Source: Candidatus Chloroploca mongolica (lineage in GTDB: Bacteria; Chloroflexota; Chloroflexia; Chloroflexales; Chloroflexaceae). From it: a DNA stretch of 64,000 nt. Every line of letters begins with the position of its first letter. The first letter of the stretch is position 1. The stretch covers positions 191,435 through 255,434 of the forward strand of contig NZ_SIJK02000001.1 in NCBI RefSeq assembly GCF_004762035.2, read 5' to 3'. Positions 1 through 64,000 of this stretch are shown here, piece by piece. Position numbers and translations under genes: made by a program. The notes beneath the pieces were generated by a model. The model ran no database searches, was not told the origin of the DNA, and saw only the letters and a list, made by a program, of their open reading frames with translations.

Positions 1-68
1 GCCGGGGGTGTTGTGTTGCCGGGGGTGTTGTGTTGCCGGGGGTGTTGTGTTGCCGGGGGTGTTGTGTT
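1..68. repeat. 17-bp tandem repeat, 4 copies, cut by the window edge
   Basis: Four consecutive identical 17-base units (gccgggggtgttgtgtt) fill the first 68 bases. The array probably continues to the left of the window. No plausible protein is encoded. It is followed by an inverted repeat at 69-78 and 96-105 with 10-bp arms and a 17-base loop. Confidence 0.9.
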
Positions 69-281
69 GCCGTGCCCCGCGCCCGTCGCTCCGTTGGGGC
101 ACGGCGCCGCCGTGCCCCTATCCACGCTCCGCCCTTCCGACATAGGCAACATGCACGTGTGGCACAGGTACCAGCATCAGACCAGACGGGGTCTCGATCA
201 AATTATTGAGTGCAATGTGATACAACGTGCCCCAATATAACATATAATTTATGTGTGCGATCTGTCTACTGTGAGGTGATT

Positions 282-842
282 ATGGCCGAGCCGCAACTCT
301 ATACCGCAGTGCTCTCGCTTAATGCGATTTATGAACTCTTTGAGGAACCTGAGATTGATCCCTTCGCTGGCGATGGCCCCTTCGAGGCCGGTATCGAGAC
401 GATCATTGTCGATCTCGAGGCTCGCCCGCTCATGGATCCCTGCGCACTCAGGATCAAATTGCCCGCTGACCAGATCACGCCAACGCTCGAAGCCGAGACG
501 AAGCAGGCGCTTGAACGCTATTGCCGCTGGAATATCCAGCGCCTTGAACGCTCGCTGGTTGCGCTGCGCCGTGATGGGCAACGTGCTGTGCTCTATGGTC
601 TGGCGATCCTCGTGACAAGTCTCTTGCTCGCCACCCTCTTTGCTGGCCTCTCCGAGACGGCCACGAATCTCTGGGCCGAGCGCCTCTTTTATATTCTCAG
701 CGATAGTTTCATTATTATCGGCTGGGTCTCGCTCTGGCGCCCCGCCGAGATTCTGCTCTATGATCACTGGCCCTTTCGCCACGATATTCTGACCTATGAA
801 AAAATTGCTGTCGCTGATGTAAAAATTGAGCCAAAAGACTGA
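282..842 (+). CDS. Small membrane protein of unknown function
   Basis: I do not recognise this 186-aa protein. The first half is acidic and soluble-looking. Two hydrophobic stretches follow, roughly residues 108-128 and 142-162, with a short polar C-terminus, so the N-terminal domain is probably held at the membrane. The ATG at 282 is chosen because GAGGTGAT lies just upstream (273-280); a longer reading from 210 has no ribosome site. It converges on the MFS gene with 16 bases between them. Confidence 0.6.
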   Translation: MAEPQLYTAVLSLNAIYELFEEPEIDPFAGDGPFEAGIETIIVDLEARPLMDPCALRIKLPADQITPTLEAETKQALERYCRWNIQRLERSLVALRRDGQRAVLYGLAILVTSLLLATLFAGLSETATNLWAERLFYILSDSFIIIGWVSLWRPAEILLYDHWPFRHDILTYEKIAVADVKIEPKD

Positions 843-858
843 TAATTATGATCTGCGC

Positions 859-2493
859 TCAGACTAGTTCTGCTAGATCCTCCGCCTCAAGCGCGCGTCC
901 CTTGATGTTGCGTGCCCAGCGGCTTAGCCAGGTCCAGGCGATAAGCCCTGTCACCAGGCAGGCAGCGGCAGTCGTGAAGAGCGCCGAAGCAATGCCTACC
1001 GCAAAGGCTTCGCGGTAAAATTCGAGCAGGCCGAGTTGGATGATGGCTTCTGGGGCCTCTTCGTCAATGAGGCCACCACTCCACAAGACGTCATTCAAGA
1101 TCGCCAGGGCCTGCTCCTGTTGTTCGCTTGTTACCCCCAGGGCTTCGAGCCGCCGCTGAAAATCAAGCAAGCCCGTCAGTTGCGCCGCTGTCGTCAGGAT
1201 CACACCGGCCAGACCGCCGCCGACCAACCCCGCCGCTTTGCTGATGCCTGAGCTCGCCCCCACTAGATCCGGCGGCAAGACACTTAGGTAGATGTTGTTC
1301 CACGAGGTTGAGGCAAGAAAAAAGCCAACGCCAAAGAGCCCCATCACTGGGATCAGGAAGAGATAGGGAAGCCCTGGCCGTGCGAGCGCGGTGAGAAAGA
1401 TGGCTGCTGCCATGCACAGAAGCCCTGTCGCTACCACGATATACCCCGATTTGTCGCGTGCAAAGCGATCAACTTGACGCAGCGCGAGGATCGGCACGAG
1501 TAGGATCGGGCTGAGCATGATGCCGCTGACCATGGCTGAATTTTGCTGTACGGTGGCAAAGAAGCCGTAGAGTTGCAGAATATAGCCGCTCAACGCAAAG
1601 CTGAGCGTTGCCGAGATGAGCAGCATCAACGAGAGGAATTGCCGCGAAACCCGGTTGGATCGCCCGCGTAGCCCCCTGTACAGTGACCGCTGTGACCAGA
1701 CAAGCATCACCCATGTGCCAAGTCCACTGATCAGCAACGCGCTGAGTGTGATCGGGTTGAAGAGTGAGCCAAGCGCACGACTGACGCCTACCGCAAAGAT
1801 CAGCGCTAAAAAGACGAGCGTCCACGATGCAGCCACGATCGCTTCGGTTCGCCCAAACCCGCCCCTGGCTCGGCTCTCGGGCAGGTAGCGCCAGGCAAGC
1901 CAGGTGCCGATGCTGCCAATCACGGTCGGGATGATCAGCGTCGCCCGTAGGCCAACCCAGTCGTTGATCAAGAGGGCCAGCAGGCTTGCGAGCGTGCCCA
2001 AGCCTGTTGCTGCCGTGTAGATCAAAAAGGCTCGTGGACGGGCCGGGCCGGTAAAGATCAGCCGGATGATCCCGACGGTGAGGGGGAAGACCAACGCCCC
2101 CATCACCCCGGTGATGGTGCGCGTCACCAGCAACATCGGGGCATTCGTGGCAAGAGCAGTCAGCAGGTTGCCAAGCAAAAAGCCGCCCGCGCCAAGCAAG
2201 AAGATCCGCCGTCGCCCCAGCAGATCCCCTAGCACCCCACCGATCAATTGGAACGCCACAAAGAGCACCACCCCAATATTGGTGATGATGCGTAACCAGG
2301 CCCACTCCGTTCGAAACGCTTCTGCTGGCGCATCAAAGACAAGCATCAACAGCTGCGGATCGGCCGTCTGCGCAAAGGCTACCAGACAACACGCCGCCAG
2401 AATCCACCAGCGCCGCTGATCATCACCAGCGACCTTGATCCCCGTCTCATCCTCTAGATTGCGCCTGACACGATCGATCTGCTGGTTTTGCAT
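859..2493 (-). CDS. MFS transporter, DHA2-like drug exporter family
   Basis: A 544-aa polytopic membrane protein with about 12-14 hydrophobic helices. The N-terminal half carries the major-facilitator signature between helices 2 and 3 (GDLLGRRR) and the antiporter-type motif C region rich in Gly and Pro. Length and layout fit proton-driven multidrug exporters of the DHA2 group; the substrate cannot be told. A cytoplasmic leader of about 30 residues precedes helix 1. The gene is divergent from dnaX, with a GTGA-loop hairpin in the shared upstream region, and no strong ribosome site is visible at the ATG. Confidence 0.8.
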   Translation of the reverse strand: MQNQQIDRVRRNLEDETGIKVAGDDQRRWWILAACCLVAFAQTADPQLLMLVFDAPAEAFRTEWAWLRIITNIGVVLFVAFQLIGGVLGDLLGRRRIFLLGAGGFLLGNLLTALATNAPMLLVTRTITGVMGALVFPLTVGIIRLIFTGPARPRAFLIYTAATGLGTLASLLALLINDWVGLRATLIIPTVIGSIGTWLAWRYLPESRARGGFGRTEAIVAASWTLVFLALIFAVGVSRALGSLFNPITLSALLISGLGTWVMLVWSQRSLYRGLRGRSNRVSRQFLSLMLLISATLSFALSGYILQLYGFFATVQQNSAMVSGIMLSPILLVPILALRQVDRFARDKSGYIVVATGLLCMAAAIFLTALARPGLPYLFLIPVMGLFGVGFFLASTSWNNIYLSVLPPDLVGASSGISKAAGLVGGGLAGVILTTAAQLTGLLDFQRRLEALGVTSEQQEQALAILNDVLWSGGLIDEEAPEAIIQLGLLEFYREAFAVGIASALFTTAAACLVTGLIAWTWLSRWARNIKGRALEAEDLAELV

Positions 2494-2560
2494 AGGCTGC
2501 TGGACCTACGGCCCCCCTTCCTCGTTTAGCACACTAAAACCTGTGGCTGCGACCCTCGCT

Positions 2561-2594
2561 GATACGTGCGAGGCCGTGAGGCCTCGCACGTATC
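2561..2594. repeat. Perfect 15-bp hairpin with GTGA loop in a divergent intergenic region
   Basis: Arms 2561-2575 and 2580-2594 are exact reverse complements and the loop is the GNRA-type tetraloop GTGA. It lies between the starts of two divergent genes, so it cannot be a terminator for either. It could be an operator, a 5' UTR structure of one transcript, or a dispersed palindrome. A TATACT hexamer at 2637-2642 may be the -10 box for dnaX, but no good -35 is seen. Confidence 0.7.
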
Positions 2595-2685
2595 ATAACA
2601 TACCCCCTACGCTCAAACGTGCGAAGCTGTCTATGGTATACTGGCGGTACCTTCTGTTGGTCGCTTGCTTACTCCCTGGATGCTT

Positions 2686-4530
2686 ATGGCCGCTCAGTCA
2701 CTCTATCGTAAGTGGCGCTCGCAAACCTTCGATGAACTCGTGGGGCAAGAACACGTTGTGCAGACGCTTCGCAATGCGATTGTCGACGAGCGCGTGGCCC
2801 ATGCGTATCTTTTTACCGGGCCGCGTGGCGTCGGCAAGACGAGCATGGCGCGCTTGCTCTCCAAGGCGGTCAATTGCCTAGCCCCTGATCCCGCACAACG
2901 CCCTTGTGGTACCTGTCCCGCGTGTGTGTCGATTGCCGAGGGCCGTGCGGTTGATGTGATCGAGATGGACGCCGCTTCGAATACGTCAGTCGAAGACGCC
3001 CGCGAGTTGATCGAGCGTGTCCAGTTTCGCCCCGCCGAGTTGCGCACCAAGGTCTATACGATCGATGAGTGCCATATGCTCTCGACCGCTGCGTTCAATG
3101 CGTTGCTCAAGACGCTCGAAGAGCCGCCCGACCACGCGATCTTTATCCTGGCGACGACCGAGGTGCATAAGGTTCCCGCGACGATCTTGTCGCGCTGTCA
3201 GCGTTTCACCTTTACCCGTCACGGCATTGCCAGTACCGCGGTCCATCTCCGCCGCGTCGCCGAGGCCGAGGCGCTTGCGCTCGAAGAAGGTGTGCCCGAG
3301 GCGATTGCCCGCGCCTCTACAGGCAGTATGCGTGATGCGCTCGGCGTGCTCGAGCAACTGGCGTCGTTCACCACCGGCACCATCGGGCTCGCTGAGGTGC
3401 ATAGCCTGCTGGGCATGACCTCTGCCGCCGAGGTCTATGCGCTGATCGAGGCGTTGCTCGATGCTTCCATGGCCGATGCGCTGCGTGCGATCAATGGGGT
3501 CGCCGATCAGGGGGCTGATCTGCGTCAGTTTGCCCGCGATCTGGTCGAGCGCCTGCGGGCGTTGCTCCTGTTGCTCGCCTCGGGCGATCAAGCGCTCGCC
3601 GATGTTGGCGCTGATGAGGTGCAGTTGCTCGCATCCTGGGCATCTCGAGCTGATATCCCGCGTCTGTTGCACTGGATCAAGCTCTTCAGTGGCCTCGATT
3701 ATCAGCTGCGCACCACGCCCTACGGTCACCTGCCGCTCGAACTGGCCGTCGTGGAAGCGCTCGTGACACCTGCCGTCGCTGCGCCTCCTGCTTCGCCCCG
3801 CGCTACGGCAACTCCGTCGGCCCCGCGTGCAACGCCTCCCCCGGCGCGTCCACGCCCGGCAGCGCCGCCCCAGGATGCGCCGTCTCCAGCACCACGCCCG
3901 GCGCCACCACGCCAGGAGGCCCCGCCTCAGCACGTGACACCATCTGTCGAGCCACCGTTGGCTCGTGCTGAGGTTGCCGCCGTAGTTCATGGGGAAGATG
4001 CCGCGCAGGCCGCCCCTGAGCCGCATCTCGCACCACACTCGATCCCCGCTCAGGTACCAGAGCAGGATCCCAGCGCCGTCGAGGCACCACCGCCCACGCT
4101 GGCACGTCCAGCGCGGGCACCGCGCTCACCCGACGAAGCCGCCGCCGCCAATGCCGATTTCAGCGTACTCGAACAGATCGAGCATGCCTGGGAAGAGATC
4201 AAGCGTGACGTGCGCCCCAAGAGTCCCACGGTGCAGGCGCTGTTGCATAGCGTGCGCCCAGTTGATGTCGAAGGCGCGACGATCGTGTTGCTTGCTTCGT
4301 CGGCCTTTCACAAAGAGAATCTCGAGAAAATCGCCAATCGGCGCCTTGTCGAAGAGGTCATTAGCCGTCAACTCGGTGGCACCTACGGGATCCGTTGCAC
4401 CATCGAGGCGCGTGCCGAGGTCCAAGATCTGCGGGGGAAAATCCGCGAAGCGCGCAAGGATGACCTTGTGCGGGCAGCGATGAATATCTTTGAAGCGCAC
4501 ATTGTTGACATTGAAACCGACGAGGGCTGA
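2686..4530 (+). CDS. dnaX: DNA polymerase III subunit gamma/tau
   Basis: Clamp-loader ATPase of the replisome. From the ATG at 2686 (614 aa): Walker A GPRGVGKTS at about residues 45-53, the zinc module with Cys at about 64, 74, 77 and 80, the Walker B/DExx motif DECHML, and sensor 1 and arginine finger in the stretch around LATTEV and LSRCQRF. Residues about 365-470 are a Pro/Ala linker, followed by a tau-like C-terminal domain. Other in-frame starts are TTG 2665 and ATG 2680; 2686 matches the usual family N-terminus (MAAQSLYRKWRS). I saw no classic A-rich slippery heptamer that would yield a separate gamma form. Confidence 0.95.
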   Translation: MAAQSLYRKWRSQTFDELVGQEHVVQTLRNAIVDERVAHAYLFTGPRGVGKTSMARLLSKAVNCLAPDPAQRPCGTCPACVSIAEGRAVDVIEMDAASNTSVEDARELIERVQFRPAELRTKVYTIDECHMLSTAAFNALLKTLEEPPDHAIFILATTEVHKVPATILSRCQRFTFTRHGIASTAVHLRRVAEAEALALEEGVPEAIARASTGSMRDALGVLEQLASFTTGTIGLAEVHSLLGMTSAAEVYALIEALLDASMADALRAINGVADQGADLRQFARDLVERLRALLLLLASGDQALADVGADEVQLLASWASRADIPRLLHWIKLFSGLDYQLRTTPYGHLPLELAVVEALVTPAVAAPPASPRATATPSAPRATPPPARPRPAAPPQDAPSPAPRPAPPRQEAPPQHVTPSVEPPLARAEVAAVVHGEDAAQAAPEPHLAPHSIPAQVPEQDPSAVEAPPPTLARPARAPRSPDEAAAANADFSVLEQIEHAWEEIKRDVRPKSPTVQALLHSVRPVDVEGATIVLLASSAFHKENLEKIANRRLVEEVISRQLGGTYGIRCTIEARAEVQDLRGKIREARKDDLVRAAMNIFEAHIVDIETDEG

Positions 4531-4591
4531 GCCCACAGCGTTTTGGTGACACTTTTCATGGTCGCTGGCCTCACTAATCCGCTCTGTGCCC

Positions 4592-4612
4592 TTTGCGCCT
4601 TTGCGTCAAGCC
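4592..4612. repeat. Copy of the GCGCAAAG dispersed repeat at the panE stop codon
   Basis: A short copy of the repeat built on TTGACGCAAAGGCGCAAAG (reading on the minus strand). Its leading TTGACGC supplies the stop codon of the panE reading frame, which suggests the 3' end of that gene was trimmed when the repeat arrived. Other copies lie near 27095-27225, 54468-54567, 55824-55884, 60784-60860 and 62861-62893. Confidence 0.75.
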
Positions 4613-5538
4613 GCTGCAACGGATGCCCCCGCGCCTTCCGTTGCCTCCAGGGCGGTGATCAGCGCGACCAGGGTGGCGTTGTATGGCGTGGCAATGCCGA
4701 GCTGCGTGCCGATGGCGACGATGGCGCCGTTGATCGTGGCGATTTCGGTGGGGGCGCCGCGGAGCCGATCTTGTAGCATCGACGATTGGTTCGCGGCGGT
4801 GGCGCGGGCGACCTGGAGGACATGCGCAACCGGGTCGGTGTAGGGCAGCGTGATGCCCTGCGCCTCGGCGACACGCACTGCTTCGGTGACGACGGCACTG
4901 AGCAGGCTGCGGGCCGCGCTGTTTTCGGCGAGCACGCCGTTGCGCACGCGCAGCAGCGCCGTGATGGCGTTGATGCCGGCGTTGACGATCAGTTTGCCCC
5001 AGATCAGGGTGTCAAGATCACCCGTAACGCTCGTCGGCAAACCCGCCTGGTTCAGCAGATCGGCGAGGGCGTTGGCCTGCACCGGGTTTGGCGTGAGGCT
5101 CAGGGTGGTCGCGCCCATCCCAGCGTGCCGGACGCGCCCCGGCCCCAGCAGGGTGCCGCCTAGCGTGGTGACCCCCTGCCCCACCCGTGTTGCGCCGAGC
5201 TGCCCGGCAAGGATGGCCTGGTTGCCCAGGCCGTTCTGGAGCGTGTAGGCAAGGCCATCGGGGGCCAGCGCTGCGGCACACGCTTCGGCGGCCCAGGCTG
5301 TCTGGTGCGCTTTGACGAGCACCAGGGCAAGCTGGGCGGGCAAAGCCAAGGCGGGGTCGCTCACGGCGTGTACCGGACGCGCCTCGACGACCCCATCGCG
5401 CTCGCAGTGCAGGCCGCCGCGGTTCAGCGCGGCAACATGGTCAGCCCATTGATCAACAATGACCAGATCGCAGTGCGGTGCGAGATACCATGCCAAGACC
5501 CCACCGATCGCGCCGGCTCCGATGATCGCAATTCGCAT
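4606..5538 (-). CDS. panE: 2-dehydropantoate 2-reductase (ketopantoate reductase)
   Basis: NADPH-dependent reduction of ketopantoate to pantoate, a step of pantothenate and CoA synthesis. The 310-aa protein opens with the Rossmann motif GAGAIGG at residues 7-13, has the family Lys and Asn in LVKAHQT and LQNGLGN, and a C-terminal helical domain containing IWGKLIVNAGINA. Length is normal for ApbA/PanE. It follows serS by two bases and is probably co-transcribed. Its last residues and stop run into a dispersed repeat. ApbA/PanE paralogues sometimes act on other 2-keto acids. Confidence 0.88.
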   Translation of the reverse strand: MRIAIIGAGAIGGVLAWYLAPHCDLVIVDQWADHVAALNRGGLHCERDGVVEARPVHAVSDPALALPAQLALVLVKAHQTAWAAEACAAALAPDGLAYTLQNGLGNQAILAGQLGATRVGQGVTTLGGTLLGPGRVRHAGMGATTLSLTPNPVQANALADLLNQAGLPTSVTGDLDTLIWGKLIVNAGINAITALLRVRNGVLAENSAARSLLSAVVTEAVRVAEAQGITLPYTDPVAHVLQVARATAANQSSMLQDRLRGAPTEIATINGAIVAIGTQLGIATPYNATLVALITALEATEGAGASVAAA

Positions 5539-5540
5539 GA

Positions 5541-6809
5541 CTATTTGATGACCTCGCAGCCACCCATATAGGGCCGCAGCACCTCGGGCACGACGATGCT
5601 GCCATCTTCTTGCTGGTAATTTTCCATGATCGCGATGATCGTACGCGGCAGACCCAGGCCCGAGCCATTGAGCGTATGCAGGTACTCGGGTTTGGCCCCT
5701 GGTTCGGGGCGATAGCGCAGATTGGCGCGGCGGGCCTGGAACGCCTCGACATTCGAGCAGGAACTGACCTCAAGCCATTCGCCCTGACCGGGTGCCCAGA
5801 CTTCGATATCATAGGTTTTGGCGGCACCAAAGCCAATATCACCGGTACAGAGAATCTTCGTGCGGAAGGGCAGGCCCAGCAGCCGACAGCATTCTTCGGC
5901 ATCGCTGCGCAACTTCTCGAGGGCAGCGTAGCTCTGGTCGGGAAAGGTGAACATATACATTTCGACCTTATCGAACTGGTGCCCCCGTTTCATCCCGCGC
6001 ACATCGCGCCCGGCGCTCAACTGCTCTTTCCGGAAGCAGGGCGTGTAGGCGACGTGATAGATCGGCAACCTCGAAGCATCCAGAATCTCATCGGCATAGA
6101 GGCTGGTTATGGGCACCTCGGCGGTCGGCACGAGCCAGAGGCCCGATTCTTCATCGCGATAGAGATTATCGCGGAACTTGGGCAATTGCCCGGCTGCCCA
6201 GAGTGCCGCCTCTTTGACGACAAAGGGGGTGTAGACCTCTTCGTAGCCCTGGCGCAGATGGAGATCGAGCAACCACTGGATCGTCGCCCGCTGCAACCTA
6301 GCCCCTAGGCCGCGCATGACATAGAACCGCGAGCCAGCGAGTTTGACGCCCTGCTCGAAATTCACGATCCCCAATGCCTCGACCAGTTCCCAGTGCGGCT
6401 TGGCTGGAAAGCCTAACTGACGCTCTTCGCCCTCCTGATAGATCACCGGATTGGTGGTATCATCAGCCCCATCGGGCACATCGGGATGCGGCAAATTGCG
6501 GATCTCGAGCATGGCCGCCTGCTGGCCTTGCTCGACCTCGGCGACCTCTTTATCGAGCAGACTGATACGCTCGCCAACCGCGCGCATCTCGCGAATTTTG
6601 GTTTCACGTGCGTCGGCATCCTTCAACGTGCTGATCTCTTTCGAGACACTATTGCGCAGCGCTTTCAGATCCTCGACCTCGCGCAAGAGCGCCCGACGCC
6701 GCTCGTCATAGCCGAGCACCTGGTCAACAATGATCCCATCCACTTGAAAACGGGCCAGTTGTTGTTTGACATAAGCGGGCTGTTCACGGATTACCTTGAT
6801 ATCAAGCAT
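5541..6809 (-). CDS. serS: Seryl-tRNA synthetase
   Basis: Charges tRNA-Ser with serine. The 422-aa protein has the N-terminal antiparallel coiled-coil arm (about residues 27-105), then a class II catalytic core: motif 2 around [14 protein letters not shown] and motif 3 with NGSGLGLPR near the C-terminus. Length matches bacterial SerRS. It is head of a leftward pair with panE and follows a small membrane protein gene by 12 bases. Confidence 0.96.
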
Positions 6810-6821
6810 GCTAGCTCCTTG

Positions 6822-7325
6822 CTACCGTTCGGGTCGCAGATGACGGAGGGTCTCCATCAGCGAAAAGGCGTTGAGGCTTCCCTCATTAAGCCCCTCGACC
6901 ACACGCTGAGCAGTGGCACGCTGGGCGGGATCGTGAATGCGATACAGGGCCAGATAGACCTTATCGCCATCCTGGATAAAAAAGGTCGCATACGGACTCC
7001 CACCCCGTTCGAGTGACGTCAAGATCGCCTGGCGCACCGCCGTATGGGTGATCTCAACCATCTCGCTGGCTGGGCTTCCAGCGGGTACATGATCCTGCTC
7101 ATCGTCGTCGTCGGCCCACCACGAACTCAGGTCATCCTCGTGGAGAGCAGGCTCGACCTGGGGGCGATGGCGCGTCGTCACCTGATACTGGTCAAGCAAC
7201 TCGGAGGGGAGGGTGCCGCCCGAGCCGGGGAAATTCTCGCCCCACGCCCGATTGAGCATCCAGACCGTGAGGGCGAGCAGACTCAGCGCACCGACTATCA
7301 TGATCAATACGACCGTTCCATCCAA
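6822..7325 (-). CDS. Membrane-anchored hypothetical protein
   Basis: Not recognised. From a TTG start at 7325 (167 aa) it begins with one transmembrane helix (about residues 3-22, VVLIMIVGALSLLAL) followed by a Pro/Glu/Asp-rich linker and a compact soluble domain of about 80 residues ending in LMETLRHLRPER. The TTG is chosen because GGAGA lies about 8 bases upstream; a longer TTG start at 7358 would lie inside the hairpin at 7350-7382. It sits between a Nudix gene and serS on the same strand. Confidence 0.6.
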   Translation of the reverse strand: MDGTVVLIMIVGALSLLALTVWMLNRAWGENFPGSGGTLPSELLDQYQVTTRHRPQVEPALHEDDLSSWWADDDDEQDHVPAGSPASEMVEITHTAVRQAILTSLERGGSPYATFFIQDGDKVYLALYRIHDPAQRATAQRVVEGLNEGSLNAFSLMETLRHLRPER

Positions 7326-7349
7326 AAAAGCTTCTCCTTCGTTTCCGTT

Positions 7350-7382
7350 CGCCCACAAACCAGTTTGGCTGGTTTGTGGGCG
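7350..7382. terminator. Perfect 14-bp hairpin, probable terminator of the Nudix gene
   Basis: Arms 7350-7363 and 7369-7382 match exactly around a 5-base loop. It lies just after the stop of the minus-strand Nudix gene (7399) and before the next minus-strand gene, so it may attenuate transcription between them. There is no clear U-tract on either side. Confidence 0.6.
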
Positions 7383-7398
7383 AGCAACAGAAAACCCT

Positions 7399-7893
7399 TC
7401 AGATCAACGTATAATCCCAGCGTACCGGTTGGCCTTGATCGTAAGGCATCACCCCGTGAAACTGGCGGGGATCGGAACTGAAGACGAGGGGGAGGAAGAA
7501 CTGATCGCCCGGCCAGAGCGGGAGATCCAGCGCGAGCAGGCGCGTGAGCGGAATCCATTCGAGCGCACCTTCCACATTGCTGGTTGGTGGTTCGCCGGTA
7601 AAGCGCGTGATAAGGAAGATGAAGCCGAGCCAGTCCTCGCCGTGTTTGCCAAAGCCCGGCCAACTGATCGTACCGCGCAGGGTAAGATCGAGCGCCTCGA
7701 TGCTCGCCTCTTCGCGCAATTCGCGGCGCATCCCGGCGACAACATCCTCGTGGGGATCAAGTTTGCCCCCAAGCCCATTATACTTGCCGAGATGTTGATC
7801 GTCAGGGCGCGCATTGCGATGCACCAGCAAGACCTGCTGCTGGTCAGGCGAAAGCACATAGCCTAACGTTCCGACAATAGGTGTATACGGCAT
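7399..7893 (-). CDS. Nudix hydrolase, MutT/8-oxo-dGTPase-like
   Basis: Hydrolyses a nucleoside diphosphate linked to another moiety. The Nudix box is complete: GKLDPHED followed by RELREEAS (about residues 43-65), giving the metal-binding REUXEE core. The opening (GTLGYVL, then VLLVHRN) and the KYNGLGGK stretch resemble MutT/NUDT1-type enzymes that sanitise oxidised nucleotides. 164 aa is normal. It is followed by a hairpin and is 10 bases downstream of a second Nudix gene in the same direction. Confidence 0.85.
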   Translation of the reverse strand: MPYTPIVGTLGYVLSPDQQQVLLVHRNARPDDQHLGKYNGLGGKLDPHEDVVAGMRRELREEASIEALDLTLRGTISWPGFGKHGEDWLGFIFLITRFTGEPPTSNVEGALEWIPLTRLLALDLPLWPGDQFFLPLVFSSDPRQFHGVMPYDQGQPVRWDYTLI

Positions 7894-7902
7894 AGATTCT
7901 TC

Positions 7903-8403
7903 CTACCAATCCCGGTACATACCCCGTTCGCCGCGGCGATATTCGGCGATCCGTTCGCGACTGCCAGGATCAAGATTTGCAGGCAGGTCACGATAGAGAA
8001 AGAAGTGGGCAGCAACAATCTCGAGATCGCCAGCCGGTGGCTGGGCGGCCTCGTTGGTGTGACAGACAAAGACGGCGATCAGGTTGTTCATGCCTTCGCT
8101 GAAATTGTGAAAAAGCCCGTGCAGATGAGCGACTTCGCCGTGACATCCAGCCTCTTCGCGTAGTTCACGGAGCGCGCTGTGTTCAAGGCTCTCGCCAGCC
8201 TCGGCACCGCCCCCGGGCAAGGCCCAGGGCCAGCGCCCACCCCGATGACGCACGAGCAACACCCGGTCGTCCTGGGGCACGAGCACGCGCACCCCGATCT
8301 GGGTTGGACGAGTGACAACACGGCTGGTTGCGCGGGCCACGAGAAAGAGATTGTAGGTCAGGGTGAGCGCACCTTCGCGCAGGCCACCGAGCATTGCATG
8401 CAT
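7903..8403 (-). CDS. Nudix hydrolase
   Basis: Second, diverged Nudix enzyme (166 aa). Box: GGGAEAGESLEHSALRELRE then EAGC, about residues 64-87. An N-terminal segment of about 30 residues with LTYNLFLVARA precedes the core, and the C-terminus is Arg-rich. Substrate unknown. Lies between gatA (10 bases upstream) and the MutT-like gene and is probably co-transcribed with both. Confidence 0.82.
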   Translation of the reverse strand: MHAMLGGLREGALTLTYNLFLVARATSRVVTRPTQIGVRVLVPQDDRVLLVRHRGGRWPWALPGGGAEAGESLEHSALRELREEAGCHGEVAHLHGLFHNFSEGMNNLIAVFVCHTNEAAQPPAGDLEIVAAHFFLYRDLPANLDPGSRERIAEYRRGERGMYRDW

Positions 8404-8412
8404 AGAAAACGC

Positions 8413-9870
8413 CTACGAGACGAGCGCCGGGCGACGGGTATGCCAGGTTGCGACCTGTTGATAGGCATCACCGGCGCGCAGCAGCGTTGCTTCTTCAAAG
8501 GGGCGGCCAATCAATTGCAGCCCAACCGGCAGATCCTCGCTGAAGCCGCACGGCACCACAAGGCCGGGCACGCCAGCAAGGTTGATCGGCAGGGTGCAGA
8601 CATCGCTCAGATACATCGCCAGCGGGTCATCGAGCTTCTGGCCGACCTTGAAAGCCACGGTTGGTGAGGTCGGCGCCGCCAGCAGATCGACCTGGGCAAA
8701 AGCCTGCTCAAAATCACGCTTGATCAACGTGCGTACCTGTTGCGCCCGTTTATAGTAGGCATCATAGTAGCCCGCCGAAAGGGCATAGGTGCCAAGCATA
8801 ATGCGTCGGCGCACCTCGGCCCCAAAGCGACGCCCGCGGGTCAGTTCGATCTCTTCCCACATCGAGGTGCCTGCCTCGCGGGGACCATAGCGGACACCGT
8901 CATAGCGGGCGAGATTGGCACTTGCCTCGGCGGGGGCAACGATATAATATGTTGGCAAGGCATATTTTGTATGCGGCAATGACAACTCAATAACCTCAGC
9001 CCCCTGGTCGCGCAAGACGGCAATTGCTTCACGGGTAGCCTGTTCAACCCCAGATTCCATTCCCTCGACAAAATACTCACGCGGCACACCCACCCGCAGG
9101 CCACGCAGATCACCGGTCAATCCCGCTTGATAGTCGGGTACTGGCACGGTTGCGCTCGTACCGTCACGTGGATCATGGCCGGCGATTACCTGCAAGACCA
9201 GCGCGATGTCGGCGGCGGTCCAGGCAAAGGGGCCGATCTGGTCAAGCGAGGAGCCATAGGCAATCAAGCCAAAACGACTCACCCGTCCATAGGTTGGTTT
9301 CAAGCCACTGACCCCACAGAGGGCGGCAGGTTGGCGGATCGAGCCACCCGTATCAGTTCCCAGGCTCGCCAGGGCCATCCCTGCTGCAATGGCGGCCGCG
9401 CTGCCACCGCTGCTACCACCCGGAACCCGCTCGGTATCCCAGGGGTTGCGGGTCACCTGAAACGCACTATTCTCGGTACTCGACCCCATCGCAAACTCAT
9501 CACAGTTGACTTTGCCAAGACTGACGGTGCCAGCAGCCTGAAGGCGTTCCACAACAGTGGCATTGTAGGGTGGCACGAAGTTTTCGAGGATCGCCGAGCC
9601 GCAGGTCGTCCGGACGCCTGCGGTACAGATCACATCTTTGATCGCGATAGGAATGCCATGCAATGGCCCGCTCGTGGCGGTGCGTGTAGCATCGGCGGTT
9701 TGGGCGGCGGCGAGCGCCTGCTCGCCTGTGGTCGTTAGAAAGACCTGTAACGCTGGTTCGAGGGCGGTGATCCGCTTTAGAAGAGCCTCGGTTAAGGCCA
9801 CCGATGTAAGTTCGCCCGCCGCAAGGGCTTGCTGGGCTTCACGAATAGTCAGGTTATAGAGCTCGCTCAT
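8413..9870 (-). CDS. gatA: Asp-tRNA(Asn)/Glu-tRNA(Gln) amidotransferase subunit A
   Basis: Glutaminase subunit of the GatCAB complex, which makes Gln-tRNA and/or Asn-tRNA by transamidation. The 485-aa protein shows the amidase-signature triad: Lys near 78 (IAIKD), cis-Ser near 153 and nucleophile Ser near 177 in GTDTGGSIR. Length is typical. gatB and gatC are not in the window, so they are encoded elsewhere. It starts the leftward run that continues into the two Nudix genes. Confidence 0.95.
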   Translation of the reverse strand: MSELYNLTIREAQQALAAGELTSVALTEALLKRITALEPALQVFLTTTGEQALAAAQTADATRTATSGPLHGIPIAIKDVICTAGVRTTCGSAILENFVPPYNATVVERLQAAGTVSLGKVNCDEFAMGSSTENSAFQVTRNPWDTERVPGGSSGGSAAAIAAGMALASLGTDTGGSIRQPAALCGVSGLKPTYGRVSRFGLIAYGSSLDQIGPFAWTAADIALVLQVIAGHDPRDGTSATVPVPDYQAGLTGDLRGLRVGVPREYFVEGMESGVEQATREAIAVLRDQGAEVIELSLPHTKYALPTYYIVAPAEASANLARYDGVRYGPREAGTSMWEEIELTRGRRFGAEVRRRIMLGTYALSAGYYDAYYKRAQQVRTLIKRDFEQAFAQVDLLAAPTSPTVAFKVGQKLDDPLAMYLSDVCTLPINLAGVPGLVVPCGFSEDLPVGLQLIGRPFEEATLLRAGDAYQQVATWHTRRPALVS

Positions 9871-9980
9871 GGGGCCTCTCTCAACCGATGCGTTGCCGAT
9901 GGGGCAGGCATCACAAAAGGGTAGCTATGTTTTGCTCTTCTTCTATTATAGCGCACCAGGGCCAATCCTTTGCCAGGCGC

Positions 9981-12734
9981 ATGCGCTATGTCTTGCCCTG
10001 GCTGGTCATGTGTTTGGTGCTCGTGGCGAGTCTCGGGTACGCGGTGCCGGGACAGGCGCAGCCCGGCGTTGATCGCTTCGTGCCGGGGGCGCGTCCTCCC
10101 CGGTCTTTCCCCACCCTTCAGATCTTTGATGGTGAACGCGAACCCGCGTCGTCGGTCGTGACGTGTCGTCAGGTGCTGGCTGATCCGCAGGTGAATCTGG
10201 CGGCTGAAACGTCACCGTGGAAGGAATACCGTGGAGAGCGTGGTTTTTCGGATGCTGCACCGTTTTCGGGCTTGCAGAGCCTTATTTTGACGCCAACGCA
10301 GGCGGTGGCGGCGACGGGACAGCTCGTTACGTTGCCTGTCGGGGTGACTGAACTCTATGGGGCGTTGCAATACCGCTATGCACGCGGTTCAACCAGCCCT
10401 GGCGATCAGTTGCAGATCGCCTTGTTTGCGTCGGAGGATGGTGTGGCGAGCGAGCCGCCCCTGGTGACGGTGAAGACGCGTGAGGTGGCGCAGGATGATG
10501 ATGCGACCTGGCGTTTGTTCGAGTGGGAGGTGCTTGATGCCGATGTGCTGGCCGAACTGCGGAGCCGTGGTCGCTTTGTCTTTGTGGTACAGACCATCCG
10601 CACCAATCAGACGCTGGCGCAGCAACTCTCGCTTGACGATCTGCGGGCCAATGTCTGTTTTCCCGCCACGAGCCTGTCCGGGCAGGTGCGCACGAGTGAG
10701 GGTGGCGTCGCGAACGCCCTGGTGCTCTTGCTTCGGTCTGATGCGACAGGGTCGGCCGTGCTTGCCAGCACGCGCAGCGATGCGAATGGGAGCTATCGTT
10801 TTGTTGGGGTGCCGCCGCTGGTTGCGGGTAATCGGTATCAGATCTGGTATCGTGATGTGCCTGCGGCACCGCCACGCCTGCCGGGGCGAACAGGCTTCTG
10901 GGCTGGGCCACGACTGACGAGCCTGCCCGAAGGGGGCAGCGTAACCGGGCTTGATCTGGATGTCACCGGGGTGACGCTGCTTGAACCGGCTTCGTATACG
11001 ACAACCGTGGCGACCGATGCCGCACCAGTCGTGCTACGCTGGCAAGGACGGGCGACTGCGGGCACCTTTCACCAGGTGTGTGTCTATGATCCAGCGCGCG
11101 GTGATCCCACGACGGGTTTACCGGTGCAGGTCTGTGGGCCAGTGCGTGCGGCGGATCGTGAACCACTGAGCTTTGCGTTGAGTCCGGCCAGTTTTGCTGA
11201 TGTTCCAGCCTTTGCTTTCACCTATGGGCGCAGTTACCGCTGGTATGTCGTGATCTATGCCGGCGATCCGCGGCTCAACCCGACCGTTGAGTATGGCTAC
11301 AGCCAGGCCGAGCGGGCGCTGACTTTGTTGCCTGCTCCAGCGCCCCCGTTCGAGCCGCCGCCTCCAGCTGAGCCAGGCGAGCCGGATAGTGCTACGAGCG
11401 ACGCCGCCTGGACCTTGCTGATCTATCTGGCGGGCGACAATATGTTGGGTGACGGAACGAGGGTGCCCTGGGGAGTCTTGCCCGCGCAGCAACTTGCCTG
11501 GTTGCCAGCGCTGGCAACGGCCTACCCGCAGGTCAACCTGATCAGCCTGGCTGACTATTATGGCCCCCGGGGGGCCGAGCTTTGTGTGTACGCAGCGCAG
11601 ACGCCACCGGATTGTCGTGCGCGTGGTGAGATCAACAGTGCCGATCCTGCGACGCTCGCCGCTTTCATTGCCGCTGGGCGTGCGCGGTACCCGGCAACGC
11701 GCACGGCACTGTTGCTGATCACCCCGGCCCAGGCGGCGGGTTGGCTAGCGCTTGACGAACATCCGGGGGAGCATGAAACCCCAGCCGCCCTCAATCTCGA
11801 CGATCTCCAGGCTGCCTATCGCGCTGCGGGACTTGAAGGGGAGGGCAACCTTGACCTGGTGATCTATCAGGCTCCGGTGATGGGCAGCATCGACGTGCTT
11901 GCGGCGACGGCCCCGTATGCGCAGGCGATGGTCGGTTCATCGGATCAGATGTGGCAGATAACCCCGTGGCAAGGGTTGCTGAGCATCCTGGAAGGGGCAG
12001 GGCGTGACGAGCTACCAGTGGTTGCAACACGCGTGGTGGAGGCGTACGCAGCCGCGGCAGGCCCGGAACGAGCGTTTAGTCTCGTCGCGTATGATCTGCG
12101 TCGCAGCGAAGCTTTCCTCGCCCAGGTTGAGAGCTTTGCGCTGGCCCTGCGCACCGAACTTACGACGACGAGCGCGGCGACGCGTCCTGCGTTACGTGAA
12201 GCACTGCGCCAAACACAGGTGTATGACTCATCGGGAAATGGGCTGATTCATGCGTTGAATCTAGGGAATGATCGAATTGCGGCGCAAGAAGATGCGCTGA
12301 TCGACCTCTACAGCCTAGCGGTTGAGGTCGCGGCGATCGAGACGGCCTCGGATACCGTGCGAACAGCGGCTGAGACGTTGATTGTCTGGCTTGAGGATGC
12401 GGCCCAAACCCCGGTGTTGAGCCATCGAGCCAATGCAGGCACGAGCATAACGGGCTTTTCCATCGATTTTCCGAAGGCGCGCGGTCTCGCAATCTTTTTT
12501 CCTTCAGGCGAGCGACTTGGTCAACAACAGGCACTGTTTGAACAGTATGTCTTTGATCGGCCTGACAGTCAAACGAGTCAGCGTGAATGGGCGCGACTGC
12601 TGACAACCTATCTCGAACCAATCCCCGGGCGGGGGCCGGGGGGCATTACCGAGGGCACGGGCGGCATCCGTGCCTTGCCGATGCCTGGAGGGTTACAGCG
12701 ACCATTCATCTATGTGCCGGTCGTAGAGCGATAG
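9981..12734 (+). CDS. Secreted clostripain-like (C11 family) protein, catalytically degenerate
   Basis: From the ATG at 9981 (917 aa) the protein opens with a signal peptide (about residues 1-26, cleavage after GQA). Next come a beta-rich region, a carboxypeptidase-regulatory-like domain (around LSGQVRT to YQIWYRD) and a C-terminal region from about residue 474 (WTLLIYLAGDN) that follows the C11/clostripain layout. Where family members have the catalytic His in HGxGW this protein reads QAAGW (about residue 583), and where they have DxCxM it reads QAPVMG (about 629). Both catalytic residues therefore appear replaced. It is probably an exported binding or scaffold protein. The HEAT-repeat gene starts 36 bases downstream. 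Confidence 0.72.
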   Translation: MRYVLPWLVMCLVLVASLGYAVPGQAQPGVDRFVPGARPPRSFPTLQIFDGEREPASSVVTCRQVLADPQVNLAAETSPWKEYRGERGFSDAAPFSGLQSLILTPTQAVAATGQLVTLPVGVTELYGALQYRYARGSTSPGDQLQIALFASEDGVASEPPLVTVKTREVAQDDDATWRLFEWEVLDADVLAELRSRGRFVFVVQTIRTNQTLAQQLSLDDLRANVCFPATSLSGQVRTSEGGVANALVLLLRSDATGSAVLASTRSDANGSYRFVGVPPLVAGNRYQIWYRDVPAAPPRLPGRTGFWAGPRLTSLPEGGSVTGLDLDVTGVTLLEPASYTTTVATDAAPVVLRWQGRATAGTFHQVCVYDPARGDPTTGLPVQVCGPVRAADREPLSFALSPASFADVPAFAFTYGRSYRWYVVIYAGDPRLNPTVEYGYSQAERALTLLPAPAPPFEPPPPAEPGEPDSATSDAAWTLLIYLAGDNMLGDGTRVPWGVLPAQQLAWLPALATAYPQVNLISLADYYGPRGAELCVYAAQTPPDCRARGEINSADPATLAAFIAAGRARYPATRTALLLITPAQAAGWLALDEHPGEHETPAALNLDDLQAAYRAAGLEGEGNLDLVIYQAPVMGSIDVLAATAPYAQAMVGSSDQMWQITPWQGLLSILEGAGRDELPVVATRVVEAYAAAAGPERAFSLVAYDLRRSEAFLAQVESFALALRTELTTTSAATRPALREALRQTQVYDSSGNGLIHALNLGNDRIAAQEDALIDLYSLAVEVAAIETASDTVRTAAETLIVWLEDAAQTPVLSHRANAGTSITGFSIDFPKARGLAIFFPSGERLGQQQALFEQYVFDRPDSQTSQREWARLLTTYLEPIPGRGPGGITEGTGGIRALPMPGGLQRPFIYVPVVER

Positions 12735-12770
12735 CGATGTACGGTCGTGCGATAATTGGTATGAGATGAG

Positions 12771-15700
12771 ATGGGCATGATGCGAGGGTTTTCATTTGGC
12801 CGAAGCTGGTTGCGCATGTGTCGCACCAGGATCGAGGCGCGCTTGTCGAGTGAGCCAGCGTTGCGTTTGATGGAGCCGTTGCTGCGCCTTCCCCTGGGCT
12901 TTGAGGTGGCGACAGAGTACGCCGCGCTCATCGAGACGCCGACGACGCTGGGGTTGGTCGGGCCACCAGCCTCGGGGCGCTCGCTGGCCTTGATGCAACT
13001 TGCGGCGCACTGGGTGGCGCATCCACGTGATCTGCCCTTGCTCTATCTTGCGTTGAGTGACGACGATCTGCTCAACCTCCCCCCGCGGGCGGTGCTCGCG
13101 CGGGCAGCATATCAGGCTGGCTTGCCTGAGCAATTTGTCTCGCATCAGCGCCCCGGCCTGCTCTTGCTTGATGACTGGGAAGGGCTGCCCCTCGCTCGTC
13201 GGGCCATCTGGCAACAGTTTCTCGTTTCGGCCCAGCGAACATGGCCTACCTTGCGGATCGCCCTCACTCTCCCCCTGGGAGAAGCCTGGGACGGGGTGCG
13301 CATCTGTCCGCTTGCTTTGCCCACCGGAACAACCATGGCGCAGTGGCTTGCGCATCTCTTGCCAACCTACGATCTTGCCCCGCTGCTCGCGGCGCTCCAT
13401 AGTGCGCCGCTGGCCCCGGTGCGCGAGAGCCTAGCGGATCTGGCGTTGCTGGCCCTGATCTACCCGCTAGGGGGCATTCCGTCTTCGCGGGCCGCGTTGT
13501 ATGCGCAGGCTTATGCGCTGGCCGAGCCATTGCTTGCCAATTATCCCGTCATTGAAGTGGCAGGCACAGGCCTGCCCAGGCATGGCCGGATGCTGCATAC
13601 GGGTGTCGCGATAGGCCGTCTTCACCTGCGTTCGTATGAACAGGCACGGGTGTTGGCCGATAACGATCCCCATGCGATTACCGATCTGCCGGTCGAAGAG
13701 CGCACGGCTGTCGCGGCTCTGAGCGCTGGTTTGCGCGTTGATCCTGTGCCCCTATTCGAGATGCTTGCGCGTGAAACGGACGACTTTGACAATCTGCGGG
13801 CCCTGGTGGCGTGTGTGCGTGAAATGCCGACCTATGCACCTGGGTTGAATCTGCGCCTGGTGGAATACCTGACGGCTTCTGGGGTTGACGAAGAGCGCCA
13901 GACCTTGCTGGCCCAACTGGCCCCTGTCTTGCCGGTGCTCTTTGTGGCGGCGGCAGCGCATGACGAAGCTCGGACGCTGGCGGCGATGCGGGCGACGGCC
14001 TCGTTGTTGGCGGCACTGCCAACGATCTGGCTAGAGCTTGGAGAACGACCGGGGGTGCCGATCACCCTGCGCAGACTCGCGGCTGACCTCTTGATTGACC
14101 TGGCCCCAACGCCCGAACTGCTTGCGGATGGCGCGTCTGATGCTCCAGGCGCAGCCTATGCCTTTCGGGCGTATGTTGCGGCCTGTGTTGATGGAGCAAC
14201 GCGGCAATTGCTTGCGAGCGCACCGCTGCGTGAAGGGTGTGCCGCCCTTCTGACCGACGAGACGATGGGCACGCAGCGCACCCGGGCCGCGCTGGCGCTC
14301 CTCGATGATCCTGCTGTGCCTGAAGAACTGCGGGCCCTGGCCCTCGCCTGTGCCAACCGGCACGATCTCGTTGAAGAGGCGGCGGTCGCCGAGGCGCCCC
14401 TCTTGCGCCGGGCGGCGCTGCAGAGTCTTGCGAACGAGGCCCCATCGGTGGCGTTGCTTGCCTTGACGCGCGTCTTGATGCGGCCAGAGGCCACGCGCAT
14501 TGCACGACGCGAGGTGCTTGAAGTGCTGGCAACGGTTCCACATCCTGGAAGGCCAACGCTGCTCGCCCGAATCGGTGTGAGTGCGGCCTTGCCGCTGACA
14601 ACCCAGCTTGATGCGCTTGGCTTGCTTGCCCGGCAGAGCGGCGCTCCCAGCGTTGCACTGTTGCAGCGCCTGCTGATGCGCCCAGATTTGCCCCTTGTAC
14701 TCCGCGTACGTGCCGCCGAGCATCTCGCGTCACGCGGCCTCCCGGAACTTGGGCCAATGTGGGTGGCTCTGCTTACGGGTGATGCGCCAGCGCTGCTGAA
14801 ACGGGTTGCGGCCCTGGCGCTTGGCGACGTGGGTACGCATCCTGCCCGTGGTGCAACTGCGGCATTCGCGTTGCGGAGAGCATTGCAGCGAGCGATCCTT
14901 GATCCACGGCTTGCCTCGGTCATCGTTGAAGCTCTGGGCAAAACCGGCGACCAAACAGCGCTGTCGATCTTCACCGCACTGCTTGCGCCTTCGTTCATCA
15001 CTGTGCTTGACGCGCACTGGCAACGGGTTGCCCCCGCACTCACCCAGACTCCGGCCCTGGCCTGGCCTGACCTGCCGTTACCGGCCTCAGTCCAGCGGAT
15101 CCTGGCCGAGGCGCTGGCCGACAACCCCCGCTTGACGCACCCGGCAACCCGGTTTGCGGCGATGGTAGAGGCGCAGGCGGAACATGTGGCGCTGGCAGCA
15201 ATTAGCGGGATGGCGCATCTGGCTCATACGGTGGGGATGCGCGAGCAAGTTGTGACCGCACTGCGTCGGGCGCTCTGGGCTGAACAACGACGCGACGTTG
15301 CGCAGGCCATGCTCATAACGCTGGCTCGGCTCAGTCATCCCGTCGAAGAACTGGCGGCATTGTTGCAGGCGACCGAGCTTGATCTGCAGTTACGCTTGAT
15401 GGCGTTGGAGTGGATCGGCAGCGATCCTGCCGTGCAACGCATGTTCGGTGAACGCCTCGTCCAGCATTGCGACGAGCCAGCGATCCGTGCGGCTATGCTT
15501 GAACAGCTTGGTCATCCAGCGATACCGACCACCATTGTTGGCGCACTTGCGCGTGATCTTGGCGAAGACCCTCTGGTACGTTATGCCGCCATTGCCGCGC
15601 TTGGCCGCAGTGGCCAGCGTGACGCCCAGACGAGCCTGCTTGCGCTTGTCCGCGATCCGGCTGAAGCCAACGAGATCCGTTTTGCCGCGCTCGAAGCGTT

Positions 15701-16517
15701 GCCCGCCACGTTGACTGAGGCCAGCATGAGTCAGTTGAGGCACCTGTTTCATCAACATCAAGACGGAGCGTTGGCGCTTGCAATGGCACGTATTCTGGCG
15801 CACAATCGTGATGCAACCGGGCTAGCCTGCTTGCTGGACGCAGTGCAATCCGCCAGTGGCCCGGCGATCCTTGCCGTGCTCGACGTGCTGGGGCCACTCG
15901 ATGCCCCACAGATCACCCCTGTGCTCACCCGGCTCAGCCAACGCTCAGCAGCGGCACCGGCGGTACGTCTGGCGGCGCTTGCGACCCTCTTGCGACGTGG
16001 TGAACAGGACGTGCTGCCATTGTTGCAGCGTTACCTGACTGACCCATCGCCCCCCGTGCGGGTGCAGGCCTATACGCTGCTCGAGGAGTTTGCTCCCGAG
16101 AATTTGCGCCTCGAAGACCCCCTGGATGATCCTGATGCGCCCCTGGTGCTGCGGCTGAAAGCCCTGACCTACCGTGCCGAGCGTACCTTTGATCCTGGCT
16201 GGCTCTGTGCATTGACCGGGAAGAGTGATCAACCGCTCGCGCTGCGTCTGGCAGCGGTCACTGCACTGGCGCGTGTGACCGAGCCGATCGTTGTTGTGAG
16301 GCTCGAAGCACTCTTGCACATACCCCAGGGTTGGCCCGACCATCCTCTGCCCATCATACGGCGGCAGTGCCTGGCAACCCTGGGGTGTCTGGCGCAAGGT
16401 GACGGTGCGTGTGCCGAAGCAGCCCTGGCGACGCTTGCCCGCCTCAGTTGTGAAGCAGGGCCGGTCGCCGTGCAACGGTCATGGGCAAGTGTTGTCTTGC
16501 TAGAGGCAACCGGGTAG
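12771..16517 (+). CDS. P-loop NTPase-like protein with long HEAT-repeat array
   Basis: A 1248-aa cytoplasmic protein. Residues 64-71 read GPPASGRS, a Walker A motif with Arg in place of the usual Lys; a hydrophobic strand ending LLLLDDWEG (about 130-138) fits Walker B. This suggests a STAND/NACHT-like ATPase fold. From about residue 340 to the end the sequence is a long run of alpha-helical HEAT/PBS-lyase-type repeats (for example YAAIAALGRSGQ, RFAALEALPA, VRLAALATLLRRGE). It has no TM helix or signal. It is probably co-transcribed with the degenerate peptidase upstream. Possible roles are signalling or scaffold; the function is unknown. Confidence 0.65.
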   Translation: MGMMRGFSFGRSWLRMCRTRIEARLSSEPALRLMEPLLRLPLGFEVATEYAALIETPTTLGLVGPPASGRSLALMQLAAHWVAHPRDLPLLYLALSDDDLLNLPPRAVLARAAYQAGLPEQFVSHQRPGLLLLDDWEGLPLARRAIWQQFLVSAQRTWPTLRIALTLPLGEAWDGVRICPLALPTGTTMAQWLAHLLPTYDLAPLLAALHSAPLAPVRESLADLALLALIYPLGGIPSSRAALYAQAYALAEPLLANYPVIEVAGTGLPRHGRMLHTGVAIGRLHLRSYEQARVLADNDPHAITDLPVEERTAVAALSAGLRVDPVPLFEMLARETDDFDNLRALVACVREMPTYAPGLNLRLVEYLTASGVDEERQTLLAQLAPVLPVLFVAAAAHDEARTLAAMRATASLLAALPTIWLELGERPGVPITLRRLAADLLIDLAPTPELLADGASDAPGAAYAFRAYVAACVDGATRQLLASAPLREGCAALLTDETMGTQRTRAALALLDDPAVPEELRALALACANRHDLVEEAAVAEAPLLRRAALQSLANEAPSVALLALTRVLMRPEATRIARREVLEVLATVPHPGRPTLLARIGVSAALPLTTQLDALGLLARQSGAPSVALLQRLLMRPDLPLVLRVRAAEHLASRGLPELGPMWVALLTGDAPALLKRVAALALGDVGTHPARGATAAFALRRALQRAILDPRLASVIVEALGKTGDQTALSIFTALLAPSFITVLDAHWQRVAPALTQTPALAWPDLPLPASVQRILAEALADNPRLTHPATRFAAMVEAQAEHVALAAISGMAHLAHTVGMREQVVTALRRALWAEQRRDVAQAMLITLARLSHPVEELAALLQATELDLQLRLMALEWIGSDPAVQRMFGERLVQHCDEPAIRAAMLEQLGHPAIPTTIVGALARDLGEDPLVRYAAIAALGRSGQRDAQTSLLALVRDPAEANEIRFAALEALPATLTEASMSQLRHLFHQHQDGALALAMARILAHNRDATGLACLLDAVQSASGPAILAVLDVLGPLDAPQITPVLTRLSQRSAAAPAVRLAALATLLRRGEQDVLPLLQRYLTDPSPPVRVQAYTLLEEFAPENLRLEDPLDDPDAPLVLRLKALTYRAERTFDPGWLCALTGKSDQPLALRLAAVTALARVTEPIVVVRLEALLHIPQGWPDHPLPIIRRQCLATLGCLAQGDGACAEAALATLARLSCEAGPVAVQRSWASVVLLEATG

Positions 16518-16588
16518 GGGCAAGGGCGGCTTGAGCGCTGTCTGATACCTGGCAATCTAAGGGTGAACAGTTACTTTTTTGCATCCTC

Positions 16589-16617
16589 TTGTGAATCTAT
16601 TGATTACAAGGTATACT
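16589..16617 (+). promoter_or_regulatory. Putative promoter of the Phd-type antitoxin gene
   Basis: TTGTGA (16589-16594), 17-base spacer, TATACT (16612-16617), about 100 bases before the antitoxin start. The leader in between has no other gene. Confidence 0.5.
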
Positions 16618-16717
16618 GATCATCATTCATTTTGTTCATGAACAGCATTCGACAAAAGAACCAGCCTTGGCAAGGCTACAGGTGCAGAGGTCGAATGCGA
16701 AGAAAGGATTGCGGAGT

Positions 16718-16972
16718 ATGTCCAATCAGAACCCGGTTTTATCGCTGGATGTCGATCTGCAACGTGGCATGGTTCCTATTTCGAAGGCAGCCAGTTCGCT
16801 CGCGATGCTGATGAAGCGAGCGCGTGAGCAGAATCAGCCGATTGTGATTACCCAGAAAGGCTACCCGAGCGGCGTCTTGCTGTCGATTGAACTCTTTACC
16901 GCACTGCGCACGATGGCCGAGGCAGCCGAAGCAGCGAAGGGGAAAACTACGGCTGAGCAGACTGACGGCTAA
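16718..16972 (+). CDS. Orphan Phd/YefM-family antitoxin
   Basis: An 84-aa protein with the Phd/YefM pattern: VPISKAASSLAMLMKRA, then PIVITQKGYPSGVLLS and a helical tail. These proteins bind DNA as dimers and neutralise a partner toxin. The ATG at 16718 has GCGGAG five bases upstream. No Doc, RelE or YoeB-like toxin follows; the next gene is a DNA methyltransferase about 350 bases on. It may regulate itself or a distant toxin. Confidence 0.75.
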   Translation: MSNQNPVLSLDVDLQRGMVPISKAASSLAMLMKRAREQNQPIVITQKGYPSGVLLSIELFTALRTMAEAAEAAKGKTTAEQTDG

Positions 16973-17328
16973 GGATAGCCGGGAGGCCTTCTCGGGGAAG
17001 CTAGGTTGGCGTACATAGATGTCTTCCCAAAGACAAAGTGGAATTCAAGGGTAACTGCGCTGTTTTCTGGGTGTTGTCACTCTTTTACCCTCGACTCGTA
17101 GTGCCGACTTCAGTCGGCTGAAAGGGTGTGAGCATCGTTCGCCACCACGTGGTGAACCTTTGGAGTGCCGGCTTTAGCCGGCTAAAGCCGGCACTGCAAA
17201 GCAAACCGTCGCCTTTTCAGACAGCCTCTTAGGAGCGAAGCGTCGCGGGCGTCCCGACGACCAAGATGCTTCGTTTCACAATTTTGACACCTAAGCAATG
17301 TATACGTGCGCGAAGTTGGGAGAAACCA
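16973..17328. repeat. Intergenic region with palindromic GCCGGC/GCCGAC repeats
   Basis: No gene is visible here. 17164-17195 is a perfect 32-base palindrome (agtgccggctttag arms around CCGG), and 17101-17124 is a related sequence (gtgccgacttcagtcggc). A cousin of the second lies at 32969-32995 upstream of mazE. They look like short REP-type dispersed palindromes; the first may also end transcription from the antitoxin gene. Confidence 0.65.
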
Positions 17329-18450
17329 ATGCGACGGCGTGGAGATCTTGAAGCATTGGAGGGCGCTAGGCTTCCCCTAAATGAGATCGTGGAGGGGAAT
17401 TGTCTTGAGGTGCTCACACGCTTGCCTGCACAATCGGTCGACATCATTTTTGCCGATCCGCCCTATCATCTACAACTTGCACAAGAGTTGTTACGACCCG
17501 ATCAAACCGTCGTGGCTGGCGTTGATGACGGCTGGGATCAGTTTGTTGACAGTGCAGCGTACGACCAGTTTACCGAGCAGTGGCTGAGCGCGTGTCGGCG
17601 GGTCTTGAAAACTGACGGTACCATCTGGGTCATTGGGTCGTACCACAATATCTTTCGTGTTGGCAAAATCATGATGGATCTGGGCTACTGGATTCTCAAT
17701 GATATCATCTGGCATAAAACGAATCCGATGCCCAATTTTCACGGGACACGTTTCCAGAACGCGACTGAAACGTTGATCTGGGCCAAAAAGTCAAAAGAAC
17801 AGAAACGCTATACCTTTCATTACCAGGCGATGAAGCATTTCAATGACGAAAAACAGATGCAAAACGTCTGGCATCTGCCGTTGTGTACCGGGGCCGAGCG
17901 GCTGAAGATCGATGGCAAGAAAGCTCATTCGACGCAAAAGCCCGAGGCGCTGCTCTACCGGGTGTTGCTAGCTTCAACGAATCCTGGCGATCTTGTGCTT
18001 GATCCCTTTTTTGGTTCGGGGACAACTGGTGCCGTCGCCAAGAAGTTGCAGCGCAACTACATTGGCATCGAAATTGCGCCGGCCTATATTGAACTTGCCC
18101 GTCGGCGGATCGATAGCATCCCCGACTCAGCGTTGAGCGAGCGTGAGTTGGTGACTCCCTCGCGCCGTCACCAACCACGCATTAGCCTGGGTCAACTGAT
18201 TGAAGCGCACTACCTTGCCGTGGGTCAGCGCCTCTTTTCACGCGATCGGCGCGAAGAGGCGACCGTCAAGGCTGATGGGCATCTCATCTGGCGCGATCAG
18301 CACGGCTCGATGCATCAACTTGCCGCGCTGGCGCAGCAACGCCCTGCCTCGAATGGCTGGGAATATTGGTACTGCGAAGATGACACCGGCAACCTTATCA
18401 GCATTGATGACCTGCGCGAACGCTATCGCCGTGAGCAAGGCCTGGCCTAA
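17329..18450 (+). CDS. CcrM-like DNA adenine methyltransferase (orphan)
   Basis: S-adenosylmethionine-dependent DNA methyltransferase of the beta class. Motif IV DPPY is at residues 43-46 and the SAM-binding motif I DPFFGSGTT is at about 224-232, the circularly permuted order seen in CcrM and HinfI. The C-terminal 80 residues (LGQLIEAHYLAVGQ through WYCED) resemble the extra CcrM domain, so GANTC may be the target (inference). Start 17329 has GGGAGA about six bases upstream; an ATG at 17266 has none. No endonuclease gene is adjacent, so it acts alone, perhaps in cell-cycle or gene regulation. Confidence 0.82.
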   Translation: MRRRGDLEALEGARLPLNEIVEGNCLEVLTRLPAQSVDIIFADPPYHLQLAQELLRPDQTVVAGVDDGWDQFVDSAAYDQFTEQWLSACRRVLKTDGTIWVIGSYHNIFRVGKIMMDLGYWILNDIIWHKTNPMPNFHGTRFQNATETLIWAKKSKEQKRYTFHYQAMKHFNDEKQMQNVWHLPLCTGAERLKIDGKKAHSTQKPEALLYRVLLASTNPGDLVLDPFFGSGTTGAVAKKLQRNYIGIEIAPAYIELARRRIDSIPDSALSERELVTPSRRHQPRISLGQLIEAHYLAVGQRLFSRDRREEATVKADGHLIWRDQHGSMHQLAALAQQRPASNGWEYWYCEDDTGNLISIDDLRERYRREQGLA

Positions 18451-18572
18451 CTTTGTCAGCACCCTGTTATGTTTGCAAATCCTGTGCAAAAAGTTTGCAA
18501 TTGTGGTATGCTATAGCTACACAACAAAGAAACGAGCTTCCCGAAGTTCTAGAAAAAAGGAAAAGCAAAGAT

Positions 18573-19463
18573 ATGGTTGCGATGCAGGTTGAAACAAGCG
18601 CTCGGCACGAAGAGCGGCGTTATAGTGTTACTGAGCGCTATCTGGATGGCCCGCTGGGGCCGACCCGGTACTGGGCTTCGACGCCTGTGCAGGGACTGCC
18701 GGTCGTCTTCATTCATGGGTATGGCGCCCTGATTGACCACTGGCGCAAGATTGTGCGCTCGGTGGCCCGCGAGCACACCTTTTACGCGCTCGATCTCTAT
18801 GGATTTGGCTACTCGGCGCGGCCTGAAGGCCAGCCCAGCAAGGTCCGTTGGGCCGAGCAGATCGCTCATTTTGTGCAAAAGGTTGTTGGTGGACCAGCGG
18901 TCATCGTCGGCCACTCGATGGGGGGTGTGGCGGCAACTGAATTTACCCGGCGTTTCCCTGAATTGACCAGAGCGCTCATTCTCGTCAACAGCTCGGGCAT
19001 GCAACTCTACGAGCGCCCGTTGACCCCGACCGATCAGGTCTTGTTGTCGCTAATCGGCGCCCCAGTGATTGGCGAGACGGTCGCCGGCATCTTTGGCAAC
19101 GAATGGGGGGTGCGTCAGAGTTTGCTCGCCTCGTATCACCGGAAAGAAGCGGTCACGCCTGAGTTGGTCGAGACCTTCAGCGGTCCGTTGCGCCGCTTTG
19201 GGGCCAATTCATACCTTGCGGTCACGCGCTCATCGGTACGCTTTGGCATTGATATGCAACCAGGTGAATACAACGGGCCAACGTTGCTCATCTGGGGGGC
19301 CGAAGACCGCTCGATCCCGCCCTCGGATGCCGAGGCAATCAAGCGGCGGATCTTGCCCCAGGCCGAAATCGCCATTCTACCCGACACCGGCCACTGCCCC
19401 TTCGACGAAACCCCCGAACTCTTCACCGACGCCTTGCTCCCGTGGCTGGCGAAACTTGGATAG
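18573..19463 (+). CDS. Alpha/beta-hydrolase fold protein
   Basis: A 296-aa soluble hydrolase: oxyanion-hole region HGYGA, nucleophile elbow GHSMGG (about residues 113-118), acid within LLIWGAEDRSIP and catalytic His near 273 in DTGHCPFDE. Substrate unknown; the family includes esterases, haloperoxidases and lipases. The ATG at 18573 matches the family N-terminus; a longer frame from 18453 is not preceded by a ribosome site. TATGCT with a TG extension (about 18506-18516) could be its -10 box. It ends in a strong hairpin. Confidence 0.82.
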   Translation: MVAMQVETSARHEERRYSVTERYLDGPLGPTRYWASTPVQGLPVVFIHGYGALIDHWRKIVRSVAREHTFYALDLYGFGYSARPEGQPSKVRWAEQIAHFVQKVVGGPAVIVGHSMGGVAATEFTRRFPELTRALILVNSSGMQLYERPLTPTDQVLLSLIGAPVIGETVAGIFGNEWGVRQSLLASYHRKEAVTPELVETFSGPLRRFGANSYLAVTRSSVRFGIDMQPGEYNGPTLLIWGAEDRSIPPSDAEAIKRRILPQAEIAILPDTGHCPFDETPELFTDALLPWLAKLG

Positions 19464-19471
19464 ATGACGAT

Positions 19472-19516
19472 CTGCCGCCTAAACGGGCCAACTTCGTTGG
19501 CCCGTTTAGGCGGCAG
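19472..19516. terminator. Bidirectional terminator, 21-bp perfect stem
   Basis: Arms 19472-19492 and 19496-19516 are exact reverse complements with a TTC loop. It lies between the ends of two convergent genes (hydrolase stop 19463, Nudix stop 19543), the expected place for a shared terminator. No U-tract. Confidence 0.8.
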
Positions 19517-19542
19517 AACAGTGCGCAACAACGGTCGTTCCC

Positions 19543-20016
19543 CTATCGATCAAAGTTCGCTTCAAGCCGATCCGCGAGGGCGTCAGTCAGCATGAGCCGG
19601 GTGCGGGGCAAAAGGGGCGGTAGTTGGTCGGGCAGAAAGAAGCCGGTACCAACGTTTTCGTGCCCCGTTGGGCTCAGGGTGCCACTCGCGATCCGCGCCC
19701 GAAAGAAGATCGTGAGGATCTGGGCCTGATCGCCGTTGGGGTAGGTCCACTGAAAATCGTGGCCGCCATAGACGCCGATCAGGCGCTCGGCTTCGAGTTG
19801 CAGGCCAGTCTCTTCAGCGACCTCGCGCGCCATGCCATGCGCCGGAACTTCATCAAGCGCAATCGTGCCCCCCGGCACATCCCACAACATCACGTCGGCG
19901 CGCCGACACAAGAGGATCGCTCCCTCTTCGTTGCGTACAAAGGCGCACGCTCGTACTTGCAAGATCCGTTGATGTCCGACATAACTTCGCAACCAGCGTG
20001 TATATTTAATGGTCAT
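19543..20016 (-). CDS. Nudix hydrolase
   Basis: A 157-aa Nudix protein: PGGTIALDEVPAHG followed by REVAEETG (about residues 48-70) supplies the metal-binding box. Substrate unknown. It is the last gene of the leftward run TPR-small protein-FGE-like-Nudix, 12 bases after the FGE-like stop, and ends at the shared hairpin. Confidence 0.83.
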   Translation of the reverse strand: MTIKYTRWLRSYVGHQRILQVRACAFVRNEEGAILLCRRADVMLWDVPGGTIALDEVPAHGMAREVAEETGLQLEAERLIGVYGGHDFQWTYPNGDQAQILTIFFRARIASGTLSPTGHENVGTGFFLPDQLPPLLPRTRLMLTDALADRLEANFDR

Positions 20017-20028
20017 TCGTGGATCCTT

Positions 20029-20794
<766 letters not shown>

Positions 20795-20805
<11 letters not shown>

Positions 20806-21403
20806 AAATCCGATCTAGACGGGCCAGTTCCCGTGTGTAGACAGTCTGCGCAAAATGTTCAATATCGGTTACATTGCGCACCGCGTCGTAGCCTTTGACG
20901 AGAAAATCGTGCGCGATCTCGATCCCGGCCAACTTTGCCACCAGGCGGGAACGGTGCAGGCCGATCCCAAGCAACTGTGAACGTGAGAGCCGAAAGACAT
21001 TGTAGAGGCTGGTGTCAACGAGCTTCAACTGGGTCAAACGGTCATCATAGTTGTCGGCGAGCCGATAAAAATAGTCATACGTCACTTCGTCAAAATCAGT
21101 GCCTGTGTTGTGACGAAACATCAGACGGGCCAACCCCCCGTCAAGCCTGTTGGTGAGATCGAGCAGTTCGAGAACAACCTCAACATCACGTACATGAACT
21201 CCCGGCAGCATTTGCAAAATATGCTGCAGCCGACGGGCACCAGCATCGCGCGCGGTAAAATCCCGCGGGCCGTACATTTCCGAAAAAAAGAACTCACCGA
21301 CCAGATCGTACTGTGGGATCTCGGCCAGATCACTATAGTCGCGCCGGAGGCGGTTGGATTGAAAGATCTGCAGCGCGATGCGGTATTGTGTCAGAGTTGT
21401 CAT
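20795..21403 (-). CDS. Conserved hypothetical protein with an FFxxExYGPRDF motif
   Basis: A 202-aa soluble, mostly helical protein. Residues about 37-50 read EFFFSEMYGPRDFT, close to a bacterial family named for its FFLEELY motif, which has no known activity. Its ATG shares one base with the TPR gene's stop (TGATG), so the two are translationally coupled, and its 3' end overlaps the FGE-like gene. The strict coupling suggests it works with the TPR protein. Confidence 0.6.
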
Positions 21404-24400
21404 CAGGTCAAACGATCAAGCTGCACACGAGCGCGGGCGGCAAAGTCGCTCGATGCGTCGAGCTGGATAACCGTGCGGTAAGCACGGATAGCTTCTGCGG
21501 TATTGCCCATCGCCTCGGCGACGAGCCCACGATAAAACATGGCTTCGACAAAATCAGGCCGGTACGTAAGCGCCTGATCAAAGGCGCTCGCTGCGGCGGG
21601 ATAACGTCCCTGAGCATAATAGGCTCGCCCGAGCCAGTAGGCAGCATCAGGAAAGTTGGCCTCGAGCTGAATGGCCCGGTTGAGATCACTCATCGCTTGT
21701 TCTTCATCGTTTTGCTGAAGGGCAAGCACCCCTCGCCGGTAGAAGGTCTCAGCAATGGTATTATTTGCGGCAATAGATTGATTATATGCGTTCATCGCCT
21801 CCTTCTGACGCTGTTGTTCTTGCAAGAGTTTGCCTTTGAAGAGCAGGGCTTCGGCATAGGTGGGCCGTTGGGCAAGCCCCTGATTGACGATCTCCAGGGC
21901 AAGGTTGCTCTCGCCCTGGGCATGACGGGTCTGCGCCAGCCCGAGATAGGCTTCAGCAAAGCCTGGATCGAGGGCGAGGGCCCGGTTGTAGCGTTCGGCG
22001 GCCCCATAGAAGTCGCCCCGGCGCAAGAGGCTCTCGCCCACCCAGAACTGGGCATGCGCACTTGTTGGGCCATCAGGCAGCGCCGCCGCTGCTTCGAAAT
22101 AACTTTGCGCAAAGCCCCAGTTGTCTTGCGCAACGGCAATCAGGCCGAGGCCAAGCTGGGCGCTGACGCGATTGGGGTCGAGGCGGCTCGCCTGGGTGTA
22201 GAATTCACTTGCCAGGCTCAGGTTGTTGCTGCGTCGGTGAAGATCGCCAAGCGCGATCAGCGCCTGCACGCGCAGATCGACCAGGGTGGGCTCGGGACTG
22301 CCTGCGGTCAATTCGAGGACGCGCTGTTGTTCGCCAAGCGCGGCTTCAAGCCGCCCACGGGCGGCATAGGCCTGCCCCAGTTTGAAGTGTACGTGGGCTA
22401 CCCCAGGTTGTGCGGCAAGGGCTTCACGATAGGCCGTGATGGCCTGATCATACGTGCCATGCGCCATAAAGGCGTCCCCAATGCGTTCCAGGGCCTCGGG
22501 ATCACGCAAGCCCTGTTCGAGAATGGCCTCGTATTCGCGATCGGCCTGGGCTGGATCATTCAGTGGCCCGTGATAGAGATCGGCAAGCACCAGCCGTGCA
22601 TCAAGGTTGGTGCTATCAAAACGAAGGGCGTCGCGGAGCGCACGTTCGGCTCCTTGGTAATCACCCAGGCGCATTAGCGTTTCGCCTAACTCAAAGGCCG
22701 CGATGCTATTGCGTCGCTCAAGCCGTAACGCGTCGCGGTAGATATCACGGGCACGTTCAGGATGGCCGGCATCGTTGTATAAACGCGCCAGTTCAATCGC
22801 CGCCATTGCGTTCGTGGTACTCAAGCCGAGCAACTGGGTTTCGGCCTTGGCCCAGCCATCCGGCCCGCTGAGCCGTAATAGGCGCGCATAGCTGATCGTC
22901 GTCAGCGATCCGGGCCGGAGCTCCTGCAAGGCTGCGTAATGGGCGAGGGCGGTTGCCCAATCGCCCTGTGCCTCGGCAAGCCGCGCCAGGGCGACATGAC
23001 TCGGAAAGAAGGCACTGTTGCGCGCCAAGGCTTCGTTGAAGAAACGCGTCGCATCACCTTCCTCGCCCCGCTCAAAGGCGACCATGCCCCGCCCAAAGTA
23101 GCCCTCTGGTTGCTGGGGAGCCAACTGAATCGCTTGATCATACCGCTCAGCAGCTGGCTCTGGCTGGCCCTGCAGGCGGTACGTTCGGCCCAGTGCATTG
23201 ACAACGGCAGGAAGATTGGGATTCCGCTGATCGATCTCATCAAGCACGGCAAGACTCGGCGAACGGGACGCCCCGGTGCCAAAGAGGGCCGCCAGAAAGC
23301 CTGGTCGGTCACTCAGTGTGGTACGCTCGATCTCACCATGCACTAGCGCATAATAGTAGCGCTGACGGTCACGGTTGCGTTCCGAACCTACGGCCTGTGA
23401 ACTCGCGAGCAGACCAGTTCCGGGGAAGGCGGCTGCTTCGGTGACGGCGCGTCGTCGCCATTGGATGCTCTCTGCTTCGCTTGCCTCGAACGCACGCTGC
23501 AGATCGGTCAGAATCTGCTGCAACGCCCGAACTGGTTGTATCGGGGCAATTTCGAGTTCCCAGATCAGCGCTCCCCTGGTTTCGAGTTGGCGGGCAAGCG
23601 CGAGCAGGGCTTGCTCTTCATACCGACGGGCTTCGTGCCGCTGATTGAACATCACCCGCAATGGCGTCGGGACGAGTCGTGTGTCCCGGCGCATCTGCTG
23701 TTCTGCCTCCTCCAGCGTGGTGTTCGCCGCCTGCAATTGCCCGGTCTCACGATAGCCAGTCGTCAATTGAAACAAGAGCGGTGCGCTGACTGGCAACAGA
23801 TTCCGAGCCTGTTCGAGTTCAACCAGGGCATCGGCAGGCCGTTGCTCACGGAAGGCGAGCAGCGCCAGATTGAACCGCAGTTCGCCGAGATCGCGTCCAT
23901 CGAGCCGTTGCACGACTTCGGCATAGGCAGCCAGAGCCTCGGGGTTGCCGCCATCAAAGAGGATCGCCCCGAGATTGTTGGCGAGCAGGGCCTGCTCGTG
24001 ACCGGGGAGGGCAAGCGCCTGGCGGTATTGGCTTGCTGCGTCGTCGATAAGCCCACGCGCCCAGAAGATGTTGCCCCGCAGGGCATAGATCAAAGGGTTT
24101 TCAAGCGCCGCATAGTCTTCTTGCAACTGATCAAGGCGGTTCAAGGCCCGATCCGGTTCACCCATCGCATAATCGTAGAGCGCCACCACGAGTGGGGCAA
24201 GCACGGCTTGACCATTAATAGCTTCCGTCGTCAGGATGTAGCTGCGGGGCAACGTAAACCGACTGAGATAGCCATCCCAGGCGTTCGGGCCATAGATGCC
24301 CGTCGGTGTATAGATAAGGAAGGGGCGCAGGGCCGCCTGATCCAGCAGGCTGCCCGCCTCGACCTGGCCCCAAATCAACAGATCCGCCTCGACATCAACG

Positions 24401-24882
24401 GCCATAGCCAGCGCCTCGACCGGATCAGTTGGGCGTCGTCGGGCAACACTCGCTACAATCGCCCGCTGACCGGCGCCTTGCAACACCCGCACCAGTTCGG
24501 TCGCAACACTCTCCCCGGTCGTCCCATCCCCACCATCGTCAAACGGAGCCACCACCACAATGAAGCGATCCGCTCGACTGACAAACTGATCCTGCATGAG
24601 CAGATAGCCAGCCCCGACGATCATCAACCCAACGATCAGCGCCAGAACCAGCGCCTGACGACGACTCAGCGTGCGCAGATACATACGGAGACGCGCCATA
24701 CGCTTGCCACGACGGGCACCACGAGCTTCGCGCTCGGTAGCGTCAGCCGTTCCTGGTTCAGCATGTGGCGTCGCGGGCAGAACGTCATCGGTACGTCGCC
24801 GTCGCACAATCAGCAACGTGGTAACAACTGCCCCCACCACTGTGAGTAGTCCAAGCAGGACTAGCAGCACAAGTGTATTCAT
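21403..24882 (-). CDS. Membrane-anchored TPR-repeat protein
   Basis: A 1159-aa protein. A first hydrophobic helix (about residues 5-26) and a second (about 77-96) bracket a charged Arg-rich segment. Then comes a domain with FIVVVAPFDD and a nucleotide-fold look, and from about residue 245 to the end a run of 15 or more tetratricopeptide repeats (for example AEAYLGLAQTRHAQGE and DAAYWLGRAYYAQGRY). It probably scaffolds protein complexes at the membrane. It heads the coupled run described for its downstream neighbours and lies 32 bases after the MDR gene. Confidence 0.8.
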   Translation of the reverse strand: MNTLVLLVLLGLLTVVGAVVTTLLIVRRRRTDDVLPATPHAEPGTADATEREARGARRGKRMARLRMYLRTLSRRQALVLALIVGLMIVGAGYLLMQDQFVSRADRFIVVVAPFDDGGDGTTGESVATELVRVLQGAGQRAIVASVARRRPTDPVEALAMAVDVEADLLIWGQVEAGSLLDQAALRPFLIYTPTGIYGPNAWDGYLSRFTLPRSYILTTEAINGQAVLAPLVVALYDYAMGEPDRALNRLDQLQEDYAALENPLIYALRGNIFWARGLIDDAASQYRQALALPGHEQALLANNLGAILFDGGNPEALAAYAEVVQRLDGRDLGELRFNLALLAFREQRPADALVELEQARNLLPVSAPLLFQLTTGYRETGQLQAANTTLEEAEQQMRRDTRLVPTPLRVMFNQRHEARRYEEQALLALARQLETRGALIWELEIAPIQPVRALQQILTDLQRAFEASEAESIQWRRRAVTEAAAFPGTGLLASSQAVGSERNRDRQRYYYALVHGEIERTTLSDRPGFLAALFGTGASRSPSLAVLDEIDQRNPNLPAVVNALGRTYRLQGQPEPAAERYDQAIQLAPQQPEGYFGRGMVAFERGEEGDATRFFNEALARNSAFFPSHVALARLAEAQGDWATALAHYAALQELRPGSLTTISYARLLRLSGPDGWAKAETQLLGLSTTNAMAAIELARLYNDAGHPERARDIYRDALRLERRNSIAAFELGETLMRLGDYQGAERALRDALRFDSTNLDARLVLADLYHGPLNDPAQADREYEAILEQGLRDPEALERIGDAFMAHGTYDQAITAYREALAAQPGVAHVHFKLGQAYAARGRLEAALGEQQRVLELTAGSPEPTLVDLRVQALIALGDLHRRSNNLSLASEFYTQASRLDPNRVSAQLGLGLIAVAQDNWGFAQSYFEAAAALPDGPTSAHAQFWVGESLLRRGDFYGAAERYNRALALDPGFAEAYLGLAQTRHAQGESNLALEIVNQGLAQRPTYAEALLFKGKLLQEQQRQKEAMNAYNQSIAANNTIAETFYRRGVLALQQNDEEQAMSDLNRAIQLEANFPDAAYWLGRAYYAQGRYPAAASAFDQALTYRPDFVEAMFYRGLVAEAMGNTAEAIRAYRTVIQLDASSDFAARARVQLDRLT

Positions 24883-24914
24883 ACGATTGAGATCCCTCGT
24901 ATGCCCAGCGTGGC

Positions 24915-25871
24915 TCAGTCACTGCTGCGCATCTGCAGCAGGATCTTGAGGTTGCCGCGGGCCGCAGCAAACGCTTCAAGCGCCCTCGTCAGCGGATAAG
25001 TAGCCGTGATCAGTGGTGCAGTTTCGATCAGACCGCGCTCGAGCAGACGCAGGGCCGGGGCAAAGGGTCCACAACGTGAGCCAAGCAGTTGCACTTCATC
25101 AACGACCAACATGGTCAGATTGATCTCCGAAGCCGCCTCAAACGTACTTTTGAGCACCAACCGTCCCCGTGGGCGAACAAGCCGACGGGTTGTTGCGAGG
25201 CCAGCAGGTTGCCCCGTACAATCAACGACAACGTCAAACGATCCCGTTGCCAGATGATCTTCGGTGGTGCAGATAATGCCCTGGCGCTGATAGACACCCC
25301 AGCGCTCGGGGTGGCGCCCAACCAGGGTCAGATCGCATCCAGTGAGCCGTAAGACCTGGACAATCATCGCCCCAAGCTTGCCGTCACCAACTACGGCAAC
25401 CCGCTCGGTGGGCCGGATATGGCTCTGTTCAACAATCTCAAGCGCTGCCGCCAGAGGCTCGACAAAGACTGCCGCCGTGTCGGGCACGGCTGGGGGGACG
25501 GCATGCAGACAACTCACCGGTAGGCTAAAACACTCGGCCATGACGCCATCGCGCCGGTCGATGCCGAGCGTTGTGCGCTGCGGACAATGGGGCGCATCGC
25601 CCCGGCGACAGGTCGCACAGACACCACAGGCAGCATTGATTTCGCCGACAACGCGTTGCCCAACCCAGGCCTGATCTTCACACGCAATGACGGTGCCAAC
25701 AAATTCATGCCCAGGAACGCCTTGAAAGCCCATGTACCCACGCGTGATTTCAAGATCGGTATTGCAGATACCAGCCAGATGCGGACGAATCAAGGCCTCG
25801 CCGGGGCGCAACGCGGGGTCGGCATACGTTGTCACCAGGTTGAGTGAACCATCAAAAACCAGGGCTAGCAT
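24915..25871 (-). CDS. Zinc-dependent medium-chain alcohol dehydrogenase family protein
   Basis: A 318-aa MDR protein: catalytic-zinc ligand Cys in GICNTDLE, GHEFVG, the structural-zinc Cys cluster CGVCATCRRGDAPHC, and a Rossmann segment AVVGDGKLGAMIVQVL. It oxidises or reduces an alcohol or polyol with NAD(P); the substrate is unknown. Shorter than typical ADH (about 340-350). It lies upstream of the TPR gene on the same strand and may be co-transcribed. Confidence 0.83.
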   Translation of the reverse strand: MLALVFDGSLNLVTTYADPALRPGEALIRPHLAGICNTDLEITRGYMGFQGVPGHEFVGTVIACEDQAWVGQRVVGEINAACGVCATCRRGDAPHCPQRTTLGIDRRDGVMAECFSLPVSCLHAVPPAVPDTAAVFVEPLAAALEIVEQSHIRPTERVAVVGDGKLGAMIVQVLRLTGCDLTLVGRHPERWGVYQRQGIICTTEDHLATGSFDVVVDCTGQPAGLATTRRLVRPRGRLVLKSTFEAASEINLTMLVVDEVQLLGSRCGPFAPALRLLERGLIETAPLITATYPLTRALEAFAAARGNLKILLQMRSSD

Positions 25872-25913
25872 AGCGCCTCAAGGGGACAGAGCACATCCTT
25901 CTTCTCTGCTTGA

Positions 25914-27005
25914 TTATACTACATTCTCATCTTGCTCATCGAGCCGAATGCGTTCATTCGCTGTCTGGCTTGACTCGACATAACGACCAGGCATCATCAG
26001 GCTGGTCCAGCCCCCAGCGTCGCGCAGGGCAAAGGGGTCGCTCTTGCCACGAGCGGCGCGGGTTGCCCAGGTATGGCGCAAGTCGTGCGGCGCAAGCCCG
26101 GTGACGCCAATCCGTTCGCCGAGCAGCGCAACCCGGTCGCGGATGGCCCTGGTTGACATAAACCCCCAGAGTTCACCATTCTTACGTGAGCCGCGCAACA
26201 GCGGGCCGCTGGCGAGCGCATCATTCGCAAGGTAGGCCCGGGCTGCCGCGAGACTATCAGTTGGCAGGTGGTGCGTCTGGGTTGTATGCACCTTCTCACG
26301 GTAGAACGTCAGCGTGCCATCACGGAGATCGATGCTCGCAACGGTCAGCGCCGCGAGTTCGCCGACGCGCAGGCCAAGATCGAGCAGCAGACAGACGAGC
26401 AACGCATCGCGGCGGCCCTGGGGCGTATCAGGCTGCTCCTTCAAGGCCTGCACCTGGGGCGTCGTTAAGACGATCGCCTGGGCCTTCTTGCTCCCCACCC
26501 GAGTCGGCGTAGAAGTGCGTCGTCGCTGGGTGTCCATCGCCCGCGCCTGGCGACCACTATACCCGCGTACCGTCCGGATCAGCGCGAGCGCATCTGCGGT
26601 CAGCACCCCAGCTTCATAGGCGAGCAGACAATAGCGTCGCACGGTCGCCAGACGCACATTGATCGAGCCAATCGCATAGCCCTGCTGCAACTGCCACTGC
26701 ACAAACCCACTGACGAGGCCATGGGTCACATTCTCCCAGGCTTCAGGCTGGGTCGGCAAACGCGCCCCCAACGCCGCAGCCTCCGCCTCAGGGATCGCCT
26801 TGATCGACCCGAGGAAAAAAGCAAAGAGCGCCAGATCCGCCTCCTGGCGGCGCAGCGTATCATCATCAATGCGCCCACGGTACTCAGCGAACGTCGTCGC
26901 CAGCGCCGCAACATTCGCCGCCGCCGCGGCGCTCGGATCGATCCTTGGACGCAGCGTTCGCCCTGGTGGGGGCGGTGTTTCGTTTTCTTTACTTATGTCA
27001 ACCAT
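25914..27005 (-). CDS. Tyrosine recombinase (phage-integrase family)
   Basis: Site-specific recombinase of 363 aa. N-terminal SAM-like DNA-binding domain (about residues 35-150), then the catalytic domain with Arg213 (LGLRVGEL), Lys238 (REKVH), His307 and Arg310 (PHDLRHTW), Trp333 where many have His (GGWTS) and nucleophile Tyr342 (GRYVES). The set is complete, so it may be active. I prefer the ATG at 27005 over 27041, because 27041 falls in the spacer of the 14-7-14 inverted site at 27023-27057. It is a distinct protein from the broken integron-type integrase next door. Confidence 0.85.
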
Positions 27006-27022
27006 ATTTCGCGTTTTTTGAT

Positions 27023-27057
27023 ATAACTTCCGATTACCCATACTAATCGGAAGTTAT
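27023..27057. other. Lox-like recombinase core site: 14-bp inverted arms, 7-bp spacer
   Basis: Left arm ataacttccgatta (27023-27036), spacer cccatac (27037-27043), right arm an exact reverse complement (27044-27057). Size and geometry match a tyrosine-recombinase core site, and the outer ATAACTTC of each arm is the same as the outer eight bases of loxP. It ends 17 bases before the start of the recombinase gene. An operator for the same gene is the main alternative. Confidence 0.6.
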
Positions 27058-27094
27058 TGTAACCCAGGCGGCAAGCCCTGTCAACTGGCCGGTA

Positions 27095-27225
27095 GACGCA
27101 AAGACGCAAAGCTGTGTGGGGAGATGAAGCCAACCTTTGCGCCTTTGCGCCTTTGCGCCTTTGCGTCAAATCCTCAGCGAGCTGTGTGGGGAGATGAAGC
27201 CAACCTTTGCGCCTTTGCGTCAAAC
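27095..27225. repeat. GCGCAAAG repeat cluster inside the broken integrase
   Basis: A forward copy (27095-27111) and two reverse copies (about 27135-27170 and 27207-27225) of the CGCAAAG repeat. A block beginning gctgtgtggggagatgaag recurs 70 bases apart (27111 and 27181), so part of the element was tandemly duplicated. It interrupts the integron-integrase-like frame right after its N-terminal domain. Confidence 0.8.
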
Positions 27226-27604
27226 CCTCAACCGCAAGGTGCGTAAGGAAGGCGCTTACCTCAGACGCTCCCATCTCGCGGGGGTGGCACAACTGGTGAA
27301 AGCGGACGAAGCGACGCACCCAACCGACATAGGCCTCTTCGGTGCGGAGTGAATAGTGTTTCCGGCGGATCTCGCGCAGCGACGCGTCCGGATTGAACAG
27401 GTCAACAGCAGCGTCAAACGCGGTCGCATGTTCAAGGACGCCATCCGCCTCTGGCGTGGGGTCATTCGCGATCTGGTCATCGAAGTCGCCTGCGGCCTCC
27501 ACAATTTCCGGCTCCGCTTGTTTCCTTGGAAGCCACTCAGGTAAATCGGCATAATCTTTATTATCTAACCCTACTGGGACTTTGCAGCAGCCCTGGCCGC
27601 TCAT
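27225..27604 (-). pseudogene. Truncated integron-type integrase (IntI-like N-terminal domain)
   Basis: From ATG 27604, preceded by AAGGAGAGG, about 125 codons remain. After a 75-residue leader the frame reads [18 protein letters not shown], then [19 protein letters not shown]: the N-terminal DNA-binding domain of integron integrases. Homology stops there and the frame runs into a dispersed repeat encoding only LTQRRKG-type sequence. The whole catalytic domain (R..HxxR..Y) is missing. It points away from the rightward array of small genes, the classical intI/cassette arrangement. Confidence 0.8.
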
Positions 27605-27693
27605 CAACCTCTCCTTATCTTTGCAAGGCACGCGTGGTATACTAGTCATCAGGCAGGTTGTATCAGATGAGGTGACACGGAGAGGCATCCGGG
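27605..27693. promoter_or_regulatory. Spacer between intI remnant and first cassette gene, with putative promoter
   Basis: This 89-base gap is where attI and the cassette promoter would lie. An extended -10 (TGGTATACT, hexamer 27638-27643) points toward the BrnT-like gene; the -35 is poor. GGAGAGG at 27679-27685 is its ribosome site. I could not assign a convincing attI core. Confidence 0.4.
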
Positions 27694-27981
27694 ATGGAGA
27701 TTGCCGTTATCATCTGCCCAGCTCCAATCGAGGAAAAGCTCGCAACCAAGCACCACGTCACGGTGCGCGAAGCTCGACAAGTACTCCTCTCCGCACCACG
27801 CATACGGTTTGCTGAGACCGGGCACACGGCGGGTGAGGATGTCTATGTCGCATTTGGACAGACGTTCGGTGGACGCTATCTGAGCGTGTTCTTCGTCTAC
27901 AAACGTGACGCGGCGACGGCGATCATTATCAGTGCGCGCGCTATGAGTGAGAAGGAGCGACGGGCCTATGGACGCAAATAA
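27694..27981 (+). CDS. BrnT-like toxin family protein
   Basis: A 95-aa protein whose C-terminal half ([37 protein letters not shown]) matches the BrnT/COG2929 ribonuclease-toxin pattern, in which ISAR and ERR..Y are conserved. The N-terminus ([20 protein letters not shown]) resembles the usual WDxxKAxxNxxKHGVSFEEA helix. Good ribosome site 8 bases upstream. The antitoxin-like gene overlaps its end by 14 bases. First gene after the intI remnant. Confidence 0.7.
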
Positions 27982-28228
27982 GGGCAGTTCCATTTCGCAC
28001 GCGACCACGCTCGAAGCCATGGGAGCCTTCTGGGATACCCACGACTTCACGGACTATGATACGGATACGCCGGATGTCCCGTGTAGCATTGCGCGGGCTG
28101 TGCCGCTTGAAGCCGAGCTATGGGCAGCGCTCGAGCGGCAAGCACAGGTGCGCGGCGTGAGCCTGGAAACGCTCGTCAACTTATGGCTGCAACAAAAGCT
28201 GAGCGAAGAAGCGCGACCGGCGGCCTAA
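27968..28228 (+). CDS. BrnA/CopG-like antitoxin
   Basis: An 86-aa protein. FWDTHDFTDYDTDTPDV is followed by a ribbon-helix-helix-like segment (RAVPLEAELWAALERQA, RGVSLETLVNLWLQQKL), the layout of CopG/BrnA-type antitoxins paired with BrnT or small RNases. It begins at ATG 27968 inside the toxin's last codons, so translation is coupled. It probably binds the toxin and represses the pair's promoter. Confidence 0.75.
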   Translation: MDANKGSSISHATTLEAMGAFWDTHDFTDYDTDTPDVPCSIARAVPLEAELWAALERQAQVRGVSLETLVNLWLQQKLSEEARPAA

Positions 28229-28501
28229 TGGTGAGGCGACCACGAGAGCGACGTGGTTGCCACGGTCATAGACCACGTGCGCTGCTTCAGTGCATAACAC
28301 CGGGCCAGGGCAGCATCTTCCGGCAAGCATCCACCACAAACGTTGCCGTTCGTTCCCCCGCACCACCTGGAACGAAACGATCAGGAGATGCGTTGAAGCA
28401 TCAGCATGCATCCTCCCCAGCCATCAGCGATGTCTTCCCCTTCATCGCTTTTCGATGCGATAAAGCCTGCTTATTGCGTGCTAAAGCCATCCGCTCATAC
28501 T
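28229..28501. other. Non-coding cassette tail
   Basis: About 270 bases between the antitoxin stop and the first attC-like site. No reading frame here resembles a known protein and no strong hairpin stands out. Long non-coding tails before attC are common in integron cassettes. Confidence 0.4.
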
Positions 28502-28635
28502 GCCCAACCCGCGCGTGCAGGCGACGCCGCTGGCACGACCCGCACGTTGGGCGCGATCTTGAACGTTCGACGCTGACAACAGGCGTATCGATCTATCGAA
28601 CCTGCCAGCGGCGCGCCTGAAGCGCAGCGTTGGGC
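28502..28635 (+). other. attC-like recombination site 1
   Basis: Left end GCCCAAC (28502-28508, fits RYYYAAC) and right end GTTGGGC (28629-28635, fits GTTRRRY) pair perfectly. Inside them, 28519-28535 pairs with 28603-28618 through CAGGCG and CGCCGCTGGCA, with one unpaired A at 28524. The result is an attC-type fold: outer simple site, unpaired central spacer, inner stem and an extrahelical base. The 134-base length is within the known attC range. Confidence 0.75.
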
Positions 28636-28707
28636 GGCTCTACCAACTCCTCTGTTTGATAGTACAATATCCTACGTGAGGCATACGCTACCGACGGGAG
28701 TATCATC

Positions 28708-28920
28708 ATGACGTTTACCATTGAGACGGAACAAGAAACTGACAGCCGCTGGATTGCCGAGATCATGGAACTGGCCGGGGTACTCGCCTATGGTACAACC
28801 CGCGACGAAGCACTTGCCCGCGCAAAGGCACTGGCCCTACGCGTGATTGCGGAACGACTGGAGCATGGTGAAGAACCCTCTGCGCTCACGACGATTGCAT
28901 TTGAGGCAACGCTCGTATGA
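28708..28920 (+). CDS. HicB-like antitoxin
   Basis: A 70-aa protein matching short HicB-type antitoxins: FTIETEQETDSRWIAEI, then GVLAYGTTRDEALARAKALALRVIAERLEHGE. These fold as a degraded RNase H and neutralise HicA. A HicA-like start overlaps its stop by four bases (ATGA). Coupled order HicB-HicA. Confidence 0.78.
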   Translation: MTFTIETEQETDSRWIAEIMELAGVLAYGTTRDEALARAKALALRVIAERLEHGEEPSALTTIAFEATLV

Positions 28921-29210
28921 GTTCGTGGTCAGCAACCAAAGCACGCCGCGTTCTCGCGGCGCTTCTTCGGATCGGGTGGCACATCAAACGAACCTCTGGC
29001 TCTCATCGAACCATGGTGAGACCCAATTATTTTATGGGGCGCTTCCCACCCATCGAGTTGTCCAGCGCAATACGTTCACTATCGATGATCTGTTCCAGCA
29101 GTTGCAGCCACGGTTGCATGACAATGTGCCTGCTGAAAACCGTCCCATTGGGGAGCCTTACGGCATGGCGACTATCGAATTCAGTGACGGCAACGAACAC
29201 GATCATCTGA
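28917..29210 (+). pseudogene. HicA-like toxin with corrupted C-terminus
   Basis: Begins as HicA should (SSWSATKARRVLAALLRIGW, then SGSHRTM with the catalytic His of the dsRBD-like fold). After about residue 40 the sequence stops resembling HicA and becomes Ser/Cys-rich. Another frame (about 29000-29452, including MATIEFSDGNEHDHL from 29165) looks more protein-like but is unrecognised. I read this as a HicA truncated by fusion to foreign DNA, so the pair is probably toxin-dead. Confidence 0.55.
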
Positions 29211-29340
29211 TTTACGATGAGACATTCGCTGTAGAACTCTTCCAGGTCGCATGCGCAAACCTCATGGAGGATGAGGAGTTTGGCGCAGAAATTGTCACCG
29301 CTGAGTGTGCCAGGCTTGGAGGCACGCCACCCGAAAAGCT

Positions 29341-29484
29341 GGAGGGATTACGCTGGGGTTACGCTTACGCCATGTCGACGTCCTCACCGCGTATGAAGAC
29401 CACGCCCACGATATTGCTGATAGCGATCTCCTCGACCGGGCAACGGCATTAGGCCGAGTCCCCTTTCCCCAAGATGATGATCTG
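29341..29484 (+). pseudogene. Fragment of a DUF5615 (PIN-like) toxin
   Basis: This frame reads GGITLGLRLRHVDVLTAYED, then DLLDRATALGRVPFPQDDDL, the middle of DUF5615/Mut7-C-type PIN-like proteins, including the acidic DDDL site. Both ends are missing: no start upstream in frame and no C-terminal part. It is a relic of another toxin-antitoxin cassette. Confidence 0.6.
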
Positions 29485-29756
29485 CGCACTGCGCTGCGTC
29501 CGAAGCCTTCTTCATTGATAACATACCTCGCAATGCCGCAGCGGTGCAGCAACGTGGGATGCGGGGATGTGCCCGTATCCGTGCAGGACGCTCCGTCGCA
29601 CCACATATCGCCACACGTCACGAAGTCGAGCCCGTTCTCACCGCAGTGTGATCGATATCGTTCGCACGGAGTAGCACCATATACATCGGGAGCGTTGGAC
29701 GTGCCAGTGCTGCTTTTCCTGCCATCATCATAAGAGCTCCATCAACGATAACCCCT

Positions 29757-29842
29757 TGCCCCAAACCAAGCCGTGCAGCCTGACGCCCCTAGCGCGGCTC
29801 TACACTTGCGGATATGCCAGCGGCGCATCTGACGCTTTGGGC
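29757..29842 (+). other. attC-like site 2 (degenerate)
   Basis: CCCAAA near 29760-29765 can pair with TTTGGG at 29836-29841 (from CTTTGGGC). Inside, TGCCAGCGGCGCATCTGACGC repeats the right half of site 1 and the left side carries a weaker match around CAGCCTGACGCCCC. The G of GTTGGGC has become T, so activity is doubtful. Confidence 0.5.
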
Positions 29843-29902
29843 AATTTTCCGCACTGGAATGCGCTATAATCCTTTTGCTTTCGTGCCGACCCTCGCCTCG
29901 CT

Positions 29903-29945
29903 CTACCGAAACTGCCAGCGACGCGCCTGACGCTCACCGTTGGGC
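29903..29945 (+). other. Orphan right half of an attC-like site
   Basis: CTGCCAGCGACGCGCCTGACG followed by GTTGGGC (29939-29945) is nearly the right half of site 1, in the same orientation. No matching left half is found between 29843 and 29902, so the cassette before it appears to have lost its 5' part. Confidence 0.5.
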
Positions 29946-30102
29946 CGCCTCAATTTTAGCCGCCACACGTTGAAGGCTGCTCAGGCGAGCGCCCGTTGTG
30001 CGAGGTCGAACACGTGCCGTGATCATCAGCCGTTGGGAGTGTCGAGCGGAAGAACCGGCATCGAGAACGCTCCTACCGAGGACACGTTGCGTTTGGCATC
30101 CC

Positions 30103-30132
30103 TTGCCGCACGCCTCTCTTTCATGGTATGAT
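30103..30132 (+). promoter_or_regulatory. Putative promoter of the first Uma2 gene
   Basis: TTGCCG (30103-30108), 18-base spacer, TATGAT (30127-30132), 45 bases before the Uma2 start. A cassette-borne promoter would let this gene be expressed without an integron promoter. Confidence 0.5.
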
Positions 30133-30176
30133 ATGAAGCAGCAGAACGTGCGTTTTACCTCGATATGGAGGCGTCT

Positions 30177-30779
30177 ATGACCGCACAACCAAAGCATTAT
30201 GTCACAAGCGATGAGTATTTAGCATTCGAGCGCACGAACGACGAAAAACATGAGTACCTCGCAGGGATGATCTATGCGATGTCTGGTGCAAGTGCGCGCC
30301 ACAACCGTATTGCGGGGAGTACCTATGCAACACTGTATGCGCAACTACGCCAGCGTCAATGCACGGTATATCCAAGTGATATGCGGGTAAAAGTCATTCA
30401 GACCGGGCTCTATACGTACCCCGATATTACTATTGTTTGCGGTAACGAACAGTTTGAAGACAAGAAAGAAGACACCCTCCTTAATCCGACCGTTATTATC
30501 GAAGTATTGTCGCCATCAACAGAGAAATATGATCGCGGAAAGAAATTTCAGCATTACCGTGCAATTCTTTCACTGCGTGAGTATATCTTAATCGCACAGG
30601 AAACCTATCACATTGAGCGATTTGTACGGCAAAGTGACAATACATGGGTCTTATCAGAGGCAACCAACCGAGAAGACACTATTGAGGTTACTACTGTTCA
30701 GTGTGTCCTCCATCTTGAAGAGGTCTATGAGAAGGTAACATTTTCATCAACCGAAGAAGAGCAAGGCGAAACAGCGTAA
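30177..30779 (+). CDS. Uma2-family PD-(D/E)XK endonuclease-like protein
   Basis: A 200-aa DUF820/Uma2 protein. Pattern: YLAFERTNDEKHEY (first conserved Glu), SDMRVKV, YPDITIVCG (catalytic Asp), NPTVIIEVLSPSTEKYD (Glu) and GKKFQHYR. The family folds like restriction nucleases and is abundant in Chloroflexota and cyanobacteria; the biological role is unsettled. Start 30177 has GGAGG six bases upstream. The left arm of attC-like site 3 overlaps its last codons. Its first 25 bases of coding sequence recur at 33610. Confidence 0.85.
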   Translation: MTAQPKHYVTSDEYLAFERTNDEKHEYLAGMIYAMSGASARHNRIAGSTYATLYAQLRQRQCTVYPSDMRVKVIQTGLYTYPDITIVCGNEQFEDKKEDTLLNPTVIIEVLSPSTEKYDRGKKFQHYRAILSLREYILIAQETYHIERFVRQSDNTWVLSEATNREDTIEVTTVQCVLHLEEVYEKVTFSSTEEEQGETA

Positions 30780-30895
30780 GGCGGACGCCGCTGGCGCGGC
30801 CCGTGAGTTGGTGCGTTTTTCATGCGCGTGACGTGCTAACGTGCGGTGCCATCTAGCGAACCCACCAGCGGTGCCGCTGAAGCCCGGCGTTCGGC
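30765..30895 (+). other. attC-like site 3
   Basis: Left GGCGAAAC (30765-30772) faces GTTCGGC (30889-30895), an imperfect simple site. Inside, GGCGGACGCCGCTGG pairs with CCAGCGGTGCCGCT, with small bulges. Layout and orientation agree with site 1 and it directly follows the Uma2 gene, as expected for a cassette. The core differs from GTTRRRY at one base. Confidence 0.55.
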
Positions 30896-30926
30896 GCACT
30901 GCCAGTCTGCAATCGAGAAAGGTCAT

Positions 30927-31436
30927 ATGGAAATCGAGCACTTTGTCCAGCAGATGCTCGCCAATGCTGAGCGGATTCGCTCTCTCGTGCAAGTTGTCCC
31001 CAGCAGCCAAGCACGTTGGAAGCCAGATGAGGCGTCCTGGTCAATTCTGGAGGTGGTCGGTCATCTCTACGATGAGGAGCGCTTGGATTTCCGCGTTCGA
31101 TTGGACTTCACCCTTCATCGCCCCGGTGAGCCTTGGCCGGCGATCAATCCCCAGGGCTGGGTGCAAGAGCATCACTACAACGAGGGAGATCTTCAGGAGT
31201 CACTCGGCGGCTTTCTCGCAACGCGGGAGGATTCGGTGCGATGGCTGAGAGGGTTGTCATCCCCGAATTGGACAGCAGTGTATGAAGCGCCGTTTGGGCA
31301 GATCAGGGCAGGCGATCTATTGGCTGCTTGGGTGGCACACGATCTGCTTCACATGCGGCAGTTGGTGGAACTGCATTGGGGCTACCTGGTGGGGGGAGTG
31401 AAGCCCTACCAGGTGCAATATGCGGGAGAGTGGTAG
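30927..31436 (+). CDS. DinB-family four-helix-bundle protein
   Basis: A 169-aa protein with the DinB/YfiT pattern: an N-terminal helix, WSILEVVGHLYDEE (first metal His), and HDLLHMRQL near the C-terminus (two more His), the usual three-histidine metal site. Members include thiol S-transferases and many of unknown role. ATG 30927 has GAGAAAGG upstream. It is the next cassette after Uma2. Confidence 0.83.
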   Translation: MEIEHFVQQMLANAERIRSLVQVVPSSQARWKPDEASWSILEVVGHLYDEERLDFRVRLDFTLHRPGEPWPAINPQGWVQEHHYNEGDLQESLGGFLATREDSVRWLRGLSSPNWTAVYEAPFGQIRAGDLLAAWVAHDLLHMRQLVELHWGYLVGGVKPYQVQYAGEW

Positions 31437-31521
31437 GAGGCCAGGGATAGGGCGCTTATACTTCCTATGCCTTCCCATGCGCTCCTATGCGCCGCTTATG
31501 TTTCCTAGACGCGAGGTTCCC

Positions 31522-31689
31522 ATGGATTATGCAATAGCACGCGATGAGGCAATGGCGCAACTCGCCCGCAGCAAGCGACGGGCGTACCTGGCGCTGCTGG
31601 TGGGCAGCGTGCTGGTGCTCATCCGCGCTGTACGACGGCAAGAACGGCGGGCGCGACCAGGTGGTGCTGGCCGTCGTACAGCTGCGTGA
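31522..31689 (+). CDS. Possible small membrane peptide
   Basis: 55 codons: a charged N-terminus (MDYAIARDEAMAQLARSKRR), one hydrophobic helix (AYLALLVGSVLVLIRAV) and a very Arg-rich tail. No ribosome site is obvious. The tail coincides with a 12-bp inverted repeat (31628-31639 and 31670-31681) that may instead be a terminator or attC arm. Weakly supported. Confidence 0.3.
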   Translation: MDYAIARDEAMAQLARSKRRAYLALLVGSVLVLIRAVRRQERRARPGGAGRRTAA

Positions 31690-31725
31690 CGTGATGGTGT
31701 GAGCACGCGGGTGCGCTTCCAACGG

Positions 31726-31758
31726 CTGCCAGCGGCGCAGGTGAAGGAAGCGTTGGGG
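31726..31758 (+). other. Right half of a fourth attC-like site
   Basis: CTGCCAGCGGCGCAGGTGAAGG leading to GTTGGGG (31752-31758) matches the right halves of the other sites, with the last core base altered. A partner left half is uncertain; GAACGGCGGGCGCGACCAGG near 31641 is a candidate. DNA from here to 31970 encodes no complete gene, though one frame ends in LEDMLRRVVREELRK, perhaps the tail of a lost antitoxin. Confidence 0.4.
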
Positions 31759-31970
31759 CGGCTAAAGCAGCGTCATTCTACTTCCATTGGTGGGGATGGT
31801 ACAATAGGGCCAGTGCTCTGCGCGCGTACATCAATCAGCACTCCCTTGAAGATATGCTGCGACGGGTCGTGCGTGAGGAACTCCGCAAGAGCGCGTAAGC
31901 GCACGTCCAATTTGGCGGAGCAAACCCAGAATGGGTTGAATAAATAGTAGATAGACAGAAGAGGACAAGC

Positions 31971-32534
31971 ATGTCAGTCTACATACCAGCGATGCTCACT
32001 GAAGGGGAATATTTGGCCTTTGAGCGCATAAGCGAGCAAAAGCATGAATATTATGATGGGATCATCGTTGCCCAGGCGGGCGGAAGCGCCGCACATAATC
32101 GGATCACGATGAATGCCTTGAATAGCCTCTATAATCAGTTGATTAATCGCCCCTGCACGGTCTATTCGAGTGACATGCGGGTGAAAGTTCCACGCAAAAA
32201 TAGCTATGTGTATCCGGATGGCGTCGTCGTGTGTGGCGAAGAACGCTACGACGATACTGGAGATACGACCCTCTTAAACCCGATCGTCATCATTGAAGTG
32301 CTGTCACCCTCAACCGAACGCCACGATCGAGGGAAGAAATTTGAGTGGTATCGGACAATCGAGAGCTTAGAAGAGTACGTATTGATTGCCCAAGAAACGC
32401 AACGCATTGATCATTTCCGGCGGCAGTCAACCAGTTTATGGACGTTTACCTCGATAGGTGCGGAAGAAGCACAGCTCTATCTCGCCTCAATCGATTGCAC
32501 TTTGATCCTCAATGCCATCTACCACAATATATAA
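31971..32534 (+). CDS. Uma2-family PD-(D/E)XK endonuclease-like protein, second copy
   Basis: 187 aa, clearly paralogous to the gene at 30177: LAFERISEQKHEYYDG, SDMRVKV, YPDGVVVCGEE, NPIVIIEVLSPSTERHD and GKKFEWYR. The nuclease-fold Asp and Glu are kept. GAAGAGGA lies just before the ATG. Codons differ widely from the first copy, so this is an old duplication or separate capture, not a recent copy. Confidence 0.85.
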   Translation: MSVYIPAMLTEGEYLAFERISEQKHEYYDGIIVAQAGGSAAHNRITMNALNSLYNQLINRPCTVYSSDMRVKVPRKNSYVYPDGVVVCGEERYDDTGDTTLLNPIVIIEVLSPSTERHDRGKKFEWYRTIESLEEYVLIAQETQRIDHFRRQSTSLWTFTSIGAEEAQLYLASIDCTLILNAIYHNI

Positions 32535-33008
32535 GTTCTGAAACTGAATAGCAGCGGCGCGTACCAGTGGCACACCTTCTACCAACAGCGGCGCACCCGG
32601 GCGAATCACCTCCGATCATCTGCGATCCTGGCATCGAAGCGAGGCACCCGCAAGGGGTGCCCCTACAGGGCCGGGGGCCGGGCCCGGTGTACGGGCACCC
32701 CTGGCGGGTGCCCTGGCGGGTGCCCTGGCGGGTGCCCTGGCGGGTGCCCTGGCGGGTGTACGGGCGGGTGTACGGGCGGGTGCCCTGGCGGGTGTACGGG
32801 CGGGTGCCCTGGCGGGGTGCATACACGGAAGATGCCATCGCCCTGAGAGAGCCTCGGCTCAGTCTTGACAATGAACTGTCTTGATGTGTACTCTTTGTAT
32901 ATACGCTAAGGCATGTTTCAGAATTGAGTATGCTTGCTTGACCGTAGCGCATTCATTTCTGGAAAACCATCAGTCGGCTGAGCCTGGAAGCCGACTGAAG
33001 GAGGAGCA
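32535..33008. repeat. Gene-free stretch with a 10-unit 12-bp minisatellite
   Basis: 32701-32820 is exactly ten 12-base units, variants of ctggcgggtgcc and cgggcgggtgta. Just before it lies a ggcacccgcaaggggtgcc hairpin (about 32643-32661). At 32969-32995 a 9-bp hairpin (cagtcggct/agccgactg) precedes mazE. Open frames across the array encode only repeated RVPW/RVYG or PART-type peptides and are not credible genes. Confidence 0.8.
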
Positions 33009-33251
33009 ATGCAAAGTAAAGTTCAAAAATGGGGTAACAGTCTCGCGCTCCGGATCCCCAAGTCGTTTGCCGCAGAAATCGGTCTTTCCGATGGCACCCC
33101 CGTTGAGCTTACGCTTGTTGAAGGGAAACTCGTTATTGCACCGCTCCCTGTCCCAAGCTACTCCTTGGAAGCTTTGCTTGCTGGGATTACGCCGGCCAAC
33201 CTTCACGGAGAACTGGACACGGGAGCGCCTCAGGGTACTGAGGTGTGGTGA
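33009..33251 (+). CDS. mazE: MazE/AbrB-type antitoxin
   Basis: An 80-aa protein with the swapped-hairpin AbrB/MazE N-terminus (VQKWGNSLALRIPKSFAAEIGL, then GTPVELTLVEGKLVI), and a C-terminal tail likely to wrap the toxin. Preceded by AAGGAGGAGCA and a short hairpin that may serve autoregulation. Its TGA overlaps the toxin's ATG (TGATG). Confidence 0.88.
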   Translation: MQSKVQKWGNSLALRIPKSFAAEIGLSDGTPVELTLVEGKLVIAPLPVPSYSLEALLAGITPANLHGELDTGAPQGTEVW

Positions 33252-33595
33252 TGACGTATATTCCATCACGAGGTGACATTGTCTGGCTCACCTTCAATCC
33301 TCAAGCAGGCTCGGAACAAGCAGTTCGCCGGCCAGCAATTGTACTCTCACCGTCCACATACAACGGGAAAGTTGGACTTGCCATTTTCTGTCCCATTACG
33401 AATCAAGTCAAGGGATATCCGTTCGAAGTAGCCTTGCCAAAGGAACTTCCAGTTACCGGTATCGTACTATCGGATCAAGTCAAGAGCTTGGACTGGAGAA
33501 GCCGAAATGCGCAATTCGCGGGTCAAGTGCCGACAGAGGTCCTCAACGAGGTGCTGCAAAAAGTGTCAGCGCTTCTTTTCCTACCATCATCATAA
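33251..33595 (+). CDS. mazF: MazF/PemK-family endoribonuclease toxin
   Basis: A 114-aa protein: RGDIVWLTFNPQAGSEQAVRRPAIVLSP, then CPITNQVKGYPFEV and VLSDQVKSLDW, the full MazF pattern with the catalytic Arg in the first loop and Thr in CPIT. It cleaves single-stranded RNA at short sites when free of MazE. Translation is coupled to mazE through the TGATG overlap. Confidence 0.9.
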   Translation: MTYIPSRGDIVWLTFNPQAGSEQAVRRPAIVLSPSTYNGKVGLAIFCPITNQVKGYPFEVALPKELPVTGIVLSDQVKSLDWRSRNAQFAGQVPTEVLNEVLQKVSALLFLPSS

Positions 33596-33609
33596 GAACC
33601 TCATCAGTT

Positions 33610-33888
33610 CAACCAAAGCATTATGTCACAAGCGCTCTTCGGAAGCTTGTTGAGGAAGCGCGGCATGTGAACAGTAACCGGGATAAGGTTCGGCGTTCGC
33701 AAGAGATCGCTTACAAATTCATGTCCGCTATGGCGGGTGACTTGCCAGGGTTTGAGGAGGCGACCAGGGCGTTGTTCGCAGGAGACCATGAACAGTTTCA
33801 TAGCCTCATTTCTTCATGGCCTGTCGATGTCCGGGATTATGTCCGAAAGCTTTCAGCATCTGCTTTCCAACGTGAACATGCCACCTAA
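33610..33888 (+). pseudogene. Chimeric fragment: Uma2 5' end joined to a DUF2239 C-terminus
   Basis: 33610-33634 is identical to 25 bases of the Uma2 gene at 30186-30210 (QPKHYVTS in the same frame). It continues in frame into LRKLVEEARHVN, then YKFMSAMAGDLPGFEEATRALFAGD and WPVDVRDYVRKL, the C-terminal part of DUF2239 proteins. No start precedes the Uma2 part; a GTG at 33667 would give only 73 residues. I read it as a recombination scar. Confidence 0.65.
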
Positions 33889-34050
33889 ATCTGCGTCATC
33901 TGCGGATGATCAGGAGGACTTTGCATCAGCCTTGCACGATCATGGATCGATCGGGTGTCCTCGAAGGCTCGTGTGCTATACTATGCATGAACTGAGTAGT
34001 GTCAGCTCAAGCGATACGAAGTGCCATCCGGCATAGAGATAGCCATCATC

Positions 34051-35253
34051 ATGGTAGCTCGCTTCAAACAGTGGTTTGCGCCTCCCGTCTTTGAAGGTGA
34101 CCTCCAGCGAACACACCGGGCTAATCTCCTGAACATGATGATGATCGCTGCTTTATTTCTTGTTGTCATGGTGCTTTTTGCTAACTTTTTAGATCCGCAA
34201 ACACCAATAAGAAATTTTGTCATTGATCTTATCCTCATTGCAATCATATTCTATCTGCGCTCTAGACTCTATCGTGGCAACGTTACCTTCGTTGCCTACT
34301 CGACTTTGATTTTTGCGTTTATTTTTATTATCATTACAATTATCAGCGATGGTACCATTCGCACCCCCGCAACCTCCCTCTTTTTGTTGTGGGTGGTTAT
34401 GTCGAGTATCTTATTTGATTTGCGGGGATTTGTTCTCTCAACGATCGCCGCCTCTCTTGCCATAAGCGCCTTAATTCTGGCCCAACTTGCGAACATGATG
34501 CCTCCACCCGTGTACACGGTTGGTCTGATCCACTGGTTTGTCCTCACCCTGACCACAGGGATTACGGGTGGCTTAACCTATCTTGGATATCAAACCACCC
34601 AACAGGCCCTAAAGCGTGCCGAGCAGGAAGTTACTAAGCGTGAGCGTAACGAGCAACTGCTGGAAGCCGCGAACGCCGATTTACGCCGCTATGTGCAAGA
34701 AATTGAACACCTCCAGGCGGAACTCCGCGAGCAATATCTGATCGATCCGCTGACTGGTCTGTACAACCGCCGCTATCTGACCGAAGCCCTGGCACGGGAA
34801 CTTGTGCGAACGGAGCGTGAGCATGCCCCGTTGAGCATCATCGTCGCCGATCTTGACCACTTCAAAATGATCAACGACACATATGGGCATCAGGCCGGTG
34901 ATACTGTTTTGGTGGCAGTCGCTCGTCTTCTTAAAGAATACGTCCGTGGATCGGATATTGCCTGCCGATATGGGGGCGAAGAATTCCTCCTTGTCCTCTT
35001 CAATACAGCACTGGACGATGCGGCGAAGCGGGCGGAAGAAATCAGGCAAGCGGCGGCAGTCCTTTGCACCCAATCCGAACACGGAACCGTGATGCTAACG
35101 ATCTCCTTTGGCATCGCAACCTATCCTGATCACGGAAACAACGCCGAGCAACTGATCAGCAAGGCGGATCAGGCTCTGTACCACTCGAAACGCGCTGGGC
35201 GTAACCGGGTGACGATCTGGCAGGGTGAGGAAGTGCGCTTGGAGCAGACTTGA
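34051..35253 (+). CDS. Membrane-bound diguanylate cyclase (GGDEF)
   Basis: Makes cyclic-di-GMP from two GTP. About 400 aa: five or six TM helices in the first 190 residues, a coiled-coil linker (ALKRAEQEVTKRERNEQ), then the GGDEF domain with DPLTGLYNRRY, DLDHFKMINDTYGH and the active-site GGEEF at about 309. RGSD five residues before it is an intact inhibitory RxxD I-site. No EAL domain. The start is uncertain: ATG 34051 is chosen, GTG 34021 is possible. Confidence 0.88.
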   Translation: MVARFKQWFAPPVFEGDLQRTHRANLLNMMMIAALFLVVMVLFANFLDPQTPIRNFVIDLILIAIIFYLRSRLYRGNVTFVAYSTLIFAFIFIIITIISDGTIRTPATSLFLLWVVMSSILFDLRGFVLSTIAASLAISALILAQLANMMPPPVYTVGLIHWFVLTLTTGITGGLTYLGYQTTQQALKRAEQEVTKRERNEQLLEAANADLRRYVQEIEHLQAELREQYLIDPLTGLYNRRYLTEALARELVRTEREHAPLSIIVADLDHFKMINDTYGHQAGDTVLVAVARLLKEYVRGSDIACRYGGEEFLLVLFNTALDDAAKRAEEIRQAAAVLCTQSEHGTVMLTISFGIATYPDHGNNAEQLISKADQALYHSKRAGRNRVTIWQGEEVRLEQT

Positions 35254-35278
35254 AATCTCATCCTCGCCCGGCTATAAT
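35250..35278 (+). promoter_or_regulatory. Promoter of the ABC exporter operon
   Basis: TTGAAA (35250-35255), 17-base spacer, TATAAT (35273-35278): close to the sigma-70 consensus. It overlaps the end of the diguanylate cyclase gene and lies about 80 bases before the ABC gene, leaving a sizeable leader. Confidence 0.65.
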
Positions 35279-35359
35279 TTAGCCAGGCTGATCCTCTGCT
35301 GCGCTTTGTTCCCCCGCACAGCACTGCTTGCCTTTGCAGTTGTTTCACGAACTAATCTT

Positions 35360-36277
35360 ATGTCAACTCAAGCCTCCGATGCGGCGATTGCGACCGAGCA
35401 CCTGACCAAGCGCTATGGCGAGCGGCTGGCCGTGGATGCGCTGACGCTTACCGTGCAGCGTGGCGAGGTGTTTGGTTTTCTAGGGCCGAATGGGGCCGGC
35501 AAGACGACGACGCTGGCGATGCTGCTTGGCTTAGTCAGGCCGTCGGCGGGACGGGCCGTGGTGCTTGGCGTTGATGTCGCGGCAAACCCGGTGACAGCCC
35601 TGGCCCGCGTCGGTGCGATGATCGAGGCTCCGGCGTTTTATCCCTATCTTTCGGGCTACGACAATCTGCGGGTGCTCTGTCGGGCCGGTGGGATCGCCGA
35701 GCCGCGCATTGCCGAGGTGCTGGAGGTTGTCGAGATGACGAGCCGCGCCCGTGAGCGGGTGCGCGTCTATTCACAGGGCATGAAGCAGCGCCTGGCGCTT
35801 GCCGCAACGCTGCTGCCCGATCCTGAATTGATCCTGCTTGATGAGCCGACCAATGGCCTCGATCCGGCGGGAACGGCCGAGATCCGGCAGTTGATCAGGA
35901 GCCTCGCCGCACGCGGGCGGACGATCTTCCTCTGTAGCCATCAACTCCACGAGGTCGAGCAGGTCTGCGAGCGCGTGGCGATCCTCAAGGCCGGGCGCTT
36001 GCTCGCCGAAGGCCAGGTGGCTGCATTGCTCCAGCGCGATCAACGCCTCAGGGTACGCATCGAGGGCGACGCAAGCGAGGCTATCGCATTGCTCAAGGCG
36101 TTACCCTGGGTGACGGGTGTCGAAACAGCGGCTGACCATCTAATCGTGGTGACGCCCACCAGTCGGGCTGCTGAACTCAATGCGTATCTTGCCGCATCCG
36201 GGGTGCCGGTCGCCGAACTTGCGCCAGATGCCGGTTCCCTCGAAGACTTTTTCCTCGAGGTGACTGGCGCACCATAA
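35360..36277 (+). CDS. ABC transporter ATP-binding protein
   Basis: A 305-aa ATPase subunit of a CcmA/DrrA-type exporter: Walker A GPNGAGKT at 42-49, signature YSQGMKQR at about 136, Walker B LILLDEPTNG, the D-loop and H-loop (CSHQLHEVEQ), and a C-terminal DUF4162-like tail. The permease follows 9 bases downstream. Cargo unknown; relatives export antibiotics, lipids or peptides. Confidence 0.9.
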   Translation: MSTQASDAAIATEHLTKRYGERLAVDALTLTVQRGEVFGFLGPNGAGKTTTLAMLLGLVRPSAGRAVVLGVDVAANPVTALARVGAMIEAPAFYPYLSGYDNLRVLCRAGGIAEPRIAEVLEVVEMTSRARERVRVYSQGMKQRLALAATLLPDPELILLDEPTNGLDPAGTAEIRQLIRSLAARGRTIFLCSHQLHEVEQVCERVAILKAGRLLAEGQVAALLQRDQRLRVRIEGDASEAIALLKALPWVTGVETAADHLIVVTPTSRAAELNAYLAASGVPVAELAPDAGSLEDFFLEVTGAP

Positions 36278-36286
36278 TGGTACAGT

Positions 36287-37180
36287 ATGTTCACTCGTCT
36301 CTTTGCTGCTGAATGGCTCAAGCTCTGGCGTCGCCCCCTGGCCTGGGCGATGCTGGCGATCTTCCTCGGTCTGCTTGCGCTTTCGCTGATCCTCTGGACG
36401 CTTGTGGTGGCGCTGCACGAAGGGGCACTTGGTATCAGCCTGACGGTGCTGCGCGAGGAACAGGTGGCCGAGATCCGGCGTCAACTGAGTCTGCCTGGCA
36501 TCTTTGGCATGGTGCTTGGGCAGGTCAATAGCACCGGTGGCATCCTGGCGATTCTGCTCGCTGCCGGGTCGCTCGGCGGCGATTATAGCTGGGGGACGCT
36601 GCGGAGTTTGCTGAGTCGCGCGCCGGATCGCCGGGCCTATCTGCTCGCCAAAACAATGGCCCTGCTACTCGGTCTGCTCATCGGGGTCGTGCTTGGTCTG
36701 CTCGTCGGCGTGCTGATCGCGCTCATTGCCAGCGCCTGGCTCGGGCTGCCACATACACTGAGCGTACGTGATCTGCTTGTTTTGCCGATCGGCATCGCAC
36801 GAGCGCTGCTGATCATCCTGCCCTACCTCTTGCTCACCCTTGCCAGTGCTGCGCTGGGGCGTTCGACGCTCGCCGGGATTGCGGGCGGCATCGTCTTCCT
36901 CATCTTCGACATCGGCGCCGGCTCGCTCACCTCACTCGGTCTTGTCAATCCACTGATCCGCCAGGTGATCAACCTGCTGCTGCAACCCAACATCAACAGC
37001 CTGGTGATGCAAAACGGTCAACTCTTTGGCCTCGACCAGTCGTTACTTACGAATGCCCTTGACCCAACCGTGCTCCCTGCCCCCTTCCAGGCCACCCTCG
37101 TCGTCATCATCTACAGCCTCCTCTTTGGCTACACGGCATGGCGCACGATCGCCCGCCGCGACATCACCGGAGCACAATAA
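36287..37180 (+). CDS. ABC transporter permease
   Basis: 297 aa, about six TM helices with a soluble loop after helix 1, as in ABC-2 type permeases. FTRLFAAEWLKLWRRP at the start is the usual cytoplasmic amphipathic segment that docks to the ATPase. It works with the preceding subunit. Confidence 0.85.
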   Translation: MFTRLFAAEWLKLWRRPLAWAMLAIFLGLLALSLILWTLVVALHEGALGISLTVLREEQVAEIRRQLSLPGIFGMVLGQVNSTGGILAILLAAGSLGGDYSWGTLRSLLSRAPDRRAYLLAKTMALLLGLLIGVVLGLLVGVLIALIASAWLGLPHTLSVRDLLVLPIGIARALLIILPYLLLTLASAALGRSTLAGIAGGIVFLIFDIGAGSLTSLGLVNPLIRQVINLLLQPNINSLVMQNGQLFGLDQSLLTNALDPTVLPAPFQATLVVIIYSLLFGYTAWRTIARRDITGAQ

Positions 37181-37220
37181 GCGACGTATGGATGGGGCGA
37201 AGGAGCACGTAGGGCAAAGC

Positions 37221-37661
37221 TCACCTTCCGAAGTAGACGACCAACAGGGTCACAGCAAAAAAGCTCAACGAGACGCCAAAGAGTTGGTACCAGCGGCGAT
37301 AAGTCGCCGGGGTACAAGGGTAGGTGATCGGGCGGATGCGCAGGAAGACGAAGCCCATTGTAGCGGCAAATTGCGCAATGAAAAGACCGATCTTGAGAAA
37401 AACCCAGGTGTTCCAACCAAGATAGAACTGAGCCAGGGCAAGCCCTGAGATCATCAAACTAAGAAAGACAACATCAACCAGCTTCACCTCGTGGCGAATA
37501 TAGGCACGCAGGAGTTCGCCATCAGAGGTCAGGCCATCTGGCTTGGTCAGGCGTGGCTCAAAAGTTCGGACGACCAGCAAGGATGCCACAATCGCGCCCA
37601 TCCAGATGGCAAAGCAGGCGACATGGATCAAGAGCAAAGCGTGATACGCAAAAACGAACAT
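37221..37661 (-). CDS. Four-helix membrane protein of unknown function
   Basis: 146 aa with four hydrophobic helices (about 5-28, 60-80, 86-106 and 121-143). His4-type residues in helix 1 (YHALLLIHVACF) and in the loop resemble CopD/DUF2269-type haem or copper proteins, but the match is loose. Six bases downstream of the PucC-type transporter on the same strand, so it may be tied to the photosynthetic membrane. Confidence 0.6.
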   Translation of the reverse strand: MFVFAYHALLLIHVACFAIWMGAIVASLLVVRTFEPRLTKPDGLTSDGELLRAYIRHEVKLVDVVFLSLMISGLALAQFYLGWNTWVFLKIGLFIAQFAATMGFVFLRIRPITYPCTPATYRRWYQLFGVSLSFFAVTLLVVYFGR

Positions 37662-37667
37662 TTGAGC

Positions 37668-39071
37668 TTATCCTGCCGTATCCATCGCCAGCGCGGCACT
37701 AATATCAGATCGCGTCAGGCCTTTGAACTCCTGAATACTAATGCTGCGCAAGAGGCCAATGGCAAGTAGCATCGCAACGGCTTCGAAGCCAAAGATAACC
37801 GCATAGCCCATCGCTTCAGACAGCAGACCCGTCTCGATGAGACCCGTGTGCAACGCCCCACTGAGGATATTGGCAAAACCGGTTCCGAGGCCTTGCGCCA
37901 TCCCCCAGAGGCCCATATACAGCCCAACCTGGCCTTCGATAGTCATATCCATCATCATCGAGAGGGCACCGACATCAAAGAAGCCGACGCCAAGACCAAT
38001 CACCAGCAACGCCGGAGTGATCAGCGCAGCCTGGTGCGTTAGACCAGCGCCAGCAACCGCAAGCAAGCCGATCGCCACCATCAGGCCACCCAGCGTCGCA
38101 ATGGTCTTTTTGCTGAGCGACGTGTAGGACGAAATGATCCCCATAAGGAAGATGCCAAGCAAGGCCCCACCTCCCCAGGACTGCTGGAAGGCGGCGGTTT
38201 CCTTCTGGTTCATCCCAAAGACTTCCGCGCCGAAGGGTTCAAGGATTGCGTCCTGAAGGAAGATGCCCATCACCGCAAGCAGCACGAAAAAGAAGAAGGC
38301 CCGCACATGGGGATTCGAACTCATCAGATTACGGGCGACACGGAAGGTGCTCAGCGGTGAGGCCGACATGTCAGGCTGCGTAGCAAGCAATGTGGCTTGC
38401 TCCTCCGGTGTAATGCGGCGCTCCATCCCAATGATACCGAGAAAGGTTGTGATGAAGACCACCGCAGGCGTGAGGTTGTAAAGGCGCTGCATCGCCTCGG
38501 GATCATAGTTGGGCATCATCTGTCCCGCTACCACTGACGTGATGATTCCGCTCAGGATGATGGCGGCCCAGACCACGGCAACAACCCCGCCACGCTCTTT
38601 TTCTGTGGTAACTTCGGCCATTAGAGCATTCGAGGCACTACCATTCATTGCCATCGCAACCCCAAAAAAACCAATCAAGAGGATGGCCTCGAAGGTCGCC
38701 GCCAGGCTCCGCTCGCCAAGACCAACCGCAATTGAGGGAAGCAAGAGAAAGATGAGCGAAGCGCCCATGCCGCTGAGGAAGATGTAGGGCGTGCGCCGAT
38801 AGCCAAAAAGTGCATAGCGATCAGCAAAACGACCCCAGTAGACCTGAAAGAAGGAGATGAAGTGATGCAAGCCGATCAGTGACGTGACGACAACCGCAAG
38901 CGCACCGAGATCGGCAATAGAAACGCGGTTGAAGTTAAACGTCAGCAGGGCGAACATCCAACCTGCTCCAATACGGGCGATCGAGAGGCGGATTGTCTTG
39001 AACCAAAAGCGTAGAAACCCCACGGAACCCCTCCATTTCTTGGAGTTTGGGCCGGTGTCCATCCGACCCAT
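37668..39071 (-). CDS. PucC/BCD-family (bacteriochlorophyll delivery) MFS transporter
   Basis: About 467 aa and 12 TM helices. The N-terminus (TIRLSIARIGAGWMFALLTF, then FNRVSIADLGALA, then GRFADRYALFGYRRTPYI) is the recognisable PucC/LhaA signature. These proteins help assemble light-harvesting complexes or deliver (bacterio)chlorophyll. It strongly suggests a phototroph. The start is uncertain: in-frame ATGs at 39071 and 39062, neither with a clear ribosome site. Confidence 0.85.
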   Translation of the reverse strand: MGRMDTGPNSKKWRGSVGFLRFWFKTIRLSIARIGAGWMFALLTFNFNRVSIADLGALAVVVTSLIGLHHFISFFQVYWGRFADRYALFGYRRTPYIFLSGMGASLIFLLLPSIAVGLGERSLAATFEAILLIGFFGVAMAMNGSASNALMAEVTTEKERGGVVAVVWAAIILSGIITSVVAGQMMPNYDPEAMQRLYNLTPAVVFITTFLGIIGMERRITPEEQATLLATQPDMSASPLSTFRVARNLMSSNPHVRAFFFFVLLAVMGIFLQDAILEPFGAEVFGMNQKETAAFQQSWGGGALLGIFLMGIISSYTSLSKKTIATLGGLMVAIGLLAVAGAGLTHQAALITPALLVIGLGVGFFDVGALSMMMDMTIEGQVGLYMGLWGMAQGLGTGFANILSGALHTGLIETGLLSEAMGYAVIFGFEAVAMLLAIGLLRSISIQEFKGLTRSDISAALAMDTAG

Positions 39072-39380
39072 GTATGGTAGGTAGACAGCGAAGAACAAGG
39101 CATCAGGCAGCCGATCAGTGGCGCTTCGGGCATGATGCACGGTTCCTCAATGATAGATTGCAAATAGATCGAAAAAACCGGTCTCTTGCGAGAACCGGGG
39201 CTAGACAACAACCTGAAGCCCAAGCAGCTACGGGTGCTCAGAGGTATGCACTTTACGCCCTGGTATCCAGGCCAGCGGGTCACTGCGAGACTATCGGGGC
39301 TGAATAGGTACAGATGACAATAGCGTGGATTATAGCATACTTTTTGCAATGTCCAGTCTGTGTGCTTCGTACGCATTTCC

Positions 39381-39435
39381 CAGGGCTACGCTGAAAATGG
39401 GGGAACTTGGTTCCCCCATTTTCAGCGTAGCCCTG
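39381..39435. repeat. 26-bp perfect hairpin in a divergent intergenic region
   Basis: Arms 39381-39406 and 39410-39435 match exactly around a TTG loop. It lies between the divergent starts of the PucC-type gene and thyX, so it is not a terminator of either. A second copy, inverted and with a compensatory base-pair change, is at 53211-53263. Confidence 0.85.
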
Positions 39436-39487
39436 ACGCAATTCCCAGGCTGCGGTACAATGCTCTAGAGCCAATACCTTGAGTCGT

Positions 39488-39556
39488 GTCATGCTGAGCG
39501 CAGCGAAGCATCTCTGCCATCTAAACGCATGAGACCCTTCGCTGCGCTCAGGGTGA
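39488..39556. repeat. Imperfect inverted repeat, dispersed CATGCTGAGCGCAGCG type
   Basis: gtcatgctgagcgcagcgaag on the left faces cttcgctgcgctcagggtgac on the right, with a spacer of about 27 bases. This sequence type is a common intergenic repeat in many bacterial phyla. It ends about 48 bases before thyX. The remainder of 39072-39603 holds nothing else I can identify. Confidence 0.7.
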
Positions 39557-39603
39557 CAAACTATCGGGAAACTTCCTTGACAGACTATATCAGGAGCCAC
39601 TTG

Positions 39604-41229
39604 ATGTTTGAGCCTAATGCCGAGCGCTTTACCCCGCAGGAGATCGCGCTGCTCCAGCCCTTTGTGACCAATACCGAGCGACCTATCTTTTGCTTGCGCA
39701 ATCTTCCCGAGGTGGTCAAGGGTGCGCTCTTCTCGCGCTATAGTCGCAGTACCAAAAGCCTGCGCCGCCTCTTGCTTGATGAGTTTATCAGCGAGCCAGA
39801 GTCGGGTTTCCACCTGATCGTCGCCGGGGCCGGCAATGACCCCGCTGCGCAACTGGTGGCCGTCAAGCAGGCCGAGGCTTTCTACGAGCGGGTGCTGGTT
39901 GGCTACGGTGACGATTCGGTCGCTGAACTCGGTGGTGCCCACCTTGCCTGCGAGGGCGTGAGCAATATCGCGGCCAAGGTGCTCGAAGATAGTCGGCTTG
40001 GCCTCTCGCCGCTCGAAAAGTCGACGCGCTATGTCCGCTTCGACCAGCAGGGGCCTGAGGGCTACGCCTACCTGCGCGAGCCTGCCCTTATGGCGTCGCC
40101 TTATGCCGCACGCTTCACCGACACGATGGATCACCTGTTCGGTACCTACAGTGCGCTGCTTGCCCCGGTGCAGGCGTGGGTGCAGACCCAGTTTCCTCGT
40201 GACCCGGCGACGTCGCAGCGAGCCTACGCAAGCGCGACCCAGGCAAAAGCTTTCGACCTGCTGCGCGGCCTGCTGCCGATGGCGACCTGCACCAATGTGG
40301 GGCTCTTTGGCAATGGCCGTGCCTTCGAATATCTGCTCACCAAGCTTGCCGCCACCCCGTTCGCCGAGACGCAGCAGCTCGGCCAGGCGATGCAAGCCGA
40401 ACTGGATCTGGTGATCCCAGCCTTTGTGAAGCGCTCTAAAGGCGAACGCGGACGCGCCTATGCTACGTACATCGCGGCGCTCCGCGAGCGCGTCGCCGAT
40501 ATTGCGGCTCACATCGATGTCTCTCACCCTTCTCAGGAGGAGGTGACAGTTCGGTTGGTTGACTATGATCCTGAGGCTGAAGGGAAGATGGTAGCGGCGA
40601 TCCTCTATCCTCACCTGGATCTGCCACTCACGGCCATACAGGAACGAGTTGAGGCAATGCCCGAGGCCGAGCGGGTTGCCCTGATTGAGGCCGCTCTCGG
40701 CGAGCGTGCGAGCCGCTTTCATCGTCCCGGACGGGCGTTTGAAGAGCCATACTACAGTTTTGATATCCTGGCCGACATCGGTGCGTACCGCGATCTGCAG
40801 CGCCACCGGGTGCTGACCCAGGAACGCCAGCACTTCACGGTAGCGCATGGGTTCGTCGTGCCACCCGAGCTTGAGGAGGTTGGGGTGGCCCATATCTACA
40901 GCGCTGCCTTGCAACAGGCCGCCGAGGTCTGCATCGCGATGCAAGCCGAGTTTCCGCACGAAGCCCAGTATGCGGTTCCTTTCAGCTTTCGCGTGCGCTG
41001 GCGGATCAAATTGAATTTGCGCGAGGCCTATCACCTGATCGAACTGCGCAGCGCACGCCAGGGGCATCCCTCTTATCGCCAGATTGCCCAGGCGATGTTC
41101 CGCGCAATCAGCGCCGTTCACCCGACGCTCGCCAGAGGCATGCACTTTGTCGATCAGAACGACTATGGCCTAGAGCGGCTCACCGCCGAGCAGCGCCTCG
41201 ATCAGAAACGCCAGGCGCAGGAGGGGTAG
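39604..41229 (+). CDS. thyX: ThyX-family (FAD-dependent thymidylate synthase) double-domain protein
   Basis: 541 aa, about twice a classical ThyX (220-260), with two related halves. The first half has ALFSRYSRSTKSLRRLLLDEF and the second DLQRHRVLTQERQHF (from about residue 398), a variant of the RHRxxSxNExSxR motif. ThyX methylates dUMP with methylene-tetrahydrofolate and FADH2. Because the signature is altered, activity is probable but not certain. AGGAG precedes ATG 39604. Long frames on the opposite strand are shadows. Confidence 0.8.
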   Translation: MFEPNAERFTPQEIALLQPFVTNTERPIFCLRNLPEVVKGALFSRYSRSTKSLRRLLLDEFISEPESGFHLIVAGAGNDPAAQLVAVKQAEAFYERVLVGYGDDSVAELGGAHLACEGVSNIAAKVLEDSRLGLSPLEKSTRYVRFDQQGPEGYAYLREPALMASPYAARFTDTMDHLFGTYSALLAPVQAWVQTQFPRDPATSQRAYASATQAKAFDLLRGLLPMATCTNVGLFGNGRAFEYLLTKLAATPFAETQQLGQAMQAELDLVIPAFVKRSKGERGRAYATYIAALRERVADIAAHIDVSHPSQEEVTVRLVDYDPEAEGKMVAAILYPHLDLPLTAIQERVEAMPEAERVALIEAALGERASRFHRPGRAFEEPYYSFDILADIGAYRDLQRHRVLTQERQHFTVAHGFVVPPELEEVGVAHIYSAALQQAAEVCIAMQAEFPHEAQYAVPFSFRVRWRIKLNLREAYHLIELRSARQGHPSYRQIAQAMFRAISAVHPTLARGMHFVDQNDYGLERLTAEQRLDQKRQAQEG

Positions 41230-41273
41230 GGTGTTCTTGTCGTCATCATGCGGATGAGGCCAGCCCCCCATGC

Positions 41274-41279
41274 TATAAT
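41274..41279 (+). promoter_or_regulatory. Extended -10 promoter of the TPM/coiled-coil gene
   Basis: TATAAT with TGC immediately before it (TGn extension); no good -35 at 17 bases. It lies 48 bases before the GTG start at 41328. Confidence 0.5.
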
Positions 41280-41327
41280 CTCATGCACAAGAAAGAAGCC
41301 GTAGCTATTGTGGGGAGGAATAGTGCT

Positions 41328-42311
41328 GTGCGTCATTTTCTTCGGCTTGTAGCAGTACTCGCCTTGCTTCTGCTCCTTGCTGCTCCAGCGTTTGCGCAAG
41401 GACGCATTCTCATTACCGATCCGAACGCCCGCCTGGATCGTGGCGAGGTTGAGCAGGCGGCTCGTCCATTGCTGAATCGCGGGGCCACTGTTGCGGTCTA
41501 TATTGTGCCCGATGGTGATGCCGATGATTTTACCGAACGTATGATCGATGATGGTGTTGGGCGTCCCGATGGGACGATGCCAAATGCGTTGATCGCGATC
41601 TATGTGGCCGAGAACCCACCGTATAGCGATATCGCCTATGGCGATGATTGGGCGCGTGCGCTTGGCATCAATGAGAATGCTGAGGCGATCCGCAGAACCG
41701 AACTAAACCCTGGCCTATCGGCAGGCGATTTTACCGGTGGGGTGGTGAGCGCGCTCGGGGCGATCGAGAATGCGATCGTGAATCCGCCAACCCCCGGTGG
41801 CGGCACAACGGTCAATTTTGATCCCACACCGGTTGTGCTCGGTGTGGGGGGGCTGGCCGCTGCCGGGGCCGGGGCGTTTGCGTTTACGCGCCGCCGCCGT
41901 ACCGCGCAGGCCCGCGCTGCCGCGCAGCAGCGCCTCAAGGATGCCCGCGAGAAGGCCAGTCTCAAGATTACTGATCTTGGCCAGCGCTTCCGTAACGTCG
42001 ACGAAAAGGCGAAGTTTGATGCGGTCTCGTATGCCAAAGCCGATGTCAAACGCCTTGAGACCATGCAAAAAGCCGTGGCCGCCAATTTTGTCAAGGCGCA
42101 GCAAGCCTTCAAAGAGACCGGTGACCAACTCGATCGCCATGAAAAACCAAGCAATGCGCAGCTTGAAGAGGCTGCCGTGCAGTACGATCAGGTGAGTGTC
42201 ACCTGCGATACAGTCAGCGATGAACTGGCTGTCATCGAGCAACTTCGCCGTGAGCTTGATGAACAGGCGCGTCTTGCGCAGGAGGAACTCGACCGCGCAA
42301 AAAAAGCCTGA
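41328..42311 (+). CDS. TPM-domain secreted/membrane protein, zero-frame product
   Basis: From GTG 41328 (GGGGAGGAA seven bases upstream) 327 aa: signal peptide (residues 1-23, ending APAFA), a TPM-type domain (RILITDPNARL to about residue 140), a TM helix (LGVGGLAAAGAGAFAFT, about 174-193) and a coiled coil ending DRAKKA-stop. The TPM domain occurs in thylakoid repair proteins and many bacterial envelope proteins. The coiled coil continues without loss in the -1 frame from 42305, so this is either the short product of a frameshifting gene or the first half of a broken one. Confidence 0.78.
   Translation: MRHFLRLVAVLALLLLLAAPAFAQGRILITDPNARLDRGEVEQAARPLLNRGATVAVYIVPDGDADDFTERMIDDGVGRPDGTMPNALIAIYVAENPPYSDIAYGDDWARALGINENAEAIRRTELNPGLSAGDFTGGVVSALGAIENAIVNPPTPGGGTTVNFDPTPVVLGVGGLAAAGAGAFAFTRRRRTAQARAAAQQRLKDAREKASLKITDLGQRFRNVDEKAKFDAVSYAKADVKRLETMQKAVAANFVKAQQAFKETGDQLDRHEKPSNAQLEEAAVQYDQVSVTCDTVSDELAVIEQLRRELDEQARLAQEELDRAKKA
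42280..42311 (+). promoter_or_regulatory. Candidate -1 programmed frameshift site (A_AAA_AAA)
   Basis: Seven A residues at 42299-42305 are in the exact X_XXY_YYZ register of the upstream frame (gcA AAA AAA gcc tga). A Shine-Dalgarno-like AGGAGG lies at 42280-42285, 13 bases upstream, as in dnaX-type stimulators. Slipping back one base skips the TGA at 42309 and enters the open frame that ends at 44074. A weak 6-bp stem lies near 42338-42352. Confidence 0.55.
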
Positions 42312-44074
42312 CCGACGCTACCAACCGTCTTGCGATCCTGGGCGATGCGATTGCCGATCCCGAGGCCGCCCTCGCCCCGATTAGTACAGAGGTTGCACGT
42401 GCGACCGCCGCAATGAAGTCGTATCAGGCTCCAGAAGCGACGGCAGCCGCCAAGGTAGCGTCGGAACAAGCGCACATTTTGATCGCGCTGACCAACCAGT
42501 TTGCTGGCATTCTTGCCGATATGGCCGCTGAACGTACCGCCGCCGAGGCGGTGCTCGCCGAGGGCTATCGCCTCGATCTGATGCACGAGGCCCTCGAATT
42601 GGCCGAGACGTCGCTCGGTTCTGCCGCCGATGCGCTGCAATCTCAGCAGTATGATACCGCCCGCGATCAGCTTGGCATGGCCCAGGCGAAACTCGTTCAG
42701 GCCGTTGCTTCGGGCAGCGGCGCACCCGCGCTCAGGGCCGCCAATGTTGCCCGGCTCACGACGATCCAGGCTCGTGGTGAAGCTGCGGCCCGCAAGATTG
42801 CCGAGGGCCACGAGGCGTTTGATCAGGTGGATGAGTTCGCCGAGACTAGCTGGAGCGATATTCAGGGCAATGGTAGCGAGGCCGAGGCCGCCGCCGACCG
42901 CGCTCACGAGCATTGGGAACGCGCGCAGCAACAGAATTCGATGGAGGTGCAGGCGTTTGTGGCCGCAGGCGAGCAGCTTGATGCCGCCGAGCAGGAACTC
43001 ACCTATGTCGATCAGTTGATTGAGGCGATCATCACCCGCCTGCAAGACCTTGAAACGGCCCGTGCTTCGGCGCGTGAGTTGCTGGAAGAGGCCGAACGCA
43101 GCATCGAGGCTGGCCTCGCGTTTGTCAAGGCCAACGATCCCGATGTCAGCAAAGCCCCCGAGCAACAGTTGCACGAGGCTGCGCAACAGCTTGCCGTGGC
43201 TCAGCAAGAGGCTGCTCAGGCGAAACCAGACTGGTTGCGCCTCGCGACCGCTGCTACCACCGCCGATCGCCTGGCTGATGCAGCGCTGGCATCGGCACGC
43301 GGCGAAGCCGAGTCGATGGAGAAACTCCGTCAGCAGGTCGAGAAACTCGGGCCGCTCGTCAGTGGCGAGATCAATAAGATCGCGCGCTTTATCAATCTGC
43401 ACGGCAACGATATTCAGGCCACAACAACTGCGTCAGTCAAAGCACTCGTGCAACGCTTTGAAGAGGCGCAACAGGCGCACAAACAGGCCGGAACCTGGGA
43501 AGAAGACCGGCGACGCACAGCCTTCAAAGAGGCGCTCGAAGCCTATAGCCACGTCCAGACCGAAAGCAGCGTGGTCTATCAGGCTGCGCTCGCCGATACC
43601 CAGCGCCTTGAACAGTTGCGTACCGACCTCAATAGCACCCTGACTGAGGCACGCACCGCGCTGGAAGAGGCCGAACGCCTGGCCCAGCAGGCCGGCAAGC
43701 GGACGCCGTCGGGGGCAAAAAAGCAAGTTACGCAGGCCCGCGCCCGTTTTGATAAAATCCGCTTGCCGATTACCGGCGAGGAAGAACTGAAACAGACGAT
43801 TGAGGAGGCAAAGGCCATTGCGAAAGAAGCCCGGGAGGCTGCCAATGAGATTCGCAGCCACACCTCACGCCCCTCAGGCGGTGGCGGCGGTCTTGGCCCC
43901 GTGATCATCATGGGCGCAGGCCGACGCGGCGGCTGGGGTGGCTCGGGCAGTTGGAGCAGTGGATCGAGTAGCGGGAGCAGCGGCTGGGGAAGCGGCGGGC
44001 GTTCGGGCGGGAGCTTTGGGGGCGGGCGTTCCGGTGGGAGCTTTGGTGGTGGTCGCTCGGGCGGTGGTTGGTAG
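42305..44074 (+). CDS. C-terminal coiled-coil and Gly-rich half of the TPM protein (-1 frame)
   Basis: About 589 codons in the -1 frame, open from the A7 run. The join would read [20 protein letters not shown] without a break. Mostly long Ala/Glu/Gln-rich helices, probably coiled coil, ending in a Ser/Gly tail ([22 protein letters not shown]) like that of many TPM proteins. There is no ribosome site near the first ATG (42413), which argues against independent translation. With the upstream part the full product would be about 915 aa. Confidence 0.75.
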
Positions 44075-44120
44075 CATATCGAACGCGGCTGATAAGGGGC
44101 AGGGTTGCCCGTATACGTCA

Positions 44121-44236
44121 TCAGGTAACTATTCACACGTGTCCTGGGAGAGAGGGGGTCCCGCCCTCGGGATGCCTTCGAGGGCGGGACGCCCTCGCTC
44201 CCAGGCTTGCCTGTTACCCTACATGTGAATATTTAC
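44121..44236. repeat. Inverted-repeat element (possible MITE-like)
   Basis: Outer arms ggtaactattcacacgtgt and acatgtgaatatttac are near-complements. Inner arms cctgggagagaggg and ccctcgctcccagg flank a gggcgggac core. Related GGGAGCGAGGGCGTCCCGCC sequence occurs at about 62929-62953. No gene in 44075-44262. Confidence 0.65.
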
Positions 44237-44262
44237 ATCAGAAGAGCCAAGCAGAGGAGCTT

Positions 44263-45969
44263 ATGGAGACAACGCAAGGGAGCTATGTCAGTGGGACGAG
44301 TTCACAGCCGCTGCTCGGTGAGACGATTGGGTCGTGTTTTGATCGCATTGCGGCGCGGTTTCCCGCGAACGAAGCCCTGGTCTGCTGTGCGCAGGGGCTA
44401 CGGTATACCTATGCTGAGCTCAAAACCGAGGTTGATCGTTGTGCGCGTGGCTTGATGGCGCTCGGCCTGGTCAAAGGTGATCGCGTCGGGATCTGGGCCC
44501 CGAATCGCGCCGAATGGGCGATTACCCAGTTTGCGACGGCCAAAGCTGGCCTGATTCTGGTCAATATCAACCCGTCCTACCGTCTCCACGAGCTCGAATA
44601 TGCCCTGAGTCAGTCCGGGTGTCGGATGCTCATCATTGCGCCCCAGTTTCGCACCAGTGACTATGCTGCGATAATGTATGAACTGGTGCCTGAATTGAAC
44701 GAAGCTTCACCAGGGCAGGTGCAAGCGGCCCGCCTCCCCGAGCTTCAGATGGTCGTGCGCCTCGGTGACCAACGCTCGCCGGGCATGCTGACCTGGGCCG
44801 ACCTGCTAGCCGCCGCTGAGCAGGTTAGGCCCGAAGACCTGCAGATCCGTCAGGCCGAACAGCAGTTTGACGATCCGATCAATCTTCAGTACACCTCGGG
44901 CACGACTGGCTACCCCAAAGGGGCCACGCTGAGCCATCACAATATCCTCAATAATGGCTATTTTGTCGCCGAATTGATGGGCTTCACCGAGCAGGATCGC
45001 CTCGTTATTCCGGTGCCCCTTTACCACTGTTTTGGCATGGTAATGGGCAACCTGGGCTGTCTTACCCACGGGGCGACGATGATCTATCCGAGTGAAGGCT
45101 TCGAGCCTCTGGCCGTTTTGCAGGCCGTGGAGACCGAGCGTGCGACGGCGCTCTATGGGGTGCCGACGATGTTCATCGCCGAGCTTGAGCATCCCGACTT
45201 CAAGCGCTTCGATCTTACCAGCCTGCGCACCGGGGTGATGGCCGGGTCGCCCTGCCCGGTCGAAGTGATGCGCCAGGTGCAGTCGGTGATGCATATGCAC
45301 GATGTCGAGATCTGCTACGGAATGACCGAGACCAGTCCGGTCAGTACGCAGACCCGCATTGGCACCCCGCTCGAAAAACAGGTCAGTACCGTCGGTCAGG
45401 TGCATCCGCACGTCGAAGTCAAGATCATCGATCCCGGTAGCGGACGGATCGTGCCGCATGGGGAGACCGGGGAACTCTGTACCCGTGGGTATAGTGTGAT
45501 GCTCGGGTATTGGAACAACGACGAGGCGACGCACAAAGCGATTGACCGCGCTGGCTGGATGCATACCGGCGATCTGGCGGTAATGGACGAAGAGGGGTAT
45601 ATTAATATTGTCGGGCGCATCAAGGATATGATTATTCGCGGCGGCGAGAATGTCTATCCCCGCGAAATCGAAGAATTTCTCTATACCCATCCCAAGATCA
45701 GCGATGTGCAGGTGATCGGGGTGCCCGACCGTCGCTACGGCGAAGAGATCATGGCCTGGGTGAAACTCAAGCCCGGTGTGACCGCTGATGAAGAAGAGAT
45801 CCGTGCCTTTTGTCAAGGCCAGATTGCTCACTTCAAGATCCCTCGTTATGTCAAGTTTGTTGAGGCTTTTCCGATGACGGTGACCGGCAAGATCCAGAAA
45901 TTCTTGATGCGACGGCAAAGCATCGAGGAACTCGGCCTTTTCGACGCCGCCGCAATGAAGACAGCATAA
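44263..45969 (+). CDS. Acyl-CoA synthetase (AMP-binding family)
   Basis: Activates a fatty or other carboxylic acid with ATP and CoA. 568 aa: P-loop-like motif [26 protein letters not shown], the hinge [21 protein letters not shown] and the C-terminal catalytic Lys in TGKIQKF. Resembles medium/long-chain FadD-type enzymes; the chain length is unknown. ATG 44263 has GAGGAG five bases upstream. Followed by the TerB-like gene after 10 bases. Confidence 0.92.
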
Positions 45970-45979
45970 GGAACGTTGC

Positions 45980-46912
45980 ATGGCAAAATCTCCGCTGGCA
46001 ATGGCGCTTGCCAAAGTCATTATCGCTGCGGCCTGGGCCGACGGTGAACTCGCGCTTGATGAGGTCAATAGCCTCAAGAATCTGCTGGCCGAAATGGGCC
46101 AGAACGTCGGTTCCGACGAGATGAGTCTGACGATGCAGGACTGGGCGCAACTCGATATCTACCTCTATTCGCCGGTCGGACCGGAGGAGCGCACCCGCTT
46201 GCTCGGAGAACTCGCAGCCAACCTACGTGGCCCGGCTGATCGTGCGCTGGCGCTCGAAGCCCTTGATCGCCTGCTCGCCGCTGATCGGGTCGTCACCGAA
46301 GAAGAGCGCACCGTCGGCGATGAGATTCGTCAGGCGGTCATGCGGGCCGATGCTGGCCCGCTCGCCGGGATGGGGGCGCTCTTGCGGCGTACCTTTGGCA
46401 TCAAAGCCCGTGGCCCCAACCGTGAACAGCATCTCGATGAGTTTCTCAACAACCGTGTCTATTATGGGGTGCGTGTCCGCCTCGGCAAAGCCCCCGAAGA
46501 AGACCTGGGCATTCCAGCCGACGAGGCACGCAAACTGGCGCTTGCCGGGGGCATTCTCGCCACCATTGCCCACGTCGAGGCCCCCGTCAGCGAGGCCGAG
46601 CGCACGCGTATCGTGACCGCCCTCAAGCATGGCTGGGAGATCAGCCACGAACGCGCCGAGCTCGTCGCCGAGGTTGCGCTTGCCGAGAGCGCCGACGATC
46701 AGCTTGATCCCTATGTCATGACCTACGAATTTGCCCAGCGTACCACGATTGCCGAGCGTGTCCGCTTTCTTGATGCGCTCTTTGCCGTTGCCGCCGCCGA
46801 GGGCGGCATCAGCAGCGAAGAGAGTGCGACGATCAGTCGCCTTACCAACAGCATCCGGCTGGAACAACGCCATTTTGTTGAAGCAAAGCGCAAAGCGCTT
46901 GGTGAAGGATAG
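45980..46912 (+). CDS. TerB-like domain protein
   Basis: 310 aa. The first 130 residues match the helical TerB fold (ALAKVIIAAAWADGELALDE with its metal-binding Asp), and a second similar unit follows from about residue 190 (LAGGILATIAHVEAPVSEAE; then FAVAAAEGGISSEE). TerB-like domains bind metal and are often membrane-associated. It lies in an apparent operon between the acyl-CoA synthetase and the M14 peptidase (3 bases). Confidence 0.75.
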   Translation: MAKSPLAMALAKVIIAAAWADGELALDEVNSLKNLLAEMGQNVGSDEMSLTMQDWAQLDIYLYSPVGPEERTRLLGELAANLRGPADRALALEALDRLLAADRVVTEEERTVGDEIRQAVMRADAGPLAGMGALLRRTFGIKARGPNREQHLDEFLNNRVYYGVRVRLGKAPEEDLGIPADEARKLALAGGILATIAHVEAPVSEAERTRIVTALKHGWEISHERAELVAEVALAESADDQLDPYVMTYEFAQRTTIAERVRFLDALFAVAAAEGGISSEESATISRLTNSIRLEQRHFVEAKRKALGEG

Positions 46913-46915
46913 ACG

Positions 46916-48274
46916 TTGCAGTTCCTTGTGCTTGTTCTTACCACGCTCTGGCTGACGGTGCTGACCAGTCCCCTGCTGGCCTGGCAACCGCTGCTTCAGG
47001 CAACGCCACCGCAGCAGTCAGAGCGTCGTTTTGTCCTGGGTTTATCAGCCCAGGGGCGCCCGATCGAGGTCGTGCAGTTCGGTGACGGGCCGCGCAAGCT
47101 CGTTGTGGTCGGCAATACGCATGGCGGCCCCGAGGCGAATACCTATCGCCTGACGAATGAGTTGATCGCCCATCTTGCGGCCAATCCCGAGCTCGTGCCG
47201 CCGTCGGTGCGCCTCTTTCTCATTCCCTCGCTCAACCCCGATGGGCTTGCGCTCGGGTGGCGGTTTGATGCGGCCGGGGTTGACCTCAACCGCAACATGA
47301 ATACTAACCTCGACGCCTGCTCCGACAATGATTGGCGCCAAACGGTCTTTGGAGCGTATGGGCTGATCGCCGAGACCGGCGGGCCGTATCCAGACTCGCA
47401 GGTCGAGGTGCGCCTCTTGCGCGCCTTTCTCTTTGATGCAGCCGGGGCGATCTTTCTCCACTCCAATGCAGGCCTGGTCTTTCCCGCCTCGTGCGAGCAT
47501 GCCCCGTCGATCGCGATGGCCGAACGGTATGCCAATGCCGCCGGCTATCTCTACAGCCGCTACTGGCCGCTCTACGCCATCACTGGGGGCATGCACGACT
47601 GGGCCGGGAGCATGGGCATTGCCGCGATCACCCCCGAATTGATCACTGGTACCGACAGCGAATTTGCCCAGAATCTTGCGGGCCTGCTGGCGGTGTTGGA
47701 AGATCCGGACAAGCTGTTGCCGTTACCTGAGGATGGCGAGGTAGCAGGCCAAACGATCCCCGCTCCCCTCTACCGCTACTGGCGTGCGCTCGGGGGCGAG
47801 GCTCAATTTGGTGTGCCTCAGGGTCCGGCGCGGCAGATTGCCGACGAGGTACGGCAGCGGTTTGCCACGGTTGAACTCGTGATGGACAACGAGCAACGTG
47901 ACACCATCTGGTTTGTGCAACCAGCACCACTTGGCAGTCGTGCCGCCACGAGTCGGGCCTATGGCGGCGCCGATGCCCTTGTGCCGCTCACCGAAGCCGG
48001 CGACGCCCTGGTCTTCCCCGAGACAGGCCATCGCCTCCGTGATGGCTTTCGTGCCTTCTGGCAACGCGAAGGCGGCTTGATGGCCTTTGGCCTCCCGCTC
48101 TCGGAAGAATTTCGCACAATCACCGCCGATGGGCAAGAGCGTACGATCCAATACTTTGAACGAGCGATCTTCGCCTACGCCCCCGAAGACGGCACCATTC
48201 GCCTCGAACCACTCGGCCTGCGTGAAGCAACGCTAGAACGCATGGCCCTGCCTGCCCGCCAGATGGCGCGGTAA
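46916..48274 (+). CDS. Secreted M14-family carboxypeptidase with LGFP-like repeats
   Basis: 452 aa. TTG start with GAAGGA upstream; signal peptide (residues 1-24). Peptidase domain with zinc ligands in NTHGGPEAN (HxxE) and FLHSNAG (His), and catalytic Glu in TPELITG; the substrate-binding GVDLNRNMN is present. The C-terminal 170 residues hold LGFP-like units (RALGGEAQFGVPQ; FWQREGGLMAFGLPLSEEF), often cell-wall binding in Chloroflexota and actinobacteria. Likely trims peptides, perhaps of the envelope. Confidence 0.85.
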   Translation: MQFLVLVLTTLWLTVLTSPLLAWQPLLQATPPQQSERRFVLGLSAQGRPIEVVQFGDGPRKLVVVGNTHGGPEANTYRLTNELIAHLAANPELVPPSVRLFLIPSLNPDGLALGWRFDAAGVDLNRNMNTNLDACSDNDWRQTVFGAYGLIAETGGPYPDSQVEVRLLRAFLFDAAGAIFLHSNAGLVFPASCEHAPSIAMAERYANAAGYLYSRYWPLYAITGGMHDWAGSMGIAAITPELITGTDSEFAQNLAGLLAVLEDPDKLLPLPEDGEVAGQTIPAPLYRYWRALGGEAQFGVPQGPARQIADEVRQRFATVELVMDNEQRDTIWFVQPAPLGSRAATSRAYGGADALVPLTEAGDALVFPETGHRLRDGFRAFWQREGGLMAFGLPLSEEFRTITADGQERTIQYFERAIFAYAPEDGTIRLEPLGLREATLERMALPARQMAR

Positions 48275-48283
48275 GTCTTTTCC

Positions 48284-48342
48284 ATAAATACTTCAGGTGT
48301 CAGATGCCAGCAAAGCTGGCATCTGACACCTGAAGTATTTAT
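48284..48342. terminator. Bidirectional terminator, 28-bp perfect stem with AAA loop
   Basis: Arms 48284-48311 and 48315-48342 are exact reverse complements. It lies between two convergent genes and its right arm contains the stop codon of the minus-strand gene. The T/A-rich outer ends (ATAAATA) could act as U-tracts in both directions. Confidence 0.85.
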
Positions 48343-48761
48343 GATGTCCAGTTGCCCCCAGGGATTTTGCGCAACTGCCCGGCCCGGATCTGCGCCAGCA
48401 TCTGGGTGCCAACAACATAGACCCAGGCGCGATACGGGCCGTGTTCCGTCAGAACATCCATGATGATGCGCTCGTAGAGATTCTGGGTGCCACCAACAAG
48501 ATACCCTTCGAGCCGATCAAGATCCTGAAGCACGAGTTCATAGACCGACGGGCGTAACGTAATCAATGTCCCAAAAACCTGTTCCTCAGGGCGGGCGAGA
48601 TCAGACTCAAGGACGAGAAACGGGTACGGCCCTTCGGTAAAGAGCGTCCCCTGATCAAGCCACGCAGGCACTTCGGCAATCGTCTGGCCCACCAGATAGC
48701 GGGCATAATTCGACTCGCCCGGCTTGAGCGTCCCATAGACAAAAAAGGGCAATTGCATCAC
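48339..48761 (-). CDS. Gamma-glutamylcyclotransferase-like (AIG2 family) protein
   Basis: 140 aa with the family opening LPFFVYGTLKPGESNY, which binds the gamma-glutamyl group, and the conserved catalytic Glu within the downstream strand (DRLEGYLVGGTQ). The C-terminus ends AWVYVVGTQML. Its start overlaps the stop of the EEP gene by 4 bases (ATGA), so the two are coupled. Confidence 0.85.
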   Translation of the reverse strand: MMQLPFFVYGTLKPGESNYARYLVGQTIAEVPAWLDQGTLFTEGPYPFLVLESDLARPEEQVFGTLITLRPSVYELVLQDLDRLEGYLVGGTQNLYERIIMDVLTEHGPYRAWVYVVGTQMLAQIRAGQLRKIPGGNWTS

Positions 48762-49807
48762 GGCTTTCCTATCAACCCCTGCTCTTCAACACGAAAATCC
48801 CCGACCAGCACACAATGGTCGCTGCCATACCATTGACAATCAGTGCTCACCTTGAGTGGCCGCACACCTGGTGCGGTAAAGAAATAGTCAATGCGCAGCA
48901 AGCCAAACGGCACCTGCAGCGTCCCTGGCCGCCACGAGGCTCCAAAGCCACGGCCAACCGCCCGATGCACGTCAACCAGCCCATGCGCCAGATCGAAATA
49001 GGCCTCTTCGCGTTCCGTCACATTCATATCGCCACCAAGGATCAGCGGATCGCCCGTCTGCGCCCGGATCTCATCAACAAAACGACGCAGATCGACAATT
49101 TGCGCATCGCGTGGCCCTTGATTATAACAGCGCCACACAGCACAGTTGGTGCCAAAGGTTCGTGGCGGAATAGGATGCGCATTGACGACGCTCAGCGTAT
49201 GCCCCTCGATGCCGAGGCGCGCCCAGATGATGCGCGGCATATCCCAATGAGCCTCGGTGAATTGTGGTACCGACGCCTCAATGATCGGGTACCGGCTAAA
49301 GATCGCCATCCCTGGGGCCGTGGTATACGAACCGATAAAGTGATAAGGATACTGCGTCGTAAGCCACTCGGTCACCACAAAATCCTCGCCAAGCATCTCC
49401 TGCACCAGCAGAATATCGGGCTGATAGGCTTCCAACTGTGCCTGCAATTGCTCAGGCGACACCCGCCCATAAAAGAGATTCCAGGTCATGATGCGCACCT
49501 GTGCTTCCGTTGTGGCGGGAGGTGGCGCAGAACCGACATGGAAGGCAGGCGGATAGACGATCAGAAAGACCGCGAGCGCCGCCCCCAGGGCCAGCCGGAG
49601 GAACGACAGGCGCACCAGCACCGCCAGCGGCAGCAGCAGCAGCAACGGAAGAAACAGAAAATGCGCAAAGACCTGGGTCAGCGCCATGAGCCCGGTGCGC
49701 TGCGGCGCAATCAGCGCCACCAGCGTCAACCCGATCAGCCCTACTGGGTAGAGCGCCAGCAAACCATCAAGCACACGTTGTCGTTGTCTCCGCCGTTGCA
49801 CTGTCAT
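48758..49807 (-). CDS. Membrane-anchored endonuclease/exonuclease/phosphatase (EEP) protein
   Basis: 349 aa: two or three TM helices in the first 95 residues, then an EEP domain facing outward: MTWNLFYGR (Asn), LLVQEML (metal Glu), VNAHPIPP (His), LGGDMNVTE (Asp/Asn) and GSDHCVLVGDF (Asp-His). All catalytic positions are present. Substrate may be DNA or a phospholipid. Arranged with the cyclotransferase gene. Confidence 0.83.
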   Translation of the reverse strand: MTVQRRRQRQRVLDGLLALYPVGLIGLTLVALIAPQRTGLMALTQVFAHFLFLPLLLLLPLAVLVRLSFLRLALGAALAVFLIVYPPAFHVGSAPPPATTEAQVRIMTWNLFYGRVSPEQLQAQLEAYQPDILLVQEMLGEDFVVTEWLTTQYPYHFIGSYTTAPGMAIFSRYPIIEASVPQFTEAHWDMPRIIWARLGIEGHTLSVVNAHPIPPRTFGTNCAVWRCYNQGPRDAQIVDLRRFVDEIRAQTGDPLILGGDMNVTEREEAYFDLAHGLVDVHRAVGRGFGASWRPGTLQVPFGLLRIDYFFTAPGVRPLKVSTDCQWYGSDHCVLVGDFRVEEQGLIGKP

Positions 49808-49870
49808 CCTAGCCTAACCAACCGCTTTCAGTTCGAGCTACTAGCCCCTATACTATAGCAGATCCTCCTC

Positions 49871-49911
49871 GGCTGAGAAAAAAGTCCGCTACGCGGACTT
49901 TTTTCTCAGCC
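49871..49911. repeat. 19-bp perfect hairpin with A6/T6 blocks, divergent region
   Basis: Arms 49871-49889 and 49893-49911 match exactly (ggctgagaaaaaagtccgc). The T-rich right side makes it look like a terminator, but it lies between divergent starts (49807 minus, 50004 plus), so no visible gene ends here. It may insulate the two promoters or end antisense transcripts. Confidence 0.8.
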
Positions 49912-50003
49912 AGGTAGTCAACGAAAGGATCAATTCGCTTGCAACAAAACCTCCCCCGCAAGCGTCGCATCATCCAGATTTGAGGAAATAAGGAGGAACA
50001 GCA

Positions 50004-50438
50004 ATGGCTCGTTTGACTATTTTTCACGACATCAACCGGACGCATCGCTCGGGGCGTTTTGAAGAAGAGGATGTCTCAACGATCTTCGGGGATGTGCGGT
50101 TGAACCTCGTGCGCAAACCGGCTGAGTATGGCGAACACACGATGCGCGTGTTGACCGTCTTTGGCGATGTGCAGTTACGTCTCGCGGAGGATGTCGGCCT
50201 GAAGATCGACGGCTTTGCGCTCTTTGGCGATGTCGAGGTCGAGACGCTTAGCAGCGACGACCGCGCAAGTGGCGGGGCCGACTACATCAGCGAAAATTAT
50301 GACACCGCCCCGGTACGCCTCAACCTCAATGTCACCACCATCTTTGGCGACCTCGAAATTATCCGGCTGCCCATCGGCAGCGAAGGGCCGGCCCTGTACG
50401 AAGGCCAGACCACCCGGCTCCCTGGCGAGCTTGATTAA
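50004..50438 (+). CDS. LiaF/DUF2154-like envelope-stress response domain protein
   Basis: 144 aa, nearly all beta. The repeating motif FGDV (STIFGDVRLNL, TVFGDVQLRL, ALFGDVEVET, TIFGDLEII) is the pattern of LiaF-like C-terminal toast-rack domains that follow cell-wall-active antibiotic stress. No TM helix, unlike full LiaF. AGGAGGAA lies 7 bases before the ATG. Ends in an unusual repeated terminator. Confidence 0.75.
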   Translation: MARLTIFHDINRTHRSGRFEEEDVSTIFGDVRLNLVRKPAEYGEHTMRVLTVFGDVQLRLAEDVGLKIDGFALFGDVEVETLSSDDRASGGADYISENYDTAPVRLNLNVTTIFGDLEIIRLPIGSEGPALYEGQTTRLPGELD

Positions 50439-50443
50439 ACCCA

Positions 50444-50589
50444 GCCTCGCACGCCAAAAGCCAGTCGACAAACCTTGCCTCGCACCCCAAAAGCCAGTCG
50501 ACAAACCTTGCCTCGCACCCCAAAAGCCAGTCGACAAACCTTGCCTCGCACCCCAAAAGCCAGCTCTGCTGGCTTTTGGCGTGCGAGGC
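50444..50589. terminator. Terminator hairpin with its left arm tandemly repeated
   Basis: Three 33-bp direct repeats (50444-50476, 50477-50509, 50510-50542) are followed by a partial fourth that forms a 22-bp stem with 50568-50589 (TCT loop). The adjacent left arm has one mismatch to the right arm; the first, distant copy (with cgcacgcc) matches perfectly. Lies between convergent genes. Confidence 0.8.
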
Positions 50590-50598
50590 AAGAGATCG

Positions 50599-53097
50599 CT
50601 ACTGCAAACTGGTCACCAGGCCAGTATACTTTTCAACCAGAACGCGGGCCTGTTCTTCGTTGTAGCCTTCAGCGATGACGTGGAAAAAAGGCCCATCGGG
50701 GTCGGGCAGGATCAACACCCACTCGTTGCCGAGATCGATTTTCATGCCATCAACCTGCTCGGCGCGGCGTTCAGCGTACTGCTCATTGAGGATGCGCATC
50801 ACCTTGCCCTTCGATTCCCAGCGACACGGAACTCGACTCTGCGCCATATAATAGGGTGGCAACTCGGCGAGCACCGCGCTAAGGCGAGCCTCGGTGAGCG
50901 TCAGCAGTTCCATGAGTTTGACAATCGCGAACATCCCGTCGGTAATCGGATAAAACGCAGGGAAGATATAGCCCCCGGTTCCATCGCCAAGCATCAGCAG
51001 ATCGGGTTGTTGCGAAGCAGTCTGCATCAACGCGCCCATCGTGGCACGGGTACGCAGAATGCGCCCCCCATACCGCTCGGCAATCTTCTCGAAGGCGCGG
51101 GGGGCCGTCACCGGCACCGCGACAGTGCCACCGCCGTGGGCCTGCATAGCCATCGCGGTAACAGCCGCCAGGGCGCGCAAGGGGTGCAGCCGCACACCCT
51201 TATCATCAACGAGGAAAATCTTCTCGCCGCCACTATCGAGCCGCACCCCCATACTCGCCCCGACGACGGGCGTAATCTGGGTCAAACGCTGTACCGCTGC
51301 CTCAAACTGCGCCGTTGTTTGAAAGACCATCTGCTCATCGGGATTGACATTCAACTCAACCGAGTCAACCCGATAGCGCCGCAGCATTGGCGAGAGAACC
51401 ATACTAGCGCTTGTATTAGCATAGTCAATCACCAGGTGAAAACTCCGCCCGATCATTTCGAGCGCATCAGGCCGCAGCGCCTTGAGAAAGGCGGACGTAT
51501 AGGTTGAGGCAATTGCATCGCCATAGCGAATCCGTCCGATCTCATCAAGATAGGCCCGGCGAAAATCTTCACGAAAGAAGGTATTTTCAATTTTGCGCTC
51601 AACGGTTGACACAATATCGAGGCCACGCTCATCAAAGAACTTGACTTCAACGACCCGGTTATCATAGGGGGAGAGCCGCACGTGGATGCCGCCAGAGGCA
51701 TTGATCGCCCGGGTGTAATAGCGCGCCACCGGGATGGGCACGTTTTGCAGGTCACAGACATTGATGCCAGCCGAAGGCAGACCGGCGACAAGCGCCCGTT
51801 TGAGCATCCGGGGGGTATAGTGGGCATCACGGTTGATGGTTACCGTCGAACCACGAGTCAAAGTAGCACCAAAAGCGGCACCGAGCTTGGCGCATAATTC
51901 AGGAGTGATTTCAATATTAACCAGGCCAGTCACACCATAGCGCCCAAAAAGCACCCGGCGGCCCTGGCTCCCCCAGATAATGCTGCTACTAACGGTTGCG
52001 CCCTCATCAACCTCTTTGCTGGGCCAGATCTTCACATTGGGCTGAATCACCGCCCCGGCCCCGATCTGCACGCCATCGCCAATCACAACCCCTTCAAAGA
52101 GCATCGCCCGCTGACGAATATTGGACTGGCGCAAAACAATCGCGCCCCGCAGCTCGGCGCGTTCACCAACATAGGAATTGCGCCAGATGATCGAACGATC
52201 AATATTGGCGCGGGTATCAATAATCGTATAATCACGGATCACCGATGGACCATGAATAATGACCCCGGCCTTGATCTTGGCCCCGTGCCCAAGATAGATC
52301 GGCCCGTGAAGCTGGGCATCAGGGGCGATTTCGGCGTCGCCATCAACCCAGACATCACCACCAATATTGTGCCCGAGACGCGGCAGATTGACCTTACCAC
52401 CAAGGTAATCGCCACACGCTCGCATATACTCTTCGATCGTGCCAACATCAGTCCAGTACCCACTTGTCACAAAGCCCTGAATGCGGTCGCCACGCTCGAT
52501 CATGTGCGGGAAGATATCTTTTGACCAGTCCGATGGTTTGCCTCGTTCGATATAGGCCAGCACCGACGGATCAAGCACATAGACGCCGGTATTGACGGTG
52601 TCGGAAAAGACCTCGCCCCAACTCGGCTTTTCAAGAAACTGACGAACATTCCCATCTTCATCAATAATCACCACACCATAATCAAGCGGATTATCAACGC
52701 GATAGAGCGTAATCGTCGCCTGTGATTTTGTCGTGAAATGATGATCAATAATCTTACTCAGATTAAAATCGGTCAACGCATCGCCAGAAATGACCAGAAA
52801 GGGCTCATCAAGCAGATGCTCAGCATGCTTGACGCTCCCAGCCGTACCAAGCGGCATCTCCTCGAGGGAATACGTAATATTCACGCCATAGGCACTGCCA
52901 TCGCCATAATAATCCTGAATCGCATTGGCGAGGTATTGAACCGTAATGATAATATCGGTAATGCCGTGGATTTTGAGGAGTTCGATAATATGCTGAATCA
53001 CCGGACGATCTACCAGTGAGACCATCGGTTTGGGGCGATTAATGGTCAGAGGTCGCAGGCGGGTGCCTTCGCCACCTGCCATGACGACGGCTTTCAT
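50599..53097 (-). CDS. Nucleotidyltransferase / phosphomannomutase-like fusion
   Basis: 832 aa. Residues 1-230: sugar nucleotidyltransferase ([27 protein letters not shown]). About 250-370: left-handed beta-helix hexapeptide repeats. About 380-832: phosphohexomutase-like domains. The phosphomutase active-site loop, normally TASHNP, reads RLSPYD (after SGGIHV): the Ser is kept but the His-Asn is lost. Known in some actinobacteria and cyanobacteria. Probably makes GDP-mannose or a related sugar nucleotide, with an altered second activity. Confidence 0.83.
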
Positions 53098-53210
53098 GGC
53101 TACTCCACAGGCTATTCCGTTACTCTGCGAGGTTATGCGGACGGCAGAATTGCCGTATCTGAAGTATACACGTTCTTAAGAGGGGCCGCAAGGAGGGCGA
53201 TGGCCTCTTT

Positions 53211-53263
53211 AGGGCTACGCTGAAAATGAGGGAACCAAGTTCCCTCATTTTCAGCGTAGCCCT
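53211..53263. repeat. 25-bp perfect hairpin, inverted copy of 39381-39435
   Basis: Arms 53211-53235 and 53239-53263, loop CAA. Compared with 39381-39435 the loop is its reverse complement, and one stem pair differs as a compensated G-C to A-T change. It lies downstream of the minus-strand gene at 53372; nothing else is seen in 53098-53371. Confidence 0.85.
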
Positions 53264-53371
53264 TTTAGATTACAGATTTTGGATTGCAGATTGCCGCGCA
53301 TGACGTTCCAATGAGCTCCGACGGGGCCGATCCCTTGCCCACGGCAGCAAACACGCTGCCACGGATGCGTT

Positions 53372-53890
53372 TCACGCGTCATCACCAATCCATTTGTCGT
53401 AGCCATCTTCAAGCATATGATATCGACCGTGCGCCCACTGGTAGAAATGCTGCCAATTCACCATGGGCTGTTCGCCATCAATATGCACCACAACGCCCGC
53501 TTCGACCGCACGGCGTATCGCTCGGAGTTTTTCGACGAGGACCCCCCAGTTATTCGGGTATCCCATCGATGATCGCTCCTCATATAATGCATCAAGTTCA
53601 CGGATATATTCATCTGAAAGCGCGTAATCCTGCTTGGGAATGGAGATCTCGAGGCCACTTTTCGCCATGGCGAGCGCGAAATGCTCGTTGCTTTCAAGCA
53701 TGGTCGCGATAAATGCTTCTTCAAAACCAAAGAATGGGGTTGCCCACCCTTGTTGTTTTGCCCAGATGCGTAAGGCTTGCGCAGGCGGCCACGTGATGTG
53801 CATGTGGCCGTGACGATGCGCTGCCTGGGCAACATCCCGATCTTCCACGTTGGCCGCCCGGAGTGCCCAGTTCGGTAGCTCTTTGTTCAT
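53372..53890 (-). CDS. Hypothetical protein
   Basis: 172 aa, soluble, Trp- and His-rich (AHRHGHMHITWPPAQALRIW; NWQHFYQWAHGRYHM). AAAGGAAAG precedes the ATG. Not recognised. No signal peptide or TM helix. Stands alone next to a transposase relic. Confidence 0.6.
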   Translation of the reverse strand: MNKELPNWALRAANVEDRDVAQAAHRHGHMHITWPPAQALRIWAKQQGWATPFFGFEEAFIATMLESNEHFALAMAKSGLEISIPKQDYALSDEYIRELDALYEERSSMGYPNNWGVLVEKLRAIRRAVEAGVVVHIDGEQPMVNWQHFYQWAHGRYHMLEDGYDKWIGDDA

Positions 53891-53906
53891 AGAATGCTTT
53901 CCTTTA

Positions 53907-53947
53907 GGCGCGGAAACCCAGGACGTTTACGCCTGGGTTTCCGCGCC
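53907..53947. repeat. 16-bp perfect hairpin at the edge of the tnpB relic
   Basis: Arms 53907-53922 and 53932-53947 (ggcgcggaaacccagg) around a 9-base loop. It lies between the start of the minus-strand gene and the tnpB relic. IS200/IS605 elements end in subterminal hairpins, so it could be an element end, but this cannot be settled here. Confidence 0.6.
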
Positions 53948-54276
53948 CTGCTTTCGCCCGCTTTCGCGCACGCTTACGATGCGCGCACCTACCGCCTGAT
54001 GAGCCTTGACCGCGTGAGTCTCAATACGCTGACCGGGCGTGTGGTTGGTCAGTTTGTCCTGGGCGAGTTTCAACGGCGTTACCTGTACGACACGAGTTGG
54101 AAGGTGGGGGGCGCGGAACTGGTGCAGCGTGACGGGCAGTTCTCCCTGCACATTACGCAGACCAAAGCCAGTCCGAAGCCCGATGAGCCGACCGGCTTCC
54201 TGGGGGTTGATTTCGGGATCGTCAACCTTGCCGCTGATAGTGATGGTGAGACGTAGAGCGGCGAGGATGTGAAGCG
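53948..54276 (+). pseudogene. IS200/IS605-family TnpB (OrfB) remnant
   Basis: A short internal part of TnpB: YDARTYRLMSLDRVSLNTL, VGGAELVQRDGQFSLHI and GFLGVDFGIVNLAADSDGE, containing the first RuvC aspartate (GVDFG). The frame stops at a TAG at 54254-54256, just before SGEDV, which would normally follow. No N-terminus, no zinc finger or later RuvC residues and no TnpA. A dead fragment. Confidence 0.75.
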
Positions 54277-54467
54277 TAATGGTGCTGCGCCACCTTCGGG
54301 TGGAGGAGCGAGCACAAGCCCAACAGCGTTAGCGTTGGGTATCTGACACCGCATTACCCCACCGCCATCCAATGCGGGGCGATGTGCGTTGTAGGGGCGC
54401 AGCAGCCCATGGCCCGCCCGTCGGCAACCGGCCCCTCTCATCGCTGCTGCGCCCACGGGATTGTCGA

Positions 54468-54567
54468 TGACGCAAAGGCGCAAAGGCGCAGAGAGATCTG
54501 ACGCAAAGGCGCAAAGGCGCAGAGAGATCTATTATACAGAACTTTGCGCCTTTGCGCCTTTGCGTCA
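54468..54567. repeat. GCGCAAAG inverted-repeat element
   Basis: Two forward copies (54468-54491 and about 54499-54522), each ending agagagatct, face one reverse copy (54542-54567), able to form a stem of about 23 bp. Same family as at 27095, 55824 and 60784. Confidence 0.8.
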
Positions 54568-54588
54568 AAAACCGGGCTTCCGGTCGTG

Positions 54589-54617
54589 TTGCGGACAACA
54601 ACACGGCATGGTATACT
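54589..54617 (+). promoter_or_regulatory. Promoter of the tRNA-Leu gene
   Basis: TTGCGG (54589-54594), 17-base spacer, TATACT (54612-54617), 15 bases before the tRNA 5' end. Confidence 0.65.
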
Positions 54618-54632
54618 CACCCCGATATTCAT

Positions 54633-54717
54633 GGGGACGTGGCGGAATTGGCAGACGCGCATGACTTAGGATCATGTGCCGCAAGGCGTGCGGGTTCAAC
54701 TCCCGCTGTCCCCACCA
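54633..54717 (+). tRNA. tRNA-Leu (anticodon UAG)
   Basis: Acceptor GGGGACG pairs with TGTCCCC (one G-T), then A and encoded CCA. The D-loop contains GGCAGA; the anticodon stem CATGA/TCATG encloses CTTAGGA with anticodon TAG; a long class II variable arm (TGCCGCAAGGCG) and the T-loop GGTTCAACTCC are present. Reads CUA and probably other CUN codons. Confidence 0.95.
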
Positions 54718-54769
54718 TAACAAACCTGGGCCACTGCGCCTCTGGGGTGGCTTGCAAATGTTGATCGTG

Positions 54770-54816
54770 GGGCGAAGGAGGGTTGCAGGCAAGCCAGGTG
54801 CAACCCTCCTTCGCCC
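54770..54816. terminator. 18-bp perfect hairpin after the tRNA gene
   Basis: Arms 54770-54787 and 54799-54816 (gggcgaaggagggttgca), 11-base loop. It lies 53 bases after the tRNA and 24 bases before the epimerase start, so it may end the tRNA transcript. Confidence 0.7.
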
Positions 54817-54839
54817 ATCACTATCTCAGGTGCAATCAC

Positions 54840-55793
54840 ATGACGATTCTTGTCACCGGCGGGGCCGGTTTCATCGGGAGCCACGTGGTCGATGCGTTGT
54901 TGCAACGTGGTGAGCAGGTTGTCTGTCTCGATAATTTTGTGCCCTACTACGATCCCGCTCGCAAGCGCCACAATCTGCAGTGGGCGAGTCAACAGCCTAA
55001 CTTTACCCTGGTCGAAGCCGATCTCCGTGATGCAACGGCGCTCGCGGCGCTCTTTGCGCGCTATGCGCCCTCGCGGATCATCCATTTGGCCGCCCTCCCT
55101 GGGCCACGCCCTTCGATTGAAAATCCGCCCCTTTACGAGCAGGTCAATGTCGGGGGAACGGTCAATCTGTTGCAACTTGCGTGTCGCTACGAGGTCAAGA
55201 ATCTTGTGCTCGCGTCAACCTCGTCGGTCTATGGCAAGACCGAGAAGATCCCGTTTGTCGAGAGCGATGCAACCGATCGTCCGCTTTCGCCTTATGCGGC
55301 AACGAAAAAAGCCGCCGAGGTGCTGGCCTATACGTTCCACAGCCTCTATGGGTTGCCGGTCTCGGTTGTGCGCTTTTTTACCGTGTATGGGCCGCGGGGT
55401 CGGCCCGATATGACGCCCTATCTCTTTGTCGAGAAGATGGTGCGCCAGCAACCCTTTGTGCTCTTCAACGGGGGGGTGCAACTCTTTCGCGATTATACGT
55501 ATATTGATGATATCGTTGGCGGCATCCTGGCCGCGCTCGACCGGCCGCATCCCTACGAGATTTTCAATCTCGGCAATGCGAGTCCCGTCGAGATGCAGCA
55601 GTTTGTGCGCTTGCTCGAAACAATTACTGGCCTGCAGGCGCAGATCGAGGTGCGCCCGTTGCCCGCGACCGAGCCGCCCCTGACCTTTGCCGACACGAGC
55701 AAGGCCGCTCGCCTGCTTGGCTATGCCAGTAGCACGAGCGTAGAGACTGGACTCGAACGCTTTTGGCACTGGTATCGCGAGGTTATCCTCTAG
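54840..55793 (+). CDS. NAD-dependent sugar epimerase, UDP-glucuronate 4-epimerase-like
   Basis: 317-aa extended SDR: GGAGFIG at residues 7-13, Ser in STSSVYG, the YxxxK pair in SPYAATKKA, and VRFFTVYGPRGRPDM, the pattern typical of UDP-glucuronate or UDP-glucose 4-epimerases. Provides activated sugars for polysaccharide. Start at ATG 54840. A second epimerase follows 125 bases downstream. Confidence 0.85.
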   Translation: MTILVTGGAGFIGSHVVDALLQRGEQVVCLDNFVPYYDPARKRHNLQWASQQPNFTLVEADLRDATALAALFARYAPSRIIHLAALPGPRPSIENPPLYEQVNVGGTVNLLQLACRYEVKNLVLASTSSVYGKTEKIPFVESDATDRPLSPYAATKKAAEVLAYTFHSLYGLPVSVVRFFTVYGPRGRPDMTPYLFVEKMVRQQPFVLFNGGVQLFRDYTYIDDIVGGILAALDRPHPYEIFNLGNASPVEMQQFVRLLETITGLQAQIEVRPLPATEPPLTFADTSKAARLLGYASSTSVETGLERFWHWYREVIL

Positions 55794-55823
55794 GAACAAT
55801 ACCTTGCAAAGAAGGCGATTGTT

Positions 55824-55884
55824 TTGACGCAAAGGCGCAAAGTTTTTAGCGTACGTGAGCGAACCCTTCGCGCCTTCGCGTGAG
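55824..55884. repeat. GCGCAAAG inverted-repeat element
   Basis: Left TTGACGCAAAGGCGCAAAG (55824-55842) faces CTTCGCGCCTTCGCGTGAG (55866-55884). The wider element may run from CAATACCTTG (about 55797) to AAGTATTGCC (about 55897-55906), which are inverted ends. Confidence 0.75.
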
Positions 55885-55918
55885 CTTATTTGAAAAGTAT
55901 TGCCTTTAGGAAGGCTCT

Positions 55919-56842
55919 ATGCAGATCTTCGTTACTGGCGGGGCCGGTTTCATTGGCTCGCATCTTGTCAAGCTCCTTGTCCAGCAAGGCCATACGGTGC
56001 ATGTCTTTGACGATCTGAGCAGTGGTCGTCGCGAGCGGATCAGTGGGTATGGCGAGGCAGTCCAGTTTACGCGAGGCGATGTCTGTGATGCCGAGGCGGT
56101 CGCAGCGGCGATGCACAGGGCCGACCTGGTTTTCCACCTCGCCGCGATGGTCTCGGTGGTCGAGTCGGTCGAACATCCGCCCCAGGCCTATGCGACCAAT
56201 GTGCTGGGAACAGTGCATGTGCTCGAAGCGGCCCGTCGTCACGGGGTGCAACGGGTCGTGCAGGCTTCGACCTGTGCCGTCTATGGCAATACCGAGCAGT
56301 TGCCGGTGAGCGAGCAAACCCCGGTGCAACCGCTCTCACCGTATGCCAGTACCAAGCTCGCCGCCGAACAGGCCGGTCAGTTGTACCACCATCTCTATGG
56401 GCTAGCGACCGTCGCGCTACGCTTTTTCAATGTCTATGGGCCGGGGCAAGATCCGGCCTCACCCTATGCGGCCGTGGTGCCCCGCTTTGTCGCTGCGCTT
56501 CGGGCTGGCGAGCAGCCACGTATCTTTGGCGACGGTTTGCAATCACGCGATTTCGTTTTTGTCGGCGATATCGTACAGGCGCTGTGGACAGCGGCACGCA
56601 GTGATCATGTGGCCGGGGGCGTCTTCAATGTTGGCACCGGACGCCAGGCGAGTGTCGGCGAACTGGCTGCCTTGATTGGCGCTGCCTTGCAGGTCAAGGT
56701 CGAGCCGATCTTTTTGCCCCCACGTGCCGGCGAAGTGCGCCACTCGCGGGCCGATGTGACGCTCTTCGCGGAACGCACGGGCTACCATGCGACCACGACG
56801 CTGGCCGAGGGCCTCAACGCAACAGTCGCTGCAATGCTTTGA
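55919..56842 (+). CDS. NAD-dependent sugar epimerase, UDP-glucose 4-epimerase-like
   Basis: 307-aa extended SDR: GGAGFIG at residues 7-13, ASTCAVYG, SPYASTKLA and LRFFNVYGPGQDP. Close to bacterial GalE-like or WbpP-type enzymes. Likely works with the upstream epimerase in surface sugar synthesis. Its last 29 bases overlap the end of the convergent LLM gene. Confidence 0.85.
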   Translation: MQIFVTGGAGFIGSHLVKLLVQQGHTVHVFDDLSSGRRERISGYGEAVQFTRGDVCDAEAVAAAMHRADLVFHLAAMVSVVESVEHPPQAYATNVLGTVHVLEAARRHGVQRVVQASTCAVYGNTEQLPVSEQTPVQPLSPYASTKLAAEQAGQLYHHLYGLATVALRFFNVYGPGQDPASPYAAVVPRFVAALRAGEQPRIFGDGLQSRDFVFVGDIVQALWTAARSDHVAGGVFNVGTGRQASVGELAALIGAALQVKVEPIFLPPRAGEVRHSRADVTLFAERTGYHATTTLAEGLNATVAAML

Positions 56843-57617
56843 TCGGCAAGGGTAGCGGCATCATCACGATGGCGCGGTTGAAGCCGAGGTTCGCCCAGGT
56901 TTCGAGCGTTGCGTCCGGTGCTTCAGCCAGATCATGCCAGTGGGCATGGATCGACAGATCAAAGTCAGCCCGATTGCGCCCAACGTCGGCCAGCGTTGCC
57001 TCGAGGATCGCCAGTAACTGCGGAAATCGGTCGCGGAAGCGCCATTCCACATTGAACCCGCCCGCGTACCGTGCGGCCAGGCGGGTCAACGCTGGGCTGC
57101 GTCCGCCCACAATAATGCGCGGCGGCGTATCGAGCCGGGGCGACGCAATCGCGCCCTTCAATTGATAGTGTTGCCCCGCAAAATCCACCGGCTCGCCCGT
57201 CCAGAGCGCCGGAATGATCTGGAGGGCCTCTTCGAGGCGGCCCGTCCGGGTGGCACGATCACCCTGGTCAATGCCAAAAGAGATCTGCTCAGCGGCAAGC
57301 CCGCCGGCACCGAGGCCGAGTTCCAGGCGACCATCGGCGAGCTCGTGCAACGTCGCGGCAACCTTCGCCAGTCGCGCCGGGTGGCGGTTGGTATTATTGG
57401 CGACCAGCGGCCCGAGGCGAATCGAGCGCGTTGCTTCAGCCAGCCCGGCGAGCGTCGTCCAGCCCTCGAGTACCGCCTCACGCGGATCATTCCACGACAC
57501 ATAGTGATCCCAGACCCAAAGCGAATCGCAGCCAAGCGACTCGGCGGCCAGGGCTGCCGAACGGAGTTCTACGTACCGCACACCAAACGTGGGAAGACAA
57601 AGGCCCAGGGGTAACAT
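56814..57617 (-). CDS. LLM-class (luciferase-like) flavin/F420 oxidoreductase
   Basis: 267-aa TIM-barrel oxidoreductase: LPTFGVRYVE, DSLWVWDHY, IRLGPLVANN, RHPARLAKVAATL and LGLGAGG, with PRIIVGGRSPA later. F420 or FMN cofactor; substrate unknown. ATG 57617 has GGAG five bases upstream; ATGs further up (57656) are less good. Overlaps the convergent epimerase tail. Confidence 0.83.
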   Translation of the reverse strand: MLPLGLCLPTFGVRYVELRSAALAAESLGCDSLWVWDHYVSWNDPREAVLEGWTTLAGLAEATRSIRLGPLVANNTNRHPARLAKVAATLHELADGRLELGLGAGGLAAEQISFGIDQGDRATRTGRLEEALQIIPALWTGEPVDFAGQHYQLKGAIASPRLDTPPRIIVGGRSPALTRLAARYAGGFNVEWRFRDRFPQLLAILEATLADVGRNRADFDLSIHAHWHDLAEAPDATLETWANLGFNRAIVMMPLPLPIKALQRLLR

Positions 57618-57730
57618 ATGCGCTCCTTGCATACGTGTATGTGTTATACTCATCAATGCTGTGCTGCGTCTAGCAGCAACGGTGCTCTCGCATCCAGTGA
57701 AAGGTAATCGAAGGTAATCAAGGAAACTTT

Positions 57731-58456
57731 ATGAGTCAGTCACGTTCCAAAAATCCTGCCCCTCAACGGCCGGCGAATCCCATGCCCGGTGTCTTCTCGG
57801 CAGTCATTGTGGTTCTTGTCCTCATTCTTGTTGGCGCGGTTCTGCTCAACCGTTCTGGTGGGGGAAGCGCCTCGGTCGCACCAACGGCTGAACCCTCAGT
57901 TCCTGGCGAGACCCAGGCAACCCTGCCAACGGCTACCACCTACACCTTTAGTGCGCCGCCACCCTTGACCATCGATCCTGCCGGCAATTACCTGGCGACG
58001 ATCATTACGCCACGTGGTGCGATTATCGTTGAACTCTTGCCCGACATTGCCCCGCAAACCGTCAATAACTTTGTCTTTCTGGCCCGCAACGACTTCTATA
58101 ATGGGCTGACCTGGCACCGCGTATTGCCTAGTTTTATGGCCCAAGGTGGCGACCCCTCGGGTGATGGGACAGGTGGCCCAGGGTATAGCATTCCCGGCGA
58201 ATTCACCGATCAGATCCTCTTTGATCAACCCGGCCTCCTCGCGATGGCCCGTTCAGCCGATCCGGATAGTGCTGGCTCGCAGTTCTTTATCACGACCGGT
58301 GCTGCGCCACACCTTAATAGCCAGTATACAATCTTTGGGCGCGTCATTGAAGGCCAAGAGATCGTCAATGGCATTCCGCTCCGTGACCCTCAGAACCCCG
58401 CCGACCTCAGCCGTCCCGGTGAGATGATCCTCGGGATAACGATTAGCGAAGAGTGA
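57731..58456 (+). CDS. Membrane-anchored cyclophilin-type peptidyl-prolyl isomerase
   Basis: 241 aa: TM anchor (about residues 19-40), Thr/Pro-rich linker, then a cyclophilin domain with VELLPDIAPQTVNNFVFL, LTWHRVLPSFMAQGGDP (catalytic Arg), SAGSQFFIT and YTIFGRVIEG. Folds exported proteins. AAGGA precedes the ATG. Followed by a small gene 4 bases after its stop. Confidence 0.9.
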   Translation: MSQSRSKNPAPQRPANPMPGVFSAVIVVLVLILVGAVLLNRSGGGSASVAPTAEPSVPGETQATLPTATTYTFSAPPPLTIDPAGNYLATIITPRGAIIVELLPDIAPQTVNNFVFLARNDFYNGLTWHRVLPSFMAQGGDPSGDGTGGPGYSIPGEFTDQILFDQPGLLAMARSADPDSAGSQFFITTGAAPHLNSQYTIFGRVIEGQEIVNGIPLRDPQNPADLSRPGEMILGITISEE

Positions 58457-58460
58457 GCCG

Positions 58461-58751
58461 ATGCTCCCGATCCCTCCGTTAATAACGATCAGTGTCTTTC
58501 GCCGCAACTATGGGCTGCGGTATACGGATTTGCCCGTGGATCACCGTGACGAACACGACGTGCTCATTGATTGCACCGGCAACTATACCCGACCCACGCA
58601 TTATGATCTCCGCCCTGGTGATCTCGTGCGCTGGAAACATGAAGAACGTTTTATGGAAGCCGTCATTCAAGCCGTCTCTCGTGAGCCTGAAGCAGTGCGG
58701 GTGAGTCTCACGGGGGCGCACCTGTTGCCCGAGGATTTCTTTCCGTATTAG
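58461..58751 (+). CDS. Small hypothetical protein
   Basis: 96 aa, not recognised. Contains YGLRYTDLPVDHRDEHDVL and RPGDLVRWKHEERFMEAVI, suggesting a small beta-barrel fold. Directly follows the cyclophilin gene and is probably co-transcribed with it. Confidence 0.6.
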   Translation: MLPIPPLITISVFRRNYGLRYTDLPVDHRDEHDVLIDCTGNYTRPTHYDLRPGDLVRWKHEERFMEAVIQAVSREPEAVRVSLTGAHLLPEDFFPY

Positions 58752-58815
58752 CTTGTTTCATCAGCACAATACCCGGTTGAGCACATAGTCTAGATATCTT
58801 GCGGGAGGTAGGAGC

Positions 58816-59532
58816 TTGCAGCGCACGTATCATCGTTGGCACAGCCCGTCGCTTGGGCGTGAGATGGAACTGGTCGTGTTTGGGCATAGTGGGGCACCGG
58901 TCATTGTCTTTCCGACCTCACACGGGCGTTTCTATGAGTTCGAAGATCGTCAGATGGTCGCTGCGCTTGAGTATCAGATCAACTCGGGTTGGTTTCAACT
59001 CTTCTGTGTTGATAGTGTTTTTGGGGAGAGTTGGTACAATTATGCGGTTGATACTGATGCGCGGATGTGGCGCGAAGAGCAGTACGAACACTATTTGTTG
59101 ACCGAGTTGCTACCGTTGATTCGTGCACTGAATCCGAATCATTTCTTGATCGCCACCGGCTGTTCGTTTGGGGCGACCGAGGCCGTCATTTTTGCCCTGC
59201 GTCACCCTGGCGTGGTCAATCGCGTCATTGGCATGAGTGGTCTCTATGACCTGCGTCGCTTCTTTAGCCACTATACCCAGGGCCTCTATTTTCATAATCC
59301 GGTTGATTTTGTGCCGAATATCGGTGATGCCTGGACACTCGATCGCCTGCGCTCGACCGAGATCATCCTGGTGACTGGGCGCGACGACCCCAATGCCTGG
59401 TCGAACGAATTGCTCTCAAGGCAACTCTGGGAGCGCGGCATCGGCAATGCGCTCCGGCTCTGGGATGGCTGGTGCCACGACTGGCCCTATTGGATGCAGA
59501 TGATCAATCGGTATATTGGTGGTCATCCCTAA
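58816..59532 (+). CDS. Esterase-family alpha/beta hydrolase
   Basis: 238 aa: nucleophile elbow GCSFGA (about residues 116-121), acid in LVTGRDDPNAW and His in GWCHDWPYW. Resembles the esterase D / putative esterase family. TTG start at 58816 with GGAGG and GGAGC just upstream. Precedes the YgeY-like gene by 10 bases. Confidence 0.8.
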   Translation: MQRTYHRWHSPSLGREMELVVFGHSGAPVIVFPTSHGRFYEFEDRQMVAALEYQINSGWFQLFCVDSVFGESWYNYAVDTDARMWREEQYEHYLLTELLPLIRALNPNHFLIATGCSFGATEAVIFALRHPGVVNRVIGMSGLYDLRRFFSHYTQGLYFHNPVDFVPNIGDAWTLDRLRSTEIILVTGRDDPNAWSNELLSRQLWERGIGNALRLWDGWCHDWPYWMQMINRYIGGHP

Positions 59533-59542
59533 AGGAACGCCT

Positions 59543-60751
59543 ATGCCTTCCCCTTCCCAACTCGCACAACTGCAAGCCGCAGTTACGGCACGACGCGAGA
59601 CGTTGATCGGTTTTTTACGTGAACTCTGTGCGATCCCAAGCATGGAGAGCCAGCTTGGGCCAGTCGGCGAGCGGGTGGCCGCTGAAATGCGCGCCCTCGG
59701 CTTCGCAGACGTGCGTTTTGATGTGATGGGCAACATCCTCGGGCGCATGGGGCACGGGCCAACCGTGATTGTCTATGATAGCCACCTTGATACGGTTGGT
59801 ATCGGCGACCCGAATGCATGGCAATGGGATCCTTTTGAGGGCAAGATCGAGGACGGCGTGCTCTATGCACGCGGGGCCTGCGACGAGAAGGGTTCGACCC
59901 CTGGGATGATCTATGGCATTGCCCTGGGGGTGGAACTCGGCCTTATTGATCCTGACCGCTTTACCATGTACTACTTTGGCAACATGGAAGAGTGGTGCGA
60001 CGGCATTGCCCCCAATAGCTTTGTCGAAGTTGACCCCAAGATCCGCCCTGATTTTGTTGTCATCGGCGAGCCAACCTGTATGCAGGTCTACCGCGGCCAC
60101 AAAGGGCGACTCGAACTAAAGATCACCGCCCGCGGCAAGAGCGCCCACGCTGCCTTGAACCACCTTGGCGACAACGCGATTTACAAATTGCTCCCGATCA
60201 TCCAGGCGATCAGCACGCTCGAACCTGCACTGGGCGATCATCCCTTCCTCGGGCACGGCAAAATCACCGTCAGTGACATGCACGTCAAAACCCCTTCGCT
60301 CAACGCCGTCCCCGACGAAGCCACGATCTTCATTGACCGTCGTATGACGTTTGGCGAAACCAAAACGATGGTCGTGGCGCAACTCGAAGCGCTGATCCCT
60401 GCCGAGCAGCGCGACAGCATCGTCATCGAAGAACTCTTCTATGACGAGCCGAGCTACACCGGTTTTGTTTTTCCCGTCGACAAATATTTCCCGGCGTGGG
60501 CGATCGAAGAAGAACATCCCCTGGTGCAGGCTGGCCTGCACGCCCGCGAGGCCATCGGGTTGCCCGCCGCACCGGCAGGCAAATGGAACTTTAGCACCAA
60601 CGGCATCTACTGGGCGGGCAAGGCCGGTATTCCCTCGATCGGCTTTGGCCCTGGTGACGAAGTTACGGCCCATACCACCAACGATAGCGTCAGCCTCGAC
60701 GAAGTGGTTCAGGCAACTGCCTTTTATGCCTTATTGCCGGCCTTGCTCTAA
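59543..60751 (+). CDS. M20-family hydrolase, YgeY-like
   Basis: 402 aa: zinc ligands in YDSHLDTV and RGACDEKG, catalytic Glu in NMEEWCDG, and the dimerisation insert. Close to YgeY, the hydrolase linked in E. coli to the selenium-dependent xanthine/nitrogen-heterocycle locus (ygeW-ygeX-ygeY). ATG 59543 is preceded by AGGAA. Next gene after a repeat element is a YgeW-like carbamoyltransferase, supporting the assignment. Confidence 0.83.
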   Translation: MPSPSQLAQLQAAVTARRETLIGFLRELCAIPSMESQLGPVGERVAAEMRALGFADVRFDVMGNILGRMGHGPTVIVYDSHLDTVGIGDPNAWQWDPFEGKIEDGVLYARGACDEKGSTPGMIYGIALGVELGLIDPDRFTMYYFGNMEEWCDGIAPNSFVEVDPKIRPDFVVIGEPTCMQVYRGHKGRLELKITARGKSAHAALNHLGDNAIYKLLPIIQAISTLEPALGDHPFLGHGKITVSDMHVKTPSLNAVPDEATIFIDRRMTFGETKTMVVAQLEALIPAEQRDSIVIEELFYDEPSYTGFVFPVDKYFPAWAIEEEHPLVQAGLHAREAIGLPAAPAGKWNFSTNGIYWAGKAGIPSIGFGPGDEVTAHTTNDSVSLDEVVQATAFYALLPALL

Positions 60752-60783
60752 GACCAATACCTTGCACATAAGGTTGACCCGTG

Positions 60784-60860
60784 TTGACGCAAAGACGCGA
60801 AGGCGCGAAGGTTTGATGTATCTGGATGCACAGCTTTGCGCCTTTGCGTCTTTGCGTCAA
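60784..60860. repeat. GCGCAAAG inverted-repeat element
   Basis: 27-base arms (60784-60810 and 60834-60860) pair with only two G-T wobbles. Flanks (CCTTGCA near 60760, TGCAAGG near 60876) add an outer inverted pair. Lies between the YgeY-like and YgeW-like genes. Confidence 0.8.
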
Positions 60861-60931
60861 CCAATCAGTTTTGTTTGCAAGGCCCCACCGTTGGGAGGGG
60901 GGGAGTAGCAGATCCAGGAGAATGACAAGCA

Positions 60932-61909
60932 ATGCAAACGAACCTACGCGGACGCGACCTCATCACGACTCAGGAATGGACGAAAGACGAAATTGATACG
61001 ATCATCGAGCTGGCGATGGATCTCAAGCGTGCCCGGGCCGTCGGGCGCGAGCATAGCTACCTGCGCGACAAAGTGCTTGGCATGCTCTTCTTCTTTAGCA
61101 GCACGCGGACCCGAGCGAGTTTCGAGGCGGGCATTGCCCAACTCGGCGGCCACGGGGCCTTCATTGATAGCGTCACAACGCAGATCAGCCACGGCGATAC
61201 GGCCCGTGAAATCGGCGAGATCTATGGGCGCTACTTCGATGGCATTGCGATTCGCCAGTGTGACTGGGGCGTCGGCAATGCCTATATCCGTGAGGTCGCC
61301 GCGGCGAGTCGGGTTCCTGTCTTGAATATGCAGTGCGATATCTACCACCCCTTTCAGATCCTGGCCGATCTGCTGACGATCATCGAGAAAAAAGGCGATC
61401 CACGCGGCAAGACGATTGCCGTCAGTTGGGCCTACGCCAGTAGCTACCAGAAGCCGCTCAGCGTGCCCCAGGATCTCATCCTGCTGATGGGCCGGTATGG
61501 GATGAATGTGCGCCTTGTGCATCCGCCTGAGTATGCGCTCATGCCTGAGATTGTCGACCAGGCCCGCGAAAATGCGCGACGGGCTGGCGGAAGCTTCCAA
61601 ATCATGGACAATATGGATGATGGCTTTGCCGGGGCCGATATTGTCTACCCGAAGAGCTGGGGGTGTTGGCTGACGACCGAAGATACTGCGGCCAGTGCGG
61701 CGATTGGACACAAGTATACCAACTGGATCGCCGACGAACGACGGATGGCGCTCGCCCAATCCGATGCGATCTATATGCACTGCCTCCCCGCCGACCGCAA
61801 TATCGAAGTCACCGATGCGGTACTTGATGGGCCACAATCGGTTGTGTATGATGAGGCTGAAAATCGCCTGCATGTGCAGAAAGCCGTGATGGCCCTGACA
61901 ATGCGCTAG
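60932..61909 (+). CDS. Carbamoyltransferase, YgeW/ornithine carbamoyltransferase-like
   Basis: 325 aa: carbamoyl-phosphate loop FSSTRTRASFEAG (about 51-63), second loop MQCDIYHPFQILADLLTI, and the amino-acid-side HCLPADR. YgeW is a knotted paralogue whose natural substrate is unclear (2,3-diaminopropionate has been shown in vitro, as I recall). AGGAGAA precedes ATG. Neighbours favour the YgeW role over arginine synthesis. Confidence 0.83.
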   Translation: MQTNLRGRDLITTQEWTKDEIDTIIELAMDLKRARAVGREHSYLRDKVLGMLFFFSSTRTRASFEAGIAQLGGHGAFIDSVTTQISHGDTAREIGEIYGRYFDGIAIRQCDWGVGNAYIREVAAASRVPVLNMQCDIYHPFQILADLLTIIEKKGDPRGKTIAVSWAYASSYQKPLSVPQDLILLMGRYGMNVRLVHPPEYALMPEIVDQARENARRAGGSFQIMDNMDDGFAGADIVYPKSWGCWLTTEDTAASAAIGHKYTNWIADERRMALAQSDAIYMHCLPADRNIEVTDAVLDGPQSVVYDEAENRLHVQKAVMALTMR

Positions 61910-61925
61910 ACGAAGGGATCTCGTT

Positions 61926-62834
61926 ATGGCCGATCTTACCGTCGAAGTCTGCGGCCTCCGCTTTCGCAATCCGGTCTTGCCAGCGGCAGGGCCAAATGTG
62001 CGCGATGGGCGCATGCTGACCGAAGCGGCGCACGGTGGCGCCGGCGGGCTCGTTGCCAAGACGATCTCGGTTGATGCGGCCCCCGTGCCAATGCCGCATA
62101 TGGCCGAAGTACGCGGCAGTATGCTCAATACCGAACTCTGGTCGGAAATGCCCCCCGAACGCTGGCTCTCCTATGAATACGCAGTGGCCCGTCGCGCCGC
62201 CGACGAGGCCGGGATTCCCTTGATCCTGAGCCTCGGCTATAGTGGCGAGGAGATCGCCCAGCTTGCGCCGCTGGTGCGCCCCTGGGCCGACGCGGTTGAG
62301 CTTTCGACCCACTATCTCGGCGAGGATGCGACGCCGATGATCCAGGCGATTGCCGCCGCCAAAGCAGCCCTTGATGTCCCTGTTTTTGTGAAGATGAGCC
62401 CACTTGGGCGCGAGATGCGGGCGGCCGCACGGGCAGCGCAGGACGCCGGGGCCGACGCGATTGTGGCGACCAATTCGCTTGGCCCGGCCTTCGGGCTCGA
62501 TATCGAGACAGGCTACCCCTTGTTGGGGGGCAGCGATGGCTATGGCTGGCTCTCGGGCCCAGCGATCAAGCCTCTGTCGGTGCGCTGTGTCTATGACATT
62601 GCGCAAGCGGTTGACCTGCCCATCATCGGTGTTGGTGGGATCAATCGTGGTGAGGACGCAGTCGAATTCCTGATGGCCGGCGCGAGTCTCGTGCAGGTCT
62701 GTACCGCCGCGATCATCCGTGGCTCGACCGTCTATGGCAAAATTGCGAGCCAGCTTGGCGACTGGCTTGACCAGCACGGCTATCCATCACCTCATGCTAT
62801 TCGCGGCCTGGCGATTAAAAAAACTGTTCCGTAG
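61926..62834 (+). CDS. Dihydroorotate-dehydrogenase-like FMN protein, copy 1
   Basis: 302-aa TIM-barrel with PyrD/PreA layout: GLRFRNPVLPAAGP, FVKMSPLGREM, GVGGINRGEDAVEFLMAGAS. The canonical NxSxPN segment that carries or orients the catalytic base region is replaced by VELSTHYLG. So it is probably not a standard PyrD but a related dihydropyrimidine or other imide oxidoreductase. It lies 16 bases after the YgeW-like gene. Confidence 0.8.
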   Translation: MADLTVEVCGLRFRNPVLPAAGPNVRDGRMLTEAAHGGAGGLVAKTISVDAAPVPMPHMAEVRGSMLNTELWSEMPPERWLSYEYAVARRAADEAGIPLILSLGYSGEEIAQLAPLVRPWADAVELSTHYLGEDATPMIQAIAAAKAALDVPVFVKMSPLGREMRAAARAAQDAGADAIVATNSLGPAFGLDIETGYPLLGGSDGYGWLSGPAIKPLSVRCVYDIAQAVDLPIIGVGGINRGEDAVEFLMAGASLVQVCTAAIIRGSTVYGKIASQLGDWLDQHGYPSPHAIRGLAIKKTVP

Positions 62835-62860
62835 GGTGTGAACGACGTGTGCTGATGATG

Positions 62861-63082
62861 TGACGCAAAGACGCAAAGGCGCAAAGGCGCAATGTCTGGC
62901 GTCTGTGAACGACGTGTGCTGGCATTCCCGGGAGCGAGGGCGTCCCGCCCTCGAACACACCCACAGGGCGGCGCAAGACCGGAAACCGTCATCGTTCCTT
63001 TGCTGGCTTGCTTACTAGCGAAGCAGTGGGGGTGAGGGCTGTCGCTCTCACCAAGAATACGTTTGAGGGCGATAGCCCTGAC
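62861..63082. repeat. Intergenic repeats between the two PyrD-like genes
   Basis: A GCGCAAAG copy (about 62861-62893), a GGGAGCGAGGGCGTCCCGCC copy (about 62929-62953), and an imperfect hairpin agggctgtcgctctc / gagggcgatagccct (about 63034-63082). No gene here. Confidence 0.6.
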
Positions 63083-63101
63083 ATTGTGGAGGAGCCAGGC
63101 T

Positions 63102-64000
63102 ATGGCCGATCTTTCTGTTGAACTCTGCGGACTCACCTTTCGCACGCCGATTATGCCCGGTTCGGGGCCGAATGTGGCCGATGGGACACTGTTGCGGGCT
63201 GCTGCCGAGGGTGGTGCCGGCGGGTTGGTGACCCATACCGTTTCGACGTTGCCAGCCCCCGCGTTGACGCCCTATCGCGAGGTGCGCGGCGGGATGCTCA
63301 ATAATCAACTCTGGTCAGCCCACCCCGTTGAACGCTGGATCGACCGTGATTACGGCGAGGCCCGTGCGGCGGCGCACGCGGCTGGCATTCCGCTTATCAT
63401 CAACATTGGGTATACTACCGCCGAAATCGCCACGCTGACCCCGAAGGTTGCTCGGTTTGCCGATGCGCTTGAGCTGTCACTCCACTATGCACGCACCTCG
63501 GGCGATCTGATGACCGATCCGGCTACGGCAGCCTATGCCGCCGCGCATCAACCCGCCGATTATCTGAGCCGCAGCCCCGAGATGCTCTTTGAGACGATCC
63601 GTATGGCAAAACGCCTGGCCCCGCTCCCCCTCTTCGTCAAACTCCCGATCCTTGGCAACGAACTGGTGGCGGTGGCACGGGCATGTGAAGAAGCAGGGGC
63701 TGATGCCATTGTCGCGGTCAATGCCTTTGGCCCATGTATGAGCATTGATATTGAGACCGCCGAGCCGGTGCTGACTGGGGACGGGATGGGTTGGTTGTCG
63801 GGGCAGGCGCTCAAGCCGCTGGCTTTGCGTTGCATCTTTGATCTTGCCCGCGCCGTCTCGCTTCCTATCATCGGCTGTGGTGGCGTCAATCGCCCCGAAG
63901 ATGCGGTTGAAATGCTGATGGCCGGAGCCAGTGCCGTGCAAGTCTGCACCGCCGCCCTCCAGCGCGGGCCAAACATCTATGGCAGCCTCGCCGCTGGCGT
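63102..64000 (+). CDS. Dihydroorotate-dehydrogenase-like FMN protein, copy 2 (partial)
   Basis: A paralogue of the previous gene, running off the right edge with no stop: MADLSVELCGLTFRTPIMPG, FVKLPILGNEL, GCGGVNRPEDAVEMLMAGAS. Again the catalytic segment reads LELSLHYART rather than NxSxPN. It has a longer internal insertion after it. GGAGGAG precedes ATG 63102. The two paralogues in tandem suggest a two-subunit or two-step oxidoreductase. Confidence 0.8.
   Translation, partial: MADLSVELCGLTFRTPIMPGSGPNVADGTLLRAAAEGGAGGLVTHTVSTLPAPALTPYREVRGGMLNNQLWSAHPVERWIDRDYGEARAAAHAAGIPLIINIGYTTAEIATLTPKVARFADALELSLHYARTSGDLMTDPATAAYAAAHQPADYLSRSPEMLFETIRMAKRLAPLPLFVKLPILGNELVAVARACEEAGADAIVAVNAFGPCMSIDIETAEPVLTGDGMGWLSGQALKPLALRCIFDLARAVSLPIIGCGGVNRPEDAVEMLMAGASAVQVCTAALQRGPNIYGSLAAG

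Follow-up and report, generated by a model that had tools for sequence, protein, structure and literature searches.

Some recombinases act on a palindrome next to their own gene. Is this the case for a tyrosine recombinase of Candidatus Chloroploca mongolica, or does the palindrome before its gene merely control expression, or does it belong to the machinery that moves the neighboring island of variable genes? We address these questions for a stretch of 64,000 nucleotides from contig NZ_SIJK02000001.1 (the window). A preliminary description of this DNA had proposed a self-contained module of recombinase and core site, which might move or resolve the island, or might be autoregulatory.

The recombinase and the palindrome

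The recombinase gene is on the minus strand (25914..27005) and encodes 363 amino acids from its ATG, with a Phage_integrase domain, the catalytic set of residues, and a predicted Cre-like fold. The predicted 35-bp site (27023..27057, no strand assigned) ends 17 bases before the start codon at 27005. It reads ATAACTTCCGATTA-CCCATAC-TAATCGGAAGTTAT, which is two perfect 14-bp arms (27023-27036 and 27044-27057) around a 7-bp spacer (27037-27043). Another in-frame ATG at 27041 lies within the spacer, but 27005 is the better start because the orthologue in G030 has in-frame stops between the site and the gene. So, the 14-7-14 inverted site before a recombinase with a complete R-K-H-R-W-Y set, as originally described, is confirmed.

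Perfect inverted repeats of at least 14 bp with short loops are common in this window: there are several others, versus 1 in 200 simulated windows. The significance of the site therefore rests on its conservation and not on the palindrome itself. (Two of the window's perfect short-loop inverted repeats, at 39390 and 53219, are nearly identical, GCTGAAAATGrGGG..., and are perhaps a repeated terminator or a REP-like element.)

The catalytic residues are R213, K238, H307, R310, W333, and Y342. Across 39 homologues, R213, R310, W333, and Y342 are invariant, and K238 and H307 are at least 90% conserved. The protein belongs to the tyrosine recombinase superfamily (72.6 bits for PF00589, Phage_integrase, versus a cut-off of 27.1). 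The matching NCBIfam models were Xer-type, integron/archaeal XerA-type, or invertase, each far below its cut-off; for the equivalog models, the scores were 51.7 of 335 bits for XerC, 41.3 of 330 for XerD, and 38.1 of 267 for XerS. The integron-integrase model in NCBIfam (TIGR02249) did not match. In a profile search, XerC, XerA, and XerD were the best hits, with Cre behind them (E = 2.5e-11). Cre was reached by profile only, so the sequence does not indicate close kinship to Cre.

The predicted structure gives a different ranking. For the AlphaFold2 model (mean pLDDT 88.5, pTM 0.65), the closest full-length matches are Cre-lox complexes (Foldseek E = 1.9e-9; Z of about 20 with an rmsd of about 4 Å). 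XerA had an equal Z but an rmsd of 16 Å, and XerH had a Z of 17. Cre, too, has tryptophan at the sixth catalytic position, and W333 is invariant. With a full-length Cre fold (as predicted) and tryptophan as the sixth catalytic residue, the protein is of the Cre/lox type in these two respects.

Inheritance of the site with the recombinase

We scanned all 41 genomes of the family with a relaxed site pattern and used the reversed pattern as a control. The site was found in 13 genomes, which are exactly the genomes with a close orthologue of the recombinase (about 70-96% identity), and in 0 of the other 28 (5.7e-11, Fisher test). The reversed pattern was not found. (The 13 include G012, which has a fragment of the gene at a contig edge and the site on another contig.) The orthologues form a clade with support of 100/99, and 10 of the 13 genomes have a single copy of the site. 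This distribution indicates that the site's co-occurrence with the recombinase is not due to chance.

For the orthologues in G001 and G002 (93-95% identity), all 35 bp of the site are identical. G013, G014, G023, G024, G030, and G031 are more distant (about 70-76% identity) and have a diverged 14-7-14 site in the same place. Among the 24 arms from 12 genomes, 9 of the 14 positions are fixed (T2, A3, T6, C8, G10, A11, T12, T13, and A14). The arm consensus is ATAA[C/G]T[T/A]CCGATTA, and the inner part (CCGATTA) is nearly invariant. The spacers in these 12 genomes are all 7 bp long, and they vary at every position.

The outer eight bases of each arm equal those of loxP, which the preliminary description had highlighted. 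That match is present, but arm positions 4, 5, and 7, which lie within the shared eight bases, differ between orthologues. We rejected the match as evidence of kinship, and the site's resemblance to lox, as judged from these arms, is incidental.

Homologues with 40-52% identity are found in other families of Chloroflexota, in a metagenome-assembled genome labelled Synergistaceae, on plasmid AP024711, and on several contigs from IMG/VR. These distant homologues have palindromes of the form YGATT-N9-AATCR at or just before the gene, some of them degenerate. The complete 212-kb Leptolinea plasmid AP024711 has one gene and one site. The Herpetosiphon-like homologues (f3) and those from the genus g75 lack a recognizable site of this type. 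In the viral contigs, the stricter 35-bp consensus had no exact match, and in a phage collection, no protein matched the recombinase.

We made several other observations about this family. In G000 (L004, contig C69), the start of a truncated paralogue is preceded by a 14-7-14 palindrome of another sequence, ATAGACTCGCATAA-N7-TTATACGAGTCTAT, at about 1200-1234. In two different lineages, a sigma-70-family gene lies directly downstream of the recombinase (L092:1672-2226 and L205:7369-7920). And the Ktedonobacterales-like genomes G366 and G085 have extra solitary sites (L281, L282, L284, L285, and L286 for G366; L287 and L288 for G085), which have the same type of palindrome and different spacers. 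Several of these are near the ends of genes, and there was no strong match to the recombinase family within roughly 6-8 kb of flanking sequence.

These comparisons indicate that the recombinase and the site are inherited together across the family and, in a looser form, across the phylum. The palindrome's conservation upstream of orthologous recombinases was a check that the preliminary description had called for, and its outcome did not refute the module. Given the 13/13 versus 0/28 co-occurrence, the constant 7-bp spacer, and the related site across the phylum, its suggestion of a self-contained module is well supported as a prediction, and the 35-bp palindrome is very probably the cognate site of the recombinase.

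The neighboring island

Does the module move the island beside it, as had been suggested? To the right of the site, the region is a decayed integron (27224-34000 of the window). By sequence match, a remnant of the N-terminal part of an integron integrase lies at about 27224-27376 on the minus strand, and attC-like repeats lie near 28502-28635, 29814-29948, 30784-30898, and 31726-31752. The first of these has a strong single-strand hairpin fold (z = -4.7). The genes between the repeats are BrnT/CopG-antitoxin-like, HicA-like, and Uma2. (A 12-bp G-rich unit, GGCGGGTGCCCT, is repeated in tandem at 32679-32828 of the window.) The integrase remnant adjoins the module in G001 too and, weakly, in G002.

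Within its own 6.3-Mb assembly, the 35-mer is single-copy, even with up to 3 mismatches allowed, and the half arm (13 bases) has no further exact copy, so there is no second site that might bound the island. Also, the homology between G000 and G002 extends 32 bp beyond the site, to just past the -35 box, so there is no island boundary at the site itself. With no second copy, unbroken homology at the site, and an island that is a decayed integron and contains a remnant of its own integrase, the idea that the module moves or resolves the island is not supported.

More broadly, the recombinase might have served an integrative element or a former phage-plasmid as its integrase, with the site as an attachment core that was left behind in the chromosome. 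This would fit with the homologues that are encoded by a plasmid and by virus-like contigs whose other genes include those for DNA methyltransferases, a helicase, or an HNH endonuclease. It would also fit with the gene neighborhoods of the recombinase, which differ between genera, and with the spacer tttatac, which the homologues from two families of Chloroflexota have in common. But there is no pair of attL and attR sites: in C. mongolica's genome and in 10 of the 13 family genomes, no second copy with the same spacer bounds an element, and the extra sites differ in their spacers. Furthermore, the arms are symmetric rather than hybrid, and free drift of the spacer would hardly be tolerable for an integrase that needs a matching target. 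We consider this explanation unlikely.

The site as a probable operator

The site overlaps a predicted promoter on the minus strand. The -35 box (TTGACA, 27079..27084) is 17 bp from the -10 box (TACAAT, 27056..27061), which shares its last two bases with the start of the site's arm. All 9 of the gene-linked sites, each from a different genome, have this geometry: TTGAC[A/G] precedes the site by 27 bases and is followed, after 17 bp, by a -10-like box whose end coincides with the arm's first two bases. Given the geometry of sigma-70 promoters, transcription would start within the arm, which is the classical position for a repressor. This conserved register suggests that the recombinase probably represses its own promoter.

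Another conserved motif, TTGACATAA, lies inside the start of the gene (26993..27001, minus strand). Of the 9 genomes with gene-linked sites, 8 have this motif, at a distance of 8-21 bp past the site, and it contains the rare codon ATA. In G014, the motif is upstream of the ATG and out of the reading frame, so it is apparently conserved as DNA and looks like a DNA signal. We considered if it could be a second promoter and rejected this, as the compared sequences have no -10 box in register.

Could the palindrome be an operator only, with the recombinase (or some other factor) repressing there and with no recombination at the site? Tyrosine-recombinase folds also act as phage regulators, and YopR, MrpR, and SroF, which are regulators with this fold, are among the structural matches of our model. 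An operator would also account for the fixed register of the site over the -10 box and the predicted start. However, all of the catalytic residues are retained, and the 7-bp spacing, within the 6-8 bp of Cre/lox-type sites, is that of a strand-exchange core. Also, in three genomes the site is away from the recombinase's promoter: it is about 430 bp from the gene in G020, about 265 bp away in G027, and on another contig in G005. None of these detached sites has a TTGAC[A/G]-17-(-10) promoter, yet they are still palindromic: the arms are perfect in G005 and G020, and in G027, 10 of the 14 positions match. Since the palindrome persists away from the promoter, the site's function probably goes beyond repression; we view a role as an operator alone as unlikely. 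The autoregulatory operator that had been suggested thus stands as one of two roles, and it does not suffice alone.

One of the detached sites is near a rearrangement. Relative to G027, the site and the neighboring WD40 gene are inverted in G005. The break is resolved to about 130 bp and there is no second site at the other end, so we do not claim that a natural rearrangement occurred exactly at the site.

A proposed role in resolving multimers

We favor, by a little, the view that this is a Cre/Xer-type module of a single recombinase and a single site, which would repress itself and would most likely resolve multimers of its replicon. Most likely, a dimer of the recombinase occupies the two 14-bp arms. 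A pair of such sites would then synapse, and strands would be exchanged across the 7-bp spacer at putative cleavage positions. A replicon usually carries one copy of the site, and the spacer is free to vary; the expected partner is therefore the identical copy carried by a multimer or a sister of that replicon. Recombination between identical copies would convert multimers to monomers. Since the site covers the edge of the -10 box and the predicted start of transcription, the bound recombinase would also repress its own promoter.

Cre/lox resolves multimers for phage P1, and Xer/dif does so for chromosomes. We see about an even chance that multimer resolution is the main role here. The plasmid, with one gene and one site, fits best. 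Among the genomes we examined, none showed a product of recombination or a second, identical copy of the site. On chromosomes, the module may be retained, redundant, or a relict; a role in resolution there would be redundant because the same genome also encodes a canonical Xer-type recombinase elsewhere. The solitary sites with different spacers in G366 and G085 are not explained by simple resolution.

A more elaborate possibility is that this is a phylum-wide family of recombinases whose site doubles as the operator, which would couple expression to synapsis and sense the copy number or multimer state of its replicon, and that some lineages have reused the site for another job on the chromosome. 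(These would be the lineages where the site is detached from the gene or where there are several solitary sites with different spacers.) We consider this quite unlikely.

The position of the module on the chromosome also bears on its role. It lies 127 kb from dnaA in G000 (contig C72:89561) and 12 kb from dnaA in G002 (contig C92:80455). (Around dnaA and the module, these two genomes are rearranged relative to each other.) The GC skew of these two Chloroploca contigs is weak and noisy, and no terminus could be recognized at the site. In sampled skew, the site in G361 is near a negative-to-positive (origin-like) switch, and the site in G387 is at neither switch. As far as such weak skew allows, placement of the site at the terminus, like dif, is not supported. 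A chromosome-dimer resolution system proper, which would stand in for Xer and act together with FtsK at the terminus as XerS/difSL or XerL might, would account for the pairing of one recombinase with one site, known from XerS/difSL, XerH/difH, and the plasmid-borne XerL (PMC5357621, PMC9765430), but it is very unlikely given that just 13 of the 41 family genomes have the module, that a canonical Xer is also present, that the module is near dnaA in two Chloroploca species, and that the sites in G361 and G387 are near an origin-like switch and at neither switch.

Comparison with known systems

In a limited search of the open-access literature, we found no such system described in Chloroflexota beyond predictions of dif for Dehalococcoides. 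The module is thus a testable pair of recombinase and site from a phylum for which that search turned up no description.

Like an integron integrase and its attI, the module pairs a tyrosine recombinase with a site beside it, and a variable region is next to them. In contrast, the intI of the integron here is a separate, decayed gene, and the module's site lies apart from the attC cassettes.

In XerS/difSL, XerH/difH, and XerL/dif, as here, the recombinase gene adjoins its single site. Gene and site are kept together in XerS/difSL and XerH/difH (PMC5357621), and Coxiella XerL is plasmid-borne with its site adjacent (PMC9765430). However, those systems have 10-11-bp arms around a 6-11-bp center (instead of 14-7-14) and act on chromosome dimers, whereas our module is not at an identified terminus and its genome has a canonical Xer besides.

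The closest parallels are Cre/loxP, Dre/rox, Vika/vox, Nigri/nox, and Panto/pox, each with one recombinase and a perfect or near-perfect palindrome of similar length near the gene. Nigri/nox and Panto/pox were each predicted from a recombinase and a palindrome close to it, and both then proved to be active (PMC4957104). As with the relatives of Cre/loxP, some members of our family are in a plasmid or phage setting, and the predicted fold matches over its full length. Compared to Cre/lox, the recombinase is just 14-18% identical (by structural alignment), the spacer is 7 bp instead of 8 bp, and the 14-bp arms have a CCGATTA core. Also, this site is embedded in the recombinase's own promoter, and most members are on chromosomal-looking contigs of Chloroflexales. 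The promoter-embedded architecture would make regulation and recombination compete. The natural variants (the sites of 12 genomes, with differing arms and spacers) give a direct readout of arm specificity, and new Cre-type pairs that do not cross-react would also be useful as laboratory tools.

Follow-up and report, generated by a model that had tools for sequence, protein, structure and literature searches.

We find that the region from 27224 to 33.9 kb of a 64-kb stretch of the Candidatus Chloroploca mongolica genome (the window) is very probably the decayed remnant of a sedentary chromosomal integron (Table 1). This had been proposed by a sequence-only reading and is now borne out by an independent attC model, an IntI profile match and relatives that carry intact intI with attC arrays. 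Directly observed are an IntI fragment, one intact attC, a single orientation throughout, relatives of the cassettes in other arrays and intI genes broken in two sister species. The present state is CALIN-like: cassettes and attC remain and the integrase is gone. A degenerate chromosomal integron is an already known kind of locus, to which the window adds one more example; the surrounding multi-attI system is the less expected aspect. The host had been taken for a Chloroflexota phototroph, in agreement with its genus and with a PUCC gene in the window, whereas the notion of a single integron has to be given up, as the genome and its sister species carry many integron loci.

Table 1 Features of the window
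Feature	Position	Strand	Evidence
GACGCAAAGRCGC repeat cluster at intI break	27085-27232		20 matches (≤1 mismatch) in window versus 0.46 expected
intI fossil, ~51 codons of N-terminal domain	27224-27376	-	TIGR02249 profile 7-57
Unrelated small ORF, in-frame fusion to intI fossil	27377-27604	-	Matches in 5 further genomes of the family, there as stand-alone ORFs
BrnT toxin gene, first cassette gene left of intact attC	27694-27981	+	PF04365 45.9 bits, above cut-off
Probable BrnA-type antitoxin	27947-28228	+	CopG_antitoxin (24.3 bits) and BrnA family (18.9 bits), neither reaching cut-off
Intact attC	28502-28635	+	R2 37.5 bits, E 3.1e-7; fold z -5.25
HicB-like antitoxin gene	28708-28920	+	Weak Pfam matches, below cut-off
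HicA-like gene, N-terminal part alone recognizable	28917-29210	+	PF07927 positions 2-29 of 58 matched at 26.8 bits against a cut-off of 27
Cassette piece common to C149 array, same genome	29346-29485	+	140 bp, 97% identical in L010 and C. asiatica C59
Remnant(s) of decayed attC with two right halves	29758-29945	+	R1 24.4 bits; half-site 29915
Uma2 family gene	30165-30779	+	PF05685 117.6 bits
Decayed attC	30766-30895	+	R1 26.2 bits
DinB family gene	30846-31436	+	PF12867 62.1 bits
attC right half-site, strongly decayed	31729-31759	+	Pattern with 3 mismatches
Second Uma2 family gene	31971-32534	+	PF05685 109.1 bits; 95% in Khr17 C28
MazE and MazF genes	33009-33595	+	PF04014 47.9 bits; PF02452 93.2 bits
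DUF2239 C-terminal fragment, array right end	33667-33888	+	PF09998 85.9 bits, positions 121-181 of 182
PUCC gene	37668-39140		Supports phototroph reading

The integrase fossil and its loss

The minus-strand ORF at 26993-27688 matches the IntI profile TIGR02249 over positions 7-57 of 315 (55.9 bits, below the cut-off of 265 bits for the whole protein) and also NF011946, while no Xer profile matches it at E ≤ 0.01. When the 57-residue fragment was searched against the PDB, Vibrio cholerae IntI4 (2a3v) was found at E 2.3e-10, the sole other match lying at E 0.19. By these three matches the fragment belongs to IntI rather than Xer, the outcome that the earlier reading had made a test of its proposal. 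It is 77.6% identical to the intact IntI of Khr17 over residues 20-68, and its DNA is 95% identical over 145 bp to intI at the same locus of C. asiatica. As coverage stops at profile position 57, the IntI-specific additional domain and the catalytic residues are absent, and the gene is cut on its N-terminal side as well. The stretch described as IntI-like, 27225-27604, is so only for 27224-27376; the remainder encodes an unrelated small ORF without a Pfam match, and its matches to stand-alone small ORFs rule it out as the N-terminal extension of a longer IntI. An adjacent tyrosine recombinase, considered as the missing half, is Xer-like and has no TIGR02249 match at E ≤ 0.01.

Both sister species (C. 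asiatica and Khr17) also have a broken intI at this locus, interrupted at other points than in the window. Their remnants adjoin a HicB/UPF0150-like gene, and that of C. asiatica is longer, with roughly 173 residues. Khr17 retains a complete intI at another locus, and related genomes have complete copies with divergent attC arrays of coherent orientation. The earlier reading had blamed a repeat insertion for the missing catalytic domain. The dispersed GACGCAAAGRCGC repeat does abut the intI fragment, both here and at C72:81337, and is also present at other loci of the host genome; but because intI is broken at the same locus in both sisters, and here on its N-terminal side too, the insertion would account for at most part of the loss, and its role as sole cause is weakened. 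Dispersed palindromic repeats are abundant in the host genome.

attC sites and the cassette array

Rfam returned only a tRNA in the window, and we therefore built our own attC models. An arm-pairing scan gave 34 places (one nested in another), 25 of which entered alignment A1 while nine were unused. Dropping L055:2070, L055:2817, L009:9076 (arms misplaced by the aligner), L056:3877 and L056:7165 left the 20 sites of A2, of which 15 from outside the genus form A3. Model R2 was built on A4 (14 sites), that is, A3 minus the misaligned L050:12725 and with the misaligned row L048:11220 retained, and so includes no sequence from the host genus; R3 is an attI model trained on three Chloroploca genomes.

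The site at 28502-28635 is the only credible R2 match in 64 kb, and it reaches 82.3 bits with R1, whose training included it. Its ends, GCCCAAC/GTTGGGC, fit RYYYAAC/GTTRRRY, with paired L arms and an unpaired base in the left arm, and its bottom strand folds at -47.4 kcal/mol, a value equalled by 0 of 200 shuffles. The attC arms covary, and all 20 sites in A2 carry an A at the extrahelical position. Independent covariance model, fold and alignment agree on the claimed attC with an extrahelical A, and the site is, judged by its sequence, a genuine attC.

The other copies put forward as attC sites are decayed: R1 recognizes remnants, whereas R2 matches neither 29758-29945 nor 30766-30895 in the window, and the last half-site, 31717-31758, is at the noise level of R1 (5.3 bits, E 3). 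A right-half pattern composed from these same sites has four matches, at 28605, 29915, 30865 and 31729 (the last with three mismatches), all on the plus strand and against 0.04 expected. Right halves thus recur in one orientation as described, except at 29810, where the supposed half ends TTTGGGC instead of GTTGGG.

The cassette-like genes BrnT, Uma2, DinB and MazEF are all oriented rightward. Counterparts occur elsewhere: 28708-29012 is 77% identical in DNA to the first post-attI cassette of Khr17 C92, 30045-30781 reappears in C. asiatica C62 at 99%, and on C138 a DinB paralogue (85%) is enclosed by two attC sites as a proper cassette. The right edge at 33.9 kb is a rearrangement breakpoint relative to both sister species, and the right part of the array may therefore derive from elsewhere.

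Compared with a complete integron, the locus has the array of one orientation divergent from intI (attC all on the plus strand, the fossil on the minus strand). A functional intI is lacking, with ~51 codons in the window and a best host copy ending at profile position 254 of 315, and R3 finds no attI in the 64-kb window at E ≤ 10. CALINs, that is, attC clusters without an integron integrase, have been proposed to be degraded integrons (IntegronFinder 2.0, PMC9024848). The window resembles them, as described there, in having attC-bounded cassettes without a working integrase and differs in keeping a recognizable intI fossil. Counterpoints to the integron reading are the missing attI and the single attC that passes R2 (R1 marks three places, two of them decayed), where IntegronFinder 2.0 requires two for a CALIN (PMC9024848).

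Past activity and competing readings

We infer past activity by the canonical mechanism. An IntI tyrosine recombinase would formerly have integrated gene cassettes at an attI adjoining intI, with folded single-stranded attC hairpins as its substrates, and insertion at attI would have piled up cassettes rightward in a single orientation. Later, intI would have been reduced to its present codons, attI lost and every attC but one eroded. The intact attC could still serve if IntI were supplied in trans.

That the array is in fact still used, its cassettes shuffled in trans by an IntI from elsewhere in the cell or from an unassembled part, seems unlikely: the remaining attC of the window are decayed, and the best intI match of the host, whose genome is rated 99.84% complete, reaches no further than profile position 254. 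It draws some support from the intact attC, from the many further attC of the host genome that score well, from the complete IntI kept in Khr17 and from the report that IntI in trans can mobilize CALIN cassettes (PMC9668308). C. asiatica shares the Uma2 cassette at 99% identity, compared to 92-93% for the left flank of the locus, but the right-flank DNA beside the array is likewise 99% identical, so this value is not special. We hold it slightly less probable still that the array is foreign to the adjacent fossil, a detached cassette cluster moved in by genome rearrangement. Its right edge is a breakpoint, and the collinear counterpart of 31263-33871 in Khr17 lies on another contig, C28, with a flank that matches host contig C87; however, intI and cassettes stand in the canonical divergent layout, and the HicB-like cassette of Khr17 likewise follows an intI remnant and attI at the same locus. 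There is very little to recommend the view that no integron existed, with the hairpins being ordinary dispersed palindromic repeats, common as these are in the genome, and the frame an Xer-type remnant. The attC is matched by a model trained on sites beside intI of other species, its arms covary, the profile matches are to IntI and not Xer, and at attI junctions in the genus, conserved sequence gives way to variable sequence at G^TT. We therefore retain the reading as a decayed chromosomal integron.

Integron loci across the genome and family

The host assembly contains no complete intI in our search. It has seven intI fragment loci and one doubtful, most far shorter than the whole gene and most with attI-like repeats beside them, as well as 14 attI-like sites and at least 32 attC matches at E < 0.005 on 13 contigs (a lower bound, with 150 of 4837 first-look candidates scored). 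The attI consists of tandem 40-41-bp direct repeats ending CATG^TTRRRY, a form common to some related Chloroflexota. Ca. Chloroploca chromosomes may carry about a dozen dispersed attI platforms, with the repeats of each ending at the G^TTRRRY crossover, many without intI or with a mere scrap of it, and in one array two of them lie 900 bp apart. Among the 19 genomes of the family that have intI, at least 11 show attC matches, as do at least 8 of the 22 that lack it; this association, from a lower-bound survey (85 candidates scored per genome, stricter filters), is loose and counts against the integron reading.

In sedentary chromosomal integrons of the Vibrio type, intI is divergent from cassettes rich in toxin–antitoxin genes. 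The host shares both traits, but its arrays are short, spread over many contigs and mostly without intI. An integron typically has one attI, and attI sites other than those of class 1 are poorly described (PMC9024848). Nemergut et al. 2008 (PMC2426708) found Chloroflexi among the intI-bearing phyla, more than one intI in a fifth of integron-bearing lineages and nearly a third of intI to be pseudogenes ('pseudointegrons'), some ascribed to within-genome duplication. Compared with the pseudointegrons as presented there, the host packs its fragments into one genome, most of them very short, and retains attI-like repeats beside most. Within the limited literature collection searched, no paper addressed tandem-repeat attI or Chloroploca integrons by title or abstract, and the word integron is absent from the C. 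asiatica genome paper.

Tentatively, the window could be a dead satellite of a multi-platform system in which a single IntI (complete in Khr17) could load many attI in trans. Within the genus, intI is found complete, truncated at an identical residue in two species, and as fragments of ~173 down to ~20 residues; with this graded decay and arrays at various stages, integron loss and cassette survival can be traced stepwise. The wider context also yields 21 natural attI-cassette junctions, so that what repeated attI elements and a trans-acting IntI contribute becomes testable.

An intI fossil and one intact attC in the window

The window holds, as is well supported, a degenerate chromosomal integron, a kind already known; PMC2426708 records integron pseudogenes and genomes with several integrase (intI) genes. 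The truncated minus-strand frame that the sequence-only reading had likened to IntI proved to be a genuine fragment. Compared with both IntI and Xer profiles, its ORF matches the integron integrase TIGR02249 (55.9 bits, profile positions 7-57 of 315) and Pfam PF13495, and no Xer profile at E ≤ 0.01; among PDB chains the fragment matches V. cholerae IntI4 (2a3v, E 2.3e-10), the sole other match being at chance level (E 0.19). Over 145 bp, the fossil shares 95% DNA identity with the intI of Ca. Chloroploca asiatica at the same locus. Within the stretch previously assigned to IntI (27225-27604), 27377-27604 was ruled out, as it matches small ORFs of five other family genomes, and the fossil therefore comprises only about 51 codons and is truncated at either end. 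Beside it stands a Xer-like tyrosine recombinase that looks complete (375 aa, PF00589); at the corresponding position in each sister species, Ca. Chloroploca sp. Khr17 (NZ_RYFF01000029.1) and Ca. C. asiatica B7-9 (NZ_LYXE01000120.1), the DNA is 92-93% conserved.

Positions of features in the window and in fetched stretches (L-numbers)
Feature	Sequence	Positions	Strand
Left flank	window	24002-27089	
Xer-like tyrosine recombinase	window	25914-27041	-
ORF with intI fossil	window	26993-27688	-
GACGCAAAGRCGC repeat cluster	window	27085-27232	
Further GACGCAAAGRCGC copies	window	4580-4620, 54468-54569, 60784-60862, 62851-62892	
Intact attC	window	28502-28635	
Stretch shared with C149 array	window	29346-29485	
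Right-half places	window	29758-29945, 30766-30895	+
GC-rich 12-bp tandem array	window	32640-32845	
PUCC gene	window	37668-39140	
attI tandem repeats (examples; there are others)	L044	12780-13009	
	L009	11005-11243	
	L133	15837-15998	
	L225	5841-5965, 6742-6866	
C86 recombinase and transposase-like gene	L009	12950-15000	
DNA related to the C86 stretch	L128	1653-2652	

Among the attC-like sites proposed for the rightward gene series, one is intact and the others are decayed. The intact site is found by R2, a covariance model trained on 14 sites from four genomes, all outside the genus, with 37.5 bits (E 3.1e-7), the second-best R2 match in the window reaching 8.9 bits; R1, trained on 20 sites from seven genomes (5 of the 20 from Chloroploca, this site included), gives it 82.3 bits. 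When the entire window was scanned for pairing arms, this place alone emerged, a nested 51-nt alternative aside, with zero places in three shuffles per strand; the bottom strand of the site folds with a z of -5.25. Helices of A2, a 20-site attC alignment, covary (96.3% of cells paired; both-side changes in 43 cells versus 14.8 in shuffles), a test of the site family and not of the window site alone. The right-half pattern, which was derived from the very half-sites counted, has four matches in the window, all on the plus strand, versus 0.04 expected; two of these places score 24-26 bits with R1 and were not found in the R2 search of the window, and the fourth is at noise level with R1.

Pfam cut-offs are exceeded by BrnT, Uma2 (twice), DinB, MazE, MazF and a DUF2239 fragment among the cassette-like genes, while the BrnA-like, HicB-like and HicA-like partners all fall under them, HicA by 0.2 bits. 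A DinB paralogue (85%) lies on contig C138 with attC on both sides, window 29346-29485 recurs in the C149 array at 97%, and a Uma2 stretch recurs in Ca. C. asiatica at 99%. On contig C86, a tyrosine recombinase followed by an apparent IS91-type transposase adjoins the attC, and related DNA lies near the Uma2 copy in Ca. C. asiatica. The GC-rich array of the window is part of a repeat that occurs dozens of times in all three Chloroploca genomes. The PUCC gene is consistent with a phototroph; Ca. C. asiatica is described as one (PMC6180586).

The locus in sister species and intI and attC beyond it

The left flank is 92-93% identical in Khr17 and Ca. C. asiatica, where it adjoins intI remnants of about 36 residues (a weak match) and about 173 residues, respectively, each adjoined by the same HicB/UPF0150-like gene (under cut-off in Pfam). 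The GACGCAAAGRCGC repeat, clustered directly at the intI break in the window, borders an intI scrap at C72:81337 as well and is dispersed through the window (20 matches at ≤1 mismatch versus 0.46 expected). These repeats are palindromic and also occur beside or within attI-like sites at C72:81 kb and on C76. The right edge of the array is a breakpoint relative to both sister species. The two flanks of the integron lie 142 kb apart in Khr17, and its contig C92 (L124, L126), compared with window 747-35233, has inverted window 4530-747 substituted past 35233; the region is therefore rearrangement-prone. A complete IntI (325 aa) is encoded on another Khr17 contig, accompanied by two attC that point the expected way; R2 finds one of these too (76 bits).

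Within the host genome, the best intI match ends at profile position 254, as does that on C119 of Ca. C. asiatica. Fetched stretches hold intI pieces at seven loci (C86, C149, C138, C13, the window, C72:81 kb and C5), the pieces at C72:81 kb and C5 being short DNA matches (E ~3e-6); a doubtful match on C145 is weak (E 6e-4) and stands almost 4 kb away from that contig's attI. R1 gives 40 attC matches at E ≤ 1 in the host genome, 32 of them at E < 0.005, on 13 contigs, with three matches belonging to its training set. Across the class, intI exceeds the cut-off in 30 of 158 genomes versus 0 of 14 controls. R2 matches occur in 19 of 41 family genomes, that is, 11 of the 19 with intI and 8 of the 22 without, so the link between attC and intI is loose in the family.

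Tandem-repeat attI sites

In the genus Chloroploca, tandem 40-41-bp repeats ending in GCYGTCTAMTTCATG^TTRRRY lie upstream of intI. Across 21 distinct attI junctions in three genomes, three of whose right sides are one same cassette, information per column is 1.29 bits at -40 to -19 versus 0.19 at +8 to +45; the junctions were chosen with a pattern that spans -15 to +2 and loci were partly fetched by left-side similarity, a left-biased choice that makes the sharp right-side loss the informative half. Such conserved-left, variable-right junctions are the trace expected of insertion at one crossover point.

Upstream tandem repeats with a period of 15-90 occur at 6 of 69 named intI loci, namely those with ≥200 bp upstream (of 80 in total, 8 were too short and 3 left out). 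Five of the six are Chloroflexota, with periods of 40, 41, 71, 80 or 81, and the remaining one, from an Acidobacteria genome, has an 18-bp repeat; such repeats are absent from at least seven further Chloroflexota loci among the 69. Class loci with repeats of ~40, 71 or 81 bp number 5 of 26, overlapping with the named set, and those with 20-22-bp repeats 3 of 26.

R3, an attI model trained on three Chloroploca genomes, matches in 11 of 41 family genomes; its 19 matches in the host genome merge into 14 sites on 11 contigs, with none in the window. Most of the 14 are without intI or have a scrap only. Eleven are followed within ~6.5 kb by an attC of like orientation (one of these weak, E 0.14), and no downstream attC was found at C5 (a contig end), C25 and C138:114696. 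Two sites 900 bp apart on C65 share one array. All five attI sites of family genome G030 have attC 0.4 to 9.4 kb off on their own contig; counter-evidence comes from G040, where one of four fetched attI-like loci has an attC match, a weak one (E 0.02). What is unexpected, judging from sequence, is the large number of such tandem-repeat attI sites around the window locus.
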